Shown here piece by piece: positions 1-64,000 of a stretch of 64,000 nt of DNA. The stretch is taken from positions 631,001 through 695,000 of the forward strand of contig JACVTC010000091.1 of the NCBI GenBank assembly GCA_016946835.1, in the 5' to 3' direction. This DNA comes from Neocallimastix lanati (nom. inval.). Taxonomy: Eukaryota > Neocallimastigomycota > Neocallimastigomycetes > Neocallimastigales > Neocallimastigaceae. A program made the position numbers and the translations under genes. Numbering within the stretch: the stretch's first letter is position 1; each line of letters begins with the position of its first letter. The notes beneath the pieces were generated by a model that was given only the letters and a program-made list of their open reading frames with translations, made no database searches and was not told the DNA's origin.

Positions 1-629
1 TTAAGTTAAATAAATTGTTTTTAAAGATTAATATAATAAATTTAATAATCTTTAATTATTTTAAATAATACTTGTAATTATTTTCAAAATAAAATAAAAT
101 TTTTATAATATTTAATTAATAAATTTGATAATATTTAAATAATAATTTTTATAATAAGTAAAAATTTTTAATAATAATTTTTAATAATAAATTTAATTAA
201 TAATCTTAATAATTTTATAATAATATTTAATAGTTATAATATATAAATTTTTATAATAATATTTAATAATTTTAATAATTTTATAATATTAATAATTTAT
301 AATAATTTTTAGAATAATATTTAATTAATAATTTTAATAATTTTATAATAATTTTTATAATAATATTTAATTAATAGTTTTAATAATTTAGTATCTTAAA
401 AGTATAATTTTAATATTTACAATTGTATTTTAATATATACATATATTTAATAATATAACAATAAAATAATTAATTAAAATTTATTTACATTATTTACAAG
501 TTAAAATTAATTTATATCAAAATAAATTAAATTTTATTATTAAGTTTAGGTTATCAAGAATATAGGAAAGTACAATTTAGTAAAGAATTATTAATAATAA
601 AATAAAGGTTATTAATTCATTCTTTACCA
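1..629 (-). repeat. E1-family LTR, cut by the window start
   Basis: This stretch matches 5468-6095 and 13021-13647, the two LTRs of element E1, nearly base for base and in the same orientation. It ends in the same ctttacca and is followed by taact. Whether a solo LTR or a full element lies to the left cannot be seen from this window. Confidence 0.85.
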
Positions 630-634
630 TAACT

Positions 635-1975
635 GATACGATATTTTATTTATGTATCTAAATTAATATTTATTTATGGGCAATGACAATAAGGAATTAT
701 GACAAAATAATATATTCTAATATTAATTAGAAATAACACATACAATAATACAAAATAAAGTAATAAATATATCTTTTTAATGTTCTCTTTATTTATTATT
801 AATTATTAATTATTACATAAATTATTATTATTACTCTCTTATATAAATATTATAATTAATTATCTCAAATATATATAATATCTCTTTTTAACTATGCTAA
901 AATAAAATATAAAATAGCTATTTATATGAATTAATTTATCATAAGTATAAACTTATAAATAAAAGAATTCTCCGTTTAATAATTATTATTCTAAAATTAT
1001 ATATATTATTATAAAATTATTGACCAATAATATTTAAGTATTTCTTTAACCTAAAGAATCTACCTAAATATCATATTTATAGTGGTCACGTATCAAGACG
1101 CCCGGATTCTCCACCAAAAATATGATACGATATATTTTAAATATTCGTATTTATAATAGTTTTGGGCGCTACACTGGGGAATTGTATTAAATTATATATT
1201 CTAATAATAATATTAATTATTTTATTTAATTATTTAAAATTTTTATTTTAGGATATTTGTTTTGTAATATTTTATTTATTTATTTTATTTTATTTTATTT
1301 TATTTTATTTTATTTTATTTTATTTTATTTTATTTTATTTTATTTTATTTTATTTTATTTTATTTTATTTTATTTTATTTTATTTTATTTTATTTTATTT
1401 TATTTTATTTTATTTATTTTATTTTATTTTATTTTATTTTATTTTATTTTATTTTATTTTATTTTATTTTATTTTATTTTATTTTATTTTATTTTATTTT
1501 ATTTTATTTTATCATATTAATTAACTATTAATAATTATAATTTAATTATAATATTCTACAATTAATTACTTAAACAACTAATTTTATTAAAACTAATAAC
1601 TAAACTACTATCTTTACTAATTAAAACATTTTTCTTATATTAAATCAACTATTACTAATTAACATATATCAATAATTTTTTAACAAAAACATTTTTTTTT
1701 TTTTATAATATTTTTATATATTTTTTTTTTATAATTATTATCTCTATATTAAATCATAATTGTTATATTTTATATAAACATTAATATAAAAGTTTATATT
1801 ATAATAATTAAATTTTATACTATAATAATATTATTTTATATGATTTATAATTAATATAATTCATCATTTTTATATAATTAATTTTATAATAATATATATT
1901 TTACAAACTTTATATAATTAATATAATTTAATAATAATTTTAAAATATCATTATTTTTCTTTTCATCTTGTATCA
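635..1975 (-). mobile_element. E2-like LTR relic: two LTRs almost back to back
   Basis: The block runs from gatacg to gtatca and is flanked by the 5-bp repeat taact (630-634 and 1976-1980). It holds one LTR at 635-1096 and a second from about 1123 to 1975, whose start resembles the LTR of E2. Between them lie only about 26 bases, joining an E2-like polypurine end (agacgccc on the + strand) to a stretch that reads like a tRNA 3' end finishing in ccacca, as a primer-binding site would. It is a fossil with no coding part left. The second LTR is enlarged by the pentanucleotide array at 1262-1514. Confidence 0.6.
1262..1514. repeat. (TTTTA)n microsatellite
   Basis: About 250 bases of nearly perfect tttta units, with one short slip near 1415. 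Its open frame on the + strand is only the translation of the repeat and is not a gene. Confidence 0.97.
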
Positions 1976-1980
1976 TAACT

Positions 1981-2767
1981 GGTATGGTTCATATAATTTT
2001 AGGAATATAATAATAATTAACACAAATAATAAAATTACAATAAAAAAAAATAATTTGTTTTAAAATCAATATTTATTTATTTAAATTTATAAAAGAAAAA
2101 TAATAATATAATTATTTATTTAATAAAAAGAAAGTTATTGATTATATTTTATTTCACTAAAATTACATGTATTTATATTTTTTTATCAAATTAAAATTTG
2201 TAAAGCCTAACTATTTTTTTAATAAACTAATTACTAATTATTTTTATAAATAAAACATTTAAATTGAAATTGAATTATTATTTTAGTTAATAATATTATT
2301 GTTATAAATAGTAGTTATATATTATTGAATTATTAATTATTTAATAATAGTTTAATACTAATATATATAAAATAAAAATAAAGAGATTATACAGAATATT
2401 TTATTGTGGTTTAGTTAAATTTAGTAATTAAAAATAAATTTAAATTGATAACGAAAATTTTAATAACTAATTAAATAGATTTGATTATTTTCAATATAAC
2501 ATAATACAAAAGAAATATAATATTAATATATTAAGTGGGCAAGGACAATATTCTTGGCTAAAGATTTTTAATACATTATAATGGAATCGGATCGATAATT
2601 CAAAAAGGAATTATAAGTTAATTAGTGATTTATTAACTTAAGATTTCTATTTAGTAATATTTGAAGAATATTAGAAAGTTCCAATTATATAGAATAGAAT
2701 AATCTATAAGGTTAGAATAATTTATATTATTCTAGTACAATTAGTATTATTTGTTCATTCTGTATTA
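1981..2767. repeat. S repeat, copy 1 (probable solo LTR)
   Basis: A unit of about 787 bp, nearly identical to 4286-5075. It starts ggtatgg, ends ctgtatta and is flanked by exact taact repeats (1976-1980 and 2768-2772). The 5-bp duplication and the size suggest a solo LTR, but a clean TG...CA pair is not seen and there is no coding part, so the class is inferred. Confidence 0.7.
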
Positions 2768-2772
2768 TAACT

Positions 2773-3325
2773 AATAAATTAGTAACTATGGTTCTATGGT
2801 AAGTTACCATAACCATCGGGCTGAACTATTAGGGTTCGAAACCCACTCTTTCCAAATTTTAATAACTTTTTATTTATTATAACTAGAATATTAAAGAAAT
2901 TACTAGTGTTTATCGGTTAAACAATTGAACCGATAAAACTAGAAAAATCTATTTTATTAATATTTTTTATCATTTTTTATCTAAGATTCATTTTCTAGAA
3001 AGAAAACTTGTTTTCTTTAATTTTCTTTAATTTTCTTTTATTTCTAATAATTAGTAATAACAACTGATAACTTAAAATAATTAATTTTCCTGAAAAACTA
3101 TAAATAGGTGTAAAATTTCATAATAAAATATTTTTACTTGTGCTTTTATTAATTAATTTTAAAGTAATTTAAAATATTACAATGATTAATTAATAAAATA
3201 ATAATTTACATTTTTACTAATAAAAAACTTATTTTAATAAAACATATTTTGAATTACTTTAGTGTCGAGAACCTTTTGTGTAAAAAACCTTATAACAATC
3301 TTAAGTAACATTAAGATTTGTTACA
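2773..3325 (+). repeat. Diverged LTR of the A family (LTR-A2), 3' part
   Basis: It has the same layout as the A-family LTRs: a tRNA-like A box and B box near the start, a motif ctataaataggtg where A has gtataaatagtgcg, and then a tract ending in cttttattaa. It ends tttgttaca at 3325, the inverted match of a tgtaacaaa start. That start would lie left of the stacked insertions and outside the window. Similarity to the A LTRs is partial, so this is an older or separate subfamily. It is inserted in the Asn-rich D2 element. Confidence 0.6.
2789..2842 (+). promoter_or_regulatory. tRNA-like A box and B box in LTR-A2
   Basis: An A-box-like tggttctatgg (2789-2799) and a B-box-like ggttcgaaac (2833-2842) lie about 33 nt apart, as in tRNA genes. 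No full cloverleaf can be folded, so this is a tRNA-like internal promoter rather than a tRNA gene. Pol III use is inferred. Confidence 0.55.
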
Positions 3326-4267
3326 ATAATAATAACATTTATAATAATAATAATATTTATAATAATAATAACAATAATAGTAATAAAATTAATAATACTA
3401 AAAATGACGAGGTTGATGACATAATAAACACGAAACTAAATAAATTAAACGCGTTAAAATTGGATAATTTCAGAGAAAATAATAAATTAGTAAATAATAG
3501 TAATAGCAAATGCAAAACAAACAATAATATTATAATTACCAAAGAAGAAAATAAAAATAATATTAAAGGTAGTGCAAATATTAAGAAAAATCAAAATAAT
3601 AATATTGAGATTAATAGTATTATAATAATAAATAATAAGGAAAATATTAATTCAAATGGTAAAAATAAAAATATAATTAATAATTCTGAAAATATAAGAA
3701 ACAAAATAAATAGTCATACAATTGTAAAAGAAGAAATAAATATCAATGAATCTGTTAAAGTTGATAGCATTTTCAATAGAATTAATAAATCTATAACTCC
3801 TGGTTTGTTTAAGGAAATAAATATTATTAATAGTAACAATTCAAAAGTAGATAATATTCAAATTACTTCAAATGCTAATAAAAATGAACAATTTATAAAA
3901 AAAATTATTCAGTTAATAATATTATTAATATAAAAGAAAGAAAATTAATAATAATAATTTTCCAGTTGATTTTAGTAATATTATAAATGTAGATAGTGAT
4001 AAGAAAATAAAAATTAATAAAATTAAAAAAATAATTAAAATTCCATATATTTATATTCAAAATAATGATAAAAATAAAATAAATATTTATAAAATTATGA
4101 TGCCCAAACCTGAGATCGTGTTAAAGGATATTATTATTTATAGTAATAATCGCGTTGATACCAAACGAACGATTAGGAATTATAGATACAAAAGAAAATA
4201 AAATTTTAAAAATTATTATTTATATTAATTAAACCTTATATTTTCTTTTAAAAAAAATATATATATA
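3326..4267 (+). mobile_element. D2: body of an Asn-rich non-autonomous LTR element
   Basis: The encoded stretch is Asn/Lys-rich and matches the second half of the gag-like frame of D1 (38333-39838), including the C-terminal motif NNRVDTKR...RNYRYKRK near 4140-4200. The N-terminal half is not in the window. The copy is a broken fossil with at least one break. Its 3' end continues after element A at 27950, where the same atatag sequence resumes. Confidence 0.65.
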
Positions 4268-4285
4268 TGTAACAAAATCTTCAGT

Positions 4286-5075
4286 GGTATGGTTCATATA
4301 ATTTTAGGAATATAATAATAATTAACACAAATAATAAAATTACAATAAAAAAAAAATAATTTGTTTTAAAATCAATATTTATTTATTTAAATTTATAAAA
4401 GAAAAATAATAATATAATTATTTATTTAATAAAAAGAAAGTTATTGATTATATTTTATTTCACTAAAAATTACATGTATTTATATTTTTTTATCAAATTA
4501 AAATTTGTAAAGCCTAACTATTTTTTTAATAAACTAATTACTAATTATTTTAATAAATAAAACATTTAAATTGAAATTGAATTATTATTTTAGTTAATAA
4601 TATTATTGTTATAAATAGTAGTTATATATTATTGAATTATTAATTATTTAATAATAGTTTAATACTAATATATATAAAATAAAAATAAAAAAGATTATAC
4701 AGAATATTTTATTGTGGTTTAGTTAAATTTAGTAATTAAAAATAAATTTAAATTGATAACGAAAATTTTAATAACTAATTAAATAAATTTGATTATTTTC
4801 AATATAACATAATACAAAAGAAATATAATATTAATATATTAAGTGGGCAAGGACAATATTCTTGGCTAAAGATTTTTAATACATTATAATGGAATCGGAT
4901 CGATAATTCAAAAAGGAATTATAAGTTAATTAGTGATTTATTAACTTAAGATTTCTATTTAGTAATATTTGAAGAATATTAGAAAGTTCCAATTATATAG
5001 AATAGAATAATCTATAAGGTTAGAATAATTTATATTATTCTAGCACAATTAGTATTATTTGTTCATTCTGTATTA
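4286..5075. repeat. S repeat, copy 2 (probable solo LTR)
   Basis: About 790 bp, nearly identical to 1981-2767 and in the same orientation. It is preceded by tcagt (4281-4285) and followed by tcatt (5076-5080). The empty site in the A-family LTR at 27305 reads tcagt, so the right-hand copy differs by one base. It has no coding part. Confidence 0.75.
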
Positions 5076-5080
5076 TCATT

Positions 5081-6095
5081 GGTAGACTCGGGGTTGACAC
5101 TTAGATATTTAAAATCAAGCAGGGGGGACGGGTATTACCCTGCTTTGATTTTAAAAAAAAAAAATAATTCTTTATTAAAAATTATTTATTTTTTTTATTA
5201 ATATAAAAGTTTTTTTTTTATTTAAAGTACACATATTTAATTTTTAAGAAATTGTTACAATATTTATATTTTTTTATAAATTTAAAGTATAATTAATTGT
5301 TTATAATTTAAGTAATTTTATAGAATTATTGAATTAATTTTATATCAATAATTCATTTTTGTTTTAATTTTTATAAATATAATAATATAATATTCAAATA
5401 TAATTTAATTAAAAATAATTATAAAATAAATATATAGAAAATAGTTTTTACTATTTTCTTTGATATTTTTAAGTTAAATAAATTGTTTTTAAAGATTAAT
5501 ATAATAAATTTAATAATCTTTAATTATTTTAAATAATACTTGTAATTATTTTCAAAATAAAATAAAATTTTTATAATATTTAATTAATAAATTTGATAAT
5601 ATTTAAATAATAATTTTTATAATAAGTAAAATTTTTAATAATAATTTTTAATAATAATTTTAATTAATAATCTTAATAATTTTATAATAATATTTAATAG
5701 TTATAATATATAAATTTTTATAATAATATTTAATAATTTTAATAATTTTATAATATTAATAATTTATAATAATTTTTAGAATAATATTTAATTAATAATT
5801 TTAATAATTTTATAATAATTTTTATAATAATATTTAATTAATAGTTTTAATAATTTAGTATCTTAAAAGTATAATTTTAATATTTACAATTGCATTTTAA
5901 TATATACATATATTTAATAATATAACAATAAAGTAATTAATTAAAATTTATTTACATTATTTACAAGTGTAAATTAATTTATATCAAAATAAATTAAATT
6001 TACAATGAGGTTTAGGTTATGAAGAATATAGGAAAGTACAATTTAGTAAAGAATTATTAATAATAAAATAAAGGTTATTAATTCATTCTTTACCA
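5081..6095 (-). repeat. E1 3' LTR
   Basis: Near-identical partner of 12632-13647. On the - strand it starts tggtaaag next to a purine tract (complement of 6096-6110, agaggggg) that should prime plus-strand synthesis, and it ends gtctacc. Confidence 0.9.
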
Positions 6096-6118
6096 TGATG
6101 CCCCCTCTAAAACTCAAG

Positions 6119-9100
6119 CTACATCGAAGCTGAGTTAAACTTGACTATATTCTTCAAATGAACATTCCTATTCATTTGAATTCCAGAATTTGGATCAGCT
6201 AAGGTAACCGTATTAAATTGTTTTTTTATAACTTTAAGAGGACCAACAAAATAAGGTTCTAGTTTAGTTCTTGAAAAATTTCTAACTAGAACTAAATCAC
6301 CTTCCCTAATTCTTTTTCCCTCATTCAAACTATTCTTTTCCTCTCTTCTAGCAGCCCAATACTTATTTGCATTTTTAACATTTTCGGCTGCTTCTAAAGT
6401 CCATCGGTAATGATTTATAAATTTTTCTAACAACACTTCATCCGATGACTTATTAATATCCTTGGTAGGTCTAGCAGCAATATCAAAAGGCTGCTGATCC
6501 TCCCTACCATAAACCAACTCAAAACTTGAATGTTTTGTTACCTTATTTTTGGTAGTTCTAAGAGCCCATAAGGCGGATGGTAAAACTTCATCCCAATCCT
6601 TATTCTTAGAACCCAACAACCTCAATAACTTGCCGATCTCTTTATTACGGTTTTCCGTAAGTCCATTACTTTCAGGATGATATGTGGAAATAAACTTCAC
6701 ATATACATCATAGAGATCTAAAAATATTTTCGTCATGTCCGAGGTGAACTGAACACCATTGTCAGTTGTTATTACCTGTGGAACACCATGACGAGCAAAC
6801 ACATTAATTAAGAACTTAATCACATCCTGTGATGTTATATTTTCCGTGGGTTCTGCTTCAACCCATTTGGTGAAGTAATCCACCACAACCATAATATATT
6901 GATTATTATTCTTCGTTTTAATCAAAGGTCCAATAATATCTAAACCCAAATGTATAAAAGGACCTTCTACTTTAGTTGGAATATTTTCTGTAGGTTCTGG
7001 ATATGGTTGTGACCTATTCAACTGACACTTGTCACAACTTTGCACCACTCTTTTAATATCCATCACCATATTATTCCAATAAAAACTTTTACGAAGCCTT
7101 TGATAAGTCTTATAATATCCCTCATGACCTATCTTATGGGCTTCTAAAATAAGTTTTACTCTTTCCGTTTGATCAGTAATTAATTTACGATAGTCATTAC
7201 CATCAACAAAGTAATCTTCACCATCTATCGTAACAAATTTTTCATTTATAAAGTCTTTAATAGTTTTTGAAAGCAACTCTTCTTCTTCCTTTGAAGTTAA
7301 CTTAGTTGCCAATACCACAGAATCAGCTCTTTTCTTCATCCTAGATAATGCATCGGCTAACACATTTTTCTTACCCATTTGATATTGAATTTCAACACCA
7401 AGGGTACTAACAGTTAAGCACCACCTTGCTTGCCTAGCATTATTAGGTTCCTTATTTTTAAAGAAACTGATTAAAGGTTTATGATCTGTTATTACTACTG
7501 TTTTATTAGGATTTCCTAATATATAAGATTTCAACTTAGTAATACAATAAATTAATGCAGCTCCTTCCAAGTCAGTAATGCCATAATTTTTCTCGGCTTT
7601 ACTTAAACTTCTACTTATATAATGAACTGGATGTTCCTTTTTGGTTTCTAAATCTTCTTGGAGTAATACTCCTCCAATACCTTCATAGGAAGCATCCGTT
7701 CTAATTATAAACCTTTGATTAAAACTTGGATATTTTAAAATTGGAGCATTTATTAACTTTTCTTTTAACAGATCAAAACTTTGTTGATGTTCATTATTCC
7801 ATTTATATTTAACATTCTTTCTTAATAATTTACATAAAGAAGCAGAGATTTGAGCATATTTATCAATAAAGTTTCTATAATATCCTACTGCTCCAAGAAA
7901 AGATCGTAATTCATGAACATCAACAGGTGCTACCCACTCCTTGATAGCCTTAATTTTGCTATCCTGGGGACTTAAACCTTTCACTGATGCCTTATGACCT
8001 AAGACTTCTACTTCAGTCTGCATAAAGGCACATTTTTCAATGTTAATTTTCAATTTGTGTTGGCGAAATACTTCCAACACTTGCCTAATGTGGCTTATAT
8101 GTTCTTCTATACTCTTAGAGTATATTAAAATATCATCTATAAAGTTAAAAACAAACTTTCCTATAAATGGGAAAAGAATCCTATTCATTTCCCTTTGAAA
8201 TGTAGCTGGGGCTTCGGTTAAACCAAAAGGCATAACCTTGAATTGGTAGTTACCAAATTTTGTGGTGAAGGTGGTAATTTCTACGCTTTCCTCATCCATC
8301 AAAATTTGATGATAACCAGAATAAAGATCCATTGTTGTAAAAATCTGTGCCCCATCTAAACTATCAAATATCTCATCAATGTAAGGTAATGAATAAGAAT
8401 CTTTAACTGTTAAATCATTAACCTTACGATAATCAATACATAATCGCCATTTACCGTTCTTCTTCGGTACTAACACTATTGGCGATGACCATTCGGAACA
8501 AGAAGGTTCGATTAATTTCTTATTAATTAATTTAATTAATTCCTCCTTAAGTATATCCGACTTAAATTTAACTAATCTATAGCACCTTTGCTTAACTGGT
8601 TTCGCACCAGGAATTAAATTAATCTTATGTGGAGGAAGATCAGAAGGTGTTAATTCTTCTGAAGAAGTAGCAACTATTTCTAAGTTCTCCTCCAGAATTT
8701 TAATTATTTCATCTTTATATTTTTCATTTAAAGTATTTAGGAAAATTTCATGATGAATATATTGCTTTGGGGATAATCCTTCAATTTTCTTTAAATCATT
8801 CTTTTTGGAATCCTCGTCCAAAGCCTTAATCATACACAACAACTTTTCTTCATCTTCATAATCATTATTAATAGGTGCAATAACGTCAATTACTCCCTCA
8901 GGAGTAATTTGACACAAACTATATAAAATTGGGTGGATAAACAAATTATAATCAATTTGGGTTTTTAAGTTAATTAGAATATCGTAAAAAGGATCCTCCT
9001 TTTCTACTATTCTACAATTAACCATTAGCACAAGATTATTAATCTTTACTGGCACCCGAATGATATAACCTTCCGAGTAATCATCATTCTTAGTTGCCAA

Positions 9101-10168
9101 CCTAATTCTACCACGACTAATATCAATAGGTTCATATTCGGACGGAAGCTTATCTAAAAATTGTTGAGTAATTATACTTAAATTACTACATGAGTCAATT
9201 AAAGCCTTCCCCGAAACACCTTCAACTGTAACATCAACCATGGCAATATCCTCTTCACATGGTTCGTTACCTTTACTTTTATAAGTGTGGTCTATGTTAT
9301 TAACGACCACAGTCGTGGCTGACACATTATCCAACACCCCAGAGATATTAGATTGGTCCCTATCCAATTTAATACCCTGTGACACCTTATATCTTAATTT
9401 TGGAGCAGCATCCAATAACTGTCCAAAAGTAATATTGCAATGGGCAGAATTTAAATCTTTAAGAATATCATATTCTTCTTCCCCCGATTGCATCTTAATT
9501 TTCCTAGATACTCTAGAACTTTTATTTTCTTTTTGAGTATCTTTATCTTTACTAATTAACACCTTTGTTAAATCAATTACTTTATTATTCTCCTTCACAA
9601 TACTTTTTTTATTATCATTATTTTCTTTCATTAAATTTTTATTCTTTCTTTTATCATTATTTACATTATTTATAATAACTTCATCATTCACTAATGAATT
9701 ATTATTAATATTATCATTACTATTATCATTACTATGATTATTACTATAATTAGTATTACTATTGCTAGCTCTTTCATTATCACGAATTTGTCTTTCAATC
9801 TCTTTTTCTTTTTCAATTCGTGGTTGAGCTAGAATAGATGGTTTAATTTGTTTAACAATTTTATTACTTATATTATTTTCTTTTATTTCTCGTTCTTTCT
9901 GTTTCCGTAATGCAGGAGTTATTATAGGTTTAGGATTCTCTTTCAACGACTTATGAATCCTTTTCTCCGCACTACCTTCATCATTATTAACATCATAAAT
10001 TTTACGTTTAGATGCTCCTACTAAATAATCAACTTTCTTTTTATTAACCACCCTTTTATTAGCAGGAATTTCTTCAATATTAGAAAGACGAGAATTTTTA
10101 ATTTCTTTTTGATATTTAATTGAAGCTGCTTTATTAAGTATGGGAGAGCTTCTTATCCCATTACTCAA
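6119..10168 (-). CDS. pol: E1 pol: protease, RT, RNase H, integrase
   Basis: A frame of about 1,349 residues. After an Asn/Lys-rich, basic N-terminal 300 residues comes an aspartic protease with the motif LIDSCS (about 321), then reverse transcriptase with FIDDIL (about 676), RNase H with RTDAS (about 823) and TDHKPL (about 897), the H2C2 zinc module of integrase (HKIGH, then CDKC, about 1010-1045), and the integrase core with D about 1077, TDNG about 1134 and E about 1171. No chromodomain is visible at the C-terminus. The frame opens at the end of gag without an obvious ATG, as expected if it is made by the frameshifting known for Ty3 relatives. All core motifs are present, so it looks intact. 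Confidence 0.93.
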   Translation of the reverse strand: MSNGIRSSPILNKAASIKYQKEIKNSRLSNIEEIPANKRVVNKKKVDYLVGASKRKIYDVNNDEGSAEKRIHKSLKENPKPIITPALRKQKEREIKENNISNKIVKQIKPSILAQPRIEKEKEIERQIRDNERASNSNTNYSNNHSNDNSNDNINNNSLVNDEVIINNVNNDKRKNKNLMKENNDNKKSIVKENNKVIDLTKVLISKDKDTQKENKSSRVSRKIKMQSGEEEYDILKDLNSAHCNITFGQLLDAAPKLRYKVSQGIKLDRDQSNISGVLDNVSATTVVVNNIDHTYKSKGNEPCEEDIAMVDVTVEGVSGKALIDSCSNLSIITQQFLDKLPSEYEPIDISRGRIRLATKNDDYSEGYIIRVPVKINNLVLMVNCRIVEKEDPFYDILINLKTQIDYNLFIHPILYSLCQITPEGVIDVIAPINNDYEDEEKLLCMIKALDEDSKKNDLKKIEGLSPKQYIHHEIFLNTLNEKYKDEIIKILEENLEIVATSSEELTPSDLPPHKINLIPGAKPVKQRCYRLVKFKSDILKEELIKLINKKLIEPSCSEWSSPIVLVPKKNGKWRLCIDYRKVNDLTVKDSYSLPYIDEIFDSLDGAQIFTTMDLYSGYHQILMDEESVEITTFTTKFGNYQFKVMPFGLTEAPATFQREMNRILFPFIGKFVFNFIDDILIYSKSIEEHISHIRQVLEVFRQHKLKINIEKCAFMQTEVEVLGHKASVKGLSPQDSKIKAIKEWVAPVDVHELRSFLGAVGYYRNFIDKYAQISASLCKLLRKNVKYKWNNEHQQSFDLLKEKLINAPILKYPSFNQRFIIRTDASYEGIGGVLLQEDLETKKEHPVHYISRSLSKAEKNYGITDLEGAALIYCITKLKSYILGNPNKTVVITDHKPLISFFKNKEPNNARQARWCLTVSTLGVEIQYQMGKKNVLADALSRMKKRADSVVLATKLTSKEEEELLSKTIKDFINEKFVTIDGEDYFVDGNDYRKLITDQTERVKLILEAHKIGHEGYYKTYQRLRKSFYWNNMVMDIKRVVQSCDKCQLNRSQPYPEPTENIPTKVEGPFIHLGLDIIGPLIKTKNNNQYIMVVVDYFTKWVEAEPTENITSQDVIKFLINVFARHGVPQVITTDNGVQFTSDMTKIFLDLYDVYVKFISTYHPESNGLTENRNKEIGKLLRLLGSKNKDWDEVLPSALWALRTTKNKVTKHSSFELVYGREDQQPFDIAARPTKDINKSSDEVLLEKFINHYRWTLEAAENVKNANKYWAARREEKNSLNEGKRIREGDLVLVRNFSRTKLEPYFVGPLKVIKKQFNTVTLADPNSGIQMNRNVHLKNIVKFNSASM

Positions 10169-10863
10169 TTTAAACGTTTATTGTTTCTAATTTCCTTCCT
10201 ATTTTTCTCAACAATTGCTCTCAATTTTGGGCAATTGTTTTGATAATGACCTGGTTCTTTACAGAAATAACAAGCCTTTATTGTTAAACTTCTCATTTTT
10301 CTTGTTAATTCCTCTATGTCATTATCTTCTTTAGGTTTAATATTAACTTTTTGTTCTAATTTATTTTTAATAGGAGGATGAAAATTAACTCTATTATTAA
10401 AAGAAGATATATTTGCAGAAGGTGAAGGGGTAGAAGGATGTCTTCTTTGATTACTACCCATATAATTTAACCTATCTGCTTTTTCAGCAATTTTAAAGGC
10501 TTTTGACAGAGAAATGTTATCAAATAAGGTTAGACGTTTCCAGGCTTCAACATTGTTTTCAATGGAGTCTGTGTAATCTAAAACACTTATCTGACTTCTT
10601 TTCTTTTTATTTAATTTTAAATATAAAGTTTTATACTTAATATTAAAATCTTTGATTCTTTCATTTCTCTTAATTCTGAGAGCACGTAACTCTCTTAATA
10701 AATTATTTTGATCCTCCCTAATGCCATAAAATTCTTCTATAGCTTTTACAATTCTATTAAGGGAAGGATAAGCCTTATTCTTTTTATCAATTTCTTTATC
10801 TTCTTCATTATCATCATCCTCATCTTCATCATTAATATCCTTATAATTATCATAATCATCATT

Positions 10864-10897
<34 letters not shown>

Positions 10898-10926
10898 CTA
10901 TCATCATCTTTATTATTATCATCCAT
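10165..10926 (-). CDS. gag: E1 gag, main part with acidic tract and zinc knuckle
   Basis: A frame of 253 residues. It begins with a run of Asp/Asn, followed by a helical gag-like region (about 55-140) and a CCHC zinc knuckle, CYFCKEPGHYQNNC, near the end. The knuckle binds element RNA in the family. The frame ends a few bases past the pol start. The Asp run is encoded by an atc/cat trinucleotide repeat (10795-10925) and may be variable in length. Confidence 0.8.
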
Positions 10927-10929
10927 TAA

Positions 10930-11145
10930 TTATTGGATGACTTTCCTGGTTTCACCAATTGAGGTTAAAACACAGGCATAAAATATAATCTTGGAGTCTT
11001 CAACATGTTCAAGCTTTATCCAAAGCTCTAAATCAGACTTCCAAGTTTTAACATCTAAATTTTCTTTGGATATTTTTTCAATATCCTTAAGTTCCTTTTT
11101 TAAATCTTTAAAATTAATTGTACTCATTTTAAAAAAAAAAAACAC
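10930..11145 (-). CDS. E1 gag, N-terminal part
   Basis: A 71-residue frame just upstream of the main gag frame. Its content (a KTWKSDLELWIKLEHV stretch) resembles the start of a Ty3 gag, as does E2 gag (DSWMTDFVKIMELYD). An in-frame ATG lies 6 codons in (MSTINFKD). It is probably the start of gag in this copy, with about one break between the parts. Confidence 0.55.
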   Translation of the reverse strand: MFFFFKMSTINFKDLKKELKDIEKISKENLDVKTWKSDLELWIKLEHVEDSKIIFYACVLTSIGETRKVIQ

Positions 11146-11497
11146 ACTTTTAAAAAAAAAGAATAAAATAAAAAAATTGTTTTATTAATTATTTAATTGC
11201 TATATTTTTATTTATTTATTTATTTATTTACAATTAAAATTATATATTTAAGTAATTTATATCTCTAGTGAGACGTTTCCGGATAGTGTATATTTAATTT
11301 TGCTATATACACCCGTACTCCCCCTCCTGGACACTAGAATAAATATAAATTAATAAACTAGTTGGAGTGTTCACTATTCTTTCAAGCTAATAACCCCTTT
11401 CGTTTATCTTTACTTAAATAAAAAAAATATATACAATTATTTACAAAAAAAATTTTTTAAATATAGCAATTAAAAATATTTAAAAACACAAAAATTA

Positions 11498-11531
<34 letters not shown>

Positions 11532-12107
11532 TTATTTGTTATCGGTTATTATTACAATATTTACAATTACAATTACAATTACAATTATTATTAAGTTTAT
11601 ATAATTACAACTTAAAAAAAACAAATAAACTTAATTAAAAACAAGGTAAATTAACAAACCTAATACAACTTGAAAAACCGCTATCTATTACAACTGCCGA
11701 CCACGCAGAGGGACCTTAGTATTTCGGTATACTAAGTGAATTTGCCTGAGTCAAGTGGAGGAGCACCCAAACCGTGTTGAACGTATAATGGGTGATCTAT
11801 AGGGTAATTTCTGCTTCCCAACAGTATTTACCGCTATATCTAATCGGGGTTCGATTAGTTCGTAACCGGCCCCTCTCCAAACACCTGATTAAACCACTCG
11901 CAATTATAGAATTATCTATAACTGCTTAGTACGCAGTAAACTCAGTATATAGTTTTATTTGGAGCACGCGAAGACCAAATAAAACTGATGTTAATTTTTA
12001 TTACTACCACAACAACAACAATCACAACAACAACACCAACCACAACAACAACACAAAAACCGATAACAATAAAAAAAATTTGATGATGATGATTGTAAAA
12101 GTGTAAA

Positions 12108-12156
<49 letters not shown>

Positions 12157-12610
12157 TAATTTAATTTAATTTAATTCTATTAAATTTAATTTAAAAAAAT
12201 TATTCTCATAATTCCAAAAAAAAAATAAGTCCTAGTAGTTCCAATTTCCTTCTTGGTCTTCTCCTTCTTGGTCTCTTCTTCTTGGTCTCTTCTTCTTGGT
12301 CTTCTTCTTGGTCTTCTTCTTGGTCTTCTTCTTGGTTTTCTTCTTGGTTTTCTTCTTGGTCTTCTTCTTGGTCTTCTTTTTCTTGGTCTTCTTCCACTTG
12401 GTTTTCTTCTTTGTCTTCTTTTTCTTGGTCTTCTTCCACTTGGTCTACTTCTTGGTTTTCTTCTTGGTTTTCTTCCACTTGGTTTTCTTCTTGGTCTTCT
12501 TTTTCTTGGTCTTCTTCCACTTGGTTTTCTTCTTGGTCTTCTTTTTCTTGGTCTTCTTCTTCTTCTTCTTCTTCTTCTTCTTCTTCTTCTTCTACTTCTT
12601 CTTCTTCTTC
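11146..12610 (-). promoter_or_regulatory. E1 5' leader with GC-richer structured island
   Basis: This is the untranslated interval between the primer-binding site and gag. It holds long T runs (about 11500-11530 and 12110-12150), CAA-type triplets (12006-12055) and, at about 11690-11990, an island that is clearly less AT-rich than its surroundings. Three strong hairpins are visible in the island: 11715-11736 (8-bp stem, ttcggt loop), 11840-11858 (7-bp stem) and 11952-11985 (11-bp stem). A role in packaging or translation is inferred. Confidence 0.55.
12206..12610. repeat. Imperfect CTT/TTGGT repeat tract
   Basis: Low-complexity cttctt and cttggt triplets (gaa-rich on the element's sense strand). 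Open frames across it in several phases read only Glu/Asp/Gln, Ser/Trp or Leu/Phe repeats, so I do not call a gene. It lies directly after the primer-binding site of E1. Confidence 0.85.
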
Positions 12611-12626
12611 CCCGATATCTCCACCA
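12611..12626 (-). other. E1 primer-binding site
   Basis: On the - strand this reads tggtggagatatcggg, four bases inside the 5' LTR. The + strand reads as a tRNA 3' end finishing in CCA. The tRNA species is not identified. Element D1 uses the same sequence at 37776-37791. Confidence 0.75.
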
Positions 12627-12631
12627 ATTTT

Positions 12632-13647
12632 GGTAGACTCGGGGTTGACACTTAGATATTTAAAATCAAGCAGAGGGGGACGGGTATTACCCTGCTTTGA
12701 TTTTAAAAAAAAAAAATAATTCTTTATTAAAAATTATTTATTTTTTTTATTAATATAAAAGTTTTTTTTTTATTTAAAGTACACATATTTAATTTTTAAG
12801 AAATTGTTACAATATTTATATTTTTTTATAAATTTAAAGTATAATTAATTGTTTATAATTTAAGTAATTTTATAGAATTATTGAATTAATTTTATATCAA
12901 TAATTCATTTTTGTTTTAATTTTTATAAATATAATAATATAATATTCAAATATAATTTAATTAAAAATAATTATAAAATAAATATATAGAAAATAGTTTT
13001 TACTATTTTCTTTGATATTTTTAAGTTAAATAAATTGTTTTTAAAGATTAATATAATAAATTTAATAATCTTTAATTATTTTAAATAATACTTGTAATTA
13101 TTTTCAAAATAAAATAAAATTTTTATAATATTTAATTAATAAATTTGATAATATTTAAATAATAATTTTTATAATAAGTAAAATTTTTAATAATAATTTT
13201 TAATAATAATTTTAATTAATAATCTTAATAATTTTATAATAATATTTAATAGTTATAATATATAAATTTTTATAATAATATTTAATAATTTTAATAATTT
13301 TATAATATTAATAATTTATAATAATTTTAAGAATAATATTTAATTAATAATTTTAATAATTTTATAATAATTTTTATAATAATATTTAATTAATAGTTTT
13401 AATAATTTAGTATCTTAAAAGTATAATTTTAATATTTACAATTGCATTTTAATATATACATATATTTAATAATATAACAATAAAGTAATTAATTAAAATT
13501 TATTTACATTATTTACAAGTGTAAATTAATTTATATCAAAATAAATTAAATTTACAATGAGGTTTAGGTTATGAAGAATATAGGAAAGTACAATTTAGTA
13601 AAGAATTATTAATAATAAAATAAAGGTTATTAATTCATTCTTTACCA
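12632..13647 (-). repeat. E1 5' LTR
   Basis: About 1,016 bp, near-identical to 5081-6095. It ends at 13647 and is followed by tcatt. Confidence 0.9.
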
Positions 13648-13652
13648 TCATT

Positions 13653-14198
13653 GATACGTTATTTTTATAAGTATCAATGTTTTTGTGGTTAGCAAGATTG
13701 TATTAAATAAAAATATATTCTAATATAAAAATATATAATTACAATACACGTTAATATTAAAACAAAATATAAAAAAAATTATAGTTTTGTCGTTTTATTT
13801 ATTTATTTAAATTATTTATGTCGTAATACAAATTTTATAATAAAATGTTATTAAAGATCTTATTAATTATTTATTTCTAACTAACTTATTACTATTAAAA
13901 TTTTTGATAAATAAATATATTCCCCAAATATATTTATTTTAACCAATTTTATCTCTATTTTTTTCCAAATAAAAAAACCTCCCTTTTTTTTTAAAGAATT
14001 ATAATAATTTTTCTTTTATATTTCTAATTTCTAATTTACTATAAATTAAATCCTATTGGCTATTAACTAATTAAATAAATTTAATAATTTTTATATTACT
14101 ATTTATTATTATAATATACATATATAATTTAACTAATTATTTATTATATTTAATTTTATTTCTTGATAATATTCTCTTTTTATTTAAATACTGCATCA
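13653..14198 (-). repeat. E2 3' LTR
   Basis: On the - strand it starts tgatgcag and ends cgtatc. It is near-identical to 21593-22136, with a few small length differences in homopolymers. Confidence 0.9.
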
Positions 14199-14245
14199 AG
14201 ACGCCCCCGCTTAGCCTAGACTTCGTCCCTTGAAGTCCTAAAAAA
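14199..14245 (-). other. E2 polypurine region with conserved hairpin
   Basis: On the - strand a stretch ending gcgggggcgtct abuts the 3' LTR, as plus-strand primers do. The preceding bases gacttcaagggacgaagtc can pair as a hairpin. The same stretch recurs at 29376-29424 in front of the LTR of element F. Confidence 0.7.
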
Positions 14246-14284
14246 AAATATATATATATATATATAAATCCATTTAAATTTGCT

Positions 14285-14341
<57 letters not shown>

Positions 14342-14451
14342 AATTAATCTTTGTTCAAAAAAAAATTTTATATGAATTATTATTATTTTATTGGTCAATT
14401 ATTAATTCATTGAACATGTGAAGTTTATCAATGTAAATGTCTTATTCATGG

Positions 14452-14503
<52 letters not shown>

Positions 14504-15256
14504 TTAGGTATGTATATTATGTTATTATTGTTATTATTATTATTATTATAATATATTTAAATTGATGATTACATATTTAAATTGATAATTACATTCAATA
14601 ATTATTTTTATTAATTGATTTAATTTCATTGTTACCATTTGTTATATAACTATATATATATTTGGAAATATCGTATAATTTAGAATTTATAACGTCAAAT
14701 TTCTTTGTCAAATCTCATTATGTTCACATTATTTTCTTTTCGCCATGTATTTTTTTAATTATCATTAATATGTATTATAATCATTATTATCCAAATAAAA
14801 TTACAATTAAAAAAAATAAAATAATCTTTTGAATCAATGTCTTAATTTAGTGTTGAACCTATGGTTTTATAATATATACTATTATTATTTTTATATATTA
14901 TTATATTATTATATCTATCTATAACATTCATATTATTTTATATTATAATACTATCTATTTTGTTATTTTAGTTAATAATATATATTATTATACTATCTTT
15001 TTGTTATTTCATCTATATTTTATTATTTTACTCAATATATAATATTTATATTATTATACTATCTATTTGTTATATTATTAATATTTTATTATTTTACTCA
15101 ATATATAATATTTATATTATTATACTATCTATTACGTTATATTGTCTATATTATAGTTAATTATACTATCTATACTATCTATGTTTATATATTTTATTAT
15201 TATATCTAATATAATCAGTTCTTATATATAATTATTATTATTATTATTATTATTAT

Positions 15257-15297
<41 letters not shown>

Positions 15298-15406
15298 AAA
15301 ATTTATCAAATGTTAAGTAATGAATAAAATAAATTTCAAAATTATAAGTTTTAAATTCAGATTTTGAAATTTCAATTTTGAGGTTTTGAAGTTTCAATAT
15401 AATTTA

Positions 15407-15455
<49 letters not shown>

Positions 15456-15460
15456 CTGTT

Positions 15461-15508
<48 letters not shown>

Positions 15509-15525
15509 TATATATATATGTATCC

Positions 15526-18500
15526 TTATTCTTCTAAATTCAATTCTGTGAAATATGGAATAATATTTTTTAAATGAATGTTCCTATCAGCAACTTCCCC
15601 AGTTACTGGATCGCAAACTGTTACTGTATTGAACTCTTGTTTTACGATCTTTAGTGGGCCTGTGAAAAACGGATCCAGCTTCTTTCTGTTGAACAATTTG
15701 ACCAAAACAAGATCACCTGGCTTATACTTTGCTCTCATTCTTTTTATTTGTTTTCTACGATCTTCCCACAACTTGTTTGCTGTTTCAATGTTCTTTATTG
15801 CTTCACGGATCCAACGGTCATGGTTAATAAATTTCCTCAGCCAAAATTCTTCTTCGTCTTCCCAGTCATTTTTGGATTCGACATTAACAGTGAGTTCGAA
15901 TGGTTGTAAGTCTCTCCGACCATACAACAATTCAAAGCTGCTGTGTTTCGTAACTTCATTCTTGCACGTTCTTAAAGCCCAAAGAGCACTATAAAGTGTT
16001 TCGTCCCACTGCGAATCCTCTTCTCCGAGTAACCTGAGATACTTACCTATTTCCCTATTTCTGTTTTCTACTTCTCCATTAGACGAGGGGTGATAGGTTG
16101 CTACATAATTTACATAAATGTCGTTAAGGTCCAAAAATGCTTTTGTCTTATCGGAAGTAAACTGTGGACCATTGTCAGTAACTAAAATTTCAGGAACACC
16201 ATGTCGTGCAAATATTTTCTTGAGAAAATTTATTACATCTTGAGATTCGGCAGATTGTAAGGGTTCTGCTTCCACCCATTTGGTAAGATAATCTACTAAT
16301 ACAATTATATATCTATTACCTTTATTTGTTATAGGTAACGGTCCTATTAGATCCAACCCAACTCTTGAGAAAGGATATTCAGGTACAGTTGCAATATTTT
16401 CGGTATATTTATTTAATTTTTGTGGTCGACAAGTTTGACACTTGTGACAACATTTTATTAGTATTTGTATATCTTTTTTCATATTTCCCCAGTAGTAATC
16501 CCTCTTCAGTCTGCTATAAGTTTTATAAGCTCCTTCATGGCCTAGACCATGGGCTTCTTCGATTAATTTTTGCTTCTCTTCTTTGTTGTGAACTATTCTT
16601 CTCAGTTGTTCTCCTTGTTTAAGATATTCCACACCATCAATATTTATAATTCTCTTATTTATAAATTCATTCATAAATTTATTTATACTATCATTGCTAT
16701 TATTGGATAAAACATCATTGTTTACTAATGCATTTAATATTTCTTTATTTTCATGTATTTCTTTTGTAGGTAACCTAGATAAAGCGTCAGCAATAACGTT
16801 CTTCTTCCCCTCTTGAAATTGGACTTGAACATTTAATATTGATAGTTCAGTAACCCATTTAAGGTGGCGATTATTTGAAGGCTCTCTATTAGCAAATATA
16901 CTAACCAAGGGTTTATGGTCTGTATAAACGATAGTGGTAAAAGGGCTTCCACTAAAATAGGGTTTAAATTTTTTAACACAATGAAATATTGCTTTGCCTT
17001 CTAAATCAGTAACACTATAATTAGATTCAGCAGCGGAAAGAGTTCTACTTTCAAAATATATGGGGATTTCAATTGAATTTTCATTTGTTTGGAGAAGTAC
17101 TCCACCAAGTCCATCTCTGGAAGCATCTGTTCGGATAATAAATGGTTTAGAATAATCAGGAGGAGTTAAAATAGGGGCAACCGTTAGTGACATTTTTAAT
17201 TTTTCAAAGGCTATGTTGCACTTTTCGGACCATTCGTACGGTACATCTTTCTTTAAGAGGTTAAACAGAGGATTTGCAATCTGAGCAAAATTTTTAATAA
17301 ATTTCCGATAATAACCAACAGCTCCCAAAAATGATTTAAGTTGAGTGATATTTTTAGGGGGTAGCCAGTTAATTATAACTTTAATCTTATCAGGAATCGG
17401 GGCAATACCTTTTGTGGATAATACATGACCAAGAAGGACTACTTCTTCTTTGAAAAAAGAACATTTTTCTAAGTTTATTTTCAAACCATTGTCTGCTAGG
17501 ATTTGGAATACTTTAGTAAGATGAGTAATGTGTGATTCAATTGAGTCAGAAAATATTACTAAATCGTCAATGTAAACAAATAAGCATACTCCAATCAAGT
17601 CAAAAAAAATCCGGTTCATTTCACGTTGAAATGTAGCCGGTGCATTACATAGCCCAAACGGCATCACACAAAATTTATAGTTTCCAAACATCGTTGTGAA
17701 TGTTGTTTTATCTTTATCATCAGGATTCATTGGAACCTGATGATAACCAGAAAAAAGATCAATAGTAGAGAGTATTTTAGCGTTCTTTCCAATAAACATT
17801 AATATGTCATCAATTAAGGGCAAAGCATAGGAATCCTTAATAGTTATATTGTTTAAAGCCCTAAAGTCGACACACATTCTCCAGTCGCCGTTTTTCTTTG
17901 GAACTAGTACTACTGGAAATGCCCATGAAGAGTAGGATGGCTCTATTAGTTTGTTTTCTATTAGCTTAATCAAAATTTCCTTTAGAGCTTTTGTTTGCGC
18001 TTTGGATAAACGGTAAGCTTTTAACTTTATGGGTGAAGATTTTGGAATTAATTCAATCCTGTGAGGTAATAATTTTGACCTTCCTAAATCATCTGTTTTA
18101 ATTGCAACTACATTTTTAAATTTAAAAAATAATTTACTAATTTTATTTTTAAATTTATTAGGAACAGAAGATATTATTTCGTTAATTAAATGTTCTTTCG
18201 TGTTAGGTAATTCATTAGTGTTCGTAATTTCTTTATCATTGGTAACTGTAATTGTTAATAAAAAAGGTTCAGATTTTGTATTTTGATGTTTTTCTGTATC
18301 CTCATCATCCTTGTAAGTATTATTAAGATTGATATCATAAAATAGATCTGCTAGTTTAATGTAATTATTATTTTCATCAATATAATATAAAGTATCATCT
18401 ACTAAGTTAATATCAAATCTATTATTCTTTAGAGAATCAACACCAATTAAGATATCGAAAATATCATCCTTTTCTATTATTCTGAAATATTCATTAAAAG

Positions 18501-20025
18501 TTTTACTACCAATAGAAATCTGTAAGTCATAGATATCACTCTCTGTTGAAGAATTAGAGTACGCTTGAAATATTGTTTCAGAAATTCTACCAATAGAAGG
18601 TTTGTTGATTTTTAATTTATTTAAAGCAGAACGTGTGATAAAGTTGACACTAGCACACGTATCTAAAAATATTTCACAGTCATTATTTTCTACTTTACCG
18701 CAAACTTTAATTATTTTATGTTTTGTGATAACCGTCATCACATTTGTTATTGTTTGTTTAGGCGCTAATTTTAAAGCTTTTAAAAATTCTGTACGGAATT
18801 TTGGAAAAAGATCTAAAAGGTAAACTAATTTTGTTATTACATCAGTTGATGCAATTTCTTTTATTAAATCTTGAATATAATAATCACCAAATTTTTCCAT
18901 AAGTTTGATGTGTTTTTCAGGTTTCTTAAAAGAAGTTTCACTTTGCTCAATGTCGGTATTTATTTTCTTAGCTTTATTTTTTATATCTTTGATTTTTTCT
19001 TCCCTATTTTTACCTTTAACATTTCGAATATTTTTCTCTGTTATAAAGGAAGGATCAAGATATTCTAGTTTTTCTGTTTTACGATTTTCACTATTAAAGA
19101 CCATATCCGGGTTTTCCTTAATTATATTATTAAAATTCTTAGATCTACCAGGTAAAATATTATTATAATTTTTAGAGTTATAATTTTCTTTATCAGCATC
19201 ATTATCTTCAGATTCTTCAGATTCTTCTATCATAATTACATCTTCATTAGGTTCTATATCTTCTCGTTCAACCCTTTGGGTATTGCTTGTATTGTTATGA
19301 GTATTATCATCATTATTGGTGACAGTATTTTCTTTAAAATAGTCGTAAGTATTATTTTCCTTATTTTCATTAAAATCATTATTACTATTATAATTATCTA
19401 TAGTATTATTATTTTTATTATCATTATTCGCATTATCGTTATAATTGTCTATATTATGATTAATTTTATTATTATTATTCTTATTATTGTTCTCATATTC
19501 ATTATTCTTATTATTCTTATGATTATTAATATTATTATAATTATTATTAACATTTGTATTACTATAATCGATATTATTTTTATTATTAATATTATTATTA
19601 TAATTATTATTAATACTATTATTAGTACTAATTTTATTATCACTAGTATTATTATTAATATTATTATGACTCATAGCTGCCGTTTGTATTGGTTTTGGAT
19701 TGTCCTTTAAATTAAATCTCACTTCCTTTCTATTGTATGGTTTTTCATTATGTTTGTTTAATTTATTTCTTGAATTTCGAGTAGCGGCTGCTATAATTTC
19801 AATTGGTCTATTTAATGTATTTTGTGTAGTGTTACTATTATTGTTTATATTAAGGTCATTACATTTTTGTTTTTCTTTAATATTATTATTAATTATAGGT
19901 AATATTGTTTGATCGTCTACCATTGTCATTATATTATTATTATTATTATTATTATTATATGAGTCGTTATTTTTGAACATTATTTTATTATTATTATTAT
20001 TATATGAGTCATTATTTTTGAACAT
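15526..20025 (-). CDS. pol: E2 pol: protease, RT, RNase H, integrase
   Basis: An open frame of about 1,499 residues. The first 300 residues are extremely Asn-rich and begin with a tandem repeat of MFKNNDSYNNNNN. Next come aspartic protease (FLDTCAS, about 453), reverse transcriptase (VYIDDL, about 820), RNase H (RTDAS about 967, TDHKPL about 1037), the integrase zinc module (HGLGH then CHKC, about 1158-1192), and the integrase core (D about 1227, TDNG about 1284, E about 1317). It is closely related to E1 pol. No chromodomain is visible. The frame looks intact. How it is expressed from the mRNA shared with gag is not clear. Confidence 0.93.
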   Translation of the reverse strand: MFKNNDSYNNNNNKIMFKNNDSYNNNNNNNNIMTMVDDQTILPIINNNIKEKQKCNDLNINNNSNTTQNTLNRPIEIIAAATRNSRNKLNKHNEKPYNRKEVRFNLKDNPKPIQTAAMSHNNINNNTSDNKISTNNSINNNYNNNINNKNNIDYSNTNVNNNYNNINNHKNNKNNEYENNNKNNNNKINHNIDNYNDNANNDNKNNNTIDNYNSNNDFNENKENNTYDYFKENTVTNNDDNTHNNTSNTQRVEREDIEPNEDVIMIEESEESEDNDADKENYNSKNYNNILPGRSKNFNNIIKENPDMVFNSENRKTEKLEYLDPSFITEKNIRNVKGKNREEKIKDIKNKAKKINTDIEQSETSFKKPEKHIKLMEKFGDYYIQDLIKEIASTDVITKLVYLLDLFPKFRTEFLKALKLAPKQTITNVMTVITKHKIIKVCGKVENNDCEIFLDTCASVNFITRSALNKLKINKPSIGRISETIFQAYSNSSTESDIYDLQISIGSKTFNEYFRIIEKDDIFDILIGVDSLKNNRFDINLVDDTLYYIDENNNYIKLADLFYDINLNNTYKDDEDTEKHQNTKSEPFLLTITVTNDKEITNTNELPNTKEHLINEIISSVPNKFKNKISKLFFKFKNVVAIKTDDLGRSKLLPHRIELIPKSSPIKLKAYRLSKAQTKALKEILIKLIENKLIEPSYSSWAFPVVLVPKKNGDWRMCVDFRALNNITIKDSYALPLIDDILMFIGKNAKILSTIDLFSGYHQVPMNPDDKDKTTFTTMFGNYKFCVMPFGLCNAPATFQREMNRIFFDLIGVCLFVYIDDLVIFSDSIESHITHLTKVFQILADNGLKINLEKCSFFKEEVVLLGHVLSTKGIAPIPDKIKVIINWLPPKNITQLKSFLGAVGYYRKFIKNFAQIANPLFNLLKKDVPYEWSEKCNIAFEKLKMSLTVAPILTPPDYSKPFIIRTDASRDGLGGVLLQTNENSIEIPIYFESRTLSAAESNYSVTDLEGKAIFHCVKKFKPYFSGSPFTTIVYTDHKPLVSIFANREPSNNRHLKWVTELSILNVQVQFQEGKKNVIADALSRLPTKEIHENKEILNALVNNDVLSNNSNDSINKFMNEFINKRIINIDGVEYLKQGEQLRRIVHNKEEKQKLIEEAHGLGHEGAYKTYSRLKRDYYWGNMKKDIQILIKCCHKCQTCRPQKLNKYTENIATVPEYPFSRVGLDLIGPLPITNKGNRYIIVLVDYLTKWVEAEPLQSAESQDVINFLKKIFARHGVPEILVTDNGPQFTSDKTKAFLDLNDIYVNYVATYHPSSNGEVENRNREIGKYLRLLGEEDSQWDETLYSALWALRTCKNEVTKHSSFELLYGRRDLQPFELTVNVESKNDWEDEEEFWLRKFINHDRWIREAIKNIETANKLWEDRRKQIKRMRAKYKPGDLVLVKLFNRKKLDPFFTGPLKIVKQEFNTVTVCDPVTGEVADRNIHLKNIIPYFTELNLEE

Positions 20026-20108
20026 TGTTTTATTATTATTATTATATGAGTCATTATTTTTGAATATTATTTTATTGGTTTGGTTAATGGAAGTTGTCCT
20101 TCTCCCAT

Positions 20109-21425
20109 CTATTGGTTTAAATGTTTATTGAGCAATCCTTTTTCTTCCAATTCAGCCAATTGCTTAAATGTATAAGGACATTCTGAAGCTCTATGTCCAT
20201 TCATTGTGCAACGGTAACAATTTACATGGTTGTTATTATTGTTGTTAATTGAGTTTTTATTAGTTACTAATGTATTACTGACATTATTATTTTCTATCCC
20301 ATTGTTGTGATTATTTCCATTTTGATAATTAAAGGATTGAATCATATTATTTGTATTAAATTTATTATTGTTAAACATTTGGTTGTCATGTTCTTTATCA
20401 TTATTTGTTATATTAATATTGTTGTTCAAATTGTTTAAATAATGATTCATCTTATTGTCTCTTATTTCATTGGATGGCTGATTATTATTCATATTGTTCA
20501 TATTATATTTGTTATTATTATTCATATATTGATTAATATTATTACTGTGCCAAAATTTATTATAATTAAATCTACTATTATAACGATTTGTAAAATTTCC
20601 ATTGTTCATTTTATTAATATCATTTTTATTATTCAAGTAATAATTTGGATTATTATATGGATTACTCATGTGATATACATAATTTGAATTTCTGAAATTA
20701 TTATTATTGTTCCATAATCTAGATTTAGAATTCCAATTATTTCTTTCCTGGAATATATTATTATTATGGTTCATAGGTAATTGATTTAACTGTAAGTTTT
20801 CGTAGAATGGATGTCGCATTAGTAAGCTATTATCCGGCTGATTCTGAGTAAACATAATATGATTCCTCATATTATTAATTTCATTTCTTTGATTTATATT
20901 TGCTATTTCTTTTTCAGTCTCCTCAGCTACTTCTGCAATTTTACACGCCTCATTTATTGTATCACATTCTGCAACCATAACTCTTGAGCATGGAAATACA
21001 CGGGAGCTAATAGCATTCGTGTAGTCCTTTACAGATATAAGTCTTCTATATTCTAAACTGAGTTTATTATATAATTTTTTATATCTGTAATTAAACTTTT
21101 TAATTGATTCTTCTTGATTTATTTGTATTGTTTTGAGAACTGCACATTTATCATTTTCTGTAATGTGCAAATGTTCTTCAATTGTATTTTGAATTTCTTT
21201 AAATGTGGGATATCTCATTTCATCCCCTCGTCTGACTACCAATGATTGTAACGCTCCTTGAATATCTTCTTCCACAGCTTCCTTTACCCAAATAAAAATT
21301 CGCCTTGGTTCCATTATATCATAAAGCTCCATTATCTTAACAAAGTCGGTCATCCAGCTGTCTACATCTTTTCCATAATCAGCCAGATGTGGTAGCTTCC
21401 TTTGCAGTTTAGTAGCGTCAAACAT
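20109..21425 (-). CDS. gag: E2 gag with zinc knuckle
   Basis: 438 residues starting at an ATG (MFDATKLQRKL). Residues about 1-180 are a gag-like helical domain, about 180-400 an Asn/Met/Tyr-rich disordered region, and near 415 there is a CCHC knuckle, CYRCTMNGHRASEC. Capsid and RNA-binding roles follow from the family. About 80 bases separate it from the pol frame. Confidence 0.85.
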   Translation of the reverse strand: MFDATKLQRKLPHLADYGKDVDSWMTDFVKIMELYDIMEPRRIFIWVKEAVEEDIQGALQSLVVRRGDEMRYPTFKEIQNTIEEHLHITENDKCAVLKTIQINQEESIKKFNYRYKKLYNKLSLEYRRLISVKDYTNAISSRVFPCSRVMVAECDTINEACKIAEVAEETEKEIANINQRNEINNMRNHIMFTQNQPDNSLLMRHPFYENLQLNQLPMNHNNNIFQERNNWNSKSRLWNNNNNFRNSNYVYHMSNPYNNPNYYLNNKNDINKMNNGNFTNRYNSRFNYNKFWHSNNINQYMNNNNKYNMNNMNNNQPSNEIRDNKMNHYLNNLNNNINITNNDKEHDNQMFNNNKFNTNNMIQSFNYQNGNNHNNGIENNNVSNTLVTNKNSINNNNNNHVNCYRCTMNGHRASECPYTFKQLAELEEKGLLNKHLNQ

Positions 21426-21569
21426 TGTAAAAAAAAAATAATTACTTGATAAAAAAAAGAAAAATAAATGAAAGATTATATATAAAAAAAAAGTATTCTA
21501 TTATGATAATTATATTGTAATTATAATTTTCTTATTATTTTCATATTAATTTATTTGATCTTGCTTTCC

Positions 21570-21586
21570 CCCCACGTTGGGCGCCA
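21570..21586 (-). other. E2 primer-binding site, tRNA-Lys(CTT)
   Basis: On the - strand this reads tggcgcccaacgtgggg, which is the exact complement of the 3' end of eukaryotic tRNA-Lys(CTT) and the primer site known from several retroviruses. It lies a few bases from the 5' LTR. Confidence 0.85.
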
Positions 21587-21592
21587 AATTTT

Positions 21593-22136
21593 GATACGTT
21601 ATTTTTATAAGTATCAATGTTTTTGTGGTTAGCAAGATTGTATTAAATAAAAATATATTCTAATATAAAAATATATAATTACAATACACGTTAATATTAA
21701 AACAAAATATAAAAAAAATTATAGTTTTGTCGTTTTATTTATTTATTTAAATTATTTATGTCGTAATACAAATTTTATAATAAAATGTTATTAAAGATCT
21801 TATTAATTATTTATTTCTAACTAACTTATTACTATTAAAATTTTTGATAAATAAATATATTCCCCAAATATATTTATTTTAACCAATTTTATCTCTATTT
21901 TTTTCCAAATAAAAAAACCTCCTTTTCTTTAAAGAATTATAATAATTTTTCTTTTATATTTCTAATTTCTAATTTACTATAAATTAAATCCTATTGGCTA
22001 TTAACTAATTAAATAAATTTAATAATTTTTATATTACTATTTATTATTATAATATACATATATAATTTAACTAATTATTTATTATATTTAATTTTATTTC
22101 TTGATAATATTCTCTTTTTATTTAAATACTGCATCA
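21593..22136 (-). repeat. E2 5' LTR
   Basis: Partner of 13653-14198. It is followed by tcatt (22137-22141) and then by the interrupted LTR of element A. Confidence 0.9.
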
Positions 22137-22141
22137 TCATT

Positions 22142-22767
22142 TAGTAAAATTAGAACTTTGGTTCAATGGTTAGTTACATTGACCATGACCAATACTTCAT
22201 GGGTTCGACTCACACCTAAACATATTTTGCATAAATAATATTTTATTAATTATTTTATTAATTATTAATAATATCTTCTTGAATATTCTTTCTGTATAAA
22301 ATTATAGAAAGTTAAAGATTCTTTCGGTTTGTAATTTAACCGAAATGAATTTAGAAATTCTTATTATATAAATTATTTAATTCTTTTTTGATAAGATTCA
22401 TTTTCATCAATTAAAATCTATATTCTAGAAACTTTACATTATTAATTATTACAAACATATTTCTAAATATTTCTTTAAAATTATTTTTACATGTTAAAAC
22501 TGTTTTTCCGTTAAAAGTATAAATAGTGCGAACTTCACGAATGAAAATATTTTTCTTCGTGCTTTTATTAATAATAATTAACGTATAAGTAATTCGAAAT
22601 ATTACCTTGTTGATTAATATTAATAATTACTTTAAATTTTATAATTAATAAAAATATATTTCTAATAAAACGAATTATTTATACAGATAGTGTAAACCTA
22701 TTGAGTCTTCTCCCTTCTGTGTTTCTATTCCACGTTCCGCCGTTACAATAGAAGCACCTCCGTTACA
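22142..22767 (+). repeat. Element A 5' LTR, main part
   Basis: Continuation of the LTR begun at 4268-4285. It is near-identical to 27322-27949 and to both LTRs of A' (30585-31227, 35829-36471). It ends cgttaca, the inverted match of the tgtaac start. A repeated block, cgttacaata then aagcacct, straddles the LTR end. No tRNA primer site of the usual TGG type follows. Confidence 0.9.
22159..22211 (+). promoter_or_regulatory. tRNA-like A box and B box in the A-family LTR
   Basis: tggttcaatgg (22159-22169) and ggttcgactc (22202-22211) fit the tRNA A-box and B-box patterns at tRNA-like spacing. The same pair is found in the LTRs at 27340-27392, 30620-30672 (one base differs in the B box) and 35864-35916. 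The arms do not pair well enough for a real tRNA. The stacked insertions end 17 nt upstream of the A box. Confidence 0.65.
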
Positions 22768-23254
22768 ATAAAAGCACCTGCTAATCCAAGCCCTCAATAC
22801 CTTTACGCTATCCCGCAGACATTCTACTATACTTTTAGGAATTCTACCTTCTCAATATCTTTTGGCAATCGTTGGGTTTCTACTTTTACTATTCTACTAT
22901 TAAAGAACAAATACCTACTCTTCCGGTTCTCTCTATCTTAGTCTAATAATCCTTGAATAAATCTTCTTATCTACTATCTCTTTAATACCGGACTTCTATA
23001 TCTTTTAATCTCGGATTTTATCTCTTCCCAGACGAATAAGCCTATTGATTCCTATTCAAATTATCACCTTGTCTGTTTTGAGTTACCCTCACTATTATAT
23101 AATTCAATCCTTTGTATCTATTATATTACCGGATAATCCTAATCCTATGGTTGTTGAAATTAATTTTTATAACAAAAATTCTTGTACTACCCGATCATAT
23201 AATTCAAATTAAACTTGTACTACCCTATTAAGATGAAACTTACATTACCTTAAC

Positions 23255-23291
<37 letters not shown>

Positions 23292-24531
23292 GATAATATT
23301 AAATTAATCTTGTATTACCTTAACCCTTCAAAATTAATTCTAATATTTACCCAACAAAATTAATTAATAATTAGATAAATAATATTAAATTAATTTAATA
23401 AGAAAAAAATTTTTAATTTTTAGATAAATATTTTAGATTAATTTAGTGAATAAATCAATTATTTTAAGATAAAAAAAAAAAAAAAAAAAATACTAATAAT
23501 AATATTAATAATTATAATAATTTTTATTTTTAATTATTTTAATAAATTACTTGCTTGAAATAATAGCAAGAAAAACCTGTGCCATTTTATTTTTTATTTA
23601 TTTATTTAAAAAGCGTTTATACGAGCGAATAGAGCTCATATACAGAGTTAGAAGAATTGTCTTCTTTAGTGTTGCACTCGACGAATAGATTTGGTTCTAG
23701 ACTAGGTAAAACTCTATAAGAGAGCACCGTAGCCTATTATAAAGGAAAACGGTTCTAGGTTTGCAACAACTCTGGCGAATAAGGAGCTTACGTCACCGAA
23801 GGCGTAAGATTAAAACTATATAGTATTTTAAAATTTTATTTCGTGCTTACTCGCGGCACTAGTTATAATAGTACTGACGGTTTTTTTCTATAGTTGTGAG
23901 TCAATAGTACTATTCTATTTTATCAATTAATAATTTTATAATTAATATTATAATTTTATAATTTAGAAAACAAAGATTAAAATATAAATATAAGGTTTAT
24001 ACGACTTCCAAAGCGACAGAAGTTGGTCTCTGTTTTCGTAACATTTTAGTGTTCAGATACTATTGATATAGGGGAAAATAATTTGTTTTATTCTTTTCAG
24101 CTAACAATAAGTTAGACATAATAAAGAATCTAACAATATTACTTCCTTTTGTCTATAAGACATTAACAATCGATTTTATCTGCGTTATCACTAAAAGGCT
24201 AAAGGAACTTATCGTATAAAACTTTGATAGATTATATATTTAGTTGGTCCAATACTATATAATCTAGTTTATATTTCAGTAATTTTTGATAAATAATTAT
24301 AAAATAAAAATATTTAATTATAAAATATTATAAAGTGTTATTAAAATTTTGTGTTCTTATCCATTAACCTTGGAAACCTACCAATAAACAACTTTTGAAC
24401 TTTTGGAATCTCTACTACCTATCTACCTTTTGGATTATTGGAATCTCTACTACCACTTTGGGAATTTCTGGATTCTACCGCCTATTCTTTACCTTTGAAA
24501 ATTTATTCTACTCTACCTTATTTATTTCAAT
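22768..24531 (+). promoter_or_regulatory. Element A leader region
   Basis: 1.76 kb between the 5' LTR and the frame, without an open frame of its own. It has a pyrimidine-rich first part, A runs near 23260-23286 and 23471-23490, and a GC-richer island at about 23610-24070 that is nearly unchanged in A' (about 32140-32590). Visible structure includes an inverted pair cttacg/cgtaag (23787-23792 and 23803-23808). A structured RNA role is inferred. Confidence 0.5.
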
Positions 24532-26976
24532 ATGGACAACTATAATCAAGAAAATCCTACCTTTAAGGACGGTTTTGCTGGTGATCGTCGATTCTTTAAA
24601 GGATTTCTAGCTAAAATGGAACTTATTTTTATGATTCAACCAGAAAGATTTGCAAACGATGAAGCTAAAGTAATCTATATCATTTCTCGTTTGTATGGAA
24701 ACGCCATGAATTGGGCTGCTACTCTCATTGAAAACCAAGATCCTTGTCTCCTTAATTATAATCAATTCATTGCTAGATTAAAATCAGTATTTGGAAGCTA
24801 CGATTCTACCTTTATTGCGAACCAGAAATTAAGAACAATCAAACAAAAACGAATTGGTGAAGTCAGAAATTATATTTTAGAATTTAATAAATACGCCGAT
24901 GAATCTTCTTGGAATGAAGAAGCCAAGATGGACGCCTTTCTTGCCGGTCTACATGACCATATTGCTACTAGAATTTTAGAAATGTTTCCTGGACCCCAAA
25001 CCCTCTTTGCTATGCAAACAATTGCATCTAGAATCGATAATCGTATTTCTACTCGTAGACAATTCTCCAATCTTCAAGGTCAAAATTCAAATAATAGTAA
25101 TAATAATAAAAATAAAAAGAGCAAAAAATCATTCTTTTTCCAAAAGCAATTTAAATCCAAACCTCATGGACCTCTATCTCAAGAAGAAAAAGAAAGAAGA
25201 AGAAGAGAAAATCTTTGTTTGTATTGTGGATCCTCTGAACATTCTCTCGACAATTGTCCACTTAAAAATAAATATAAATATAAAAATAAACCTTCATCAA
25301 GTAGCACTTATGTTTGTAATCCCGAATTAAAACCTTTATCCAGACCTAGAGTTTCTGACTCAAATCTTCCTATTTACGAATTTTCTTTAAGTATTGATAA
25401 TACAAATTCTACTGCTAAAATTCTTCTCGATACTGGTTCTCAAATCAATTTAATGGATATCTACTATATTAAAGAAAATAATATCCCGTATTCAACCAAA
25501 ACTAATTTCCCTAAGGTATCTGGCATTGGTGGAAAGCAAACTATTCTTGGAAAAACTCTTCCTATTTCCATCACTTATAAAAATCACAAATGTAAAACTC
25601 AATTCTATGTGGTTGACCTTCCTTCCTATTGTGCTATTTTAGGTTTCGAATGGATTTCTACTCACAATCCCGACATTGACTTCAAAAATAAAGTCTTAAG
25701 ATTTAATTCCAATTATTGCGTTGAAAATTGTTTAATCATCCCTAACTCCTTTACCTCTTATGTTCCTTTAAATACTACTAAACAAAATGACAAAAATGAA
25801 AATGAAGAAATCAATAATAAAATAAGCAAATCATTACCAAAAAAATTACTTCCATTTATAGACACTTTCAATGAAATATACACTAATGAATCACCTCCTT
25901 TTTGTCCATTTGATAGCGAGATTAAACCCAAACAAAATGAAAAACTTCATTATGACCCAATCTACCCCTTAACTGAAAAAGAACCTCTAGCCTCGAAGAA
26001 TTATATTAAAGAAAATGAAGACAAAAAATTTATTAGAAAATCTAAATCTCCAGCTGCTGCTTCTGTTTTATTTGTTCCCAAGAAAGACATAAATGACCTC
26101 TTCCGTATTCATAAACCACCCTCCGATTTTTTTTCCGATAAAGATACTCAATTCACTTCAAAATTTTGGTCAGCTATTTGTAAATCCTTCAATATTACAA
26201 CAAAACTTGCTTCTCCCTTCCATCACCAAACCAATGGTTTAACGGAGAGGGTGAACTCCGTTATTGAACAATACTTAAGATGTTATTCAAACTTTAAAGG
26301 TTCTGATTGGTATAATTTTTTATTCCTAGCAGAATTCAGTTATAATAATTCAATTCAAGAATCAATTAAGCACTCACCTTTTTATGCAAACTATGGATAT
26401 AATCCAAGATATTCACCATCAATTCCAAACAGTACAGATGTTCCTAGAGCTGATGAATTTACAAAAGACCTTTCAGAATTATTTAAAACACTTAATGGAA
26501 ATTTACAACAAGCAAGAAAAAAGCAAGAAGAATTCCCAAACAAACATCGTATTGAAGCTCCAAATTTTAAACCTGGTGATAAAGTGTGGATTAATAGTTC
26601 ACTTATAATTCATAATGGAAATAAAAAACTTAAACCTAGAAAACTTGGTCCATATAAAATCATTAAGAAAATTTCTCCCGTTTCATATAAGTTAGACTTA
26701 CCAAAAGAAATCAGAATCCATCCTGTAATACATGTTTCTGAACTTGAACCATTTTATGAAGATCACTTTGGACGAAAGAAAGAACCACCACCACCGATAA
26801 TTATTGACAATGAAGAAGAATACGAAGTTGAAAAAATTCTTGATAAAAGAAAACATTATGGCAAAACCCAATATCTTATTAAATGGAAAGGTTATCCTTT
26901 ATCTGAAGCATCTTGGGAACCCGAAGAAAATCTAAATTGCCCTAAACTCTTAAAAGAATTTAACAAAAATAACTAA
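24532..26976 (+). CDS. Element A gag-protease-integrase-chromodomain polyprotein
   Basis: 814 residues from an ATG ([14 protein letters not shown]). It contains a retrotransposon gag domain (about 15-165), a CCHC knuckle [14 protein letters not shown] (about 229-242), aspartic protease with LLDTGSQ (about 298), the distal part of an integrase core (SDKDTQF about 535, LTERVN about 570), an integrase C-terminal region, and a chromodomain ([12 protein letters not shown] to SWEPEENL, about 762-812). The chromodomain should read histone marks during integration. Reverse transcriptase and RNase H are not among its parts. A' carries a frame of 812 residues with the same order and only scattered substitutions, so the short form is not unique to this copy. 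Confidence 0.88.
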
Positions 26977-27304
26977 AATTAAAACTTGAAAATGAATCTT
27001 TACTTTATTAATATCAAACTTATATTAATTTATTAATATCAATATTACTAAATATTATTTTATATTATTAAATATTATTAATATTCATGTATTCTTATTA
27101 TATATTATATTCATGTAACTTTATTAATATCATGTAATTTTATTCAAAAAAGTTCGTACTATAAAATGGTTAATTAATTATTTTTATTTTATTATATTTT
27201 ATTTTATTTTAATTTAGTTTAGTTTAGTTTAGTTTGCTTAATTTTAGTATAAGTTATGCCTAACTGTTAGATTCGTCTGGTATCCGAATCCTGGAGGCGG
27301 ACCA
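26977..27304 (+). other. Element A 3' non-coding region and purine tract
   Basis: AT-rich tail with a tttag microsatellite (about 27211-27236), then a small hairpin (gattcg...cgaatc) and tggaggcggacca directly before the 3' LTR, the likely plus-strand primer. Confidence 0.6.
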
Positions 27305-27949
27305 TGTAACGAAATCTTCAGTTAGTAAAATTAGAACTTTGGTTCAATGGTTAGTTACATTGACCATGACCAATACTTCATGGGTTCGACTCACACCTCA
27401 ACCCATTTTGCATAAATAATTATTTTATTAATTATTTTATTAATTATTAATAATATCTTCTTGAATATTCTTTCTGTATAAAATTATAGAAAGTTAAAGA
27501 TTCTTTCGGTTTGTAATTCAACCGAAATGAATTTAGAAATTCTTATTATATAAATTATTTTATTCTTTTTTGATAAGATTCATTTTCATCAATTAAAATC
27601 TATATTCTAGAAACTTTACATTATTAATTATTACAAACATATTTCTAAATATTTCTTTAAAATTATTTTTACATGTTAAAACTGTTTTTCCGTTAAAAGT
27701 ATAAATAGTGCGAACTTCACGAATGAAAATATTTTTCTTCGTGCTTTTATTAATAATAATTAACGTATAAGTAATTCGAAATATTACCTTGTTGATTAAT
27801 ATTAATAATTACTTTAAATTTTATAATTAATAAAAAAATATTTCTAATAAAACGAATTATTTATACAGATAGTGTAAACCTATTGAGTCTTCTCCCTTCT
27901 GTGTTTCTATTCCACGTTCCGCCGTTACAATAGAAGCACCTCCGTTACA
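27305..27949 (+). repeat. Element A 3' LTR
   Basis: 645 bp, tgtaacg to cgttaca, uninterrupted. It gives the empty-site sequence (tcagt then tagtaaaat) for the stack in the 5' LTR. The tRNA-like boxes are at 27340-27350 and 27383-27392. Confidence 0.92.
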
Positions 27950-28059
27950 ATATAGTTTAATTTTTAGCAAGGGCATTTCTGATATAAAATAAATATGTGT
28001 AGTAACATATTTGTATATTTAATAATAATTATTAAATATTAAATTTATATCTTTTTGAT
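27950..28059 (+). mobile_element. D2 3' end: purine tract and first part of 3' LTR
   Basis: It resumes D2 after element A. The sequence atagttta to agcaagggcatttct matches 39899-39926 of D1, and the D-family LTR starts at 27980 (tgatataaa). It is interrupted at 28059, and the rest of the LTR is at 36822-37137. Confidence 0.75.
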
Positions 28060-28126
28060 TTTTTTTTTTTTTTTTTTTTTTAGACTATCCCTTGTAAGTC
28101 TTGATCATATCATTCCAGCCACAATA

Positions 28127-29044
28127 ATGGAAGAAAATGGAATAATAGAAAAAAACAAAGGAAATAAAAACCAGAATTTTATAAACAATAAAAGGAATTT
28201 TAAAAACAAAAAAATAATCAATTGTATTAATAATAAAGAAAATAATAATAATAATTATAGTGGTAATGTTGTAAATAAATTGGATAAAGATAATTATAAT
28301 ATCCATGATAATGAAAATAAAAATAATTTGTATAATAAAAGAAATGCTTGTGGCAATTCAAATTTTAATTTTAATAATTGTTATAAAAATAATTTATTTG
28401 GTAAAATTTATAATTATCCGAATAAAGGTATTATTTATAATAAAAGAGAAAATAAACAAAGTAATAAAAATAATAATAATATTTTACATGGCATAAATAC
28501 CGGACAGAATATTTATCAAGAGACATTAAACAATATTTGCGAGGAAAAGTTAAGTAATAGCAAAATAAATAAATTTAATAATTTTGAAAATAATTTAAAA
28601 TATAACAATAATATACAGGAAACAAATAAACAAAAAATTCAAAATTGCGAAAAACAAAAGGAAAATCTTATATTGACTCAAATTAAAATTGTAAACAAAG
28701 GACAAGAATATAAGAAAGACGTAACGGATGAGAAAGAAATTAATAATAGTAAAGTAGAAAGCGAAATAATAATGGATAAAAGAGAAAATGAAATTAATTT
28801 ACATGAATGTATCTCAGAAGGAAAGAATGAAATAATTATAAGAATTAAAAAACCAAAAGTGAAGTTAAAAGAATCAATAATTAAATATTTCAGGAAGAAT
28901 AGAAATAATTTAAAAAAAATAAGAGTTAAGAAACAGTATGATAAATATGAAAGGAACCATTATAACAATAATAGAGTCGACACTGAATTTGTTGAGAGAA
29001 ACTACAAATATAAAAGAAAAAAAATAGGACGAGTAATGTATTGA
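28127..29044 (+). CDS. Element F Asn-rich gag-like protein
   Basis: About 305 residues from the ATG at 28127, very rich in Asn and Lys with no known domain. The C-terminus NNNRVDTEF...RNYKYKRKK matches the D-family frames at 3326-4200 and 38333-39838. It lies upstream of an E2-like purine tract and LTR, so it is probably the single gene of a non-autonomous LTR element. Function is not known. Confidence 0.5.
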   Translation: MEENGIIEKNKGNKNQNFINNKRNFKNKKIINCINNKENNNNNYSGNVVNKLDKDNYNIHDNENKNNLYNKRNACGNSNFNFNNCYKNNLFGKIYNYPNKGIIYNKRENKQSNKNNNNILHGINTGQNIYQETLNNICEEKLSNSKINKFNNFENNLKYNNNIQETNKQKIQNCEKQKENLILTQIKIVNKGQEYKKDVTDEKEINNSKVESEIIMDKRENEINLHECISEGKNEIIIRIKKPKVKLKESIIKYFRKNRNNLKKIRVKKQYDKYERNHYNNNRVDTEFVERNYKYKRKKIGRVMY

Positions 29045-29317
29045 TGTTAATTTATATACGCACTGATATATATAAAAATTATTTACCATGATAGTAATAT
29101 AAATAAATATACAAAAAAAAAAAAATTAAAAAAAAAAAATAATAAATAAATAAATAAATAAAATAAAAGAATAAGAATAATAAAAATAATAATTATAATA
29201 ATAACGACAATAATAACAACAACAGCGTAGTAATAATAATAAATGAGAAAATTAAAATTTCAGATTCAAAATTCAAATGCACCATTCAAATTTAAAATTT
29301 CAAAGTTTAAAATACAC

Positions 29318-29367
<50 letters not shown>

Positions 29368-29375
29368 TATACAAA

Positions 29376-29961
29376 TTTTTGTAGAGACTTCAAGGGACGA
29401 AGTCTAAACTAAGTGGGGGCGTCTTGATACGGTACCACACTAAAAACATTATTAGGAATAGTTTTAGAAATCAGTTAAAGTAATAAATTAAAAATTAATA
29501 ATGATTGGTAGATAATTAAATAAGACTAAATAGTTAGATACATATTTTGATAATTCATTAATAATTAAACGAGGAGTTCTTTGTTATAATATAGGAAATA
29601 TATAATAAAGATACTTCAAAATAACAGGTTTATTAGTAGAAAATATAATAGTTTATAGAGTAATAAATATTAATTATTAAGTGTATAATTAGATAGTTAG
29701 TGAGAAAGATAATAATAAATATATAACTTGTATTTTTATATTTTTGTAAACATTGAGAATAATGTAATAAAAATAAATAAAGAAATAAGAATAAATAAAT
29801 AAAGACAAATCTTTACATTTAAATTATATATTTATATTTATACATTATGTGTTATTATTATATTTATTAGAATATATTATTTTGTTAATAATTCCCTTCT
29901 GACAACGTCCAAACAAATATAATTATTTAGATACATCTTTAAATATAAAAGATACGTATCA
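29376..29961 (+). repeat. Element F purine tract and 3' LTR (E2-like)
   Basis: 29376-29424 copies the E2 polypurine region, including the self-complementary gacttcaagggacgaagtc, and ends gtgggggcgtct. The LTR runs from tgatacgg at 29425 to cgtatca at 29961, about 537 bp. No matching 5' LTR is seen, so the element is a partial fossil. Confidence 0.65.
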
Positions 29962-30579
29962 TCTTTGATAAAGAATGCCCAAATAATGTTCCTTTGGTTA
30001 TGCATCTTAAATGATTCATTTAACCCTTAAACAAATTATTTGATTCTTTATTCTTTTGAAACTTTCTATATTCTAATAAATTAATCTATATTCCTAATTA
30101 GTACAAATTAAATTATACTATTTAAAAAAGTATATTTAATATTAATTCCTTATCTATGCTACCTTTATTATTCTTATCTATATTTTATTATTATTAAAAT
30201 CCTTATCAATATTATATAGTTTATTTTATCAATTTTCTTTATAGTTTATCAAAATCTTATCAATAATTCTTTTATTAATATTAAACTTATCAATATTAAT
30301 TATTTCTTTGGAAAATTCCAGATTAAAAATTGTATTAATGATTACTAATAAAAAAATTAAACATAAAAGAAAATAGTTATATTATTATTATATGTTTTAT
30401 TATAAATATTATATTATAAATTTGATGAAATGATTATAAATTTTATATTAACAATTTAAATAATATTATTTTTCTAAACTTAGTAAAATTAAACTTTAGG
30501 ATTAAATAAATATTACTAAACCACAGAATTAACTTCTGTAAAATAAAAAAATTGTCTTTTAAAATATATAATTAAGTAG
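29962..30579. other. AT-rich interval, no gene seen
   Basis: Between the F LTR and A'. I see no open frame of note and no clear repeat partner in the window. It may be an old LTR remnant. Confidence 0.4.
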
Positions 30580-30584
30580 ATTAG

Positions 30585-31227
30585 TGTAACGAAATTTTCA
30601 GTTAGTAAAATTAGAACTTTGGTTCAATGGTTAGTTACATTGACCATGACCAATACTTCATGGGTCCGACTCACACCTCAACCCATTTTGCATAAATAAT
30701 TATTTTATTAATTATTTTATTAATTATTAATAATATCTTCTTGAATATTCTTTCTGTATAAAATTATAGAAAGTTAAAGATTCTTTCGGTTCGTAATTCA
30801 ACCGAAATGAATTTAGAAATTCTTATTATATAAATTATTTTATTCTTTTTGATAAGATTCATTTTCATCAATTAAAATCTATATTCTAGAAACTTTACAT
30901 TATTAATTATTACAAACATATTTCTAAATATTTCTTTAAAATTATTTTTACATGTTAAAACTGTTTTTCCGTTAAAAGTATAAATAGTGCGAACTTCACG
31001 AATGAAAATATTTTTCTTCGTGCTTTTATTAATAATAATTAACGTATAAGTAATTCGAAATATTACCTTGTTGATTAATATTAATAATTATTTTAAATTT
31101 TATAATTAATAAAAAATATTTCTAATAAAACGAATTATTTATACAGATAGTGTAAACCTATTGAGTTTTCTCCTTTCTGTGTTTCTATATCTCATCCCGC
31201 CTTTACAATAGAAGCACCTCCGTTACA
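30585..31227 (+). repeat. A' 5' LTR
   Basis: A near-identical partner lies at 35829-36471. The tRNA-like boxes are at 30620-30630 and 30663-30672. No other element has landed upstream of them here. Confidence 0.92.
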
Positions 31228-31719
31228 ATAAAAGCATCTGCTAATCCAAGCCCTCAATACCTTTACGCTATTTCTCAGACATTCTACCGTACTTTTAGGA
31301 ATTCTACCTTCTCAATATCTTTTGGCAATCGTTGGGTTTCTACTTTTACTATTCTACTATTAAAGAACAAATACCTATTCTTCCGGTTCTCTCTATCTTA
31401 GTCTAATAATCTTTGAATAAATCTTCTTATCTACTATCTCTTTAATACCGGACTTCTATATCTTTTAATCTCGGATTATATCTCCTCCCAGACGAATAAT
31501 TACTGCCTATTGATTCCTATTCAAATTATCACCTTGTCTGTTTTGAGTTACCCTCACTATTATATAATTCAATCCTTTGTATCTATTATATTACCGGATA
31601 ATCCTAATCCTATGGTTGTTGAAATTAATTTTTATAACAAAAATTCTTGTACTACCTGATCATATAATTCAAATTAAACTTGTACTACCCTATTAAGATA
31701 AAACTTACATTACCTTAAC

Positions 31720-31756
<37 letters not shown>

Positions 31757-33059
31757 GATAATATTAAATTAATCTTGTATTACCTTAACCCTTCAAAATT
31801 AATTCTAATATTTACCCAACAAAATTTATTAATTAAATAATATTAAATTAATTTAGTAAGAAAAAATTTTTAATTTTTAGATAAATATTTTAGATTAATT
31901 TAGTGAATAAATCAATTAGTTTTAGATAAAAAAAAAAAAAAAAATTTTTTTTTCAATTTATTACAAAAATAATTAATTTTTTAAATTAGTTTAGTATAAA
32001 AAAAAAAAAAAAAAATAATAATAATAATATTAATAATTATAATAATAATTTTTTATTTTTAATTATTTTAATAAATTACTTGCTTGAAATAATAGCAAGA
32101 AAAACCTGTGCAATTTTATTTTTTATTTATTTATTTATAAAGCGTTTATACGAGCGAATAGAGCTCATATACAGAGTTAGAAGAATTGTCTTCTTTAGTG
32201 TTGCACTCGACGAATAGATTTGGTTCTAGACTAGGTAAAACTCTATAAGAGAGCACCGTAGCCTATTATAAAGGAAAACGGTTCTAGGTTTGCAACAACT
32301 CTGGCGAATAAGGAGCTTACGTCACCGAAGGCGTAAGATTAAAATTATATAGTATTTTAAAATTTTATTTCGTGCTTACTCGCGGCACTAGTTATAATAG
32401 TACTGACGGTTTTTTCTATAGTTGTGAGTCAATAGTACTATTCTATTTTATCAATTAATAATTTTATAATTAATATTATAATTTTATAATTTAGAAAACA
32501 AAGATTAAAATATAAATATAAGGTTTATACGACTTCCAAAGCGACAGAAGTTGGTCTCTGTTTTCGTAACATTTTAGTGTTCAGATACTATTGATATAGG
32601 GGAAAATAATTTGTTTTATTCTTTTCAGCTAACAATAAGTTAGACATAATAAAGAATCTAACAATATTACTTCCTTTTGTCTATAAGACATTAACAATCG
32701 ATTTTATCTGCGTTATCACTAAAAGGCTAAAGGAACTTATCGTATAAAACTTTGATAGATTATATATTTAGTTGGTCCAATACTATATAATCTAGTTTAT
32801 ATTTCAGTAATTTTTGATAAATAATTATAAAATAAAAATATTTAATTATAAAATATTATAAAGTGTTATTAAAATTTTGTGTTCTTATCCATTAACCTTG
32901 GAAACCTACCAATAAACAACTTTTGAACTTTTGGAATCTCTACTACCTATCTACCTTTTGGATTATTTGAATCTCTACTACCACTTTGGGAACTTCTGGA
33001 TTCTACCGCCTATTCTTTATCTTTGAAAACTTATTCTATTCTACCTTATTTATTTCAAT
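31228..33059 (+). promoter_or_regulatory. A' leader region
   Basis: Counterpart of 22768-24531, with an extra A/T-rich stretch near 31930-32010. The GC-richer island (about 32140-32590) is almost unchanged relative to A, while the homopolymers beside it vary. Confidence 0.5.
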
Positions 33060-35498
33060 ATGGACAACTATAACCAAGAAAATCCTACCTTTAAGGACGG
33101 TTTTGCTGGTGATCGTCGATTCTTTAAAGGATTTCTAGCTAAAATGGAACTTATTTTTATGATTCAACCGGAAAGATTTGCAAACGATGAAGCTAAAGTA
33201 ATCTATATCATTTCTCGTTTGTATGGAAACGCCATGAATTGGGCTGCTACTCTCATTGAAAACCAAGATCCTTGTCTCCTTAATTATAATCAATTCATTG
33301 CTAGATTAAAATCAGTATTTGGAAGCTACGATTCTACCTTTATTGCGAATCAGAAATTAAGAACAATCAAACAAAAACGAATTGGTGAAGTCAGAAATTA
33401 TATTTTAGAATTTAATAAATACGCCGATGAATCTTCTTGGAATGAAGAAGCCAAGATGGACGCCTTTCTTGCCGGTCTACATGACCATATTGCTACTAGA
33501 ATTTTAGAAATGTTTCCTGGACCCCAAACCCTCTTTGCTATGCAAACAATTGCATCTAGAATCGATAATCGTATTTCTACTCGTAGACAATTCTCCAATC
33601 TTCAAGGTCAAAATTCAAATAATAGTAATAATAATAAAAATAAAAAGAGCAAAAAATCATTCTTTTTCCAAAAGCAATTTAAATCCAAACCTCATGGACC
33701 TCTATCTCAAGAAGAAAAAGAAAGAAGAAGAAGAGAAAATCTTTGTTTGTATTGTGGATCCTCTGAACATTCTCTCGACAATTGTCCACTTAAAAATAAA
33801 TACAAAAATAAACCTTCATCAAGTAGCACTTATGTTTCTAATCCCGAATCAAAACCTATTTCTAGACCTAGAGTTTCTGACTCAAATCTTCCTATATACG
33901 AATTTTCTTTAAGTATTGATAATACAAATTCTACTGCTAAAATTCTACTCGATACTGGTTCTCAAATTAATTTAATGGATATCTACTATGTTAAAGAAAA
34001 TAATATCCCGTATTCAACCAAAACTAATTTCCCTAAGGTATCTGGCATCGGTGGAAAGCAAACTATTCTTGGAAAAACTCTTCCTATTTCCATCACTTAT
34101 AATAACCATAAATGTAAGACTCAATTCTATGTGGTTGACCTTCCTTCTTATTGTGCTATTTTAGGTTTCGAATGGATTTCTACTCACAATCCTGATATTG
34201 ACTTCAAAAATAAAGTCTTAAGATTTAATATCAATTATTGCGTTGAAAATTGTTTAATCATCCCTAACTCCTTTACTTCTTATGTTCCTTTAAACACTAC
34301 TAAACAAAATGACAAAAATGAAAATGAAGAAATCAATAATAAAATAAGCAAATTATTACCAAAAAAATTACTTCCATTTATAGACACTTTCAGTGAAATA
34401 TACACTAATGAATCACCTCCTTATTGTCCTTTTGATAGCGAGATTAAACCCAAACAAAACGAAAAACTTCATTATGACCCAATATACCCCTTAACTGAAA
34501 AAGAATCTCTAGCTTCGAAGAATTATATTAAAGAAAATGAAGACAAAAAATTTATTAGTAAATCTAAATCTCCAGCTGCTGCTTCTGTTTTATTTGTTCC
34601 CAAGAAAGACCTAAATGATCTCTTTCGTATTCATAAACCACCCTCCGATTTTTTTTCTGATAAAGATTCTCAATTCACTTCAAAATTTTGGTCAGCTATT
34701 TGTAAATCTTTCAATATCACAACGAAACTTGCTTCTCCCTTCCATCACCAAACCAATGGTTTAACGGAGAGGGTGAACTCCGTTATTGAACAATACTTAA
34801 GATGTTATTCAAACTTTAAAGGTTCTGATTGGTATAATTTTTTATTCCTAGCAGAATTCAGTTATAATAATTCAATTCAAGAATCAATTAAGCACTCACC
34901 TTTTTATGCAAACTATGGATATAATCCAAGATATTCACCATCAATTCCAAACAGTACAGATGTTCCTAGAGCTGATGAATTTACAAAAGACCTTTCAGAA
35001 TTATTTAAAACACTTAATGGAAATTTACAACAAGCAAGAAAAAAGCAAGAAGAATTCCCAAACAAACATCGTATTGAAGCTCCAAATTTTAAACCTGGTG
35101 ATAAAGTGTGGATTAATAGTTCACTTATAATTCATAATGGAAATAAAAAACTTAAACCTAGAAAACTTGGTCCATATAAAATCATTAAGAAAATTTCTCC
35201 CGTTTCATATAAGTTAGACTTACCAAAAGAAATCAGAATCCATCCTATAATACATGTTTCTGAACTTGAACCATTTTATGAAGATCACTTTGGACGAAAG
35301 AAAGAACCACCACCACCGATAATTATTGACAATGAAGAAGAATACGAAGTTGAAAAAATTCTTGATAAAAGAAAACATTATGGCAAAACCCAATATCTTA
35401 TTAAATGGAAAGGTTATCCTTTATCTGAAGCATCTTGGGAACCCGAAGAAAATCTAAATTGCCCTAAACTCTTAAAAGAATTTAACAAAAATAACTAA
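33060..35498 (+). CDS. A' gag-protease-integrase-chromodomain polyprotein
   Basis: 812 residues with the same domain order as the frame at 24532-26976: gag, CCHC knuckle, LLDTGSQ protease, integrase core end (SDKDSQF, LTERVN), chromodomain. It differs by scattered substitutions and a two-residue length change after the knuckle. Both copies being open suggests that the short protein is still made or was until recently. Confidence 0.88.
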
Positions 35499-35828
35499 AA
35501 TTAAAACTTGAAAATGAATCTTTACTTTATTAATATCAAACTTATATTAATTTATTAATATCAATATTACTAAATATTATTTTATATTATTAAATATTAT
35601 TAATATTCATGTATTCTTATTATATATTATATTCATGTAACTTTATTAATATCATGTAATTTTATTCAAAAAGTTCGTACTATAAAATGGTTAATTATTA
35701 TTTTATTTTATTTTATTTTAGTTTAGTTTAGTTTAATTTAGTTTAGTTTAGTTTAGTTTGCTTAATTTTAGTATAAGTTATGCCTAACTGTTAGATTCGT
35801 CTGGTATCCGAATCCTGGAGGCGGACCA

Positions 35829-36471
35829 TGTAACGAAATCTTCAGTTAGTAAAATTAGAACTTTGGTTCAATGGTTAGTTACATTGACCATGACCAATAC
35901 TTCATGGGTTCGACTCACACCTCAACCCATTTTGCATAAATAATTATTTTATTAATTATTTTATTAATTATTAATAATATCTTCTTGAATATTCTTTCTG
36001 TATAAAATTATAGAAAGTTAAAGATTCTTTCGGTTCGTAATTCAACCGAAATGAATTTAGAAATTCTTATTATATAAATTATTTTATTCTTTTTGATAAG
36101 ATTCATTTTCATCAATTAAAATCTATATTCTAGAAACTTTACATTATTAATTATTACAAACATATTTCTAAATATTTCTTTAAAATTATTTTTACATGTT
36201 AAAACTGTTTTTCCGTTAAAAGTATAAATAGTGCGAACTTCACGAATGAAAATATTTTTCTTCGTGCTTTTATTAATAATAATTAACGTATAAGTAATTC
36301 GAAATATTACCTTGTTGATTAATATTAATAATTATTTTAAATTTTATAATTAATAAAAAATATTTCTAATAAAACGAATTATTTATACAGATAGTGTAAA
36401 CCTATTGAGTTTTCTCCTTTCTGTGTTTCTATATCTCATCCTGCCTTTACAATAGAAGCACCTCCGTTACA
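35829..36471 (+). repeat. A' 3' LTR
   Basis: 643 bp, preceded by tggaggcggacca and followed by the duplication attag. The tRNA-like boxes are at 35864-35874 and 35907-35916. Confidence 0.92.
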
Positions 36472-36476
36472 ATTAG

Positions 36477-36821
36477 TAATAAATAATTAGTAATAGATTA
36501 ATATATAAGTATTAATTATTATAAGTTAAATAATAATTATATTAATAATAAAAAATTAATATAAAATATTTAATAATTAATTTTTATTATACAAAGAAAT
36601 GGCTTTACTATTTCTATTATTTTAAGAAAAAAATATAAATAACAGTAAAAAAATTGTATTTTTTTATATATATTATAATTTTAATATTGTAATTTTTAAA
36701 TAAAAATTTAATAAAGGATTTATAAAACAAAAATTTATTTTGTTTATTAATTTTCTTGTTTGTTTATTTTTTATTGTTTATATTAATACTTATTTTTATT
36801 TTTCCCTCTCTCCGAACCTTA
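36477..36821. other. AT-rich right end of the inserted block, no gene seen
   Basis: Continues the block of 28060-30579 after A'. It has runs of a and t and a short pyrimidine-rich end (ttccctctctccg, about 36801-36813). There is no open frame of note. Confidence 0.4.
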
Positions 36822-37137
36822 ATATCTTTTTGATAATAATTATTTTATTTTATTTTATTTCAATATGTATTATTATAATTATAATAATTATAATACTTTA
36901 TTTCATATAAAATTTATATAGTTCTATATATTAGAATATATAATTAATATATTACCTATTTCTTATAAATTAAATTATTTATATTAGAAATAGAGAACTC
37001 TCTTGTAAAATTTTTAGGAATTAGAATTATTATTTTAATTGTACGAATATTATAATACTATTAATAAAATATACTAAACTACCATTATTTAAAACCCACT
37101 GCTTATAAATTATTGCACATAAAAGTCCCGCATATCA
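36822..37137 (+). mobile_element. D2 3' LTR, remaining part
   Basis: Matches D LTRs from atatctttttgat to the end gtcccgcatatca. With 27980-28059 it makes up one D LTR of about 385 bp. About 145 AT-rich bases follow before the copia element. Confidence 0.75.
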
Positions 37138-37775
37138 TATATAAAATGTACTAACCATTTATGAATTAGAAAATAATGGTCTTTAAAATAAATAAATAAA
37201 GTAAACAAATAAATAAATAAAACTATATTTTTAAATAAAAACTAAAGTGTAATTAACAAATCTAATATAACTAAATATTATATTATTGTTAGCTTTATTA
37301 AATTTAGATCTATAATAATATTCCTTATGGAATACGGTATACAAAGGAAATAAGTGTATGATCTATCAGCTTTAAATAAGTAATGATATAAAACAAATAT
37401 GTGTAGTAACATATTTGTATATTTAATAATAATTATTAAATATTAAATTTATATTTTTTTGATAATAATTATTTTATTTTATTTTATTTCAATATATATT
37501 TTTATAATTATAATAATTATAATACTTTATTTCATATAAAATTTATATATTTCTATATATTAGAATATATAATTAATATATTACCTATTTCTTATAAATA
37601 GATTAAATTATTTATACTAGAAATAGAGAACTCTCTTGTAAATTTTTAGTAATTAGAATTATTATTTTTAATTGTACGAATATTATAATTTTATTAATAA
37701 AATATACTAAACTACCATTATTTAAAACCCACTGCTTATAAATTATTGCATATAAAAGTCCCGCATATCAAAATT

Positions 37776-37791
37776 TGGTGGAGATATCGGG
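37776..37791 (+). other. D1 primer-binding site
   Basis: tggtggagatatcggg, identical to the E1 site at 12611-12626, five bases after the D1 5' LTR. Confidence 0.75.
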
Positions 37792-38065
37792 GATGTGCTG
37801 TGTAAAAAAGTAGTTTATAAGTAGTGGTGTTTAGTAATTTTGTTAATTAATTATAAATCCGTATATATTTACATAAATTCTCTTCAGTTAGGATTAATTA
37901 AAATATACTGTTTAGGATATAAATTTTTAATTTTTTTTATTGGTTATTTATAGTTATATTATCTTTGGTGAAGAGAAAGTTATACAATAAAAGTTATTTA
38001 ATTCATTTTAGTATAGATAAAATAAATTGTTTTAAAATATATTAATATTTGGAGATTTAATCATT

Positions 38066-38100
<35 letters not shown>

Positions 38101-38332
38101 ATTATATATAAATTTTTAAAATATATAATTTTAATTAAGAAACATTATTATTATTATTAATTAATTGTTAACAATGAGAAATAGCAATTTTACTGGCCAT
38201 CGGGTAAACACTGGGTCTATTCCAAGAATTACTGGATCTAATAGAAATGCTGAAATTTGGAAGTTTAAAATTAATGATTGATTTAAGAAGGAAGGTATTA
38301 CTACCGATGAAGATAAATTTATTTACATAATT

Positions 38333-39838
38333 ATGGCTGCTGAAGATGACATCGTAAAGGTAATTATGGAAAAAGTAAGAGAGGTAAATAGAACTCTTAC
38401 TTTAGATGAATGTGTTGCTCTCATAAAAAAAAGATATTGGAGGGAAAACCAAAGGGATAACAATTATGAAAATATATTACAAGAATTTCACTGGAGAAAT
38501 AAAAAAAGTTTAAATAATTATAAAAATTATTCATCTAATATACAACCAATGGATACATATATTAATGACTTTAGTAATTCATTGAATAAAGGAAATAATA
38601 GAATATCTATTAAGAGTTCTTCCAACAACTACAATGGATACATTGCTAATAGTAATTATAGTAATTATAATGATAATACATTTAACACATGGAGTGGAAA
38701 TAATAATCAGAAAAATTTTAGGAATTATAGAAGATTTAATATGAATAATGATAATAACAATAATTTAAATATTAGCAATGAAAATTATAATAACTGTAAT
38801 AATAATTTTTACAATTTAAGAAAAAGGAAAATTTTAATACCAAATTTAAATAATAATTCAACAATTAATAATAGTAATAAAGGCAATAATTATACAGGAA
38901 ATGACAACAATAAAGATAGTAACAATATTAATAATATTAATGAAAATGTAATTAATAATAATTTAATCAATAATATTGTCAATAATAGTATATCTATTTT
39001 GGTTACAAATAATAATATTAATAATAATAAAAATGACGCGTTGGATAAAACAGTAAATGTAGAACAAAATAAATTAAACGTGTTAAAAATGGATAATTTC
39101 AGAGGAAATAATAAAATAGGAAATGCTAATAATGGAAAATGTGAAACAAATAATAATAGTATGATTACTAAAGAAGAAAATAAAAATAATTCCAATGGTA
39201 ATAAAAATATTAAGAAAAATCAAAATAATAATATAGAAATTAATAATATTATAACCATAAAAATTAAAACTATTGATAATAATGAAAATAATAATTTAAA
39301 TAGTAAAAAGAATAAAGATAATAATGATATTATTGAGAATTCTAAAAATATAATTAATAAGAAAAATAGTAATAAAAATGTAAATGAAGAAATAAATATT
39401 AAAGAATCTGTACAAGTTGATAATATTAACAGTAGTTTGACTAAAGAATCAAAAATTATTGATAATAAAAATTCAAAAATAAACAATATCCAAATTACTT
39501 CAAATAATAATAAAAATAAGCGATTTACTAATAATGCGTATTCAGTTAATAATAATATTTATATAAAAGAAAGAAAAATTATTAATAAAAATTCTCCGAT
39601 AGATGAATCTAGTAAAGTTGTTAATGTTGATAGTGATAAGAAAATAAAAATTAATAAAATTAAAAAAATAATTAAAATTCCAAATATTCGTATTCAAAAT
39701 AACAATATAAATAAAATAAATATTAATAAAATTTTGATGCCCAAACCTGAGATTATGTTAAAAGAGATTATTAGTTATAACAACAATCGAGTTGATACAA
39801 AACGAATAATTAGAAATTATAGATATAAAAGAAAATAA
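38333..39838 (+). CDS. D1 Asn-rich gag-like protein
   Basis: An open frame of 501 residues. The upstream ATG at 38173 begins a stretch (MRNSNFTGHRVNTG) that probably belongs to the same gene. Residues 1-60 are a mixed helical region that could be a reduced gag (VIMEKVREVNRTLTLDECV). The rest is Asn-rich and of low complexity, ending in a basic motif NNNRVDTKR...RNYRYKRK shared with D2 and F. No zinc knuckle or enzyme motif is seen. Function is unknown; RNA binding by the basic tail is a guess. Confidence 0.6.
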   Translation: MAAEDDIVKVIMEKVREVNRTLTLDECVALIKKRYWRENQRDNNYENILQEFHWRNKKSLNNYKNYSSNIQPMDTYINDFSNSLNKGNNRISIKSSSNNYNGYIANSNYSNYNDNTFNTWSGNNNQKNFRNYRRFNMNNDNNNNLNISNENYNNCNNNFYNLRKRKILIPNLNNNSTINNSNKGNNYTGNDNNKDSNNINNINENVINNNLINNIVNNSISILVTNNNINNNKNDALDKTVNVEQNKLNVLKMDNFRGNNKIGNANNGKCETNNNSMITKEENKNNSNGNKNIKKNQNNNIEINNIITIKIKTIDNNENNNLNSKKNKDNNDIIENSKNIINKKNSNKNVNEEINIKESVQVDNINSSLTKESKIIDNKNSKINNIQITSNNNKNKRFTNNAYSVNNNIYIKERKIINKNSPIDESSKVVNVDSDKKIKINKIKKIIKIPNIRIQNNNINKININKILMPKPEIMLKEIISYNNNRVDTKRIIRNYRYKRK

Positions 39839-40318
39839 AATTTTTAAATTATTATTAATTGTAATTAAACCTTATATTTTCTTTTATAAAAAAAATATAT
39901 AGTTTAATTTTTAGCAAGGGCATTTCTGATATAAAACAAATATGTGTAGTAACATATTTGTATATTTAATATTAATTATTAAATATTAAATTTATATTTT
40001 TTTGATAATAATTATTTTATTTTATTTTATTTCAATATATATTTTTATAATTATAATAATTATAATACTTTATTTCATATAAAATTTATATATTTCTATA
40101 TATTAGAATATATAATTAATATATTACCTATTTCTTATAAATAGATTAAATTATTTATACTAGAAATAGAGAACTCTCTTGTAAATTTTTAGTAATTAGA
40201 ATTATTATTTTTAATTGTACGAATATTATAATTTTATTAATAAAATATACTAAACTACCATTATTTAAAACCCACTGCTTATAAATTATTGCACATAAAA
40301 GTCCCGCATATCAGTAAT

Positions 40319-40533
40319 AAAGTCACATGTTACTACATGCGTTTTCCATAACATAAAATAAATTAAAAATTAATTAAATAAATATTAAAAGATAATTAAC
40401 ATAGATTTATACAAGACGATAGATCATAATACATTTAAGTAATCATTAAATATAAATAAATAAATACATAAATATAAATAAATACTATAAATAAATAAAT
40501 TAAATATATAGTTAAATTATGAGTGCAGTCAAC
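40319..40533 (-). repeat. Copia 3' LTR, main part
   Basis: Continues the LTR begun at 37287. The + strand end gagtgcagtcaaca recurs at 55474-55487. The next bases (ctccccctcaaata) are the complement of a purine tract. Confidence 0.85.
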
Positions 40534-40554
40534 ACTCCCCCTCAAATAATATTT

Positions 40555-41472
40555 TTAGATAAAAATGTTGTTTGTAAATTTTTGTATCTTTGGTCCATTT
40601 GAGTCCTTGGTTAATATGTCCGCTAGCATGTTTTCAGTATCAATATATTCTAATTTTACTTTCTTCTTTGCAATATTGTCCCTGTTGAAATGATATCTTA
40701 CACTTATATGCTTTAATTTTGTATTTATTTCTCCGTTCTCCATTATTTTCTTACTTGCTTGATTATCTGTATAAATTTTAACAGTTATCCATTTGTTTAA
40801 AATTTCTTTTATTATATTTCTAATCCATAATATTTTCTTTATATTTTCTGAAGTGCTTATGTACTCTGCTTCAGCAGTAGACGTAGCAACACTTGTTTGT
40901 TTCTTGGACAACCAGCATATCGGACTTATTCCCATAAGTATTATTCCTCCTGAGGTAGATTTTCTATCTTCCAAACAGCCGGCAAAGTCAGAGTCGGTAT
41001 ATGCAACAAGCTCCCCCTTTCCATTATATTCTATCTTAAATTCTTTGGTACTGTTAATATATTTTAGAATATTTATTATTTTGTTCCAATCCGATATAGT
41101 TGGATTTTCACATTTTCTTGAAGCTTTATTTACAGCGAAAGCTATGTCAGGTCTAGTACATTTCGAAAGGTATATTAAGGAACCTATTGCGCTTTTGTAG
41201 ATTGTTTTATCGAAAGGTTTATTGTTTTCTGATATTTTATTATCACCAGTACATGGTGTTTTTCTTTTCTTTGTATTATCAATATTAAATTTATATAACA
41301 TATTATTTATAAAATTTTTCTGTGAAATAATATATGAATTATTTTCTTTCTTTACTTCAATTCCTAATATGTATTCAATTGGATCAAATTTAGATATTTT
41401 AAATTTTGATTTTATTTTATTTATTATTTGTTTAATGTATTCGTTTTCTCCAGCGATGACCATGTCGTCCAC
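40555..41472 (-). pseudogene. Copia pol piece: RT end and RNase H
   Basis: 305 residues. It begins in the reverse transcriptase core (MDDMVIAG, the copia YVDDM region) and contains the copia RNase H (GSLIYLSKCTRPDIAFAV, YTDSDFAGC, STAEAEYIS, YTDNQASKKI, ADILTK). It is one of about four pieces of a broken pol. Confidence 0.85.
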
Positions 41473-41583
41473 GTATAAGCCGATAATGCATTTTGTTATA
41501 TTATTTTTTGTAAATTTGAAAATACATTGTTCGGATTTAATTTGAATGAACTTATTTTTTATTAGGAATTTTCTAATGGTATT

Positions 41584-42903
41584 TTACCATTGTCTACCAG
41601 ATTGCTTAAGGCCATACAAAGCTTTGTTGAGCTTCCAATATCCCCGCCCAAAGCGCGTATCGCCTTTAGGAATAGTAGTATAAATATCTTTATCAAGCGG
41701 AGCATTAAGGTAAGCGGCCTTTATATCTAGCTGGAAAATATTCCACTTAAGAGCAGCAGAAATAGCGAATATTAGTTTAAGACCATCAATGTTTAGAGTA
41801 GGAGAATAAGTTAATTCATAATCGATTCCCCATTTTTGTTTAAATCCACGAGCAACTAAACGAGCTTTATATTTATAAATATTATTATTTGAATCACGTT
41901 TAGTGTTGAAAACCCATTTTGTGGTAATGATGTTTTTGTTTTTAGGTATATTTTTAACAAAAGTCATAATATTATTAGAATAAAGGTTATTAAGTTCATC
42001 ATTAATAGCCTCAATCCAGTTATTTTTGTCTTCACTGTTTATTGCTTCTTCATATGTATTAGGAATGTGACAAAATATAGAAGCAATAATAATGTCGTTG
42101 ATTTGGTCTAGTTTTCTACGAGAACTAATATTAGTAGGTGCAGTCTCTTTATATTTTGGACTAAGTGGTCTTTTATAGATGTTGCCATATTCTGTATTGG
42201 CTACAATGTCATCCATAATTTCATCTTTATTAAAATTAATAACACTTGATGCATCTATAAGAGATTTGTGGGCATAATTTTCTTTGTTTACTATATTATT
42301 GTTGTTAAATTTATTATTTATTTCGTTATTATTAGTAAGTGAAATTTCGTCTGTTTTTTGAGAAATTTGGTTGGTTGAAGAATCGGTTATTAAAGGTAAA
42401 TTCTGATTAATATTATATGGAAGAGTTATATTTTTAAGATTTTCCATTACCGTATTTTTATTATCTGAAGGAATATTATTGATATCTATTGTAGGAGTGG
42501 AGAAATTATAGTTTTTCTTCATAGAGTCGTTGGATTTTGAATTTTGTTGAATTAATTCATTATTTTTCGATAAAAAATTTTTATTAATTAAATTTTGATC
42601 ATTTTTTGGTAAATTTTTGATATTCATTGATTTATTTGAATTATTAATAGATTTATGTGAATCGTTATTGTTGTCATATGTTATATGTGATTCATTAGTG
42701 TTATTTGAAATTATTGAATTATTTGAAAATTTTTTGATATGATATGAATGTGATTTTGCTTCAGCCAATAGATTTTCTTGAAAATTTTCATCATTTTTTG
42801 AAAAATTTTTATTATTAAAATTTTTTTTTATATTATTATTATTTATTGTAAAATTCTGTAAATTTTGGTGTAACAGATACATGGCAACTTCAAGCCTATC
42901 CAA
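41584..42903 (-). pseudogene. Copia pol piece: linker and RT start
   Basis: 439 residues. An Asn/Ser-rich linker comes first, then the copia reverse transcriptase start (NWIEAINDELNNL, TKWVFNTKRD, KARLVARGFKQ, LDIKAAYLNAPL, LNKALYGLKQSGRQW). It lies just upstream of the 40555-41472 piece in the same element. Confidence 0.85.
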
Positions 42904-44484
42904 TGATAGTTCTTTGGTTACGTAACGTATCTCTAAACAGCTAGCAATTTCGGCTAATCAAATAAAATCTTTTGTTAATTTCGTACATTAAATTTTATTA
43001 TTTTATAATTAATTATATAGTTAAATACTTATTTAAATATATTTTATTTAGTGATTAGTAAACTAAGTTAAATTAAATTATTTACCAATCATAATATTAT
43101 TGACATGTATAAATAATAATTGAACTTGTAACTGTAACGCACTAGCGTTACTATTAACGTAAATTGTTATTAAAAATATTAATATTGATAAATAAAAATA
43201 TAATTATTAAATAAAAAATATTACTCAGTGTAAGCCCAGTAACTGATAACAAATAGAGTTATAAAGTGCTGCGCTATATTCTAGTGTAATAAGAAATAAT
43301 AATTATAGAATTAATTAATTTAGTGTTTATTATTAACAACTCGAATAGAGAGGTGTTAAGTTATCTTAGCTTTTAGATTTAGTTATTATTCGTTATTTTA
43401 GTTAATAATAAACTTACCTTTTACATTTGGCTTGATTTTGATTTATACCTAATATTCTTAATCTACAAAAATTAAATTTTGTAGAAGTGAATAAAAGGAT
43501 AAATAATGAATAAAATTGATTTAAGAAATTTAAAAAAATAAATATGCTTTATTATTAAACACAAAAATGTTTTATTAAAAAAATTTATTTTTATTTTAAT
43601 ATTAATCTTTATTTATTTAATAATTAATTTTGTTTAAATTAATAAAATAATTGTTAAAACTAATAAAATAATAAAATGAAATATTTATTATTTATACTAA
43701 TTTATTTTAAATTTTAATAATAAAATTGATTATTAATAACTAATAAAATATATAATAATTTATCAAAAATAATTAATAATCATAAAAATTGATTATTAAA
43801 AACTAATAAAATATCTATAATAATTTATTAAATAATTAATAATCATACTTTTTGATTATTAAAACTAATAAAATATTTATAATAATTTATTAACTAATTA
43901 ATAATAAAGAATAATTTATAAGAAATATTTACATGTTTTTATATTTTTCTTTGATTTTAAACTATTTACATTAAAAATAATAAAATTAATAAAAGAGAAA
44001 TAAAGAATAATTTATTATTAAATTAAACAATATTTACAATTAAAATGTTAATAAAGATGAGTTTTAAAATGTTATTTTAATTACAATTTGTTTATAAAAG
44101 TTGAGTTATAAAATAAATAAAATAATCATTATTTTAAATAAAAGTAACTTAAAAAATTATTTAACTATTTAATTTTAATTTTGCGTTGTTTATAAGTTTG
44201 TTTATTTGTTGTTTATAATTTATTAAATATGTTTATTATTTTGTTTATTTGTTGTTTTAGAAAAATATTATTTATTAATTTATTTTAGTTTTTAATTAAA
44301 ATTATTAATGATTAATTAATTTATTATTATTTTATTTTAATTATCTTTATTTAATTAATTTTTCTTAAATATGGATTTAATTTTTTTTAGAATGGATTAA
44401 TTTTTGGGTTAAGCTAGAAAACTTTAATAAGATGAATTTGTTTTTTATTATTTTTTTTAATTTAATAATTTTGTTATTTATCAA
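42904..44484. other. Non-coding AT-rich interval inside the copia element
   Basis: About 1.5 kb separating two pieces of the copia coding region. It holds short GC-richer words near 43130-43160 and 43225-43290 and otherwise AT-rich sequence. No open frame or repeat partner is seen. It is likely an inserted element of unknown kind, but its ends could not be fixed. Confidence 0.4.
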
Positions 44485-44499
44485 TTTTTCATTATTTAA

Positions 44500-44944
44500 C
44501 CATGTTGGTCCAGTCGGTTAGGACGATACAGGTCACTGTAGAGGGCGGGGTTCGAATCCTCGGCATGGCACCAAATAATCGGATGAGGTTTCTATCCTGG
44601 GATATCATGAGACCACACGTGATGTCAATAAGGCTTTCCCTCATATGATTATTTCACCCAACCCTGATACTACGCTTTGAATTGAAGCATAGACCTTGAT
44701 GATTGTAAAATTTCCAATCGCCAATGATTACACCCACTAGGGAGGAGTTAATGGTTCCGTTCTGATGCTCGTGGTCAATAGAGATATATGTAGGAACGTT
44801 AGGAATGCATCTCCGGGCAGTGTGTAACGACGATTGAGAGCGGTGAAGCTGATACAGTATGCCAATAACTCATCACCTTACAGTTAATTAATAACTGTAT
44901 GGCCATATGGGAGATGGGTACCCATATGTGCAAGTCTATGTTTT
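44500..44944 (+). mobile_element. tRNA-derived SINE
   Basis: About 445 bp, much less AT-rich than its surroundings, flanked by the 15-bp duplication tttttcattatttaa (44485-44499 and 44945-44959). The head (44499-44573) folds as a tRNA: acceptor pairs ccatgt/gcatgg, D stem gtcc/ggac, T arm cgggg-ttcgaat-cctcg, and an encoded CCA at 44571-44573. The A box is at 44506-44517 and the B box ggttcgaatcc at 44549-44559. The anticodon arm is degenerate. A 370-bp body of unknown origin follows and ends in a T run. It was probably moved by a LINE, and none is in the window. Confidence 0.85.
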
Positions 44945-47900
44945 TTTTTCATTATTTAAAAATATTTTATTTTTATCAAAATTTTCAAATTCGGTTATTT
45001 TTCCTTTTCCTTTGTTCCTGCTGGAAGTTGAGGCGGCGTAAGCAGGATCTTCTGGTTTATATTTTTCAATAATACTAGAATTAAAATTGGTATTCTTAGT
45101 ATTATTTCTAAACTTTTTATTATAATTTTTATTTATTATTTCTAAATTTCTATTTATCTCATTCAAATAATTATTTTCAGAATTATTTTTGTCAACATTG
45201 TTGAAATTGAATTTCAATTTAAATTCACAATTATTTTTATTTTTAATTTCAGGATTAATTTTAGAATTAATTTCAACATCTTTATTTAAATTATAGTTAT
45301 TTTTCTGGTTTATATCTTTATTATCAAATTCTTGATTTTCTTCATTTAACGATATGACATGCTTATTTTTAATGTAATTACTTTTATGTTCTGTATTAGT
45401 AGTCCTTTCTTTATTAATATTTTCATTTAAAATGTTTTCTTCATTTAAGATGTTTCTTCCATTAAAATTATTTTCATTGTTCATATTATTATCTTCATTT
45501 ATATTATTATCTTCATTTATATTATTATCTTCATTTATATTATTATCTTCATTTATATTATTATCTTCATTTATATTATTATCTTCATTTATATTATTAT
45601 CTTCATTTATATTATTATTTTCATTTATATTATTATCTTCATTTATATTATTATCTTCATTTATATTATTATCTTCATTTATATTATTATCTTCATTTAT
45701 ATTATTATCTTCATTTATATTATTATCTTCTGGATTCCTATCTTTTCTATTGTTGTCTTTCATAAATGAGAAGTAAGAGTCTTTATAATTGCTTGTTTCG
45801 TATTTGTGTTTACTAGGCTCTTCTTCAACGAATTCTACATCGTTAGTATAATGCATTTTATTATTTTCAATATCCATGATAATATATGAATATTTTTTAT
45901 CATCAAATCCCAAGAATACGCCCTTCTTAGCATTTGGTAAAAATTTTGATTTGTGTTGTGTATCATCCCTGTAATAACACACACAACCAAAAGTTTTTAA
46001 ATGTTTTAACTCTACCTTTTTGTTATAAAATACTTCATTGGGTATTAAAAATTTATTTCCAGAATGGGGAATTAAGTTATATATGTAGCATGCCTGTTTT
46101 ATGGCAAAATTCCAAAAGTTTTCTGATAATTCTGCCCAATATAGAAGAGTTTTAGCTGAATTTCTAAGAGTTCTGTTTATTCTTTCAGCTTTTCCATTAA
46201 CTTCAGGACAACCTGGGGGAGAATAGGTTTTTTCTATTCCGTTTTCTTTACAGTATTTATTAACTGTTTTATTTTTAAATTCCTTTCCTCCATCTGATTT
46301 GAATATTTTAATATTATATTCTTCAAATTGGTTATTTAAGTACTTGAAGAATTCCACAATTAATTCAGGGGCTTCAGCTTTAGATTTTAAAGTATATATC
46401 CATACTTTTCTTGAGGATTCATCCATGAATATAATAAAGTATTTTTTATTATTGATAGATGAATTGTATGGACCTGAAATGTCTGAATGTATTATTTCTA
46501 ATATTTTCGTAGCTTTTGGTGTTTTTCCTCCGTGTGATTTCCTTGACATTTTAGCTACTTTACATTCTATGCATTTAGGAGTTTTTATTTGGTGTAAACT
46601 TAGATATTTGTTTATGTTTTCTAGGTAATAATGACCTAGTCTTCTATGCCAAATTTCAAGGCTTTTTTCATCAACTTCGTTTAAAGCCATAGTATTTTTA
46701 TCCTTTTCTTCAAAGTTTTTATTAATTTTGTAAGTATTTACTAAGAATTGATTATCATTTGTAGAATAATAAGTTCCTATATATATATTATTTGGACCCC
46801 ATAAGTTAAATCTACCACGTGTATAATCATCAGTGTCAATAATGACTCTATATCCTATTTTGGCCAGTTCTATTCCACTAATAAGATTTTTAGTTGCAGA
46901 TTTTGAATATAATACCCTGTCTAGTCGTATATATATTCCATTAATGTAACTTTCGTAAGTACCATATCCTTCGAAGCTACACATTGTCCCATTGGCACAT
47001 CTTAACTTTATTTTGCAGTGAATAAAATTATTTAGCAAATTAAAATCATTAGTTATATGTTCTCCAGCACCGGTATCATATAACCATTCACTAGTCTTAT
47101 AATTTTCTTCATAATAATTGATGTTGTTTACATATAATTCCTCTTTTTTATTAGGAATTGTTATCTCCTTTGGAATAATAAAACTATCATTCACGTATTC
47201 AATTAATCCAGAAAATTTAACCTTATTGTTAATGTTTATTTCTTCTTGTTTTTCTATCAGTGCCCTTGCGTCTTCAAAATGAAAATTATCGTCATAACTA
47301 CTGGCACTGTCTGGATCAGAAATTTTACTTATTAAATGTAAAGACTTCTTTGGATAATCATTTAATGTGGTCTTTACTTGAAGCTTTTCTTGCCTCCCTT
47401 TATTATTATTTGACTTCGTCTTCATATTATAAATGCAGTTTCTGGTAGAGTGTCCTTTAACTTCACAAATGTGGCAATATGATATATTATTATTGTCTTT
47501 GTTACTATTATCTTTATTATTATTGTTATATTGGTTACCATTTTGCTTTCCTCTTTTCTTAGAGTTAGAGCTTTTGTTATTATGGTTGTTGTGTTCATTT
47601 TTCTTTGAGGAATTACTAGTTCTTCTTCCTCTACTGATAAAATCTAGATCCATTGGATCATCTTTTTCAATTGTTTTGTTATCATCCCAATTTTCTAGGT
47701 AAGATTTTGCATAAATAAAACTTTTGAGATTATTAATATATACATTAGGGTCACTATTCAAATTAATTTGAATTATATTTTTATAATCATCCGGTAGTAT
47801 GTTATAGAAATATTTTAATTTTTCCTTATCAGTGATCTCCACATGTTGTTCTTCCATATCATCGAAAGTTTCTTTCATAAGTTCTAGCTTTTCGATGATT

Positions 47901-47956
47901 TGATTTCTATCTCTACCTTTTAAGCCAGTATTCCATATCAGTATTTGAATTTCCAT
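44936..47956 (-). pseudogene. Copia gag-protease-integrase piece
   Basis: A frame of about 1,006 residues: the end of gag with a CCHC knuckle (CHICEVKGHSTRNC), protease region (LYDTGAGEHI), the pre-integrase motif (IWHRRLGHYYLENI, then CIECKVAKMSRKSHG), the integrase core (HSDISGP, DESSRKVW, SDGGKEF, EVNGKAERINRT), and a low-complexity Asn/Glu tail. The last few codons come from the inserted SINE. It is one of about four pieces of the element's coding region. Confidence 0.85.
45475..45730. repeat. 18-bp minisatellite in copia pol
   Basis: About 14 units of 18 bp encoding NINEDN, with one unit reading NINENN. It lies in the linker after integrase. Confidence 0.92.
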
Positions 47957-48425
47957 ATTTTGATTTGAGTCTTTCCATTATATGGAAACCATTATTAAGT
48001 CTGCTGATTTCTCTTAAAACAGAATCATCGACATTCTTACTGATCATGAGTATCATGTCAGCATCGATCTTTTCTGCTTCTTCAACTAATCTAATATGAT
48101 TAAGAGGATTACCAAAAAAGTTAGTTAACTGAGTATTGATATCAACGTCATTGTTTCGATTAACCTCAGCATTATTGTTTCGAATAGGTGCGGCAGGAGC
48201 TTGCGGCAACATTTTGGTAATTAATTTAGTAATTACCTTGTTGATAACATCGTTGACATTGGGATTGTAATTAAAACCTACATCATTAAGTTTTCCAACG
48301 ACGTCGACTTCCATGAATTCCTTAATACCTTGACGTTTAGCGGCATTATCAATAAGGAATTTCCACTCATTAAAGTTGGATTTTCCATGGAGGCGTTGGT
48401 CCTTAGCTAAGTTAAAGTCTTGCAT
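47913..48425 (-). pseudogene. Copia gag N-terminal piece
   Basis: 170 residues from an ATG (MQDFNLAKDQRLHGKSNFNEW). The LHGKSNFNEWKF stretch is the typical start of copia gag (UBN2-like). It overlaps the next piece by about 45 bases in another frame. About 75 bases separate it from the 5' LTR. Confidence 0.8.
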
Positions 48426-48478
48426 GATTTCGAAGCGGTGAAGCGAATTAATTAAGTACTTTTAATAATAAATGATAT

Positions 48479-48500
48479 GAGTCAACCGAGACTCTTAATC
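48479..48500 (-). other. Copia primer-binding site, tRNA-Lys anticodon arm
   Basis: The + strand reads gagactcttaatc next to the LTR, identical to the anticodon arm of eukaryotic tRNA-Lys(CTT). Copia-type elements are known to prime from an internally cut half-tRNA, so a half tRNA-Lys is the likely primer. The family rule is established; the assignment here is inferred. Confidence 0.6.
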
Positions 48501-48593
48501 TGTTAGCTTTATTAAATTTAGGTCTATAATAATATTCCTTATGGAATATGGTATACAAGAGAAATAAGTGTATGATCTATCAGATTTAAATAA
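48501..48593 (-). repeat. Copia 5' LTR, first part
   Basis: Matches 37287-37379. It is interrupted at gtaat by a solo D LTR, at the same base as D1 in the other LTR. Confidence 0.8.
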
Positions 48594-48974
48594 GTAATGA
48601 TATAAAACAAATATGTGTAGTAACATATTTGTATATTTAATAATAATTATTAAATATTAAATTTATATCTTTTTGATAATAATTATTTTATTTTATTTTA
48701 TTTCAATATGTATTATTATAATTATAATAATTATAATACTTTAATTCATATAAAATTTATATAATTCTATATATTAGAATATATAATTAATATATTACTT
48801 ATTTCTTATAAATTCAATTATTTATATTAGAAATAGAGAACTCTCTTGTAAATTTTTAGGAATTAGAATTATTATTTTAATTGTACGAATATTATAATAT
48901 TATTAATAAAATATACTAAACTACCATTATTTAAAACCCACTGCTTATAAATTATTGCACATAAAAGTCATATC

Positions 48975-51391
48975 GGAGTATTGCATTTCGACATAATTTA
49001 TGTTTGATCATTTATTCATGTATTACAATGTGGCTTGTAAAAATAAATGAATAGGGTTAAATTTATTTTTATTTTTATTTTTTATTTTTTTTTTTTTTAA
49101 TTTTAATAACATTTACAGTAAAAAAAAAATAAATAAAAAATAAAAAAAAAAAAAAATAAATAAATAAAAAATAAAAAAAATAAATAATAAAGTAAAATAA
49201 AAAATATAAAAAAATAAATAATAATGTAAAATATAAAATATAAAAAAAAGAATAAAGTAAAATTAAAAATAAAAAAATTAAATAATAAAGTAAAATATAA
49301 AAAAAAAAAAAAAAAAAAAAAAGAATAAAATAAAATATAAGATAAAAAAAAATAGATTAAAACAAAAAAAAATAAAAAATAAAACTTTTAATTTAAAATA
49401 TTTATAATAAATGGATGATCAATTAGAAATAAGTGAAACTAATAAAGAAAAAAACCAAATCATTGTAAATAGAAAATACAAATTTAATTTATTGTATATA
49501 ACGAATAATATAAAAATATTCAAATGTACTAAATATAAAATAGTTAAAAAATGTAAATCTTATATTATTCTAAATGATAATAATAAAGTAATAAAATATG
49601 AAAACAAACATACTCATCCAGGAAAAGAATATGATACATCTGTGTCAATAGTAAAACATAAAATGAAAAATGAAATTAGAAAAACCTCAATCCCATTTGA
49701 TATAAATCCAAAACATATATATAATGAAATATCTGAGAAATTGGATTGATATGCCCTGAATATAATTCAGTTAAATCCCAAATATCAAGATATATAAAAA
49801 AACAACTACCTCCTGATATATCAAAATTTAATGAAATTCCAGATAAATCTGAATATTATATAAACGAAAGAGATGAAAATTATATGATATACAAAAATTC
49901 TAATATTATAATTTTTCAATCATCATTCCCCATTCCAAACAGAATTGTTTATTAAATACAACGAAAATATGTTTGCTGATGGTACATTTTATATTGCACC
50001 AATATTTGGTTATCAAGTGTTTATAACAAGAGTATTTGCTCCAGATATAAATAGTTTTTATACTACATCACTATCTATATTAAATAATAAAGAACAAGCA
50101 ACCTATGAATTGTTATTTGAAGAATTAAAAAAGAATGAAAGTAAATATAATAATAATATTATAGTTACACCAAAAATTTTGCGTTGTGATTTTGAAAAAA
50201 GTATATCCAATGCTTCCATTAAAATATTTCATAATATTACTATTAAATGGCATTATAAAAGATCATTAGAAGTTCAAAAAAATAAATTATTTAATAATGA
50301 GGTTGAAAGTAATCATAAAATTTATTTGGTATATAAAGCTATTACAAATTTTCCTTTTATAAATCCTGAATATATATTTGATATTTATAATTATTAAAAT
50401 TATATGTTAAATATATAATTATTTCAATTTTTTAAATTTTTTGGAATATTTTAATAAGACTTATTTATATAAATATGATATTCAATATTGGAATTATTAT
50501 AACGATATAAACCACATAACAAATAATGCTTCAGAATCTTTTAACAATTACTTAAAAAATTGTTCTACAAAAAACCTTCTTTATATGAATTAATTTATCA
50601 TATAAAAAGAGAAGAATCTTTATCTTACAATAATTACAAAAGGAAAATTGAAGGAGTTTGGAAAAAAAAAAGAATATTAACAAAAACTAATGAAATCAAT
50701 GATTTCATTAAAAAATACAAAAAAAAAAAGGAATCCGAATTGATTGATATAAAATGTGATAAAAATGATATCATTGATTTATGGTATAAATGTTTAATAG
50801 AATTAAATACACTCTAAATATATGAATAATAATTAACTAGAATATATAGTTTAAATTATATTTATATCAATATCAATATATTATATTTATATCAATATCA
50901 ATATATTTTATTAATATCAATATTAAAATATTTTATTAATATCAATATCAAAATATTTTATTAATATCAATAATAATAAATATTTAATATTATAATAAAT
51001 TTTATTCTATTATTTAATTAATTTAATAATAAAATATATAATTTTATTTATTTTATTTAAATAAAATAAAATGGAAAGGTTTTATTATTAAAATATTTAA
51101 TAATAAAATATAATAATAAAATAAAATTAAAAAAAAATAAAAATAAAATAAAATTCTTAACAGAAAACTTATTTATTCTTTTATTTATTCTTTTTTTATT
51201 TTATTTTATTTTTTTAATGCTAAAATACATTTATTCTTTTATTCTTTTTTTTGTTTTTATTTTATTTTTTTAATGCTAAAATACAATAAATAAAAATATA
51301 CGTTGAAAATAGTGGCGTATTACATATATTATACATATTGTACAAAATTTATGATGATTATACATAAATTATTTCGAAATGCTTCACATTC
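48975..51391 (+). mobile_element. MULE-1: Mutator-like DNA transposon, degraded
   Basis: The ends ggagtattgcatttcgacataatttatg and, inverted, gaatgtgaagcatttcgaaataatttatg form imperfect terminal inverted repeats. The flanking 9-mers agtcatatc and tcgtatatc are weak copies of ccgcatatc in the intact LTR, so the target duplication has decayed. An A-rich block (49130-49390) precedes the transposase relic. It is the same family as MULE-3. Confidence 0.8.
49411..50817 (+). pseudogene. MULE-1 transposase, frameshifted
   Basis: It starts at an ATG and reads, in several phases, the same protein as the intact frame at 51991-53415: a FLYWCH-type zinc finger (49411-49745), DGTF of the catalytic core (about 49979), DFEKS (about 50193), and the end of the transposase domain (50560-50817). 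Frame changes occur near 49740, at about 49935 (a short duplication of cattcc) and near 50390, and the middle of the gene around 50400-50560 is in another phase. It cannot encode a working transposase. The 49935 duplication is shared with MULE-3. Confidence 0.85.
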
Positions 51392-51990
51392 TCGTATATC
51401 AGTAATAAAGTCACATGTTACTACATGCGTTTTCCATGGGGAAGTTGCATTACGCCAATTTTTTCACGTGATATATATAAATTTGTGGCTATAGCTATAT
51501 TATACTACATAATATTATTTTATTATATTATTTTGTTATTTCAATTTTTAAATTAATTATTAAGTGAATAATTAAATAAATCATATAATGGTTAGATTTT
51601 TTGATTTTAATTCTTTTTTTTTAATAATAATTCTTTTATTTAAATGTTATTAAAAATATAAATATTATTAATTATTTTACTTAAATGTTATTAAAAATAT
51701 AAAACTAATAATAATAATTTTTTTATTTAAATTTTATTAATAAAAAATTATATAAAATTACAAATGTTATTAAAAATATAAATTTTATTAATAATAATTC
51801 TTTTCTTTTAAAAATTATTAAGCGAAATAATAATTATAATGATAAAACTATAAATTATACATTGTATTTGAATATTTATTAAAACTGTATAAATTTAATA
51901 TGCTTTATAAATTAAATTATTGAATGACAGAATTCTGATTATTTCATTTGGTCATTCCTCATTTCTTAATTATTTATTATAAAGTAATAT

Positions 51991-53415
51991 TTATATTATA
52001 TTATTTAAATTAGTTAAACAATCAAACCACAAATTAATAATTTTATTTCTATCACATTTAGAATCAATTAACTTGGCTTCAATACTTTTGAAGCGTTCAA
52101 TTAAGACACTGATTTCATTAGCTTTATTTATTACTCTTTTTTTTATTTTCCAAATTCCTCTTATTTTTCTTTGATAATCATAATATGATAAATGTTCAAG
52201 TTCATTTAATTTATCTATTAATTCATAAAAAGATGGTTTTGTTGGAAATAAATTATTTAAATAATTATTGAGTGATTCTGAGGCATTGTTTGTTATATGT
52301 TCTATATTATTATAATAATTCCAAATTTTCATATCATAATCAATTAAATATGTTTTATAAAAATATTCTAAAAATTTTAAAAATTGACAATAATTATTTT
52401 TAATGGATTTAATTTTAATTATAACATAAATATCAAATATATATTCAGGATTTATAAATGGTAAATTTGAAATAGCTTTATAATAAATAAATATATTATT
52501 ATTATTTTTTACTTCATTATAGCATAATTTATTTTTTTTAATTTCTAGTGATTTTTTATAATGCCAAATGCAATATTTAATATTTGTATTAGGAAATATT
52601 GTTTTTGCTGCTTTAGATATGGCCCTTTCAAAATCACAATGCAAATTTTTTGGTTCAATTCTAATATTATTGTTACATGTATTAGCATTTTTTTTCAATT
52701 TTTCAAATAACATTTTATATGTTTCTTGTTCTTTATTTTTTAATATTGCAAAAGAAGTAGTGTAAAAACTATCTAATTCTTTAGCATAAGTTCTTGTAAT
52801 AAATACTTGATAACTAAATTTAGGGGCAATAAAAAATGTACCATCAACAAATATATCATCATTATATTCCCTAAATAATTTTGCTTGAAAAGGGGATTGA
52901 AAAATTATTAAATTAGAATTTTTGAATATCATAAAATTTTCACCTCGCTTTGTTTTATAATATTCAGATTCACTTGGAATTTCAGCAAATGTTGTTACAT
53001 TGGATGGTAGTTTTTTATTTAAATTTCTTGATATTTGGGACTTAATTGAATTATATTCTGGACATATAAGTCCCATTTCTTTAGAAATTTTATTATATAG
53101 GGGTTTTATTTTTATACCAAAAGGAATTGAACTTTTTTCAATTCCATCTTTAATTTTATGTTTCATTATAGATAGGGATACATCGTATTCATTTTCAGGA
53201 TGATTATGTGAACTATTATACTTTAAAATTTCTTTCTTATCATTTAAAATAATAAAAGATTTACATTTATTTATTTTTTTATATTCTGTACATTTATACA
53301 CTTTGGAATTATCTTTTCTTTTATATGAAAAATTAAATTTATATTTTTTATTAATAATAATTTGTTCTTTTCCTTTGTTGGATTCACTTATATCAATAAT
53401 TAAATTTTCTTCCAT
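51991..53415 (-). CDS. MULE transposase with FLYWCH zinc finger
   Basis: 474 residues from an ATG (MEENLIIDISES). The N-terminal FLYWCH-type finger has C42, C51, H70 and H72. The MULE transposase core carries the presumed catalytic D191 (DGTF), D261 (DFERA) and E380 (NNASESLNN), plus the family CxxH motif C282-H285 (CIWH). The enzyme would cut at the terminal inverted repeats and reinsert the element with a 9-10 bp target duplication. Unlike its two neighbours it has no break and could still be active. It may supply transposase to relatives if their ends are recognised. Confidence 0.88.
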   Translation of the reverse strand: MEENLIIDISESNKGKEQIIINKKYKFNFSYKRKDNSKVYKCTEYKKINKCKSFIILNDKKEILKYNSSHNHPENEYDVSLSIMKHKIKDGIEKSSIPFGIKIKPLYNKISKEMGLICPEYNSIKSQISRNLNKKLPSNVTTFAEIPSESEYYKTKRGENFMIFKNSNLIIFQSPFQAKLFREYNDDIFVDGTFFIAPKFSYQVFITRTYAKELDSFYTTSFAILKNKEQETYKMLFEKLKKNANTCNNNIRIEPKNLHCDFERAISKAAKTIFPNTNIKYCIWHYKKSLEIKKNKLCYNEVKNNNNIFIYYKAISNLPFINPEYIFDIYVIIKIKSIKNNYCQFLKFLEYFYKTYLIDYDMKIWNYYNNIEHITNNASESLNNYLNNLFPTKPSFYELIDKLNELEHLSYYDYQRKIRGIWKIKKRVINKANEISVLIERFKSIEAKLIDSKCDRNKIINLWFDCLTNLNNII

Positions 53416-53865
53416 TTCTATATTTTTATAAATATTTTTTAATTATATAATTATAATTATTATATTAATTATCCAATATTATTCGTAATATTAATTTTGA
53501 AAAATTAGTTTTTCAATTATTTGTAAAATAAATAAATAAATAAATAAAGAATGTAATAATATAAGTACAAGTATATAAAATAAAATAAATATTAAATGTA
53601 ATATTATAAAAGTACAAGTATATATAATAAAATAAATATTTATTATTTTTTTTATTAAAGAATATTAAAGACAATTTATTTTTAAAAATAAAATGTTTTA
53701 TTTAATTATATATGTTAGAAAGCAAAAAATCATTTATATTTAATGAGATTATTAACTACCAATAATATTAAACTACATCATTAATTGAATATAATAAAAA
53801 TGTAAAAAATTTTCATTTCGAAAACATTGATATTTAATATTCTTTAATAAAAATTAATAATAGAT

Positions 53866-54600
53866 ATTTATTTTATTTTATTTTATTTTATTCAATCTGC
53901 ACTTTATTTTTAATATTCTACTATTTATTTTATTTTATTTTATTTTATTTTATTTTATTTTATTTTATTTTATTTTATTTTTATTAATACTTTATTCTTT
54001 TATATTACTTCATTATTTATTTTATTTTATTTTATTTTATTTTATTTTATTTTATTTTATTTTATTTTATTTTATTTTTATTAATACTTTATTCTTTTAT
54101 ATTACTTCATTATTTATTTTATTTTATTTTATTTTATTTTATTTTATTTTATTTTATTTTATTTTATTTTATTTTATTTTATTTTATTTTATTTTATTTT
54201 ATTTTATTTTATTTTATTTTATTTTATTTTATTTTATTTTATTCAATCTATAATTTATATTCACATTCTACTATTTATTTTATTTTATTAAATATGTACT
54301 TTATATTCACATTCTACTATTTATTTTATTTTATTAAATATGTACTTTATATTCACATTCTACTATTTATTTTATTTTATTCAATCTGTACTTTATATTC
54401 ATATTCTACTATTTATTTTATTTTATTTTATTAAATATGTACTTTATATTCATATTCTACTATTTATTTTATTTTATTAAATATGTACTTTATATTCATA
54501 TTCTACTATTTATTTTATTTTATTTTATATTATTTTATTTTATTCAATCTGTACTTTATATTCATATTCTACTATTTATTTTATTTTATTTTATTTTATA
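53866..54600. repeat. TTTTA satellite with higher-order units
   Basis: Blocks of ttttattttatttta are separated by recurring spacers such as tactttattcttttatatta and tgtactttatattcatattc. It lies between the transposase gene and the outer end of MULE-2. No gene is present. Confidence 0.92.
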
Positions 54601-54901
54601 TATTTTTATTATTATATTCTTTATTTATTTATCTATTTATTTATTAATTTATACATTTATTTATTTTAAAATTAATTGTATTATAATTTTTTATGGCGTT
54701 AACAAAAAATTTTACAAGCCATTAAAAATAAATGGCGTATTGAAAATTTGTATTTTAAAAATTGGCGAAATGAACCACATTCGTTTTCCATAACATAAAA
54801 TAAATTAAAAATTAATTAAATAAATATTAAAAGATAATTAACATAGATTTATACAAGACGATAGACATAATACATTTAAGTAATCATTAAATATAAATAA
54901 A

Positions 54902-55402
54902 TGATATAAAACAAATATGTGTAGCAACATATTTGTATATTTGAATATTTGTATATTCAGATATTAAATTTATCTTATTATTTATAATAATTTATATTAT
55001 TATATATTTTATATTATTATTTATATTTTATATTATTTATATTTTGTATATATTATTTATATTCCTTATATATATTTCTTAAATATTAAATTATACTTCT
55101 TATTTTAAATTATTAAAGTTTATAATTATTAAAGTATATATAATTAATATAATAGTTTATATTATTTATATATTATTCATATTAAAATATTATTTATTTA
55201 TATATATTATGTTTATATATATATATATTTATTTATAATAATTATATATTATTAATACTTTACAGTATAATTAATATTAACTCTTTTTCTTGTTTTGTTT
55301 TTCTTTAGTAGAAATAATATTGTAATTATAAAATAAATATTAATAAAAATTATTAATAACTCAAATACACTTATTAAACCAGCTACAACATAAAGAATAT
55401 CA
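54902..55402 (+). repeat. Diverged solo D-type LTR in the copia 5' LTR
   Basis: It begins tgatataaaacaaatatgtg like D LTRs and ends agaatatca, but the middle is different and longer (about 500 bp). It interrupts the copia LTR between 54901 and 55403. A clean 5-bp duplication is not seen. Confidence 0.55.
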
Positions 55403-55487
55403 CATTATAAATAAATACACATAAATATAAATAAATACTATAAATAAATAAATTAAATATATAGTTAAATTATGAGTGCAGTCAACA
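55403..55487 (-). repeat. Copia 5' LTR, outer end
   Basis: Matches 40450-40533 and ends gtcaaca, followed by the duplication attat that pairs with 37282-37286. Confidence 0.85.
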
Positions 55488-55632
55488 ATTATATTTTATA
55501 TAAATATTATATATAAATATTATATTATAAAATATAATATGTAAAGATTTTGATAATAAATTAATATAAAAATTAATTTAATATGACAATCACGTGTTTA
55601 CATTATTGATATGCGGGACTTTTATGTGCAAT

Positions 55633-57704
55633 GAATGTGAAGCATTTCGACATAATTTATGTATAATCATCATAAAATTTTGTACAATGTGTATAATATA
55701 TGTAATACGCCACTATTTTCAACGTATATTTTTATTTATTGTTTTTTAGCATTAAAAAAATAAAATAAAAACAAAAAAAAGAATAAAAGAATAAATGTAT
55801 TTTAGCATTAAAAAAATAAAATAAAAACAAAAAAAGAATAAATAAGTTTTCTGTTGAGAATTTTATTTTATTTTTATTTTTTTTAATTTTATTTTATTAT
55901 TATATTTTATTATTAAATATTTTAATAATAAAACCTTTCCATTTTATTTGAATAAAAATTCAAATAAAATAAATAAAATTATATATTTTATTATTAAATT
56001 AATTAAATAATAAAATAAAATTTATTATAATATTAAATATTTATTATTAATAAAATTTAAATATTGATATTGATATTAATAAAATATTTTGATATTGATA
56101 TTAATGAAATATTTTGACATTGATATTAATAAAATATATTGATACTGATATAAATATAATTTAAACTATATATATTCTAGTTAATTATTATTCATATATT
56201 TAGAGTGTATTTAATTCTATTAAACATTTATACCATAAATCAATGATATCATTTTTTCACATTTTTTATCAATTAATCGGATTCCTTTTTTTTTGTATTT
56301 TTTAATGAAATCATTGATTTCATCAGTTTTTGTTAATATTCTTTTTTTTTTCCAAACTCCTTCAATTTTCCTTTTGTAATTATTGTAAGATAAAGATTCT
56401 TCTCTTTTTAAATGATAAATCAATTCATATAAAGAAGGTTTTTTGTAAAACAATTTTTTTAAGTAATTGTTAAAAGATTCTGAAGCATTATTTGTTATGT
56501 GGTTTACATCGTTATAATAATTCCAATGTTGAATATCATATTTATATAAATAAGTCTTATTAAAATATTCCAAAAAATTTAAAAAATTGAAATAATTATA
56601 TATTTGACATATAATTTTAATATAATTATAAATATCAAATATATACTCAGGATTTATAAAAGGAAAATTTGTAATAGCTTTATATAACAAATAAATTTTA
56701 TGATTATTTTCAACTTCATTATTAAATAATTTATTTTTTTGAACTTCAAACGATCTTTTATAATGCCATACACAATATTTAATAGTAATATTATGAAATA
56801 TTTTAATGGAAGCATTGGATATACTTTTTTCAAAATCACAACGCAAAATTTTTGGTATATCTATAATATTATTATTATATTTACTTTCATTCTTTCTTAA
56901 TTCTTCAAATAACAATTCATAGGTTGCTTGTTCTTTATTATTTAATATAGATAGTGATGTAGTATAAAAACTATTTATTTCTGGAGCAAATACTCTTGTT
57001 ATAAACACTTGATAACCAAATATTGGTGCAATATAAAATGTACAATCAGCAAACATATGTTCGTTGTATTTTATAGACAATTCTGTTTGGAATGGGGAAT
57101 GATGATTGAAAAATTATAATATTAGAATTTTTGTATATCATAAAATTTTCATCTCTTTCGTTTATATAATATTCAGATTTATCTGGAATTTCATTAAATT
57201 TTGATATATCAGGAGGTAGTTGTTTTTTAATATATCTTGATATTTGGGATTTAATTGAACTATATTCAGGGCATATCAATCCAATTTCTTCAAATATTTC
57301 ATTATATATGTTTTGGATTTATATCAAATGGGATTGAGGTTTTTCTAATTTCATTTTTCATTTTATGTTTTACTATTGATACAGATGCATCATATTCTTT
57401 TCCTGGATAAGTATGTTTGCTTTCATATTTTATTTATTATTATCATTTAGAATAATGTAAGATTTACATTTTTTAACTGTTTTATATTTAGTATATTTGA
57501 ATATTTTTGTATTATTCGTTATATACCATAAATTAAATTTATATTTTCTATTTACAATGATTTGGTTTTTTTTCTTTATTAGTTTCACTTATTTCTAATT
57601 GATCATCCATTTATTATAAATATTTTAAATTAAAAGTTTTATTTTTTATATTTTAATTTTTTTTTGTTTTAATCTATTTTTTTTTATCTTATATTTTATT
57701 TTAT

Positions 57705-57745
<41 letters not shown>

Positions 57746-58357
57746 TTTATTTTATTTTATTTTTTATTTTATATTTTACTTTATTATTTATTTTTTTTTA
57801 TCTTATATTTTATTTTATACTTTTTTTTTATCTTATATTTTATTTTATACTTTTTTTTTTATTTTATATTTTACTGTTTTTTTTTTTATATATTTTATAA
57901 TTTACTTTATTATTTATTTTTTTTATTTTATATTTTACTTTTTTTTTATATATTTTATATTTTATAATTTACTTTATTATTTATTTTTTTTTATTTTTTA
58001 TTTTACTTTATTCTTTTTTTTATATTTTATATTTTACTTTATTATTCTTTTTTTTTATATTTTATATTTTACTTTATTATTTATTTTTTTATATTTTATA
58101 TTTTACTTTATTATTTATTTTTTTATATTTTTTATTTTACTTTATTATTTATTTTTTTTATTTTTTATTTATTTTTTGTTTACTTTATTATATATATACA
58201 TTTTTTTTACTGAAAATGTTTTTAAAATTAAAAAAAAAAAATAAAAATAAAAATAAAAATAAATTTAACCCTATTCCTATTCATTTATTTTTACAAGCCA
58301 TATTGTAATACATGAATAAATGATCAAACATAAATTATGTCGAAATGCAATACTCCC
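55633..58357 (-). mobile_element. MULE-3: Mutator-like DNA transposon, degraded
   Basis: Flanked by the exact 9-bp duplication atgtgcaat (55624-55632 and 58358-58366). Terminal inverted repeats and transposase relic match MULE-1 in inverted orientation. A long T-rich tract (57650-58250) is the counterpart of the A-rich block in MULE-1. Confidence 0.88.
56220..57610 (-). pseudogene. MULE-3 transposase, frameshifted
   Basis: It starts at 57610 (MDDQLEIS). Pieces are seen at 57279-57046 and 57080-56220, and the zinc-finger part before 57300 is spread over other frames. The core motifs are present but altered: the first catalytic site reads ADCTF where MULE-1 has ADGTF; DFEKS, CVWHYKRS and NNASES follow. 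The extra cattcc-type duplication near 57095 is the same as in MULE-1. The C-terminal end is also shifted relative to MULE-1. It is not functional. Confidence 0.85.
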
Positions 58358-58693
58358 ATGTGCAATAATTTATAAGCAATGGGTTTTAAATAATGGTAGT
58401 TTAGTAAATTTTATTAATAAAATTATACTAAAAATTTACAAGAGAGTTCTCTATTTCTAATATAAATAATCTAATCTATTTATAAGAAATAGGTAATATA
58501 TTAATTATATATTCTAATATATAAAAGTATATAAATTATATATGAATTAAAGTAATATTTTTATTATAATTATAATAATACATATTGAAATAAAATAAAA
58601 TAAAATAATTATTATCAAAAAGATATAAATTTAATATTTAATAATTATTATTAAATATACAAATATGTTACTACACATATTTGTTTTATATCA

Positions 58694-60350
58694 TTATTTA
58701 ATATATATTAATTTCAATATGTTATTAATATTTAGTCAATTAGTTGGCCTAGACTAATTCCTATTTTAATAAAGTTAATAATAATTATTATATATATTAT
58801 TAATTATTAATATTGAAATAACTGAATTATTGAAATTGAAATTGAATTGAAATTCAGTTATTATCTTAACATTATTTTAAATATTATTGTAAATAATTTT
58901 ATTATTAATATTTTCTAAATGGAACATTATTTTAAATATTATTGTAAATAATTTTATTATTAATATTTTCTAAATAAGTAAAATTAATATTTATTTTATA
59001 TAAGATATAATATTATAAAATTATTTTATTATTTTATTATTAATATAAGTTTATTATAAAATATATATAATATAATTAATTATATATTATGTACCAATTT
59101 TAAATAATAATAATATAGAGAATAACAAGATAAAAATTAATTAGGAAGTTTTAATTATAAAAAAATGTTGTGTTTTGATTTTATTCAAATGCATTAATTG
59201 AGAATGAATAATAGTGAATAATCATTTTAATAAATAATTATAATAAAGTGAATAATTTTAATAAATAAATATAATGAAATGAATATTATATTCTAAAATA
59301 ATAATTCTAGTGTATTAAATTATATATAATAATTATTATACTATTTCATAAATACGATATTTCTTATTAATTCCTTTTTGCTTTTCCCATATTTTATGAT
59401 ACCTTTTAAATTAATTGTATCAAATTATTGGGGGTTAATTAAATTATCTTACTTAGGTACTTAGGATTATAAAAATAAACATATATATATATAGTTTGTT
59501 CATTTATTATTTAAATAGATTTATTTTGAATATATAATTACTTAAACTTATTATATAGCACATTTATAATATTAGGAGTTGCAGGGATTTCATTATTATA
59601 AATTAAATGCTTTAATATTTTTTCGTTAATTATATTATAATTTTTTTCAATACATTTGAAACTTATTTTTCATATATTTTACATATTCTAACATTACAAT
59701 TATTTATTATTATATATATTTATTTATTTATTTATTATTTAATTTAATATAATAATATATTCAAATTATTTAGAATATACAACTTTCATAAAATAATAAA
59801 TAATAATCATATATATAACATGTGATTTGTTGATAGTATTTATTAAAATTTTAAATTCTAAATCTTATAAAATTCTAAATTTTCATTTAATGTAACATTT
59901 TCAAAAATTATTTATTTCCAATAAATCAATAAATATAAAAATAATAATTAATATATAAATAGAAATTAAATATGTATTAACAACTTTATTAATATTAAAA
60001 TGATAAATAAAATATATATATATAATAATATATTTTTTAGACTTTGTACATATATGACCTTAATCATAATATATATATATTTATATATAATTTGTAAGTA
60101 TTATTTAATTGAAATTAATATTTGAGAAATAAAATAATAATTTTATATTAACAAGATTTTTAATAATAATTTTTTTTTATAATAAATAATACTTATATAT
60201 TAACTAGTAAAAGTTTATTAAACTTTTTTTTTTTTTTATTTATTTTTTTTGTTTTGTTTTAGCTTTGTTTTGTTTTTATTTTGTTTTAACCTTTTTAATT
60301 AGTAACTGAATAAAGTTATTTAAAACAGAAATATAAATAAAATTAATAAT

Positions 60351-60381
<31 letters not shown>

Positions 60382-60692
60382 AAATTCCGAGGTAAGTATT
60401 TGAAAATTTAAATAAAAGAAATTTAAAATGAATGAAATGAACTATTTTACTATAATTATTTTTTCAACTTTCAATATTAAAATTTACACTCTATAAAGTT
60501 CATTAAATTTTATTAGCTAAATTAAAAATAAATTAATTATTAATAGAAATAATAATATTAATGACATAAATGACATAGAAATAATAATGATATTAATAGT
60601 AGTAAAAATAATTATAAAATTTAAATTTTTAATATATTAATAAATAAGAATTATTTTTATATTTATAATTTAAAAATATTTTTCTTATTTAT
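58694..60692. other. AT-rich intergenic stretch, no gene seen
   Basis: Two kilobases of AT-rich sequence without a convincing open frame or repeat partner in this window. It contains a short tandem duplication (58868-58978), T runs near 60225 and an aaat microsatellite near 60355-60383. It marks the change from nested elements to the host gene. Confidence 0.6.
58868..58978. repeat. Tandem duplication of about 55 bp
   Basis: acattattttaaatattatt to attttctaaat occurs twice in a row, without visible differences. Confidence 0.85.
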
Positions 60693-60928
60693 AATTTTAA
60701 ATTTATGTATATACACAATTATATATAAGATATTTTACAAATTAACTTTATTATATTATAAAATTTTAATGTTCAGTTAGAAGAAATATTCAAAATGGGA
60801 ATTTTAGGAAAATTTTAAATTTATGTATATACACAATTATATATAAGATATTTTACAAATTAACTTTATTATATTATAAAATTTTAATGTTTAGTTAGAA
60901 GAAATATTCAAAATGGGAATTTTAGGAA
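60693..60928 (+). repeat. 118-bp tandem duplication over the 5' end of the BAR-SH3 gene
   Basis: Copies 60693-60810 and 60811-60928 differ at about one base (gttcag against gtttag). Each includes the presumed 5' untranslated region, the ATG and the first five codons. The upstream copy gives a short frame, ATG at 60795 to TAA at 60818 (MGILGKF). Confidence 0.95.
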
Positions 60929-62915
60929 AAATTACAGATAAATTTTCGAGTACAACCATCAAAGATAGTAGGATAAATAACCTTAATTTTATTTTTTTTT
61001 ATATATAAATTTCTTCATTTAATTATTAATGGAATATGTATAATAAAAATTAAATATTTATTTATTTATAATATAATGACAATACTAAAGATTCGAATAC
61101 TTTCATGCATTTACAAAAGCAATCTGAATCTATCAGTATTGATACCGAGGTTTTAATGAAATCATGTGAAACCTATGTTAAATTATTTAATAAAAAGTCC
61201 AAATCACCACAAAATTTAGTTAATCACGGAAATTCTAAAGGAGGTAAAAAGGCGGCTCCATTGGAACTTATGTCACTTGCTACTCTTCAATGTAGTCAAA
61301 CTTTAAACAATACTTGTCATTTAAGTAGGTTCATATAATACAAATATTTATTAAAATTAAAAATTATAAATAATCTAATTACATCAATTATAGGTAAGGT
61401 ATATATGGAATACAGTGATTCCCATAGACATATGTTTGAAAAACAAAAAATAATGGTATATTAATTAATTCCTTTTTATTTATTATTATATGCAATATAA
61501 TATTGAACCTGGACTTTATTTATATTTTAAAATATATATATATTAATATTTAGTATTAATTATGATAATATAAATATTCATTATAGGTTGAAGGACTTAA
61601 CGCTTATATTCTTTATTTAAATGAATCTTTAGAAGATTTCAAAAAATATCAAGTATAAATATTTAATACTATAAGTTTTATTTATTATAACACATATTAA
61701 AGTTTATCCATATTATAATTAAAAAATTAGTCATTAAAAAGCTCATATGCAAAGAATGCAAAAACTTTTGTTTCATATCAAAATAAACTAAAGAAGCAAA
61801 CTCAACCTATTACGCCAGAACAGAAATCAAAGGTTGAAGTATTATATAAGAATTACACACAATCATTAAATTCGCTTGTGGAAAAGATGGCTGAATTAAC
61901 TTCTAACAGAAAGGAAGAAGAACGTACAAAAAATCTTGTTCATTTAATTGATAATGAAATTGATTTTTTTAGGTACGTTACTGATGAATTATTTCAATTA
62001 AAAGAAAACATTGAAAAAAGGTATCTATATAGAGATATATTTAAATAAAATTTTAAGAAATTAAAATTTGAATAAATATATTATATATAGAAGTAGAAAA
62101 TAATAAATTTATGTAATATTTTTATATTATAGTAATAACAGTGTTGGTGAAAATAGATATTCTGAAAAAAAATCAATTCAAGAATATGTTGATGAAGTTA
62201 TGAGTAATAAATTAGAGCTTGAAAAGTATGTTTATAAATAAATAAATTATCAAATTAATGAATAAATATTATCATATGATCTAATATAAATATTTTAATT
62301 CTATTAAATAAAATTATTTAAAGCTTTACTATTGAATCACCAATGTAAATATGAATCATAATTATATATATTTAATATTAATTATTTTAATTTAATTAAA
62401 TAGTTTTTATGTACTTATAATAATAATGATACTTAAAATAAAATAAAATAAAAATTAATACAAAAATGTTAAAAAATAAAAATAGTTCAACAAATGGAAA
62501 TACTATGAAAATAACATATGATAGTAGTGAAGGACAACTTAGTAAAGCGTAAATAATTATATTTTTTTAATTGATATATTTATTAACAATGTTATTTTTA
62601 TTTAATAATAAATTAAAATAATTTTTTAATTAATAACATTATAATTTTATTAAAATACAGTAGTCTTAGTTCTAGAGAGTAAGTTATTTATATGTTAATA
62701 TGTACTATATATAATATATATGAATATAGAATATATAGATATATATTAATAATATAATAAATTATTTAAATTAAATATACTCTTTTCTTTATAATAATAA
62801 TAATGATAATAAAAATTAACTTTTTTATATTGTTATAAATGAAAGTAATAGCAATCAAAATTTAGGGTATTTATTTTTTTATTATAGTGATATTATATAA
62901 AATAGAAATAAAAAA

Positions 62916-62965
<50 letters not shown>

Positions 62966-63771
62966 TTAACAATAGATTAACAGATTATAATGGTAATAAT
63001 TACAACTATGATTACAATGTGGATGGCTATTATGATGATCAATATAATAATAATGGAAATGAAAATATGCAATATTCAAGTGATCCAGCATTAATGAACA
63101 GTACATCAATGTATAATAATAATAATTTATCTAATCCTGAACCAGTTGGAAATTCACCAAGTCCTTTCGATGACTTTTTAAATCCAACTTCTATTAAAAA
63201 TACAGTTGAAACAACTACAAGCAAAATGAATTATACATCAAATCCAACAAGAGATCGTTCATCAATTTTTTCTGAAAATTATGGCTCACCAACTTCTCAA
63301 AGTTATACCGATATAACTAAAACAAATACAAATAATATTTCAAAAAGAAAGAGTGTTGTTAATAACGAAAACTTAGCAAATTTAACTCCAAATGAAAAGA
63401 TATATAATACTAAAGAATTAAATCCAAAATATTGCAAAGCTATTTATCCATTCAATAAATCAATGGATGATGAATTAGAATTAGAAGCAAATGATTTAGT
63501 AGATATTACTAAAAAATTTGATGATGGATGGTAATAATTATTTATATATTTATTTATTTATTATTTATACAGATAAATGAATATTGATGTAATAATATAA
63601 TAATAATAATAATAATAAATACATAGGGCTACTGGTATTAATCTTAGGTCAGGACAAGAAGGTTTCTTCCCACTAAATTGTTTACTAGAGTTTTATGTTA
63701 CAGATAAATTTGCAGATTATGGTGGTAGTAAGGAAAATTCTGAATCTTATGTCTATTCAAGTACCAATTAG
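60913..63771 (+). CDS. BAR-SH3 domain protein, 11 exons
   Basis: Exons read by eye: 60913-60967, 61091-61324, 61394-61455, 61587-61652, 61731-62020, 62133-62225, 62486-62548, 62661-62678, 62846-62866, 62976-63530, 63627-63771. Total 1,602 nt, 533 residues, with every junction in phase and GT-AG introns (several GTATGT or GTAAGT donors). Residues 1 to about 235 form a helical, charged BAR-like domain starting MGILGKITDKFSS. Residues about 236-445 are an Asn/Ser-rich linker. An SH3 domain follows at about 450-505 (AIYPF, DELELEANDLVDI, DDGWATG, GFFPLNC). BAR-SH3 proteins bend membranes at endocytic sites and bind Pro-rich partners. It could be an amphiphysin/Rvs- or endophilin-like protein; the exact family is not decided. 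It is the only host gene seen. Confidence 0.85.
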
Positions 63772-64000
63772 TATGTAATTATTAGAAAAGTAAAATTAAG
63801 GTTTTAAATAATAAAAATTTTATTAAAAAATTGATTAATTATTTAAAAATAGTTAATTAATCACTATTCAAATTTTTAAAAATATAAACGTCAAAGTAAT
63901 AATAAAATTAATAAAATATTTCTTTTAATTTTAGGTAAATTATATTAAAAGAAGTATTTTATACATTATTTATATATAGAGTACATTTTGTTTATTATAT
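63772..64000 (+). other. 3' flank of the BAR-SH3 gene
   Basis: AT-rich, with no second gene seen. A donor-like gtatgt overlaps the stop codon at 63771, and an acceptor-like ttttag ends at about 63935, so a 3' intron is possible. Confidence 0.4.

Follow-up and report, generated by a model that had tools for sequence, protein, structure and literature searches.

LTR heads carrying Pol III-type promoter boxes as probable landing pads for other retrotransposon families in Neocallimastix lanati

The window is a stretch of 64,000 nucleotides of Neocallimastix lanati DNA, with a G+C content of 20.7%, from an assembly of 199 Mb in 762 contigs. It contains A element 1, a plus-strand copy of chromovirus A (4268-27949) that is preceded by ATATA at 4263-4267 and followed by ATATA again at 27950-27954. 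Because ATATA is present at both outer sides, the stack of insertions described here sits within a single A element. The first 17 bp of the 5' LTR (4268-4284, plus strand) end in TCAG. They are followed by a solo LTR of family S (4285-5075, minus strand, as inferred from a full-length S at locus L002), a full E1 element (5080-13647, minus strand), and a full E2 element (13652-22136, minus strand). E1 has LTRs at 5080-6095 and 12631-13647, a pol ORF at 6119-10177, and a gag-like ORF at 10165-10929; E2 has LTRs at 13652-14198 and 21592-22136 and ORFs at 15526-20124 and 20109-21497, all on the minus strand. Copies of a 4-bp duplication separate the members, with TCAG at 4281-4284 and TCAT at 5076-5079, 13648-13651, and, for the last copy, 22137-22140. 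The remainder of the 5' LTR (22141-22767) carries an A-box-like TGGTTCAATGG (22159-22169) and a B-box-like GGTTCGACTC (22202-22211), all on the plus strand. Further along this strand are the ORF of A element 1 (24499-26973), with capsid and chromodomain matches, and its 3' LTR (27305-27949), where the site is empty and reads TCAG, then TTAG. A element 2 (30585-36471, plus strand) is flanked by the duplication ATTAG, and the sites of both its LTRs are empty.

An earlier note on this DNA had described the stack as S, then E1, then E2 in the 5' LTR of A, with the letters tcagt at 4281 and tcatt at 5076, 13648, and 22137, and both the order and the letters are as claimed. Its empty site, tcagt, is also borne out, since the three further A LTRs of the window show TCAG followed by TTAG. 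The LTR is split where the note placed the break, and the left fragment is 17 bp (4268-4284) instead of 18. Both promoter boxes are present, the B box at 22202, but the spacing of 17 nt does not hold; the A box starts at 22159, which is 22 nt from the E2 edge and 18 nt past the 4-bp duplication. The three families do share one orientation, E1 and E2 being on the minus strand and S inferred to be, and this direction is opposite to that of A and of the tRNA-like unit.

The note had also held that all three elements used the same five bases. The shared site stands, with a duplication of 4 bp. The T in fifth place in the stack is identical to the base with which the TG ends of the elements begin. 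One pair of E2 edges elsewhere (L067/L066) shares CTTT and one pair of E1 edges (L030/L029) shares TAAT; in both, the fifth bases differ, and a duplication of 5 bp was therefore dropped in favor of 4 bp. Two other E2 pairs (AAAC and TTCA) are compatible with either length, and the pair L055/L056, which may not be one element, has no matching duplication. The target duplication of Ty3 is 5 bp.

The LTR pair of E1 differs at 1 of 1016 positions and that of E2 at 1 of 545, while the pair of A element 1 differs at 6 of 627 in the portion right of the site. These values fit an older host with young guests. An order of E1 and E2 based on LTR divergence was considered and dropped, as 1/1016 and 1/545 are too close. 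The letters suggest a history in which the S insertion was the earliest, a G-to-T change followed in its right duplication, and E1 and E2 then used the changed copy.

A second stack occupies positions 1-2771. It consists of the right part of an E1 LTR (1-629, minus strand by likeness to E1), E2-like LTR sequences (634-1975, no strand assigned) with TAAC at both sides, and an S solo LTR (1980-2767, minus strand) with TAAC at 1976-1979 and 2768-2771. The last TAAC precedes an LTR of family B, which is related to the LTR of A. It runs on the plus strand from 2772 to approximately 3300, the right end not being fixed, and contains A and B boxes at 2789 and 2833, respectively. The presence of another stack in this window, on TAAC, together with the genome counts below, places the stack in A element 1 beyond chance.

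The two A ORFs of the window (24499-26973 and 33027-35495) encode 825 and 823 aa. Both have a capsid match and a Chromo match (4.8e-18) at the integrase C-terminus. Neither copy gives a reverse-transcriptase match, and a complete pol is thus absent from both. Each keeps a single long ORF from capsid to chromodomain nonetheless. E1 and E2 have Ty3/gypsy-type reverse transcriptase (RT) and integrase by Pfam. The closest PDB match of the E1 RT piece is Ty3 RT (4ol8, 2.1e-64), and the E1 integrase piece matches foamy-virus integrase (3.3e-32) and Ty3 (5.2e-23). The Ty3 alignment reaches query residue 350 of 355 in E1 and chain residue 1444 of 1547. The E1 integrase has no room for the Ty3 chromodomain and ends where that domain would follow. 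The E2 integrase piece matches foamy-virus integrase (7.6e-28), and Ty3 is absent among its matches within the 1e-15 limit. Pfam, which may miss a vestigial domain, gives no chromodomain after the integrase of E1 or E2. Two other features of the window are an inverted repeat at 49122-57924 (49122-51391 versus 55633-57924, 93%), which encloses a MULE-transposase ORF (51991-53442), and a broken copia-type element on the minus strand at 40555-48461, with RVT_2 and rve matches in separate ORFs.

A and B belong to a group of LTRs with a similar head. In family C, the LTR precedes a gag-like stretch that shares 71% identity with A over 90 residues. D and E have the head layout of the group (site, boxes, and TATAAATA), with a coding region linked to neither. 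The GTTCRA core and TATAAATA are present in all five families. In A and B, a T-run lies 23-24 nt past the start of the B box, but T-runs are common in this DNA. The earlier note had spoken of a landing pad that mimics a tRNA gene. This holds for the promoter boxes; it does not hold for the RNA, as no tRNA model fits the two heads. ARAGORN calls no tRNA in the window, and Rfam tRNA is absent among the matches up to E 10 for the A and B heads. A tRNA cloverleaf in the LTR heads was thereby ruled out.

The right edges of E1, E2, and S were followed through the genome with 40 scored places per family, from first-look candidates numbering 599, 415, and 576, respectively. The loci read are a sample and not a census: 30 of E1, 30 of E2, and 20 of S from the first 28 rows. 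The eight S rows left out are the window copy, three inner LTRs of paired full elements, C68 (counted as an A head), one beside a tandem S, and one from each of two close pairs. Of these 80 edges, 24 lead into the element's own interior (E1 9, E2 10, and S 5) and 56 face outward (E1 21, E2 20, and S 15). As classed by reading, 16 of the 56 face a Pol III-box unit, tRNA gene or tRNA-like, and the other 40 face another LTR-like start. The earlier note had proposed to plot the distance between insertions and boxes; in 13 of the 16 Pol III-type flanks, the edge and the B-box core are 64-69 nt apart. The remaining three are at 74 nt (a degraded unit), 76 nt (a tRNA with a long variable arm), and 88 nt. 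The sample supports the note's reading, and plain DNA was found at none of the 56 outward edges.

Among the 16 Pol III-type flanks, ARAGORN calls a tRNA gene at the edge in seven (L028, L037, L047, L052, L053, L056, and L066), two of which have no settled identity. L095 and L100 are tRNA genes by eye, and L012 resembles the L066 tRNA, yet has no ARAGORN call. L013 and L042 are degraded-looking Pol III-type units. The other four are LTR or LTR-like heads, i.e., the window's own A head (L040), L029, L094, and L108. In the 40 LTR-like flanks, TG lies exactly 4 bp from the edge in 25, and five are irregular (L009, L017, L033, L041, and L050). Starts of S, E1, E2, or E2-like sequences account for 13 of the 40, in identical orientation throughout; by eye, 19 represent a few recurrent starts and eight are single. 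Insertion into LTR heads is also seen from the left. An A-LTR start lies to the left of one E2 (L065), which is thus a copy in an A head, and in four of eight S LTRs, window included, the left edge directly adjoins the LTR start of A or B.

In the 56 flanks, which came from searches that set out from a single edge, no reversed neighbor of E1, E2, or S was recognized. Two candidate matches, both E2-like (L114 and L120), emerged when ends in reverse orientation were scanned for. One fixed orientation for every family was dropped, as L151 is the reverse of the TGTTAAGG start. The LTR family with this start (L151, L020, L022, L032, L049, and L061) seems to lie in the site both ways, unlike the E1, E2, and S samples. 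As a control, 20 full-length A elements were chosen as LTR pairs approximately 5.3 kb apart. Their right flanks (152-165 bp) contain no B box (0/20). With a looser core, there are matches in 3/20 on the same strand and 1/20 on the other, none at 64-69 nt. One A insertion, judged by eye from its right flank (L138), seems to lie in an E1-like gag gene, so A would also insert into other elements.

Occupancy was then counted from the side of the target. The 28 bp of the A head right of the site occur in 271 copies (up to 2 mismatches), and with 13 bp more on the left in 138 copies (up to 3 mismatches), a continuity of 138/271. An interior LTR control gives 303 and 294 copies (294/303), and reversed-pattern controls give 0 matches. 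The difference between head and interior has a Fisher p of ~1e-41, a value that overstates independence, since the copies are related and divergent ones are scored as broken. Twenty A heads were read, every fifth of 100 listed starting from the third. Nine are occupied, eight are empty 3' LTRs, and three are empty 5' or solo LTRs. The nine occupants are E1, S, X (four times), W, Y, and one without a match, and their LTR ends lie 20-24 nt from the A box. For family B, 40 copies were scored and the 20 after the window copy were read: eight are occupied, with ends 21-26 nt from the A box, and 12 are empty, six of these being 3' LTRs. Three of the eight B-head occupants (L149, L157, and L165) match no named family.

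A general tRNA search gave 63 scored places, 57 of them with one score, and the initiator tRNA was used instead. Contig C555 holds 34 of the 63 matches, mostly with one identical score; one is tRNA-Arg(TCT) by ARAGORN, and the contig appears to carry a large tRNA array. A 40-bp pattern of the initiator tRNA occurs 54 times, and 20 genes were sampled across contigs, excluding C434, which was known from E2. Thirteen of the 20 have an LTR-like end, chosen by eye, 14-18 nt upstream. Five of these ends are sequence-matched to A- or B-head occupants, namely S (L109), V (L111), X (L119), Y (L122), and W (L124), and the other eight were assigned by eye. Sequence matches thus place five families, S and four unnamed ones, at initiator-tRNA genes as well as LTR heads, and E1 and E2 occur at both LTR heads and Pol III-type units by their flanks. 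Six U6 genes were found, and the four over the cut-off were read by eye; none has an LTR edge.

With a probability of roughly 80%, E1, E2, S, and at least four further LTR families target Pol III-type promoters in the manner of Ty3, and the heads of chromovirus LTRs serve them as landing pads. Integration would take place ~20-26 nt upstream of the A box of an internal promoter and leave the boxes intact. The LTRs of the chromovirus group (A, B, C, and the similar D and E), bearing such a promoter near their start, would act as landing pads beside true tRNA genes. TFIIIC on the boxes may place TFIIIB upstream, and the integrase may be tethered to TFIIIB, as is suggested for E1, E2, and S by analogy with Ty3. 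The heads may be bound or transcribed by Pol III. Every insertion would leave a new copy of the 4-bp duplication beside the boxes, so later insertions would stack there, and the element nearest the boxes would normally be the newest. Counted against the targeting view are the weak A box in C, D, and E; boxes and heads no better conserved than the best other LTR parts; the absence of LTR edges at the four U6 genes; the lack of room for a Ty3 chromodomain in the E1 integrase; and the eight of 13 initiator-tRNA ends assigned by eye only.

It is unlikely that the integrases instead read the DNA sequence of the LTR start, with the nearby boxes incidental. A and B do have much of this start in common (TGTAACGAAA...). 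However, the letters at the insertion point differ among A, B, C, D, E, and tRNA genes, while boxes at a near-fixed distance are common to them, and the same families also occur at initiator-tRNA genes. The near-fixed distance and the differing letters fit a Ty3-like tethering. Nor does it seem at all probable that few insertions occurred and that interrupted LTRs were multiplied by retrotransposition, duplication, or gene conversion. The nine A heads hold six or more different occupants, and X lies in three registers (23, 22, and 21 nt). In favor of such copying, L070 and L083 share one X end in one register and may be one event, and L117 and L123 are near-identical. Every member of the stack is a young, high-copy repeat, the kind of sequence that an assembly artefact could join, but the duplications agree at all joints, bar a single G/T difference, as they do on either side of the whole A element, and similar joints are found on many contigs. 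Such an artefact is extremely improbable.

A further reading, which we regard as doubtful, concerns what the chromovirus group gains. The group may keep a working Pol III promoter as bait or as a TFIIIC boundary, with self-renewing pads on which insertions stack in time order. As bait, the head would channel competing retrotransposons to a harmless point upstream of the group's own Pol II promoter; as a boundary, it would act through TFIIIC in heterochromatin. In either version, the hundreds of copies would make up a self-renewing set of landing pads that mimic tRNA genes, where other families pile up in the order of their arrival.

The targeting reading has clear precedents. Ty3 inserts in a narrow window upstream of Pol III genes (PMC8632968 and PMC5911963). 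TFIIIC, sitting on the A and B boxes, brings in TFIIIB, to which the Ty3 intasome binds, with a chromodomain as the ruler (all PMC8632968). Ty3 of S. cerevisiae is alike in its Pol III-upstream window, and the E1 RT is closest to Ty3 RT. The differences here are the 4-bp duplication, an E1 integrase without a chromodomain, and the heavy use of LTR heads; without room for that domain, E1 would need another ruler. DGLT-A is an LTR element found ~15 bp upstream of tRNA genes (PMC5006619), and Tj1 lies within 12 bp upstream of them (PMC4600332). DGLT-A inserts in either orientation (PMC5911963), whereas E1, E2, and S show one orientation in the sampled flanks. An LTR landing pad is not among the features described for DGLT-A or Tj1 in the accessible portions of these sources.

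The promoter-bearing LTR also has precedents. Helenus/TRIMp3 elements, found in fungi as well, contain tRNA-like A and B boxes inside the LTR (PMC10886601), and by this standard A likewise has both boxes within its LTR. Helenus is miniature and non-coding, whereas A is a long element that bears gag and chromodomain ORFs, with the TATAAATA motif in its LTR. Use as an insertion target is not among the features given for Helenus/TRIMp3 in the accessible portion of the source (PMC10886601). Cassandra is alike in having a Pol III promoter inside the LTR and differs in that this is a 5S rRNA promoter, in plants, in a miniature element. Like the Skipper-type chromoviruses (PMC5006619), A has a chromodomain at the integrase end. 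In contrast to them, A is a target and has no Pol III preference of its own (0/20 right flanks).

Ty3-type targeting and tRNA-like sequences in LTRs are therefore already known. As far as the open-access literature was searched, what is new is a chromovirus LTR group heavily used as a landing pad by other families; no report was found there of LTR heads as targets of other families, or of Neocallimastix, retrotransposons, and tRNA genes together. Retrotransposons with a preference for tRNA genes are regarded as having found rare safe places in the host genome. In this case, other retrotransposons provide such places too, with hundreds of copies, roughly half of them apparently used. This links Ty3-type targeting with the presence of Pol III promoters in LTRs, each of them a known phenomenon. 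True tRNA genes and diverged LTR heads are natural replicates for the same insertion machinery and may reveal which promoter features count. The stacks on one duplication may, in addition, record the order of insertion.
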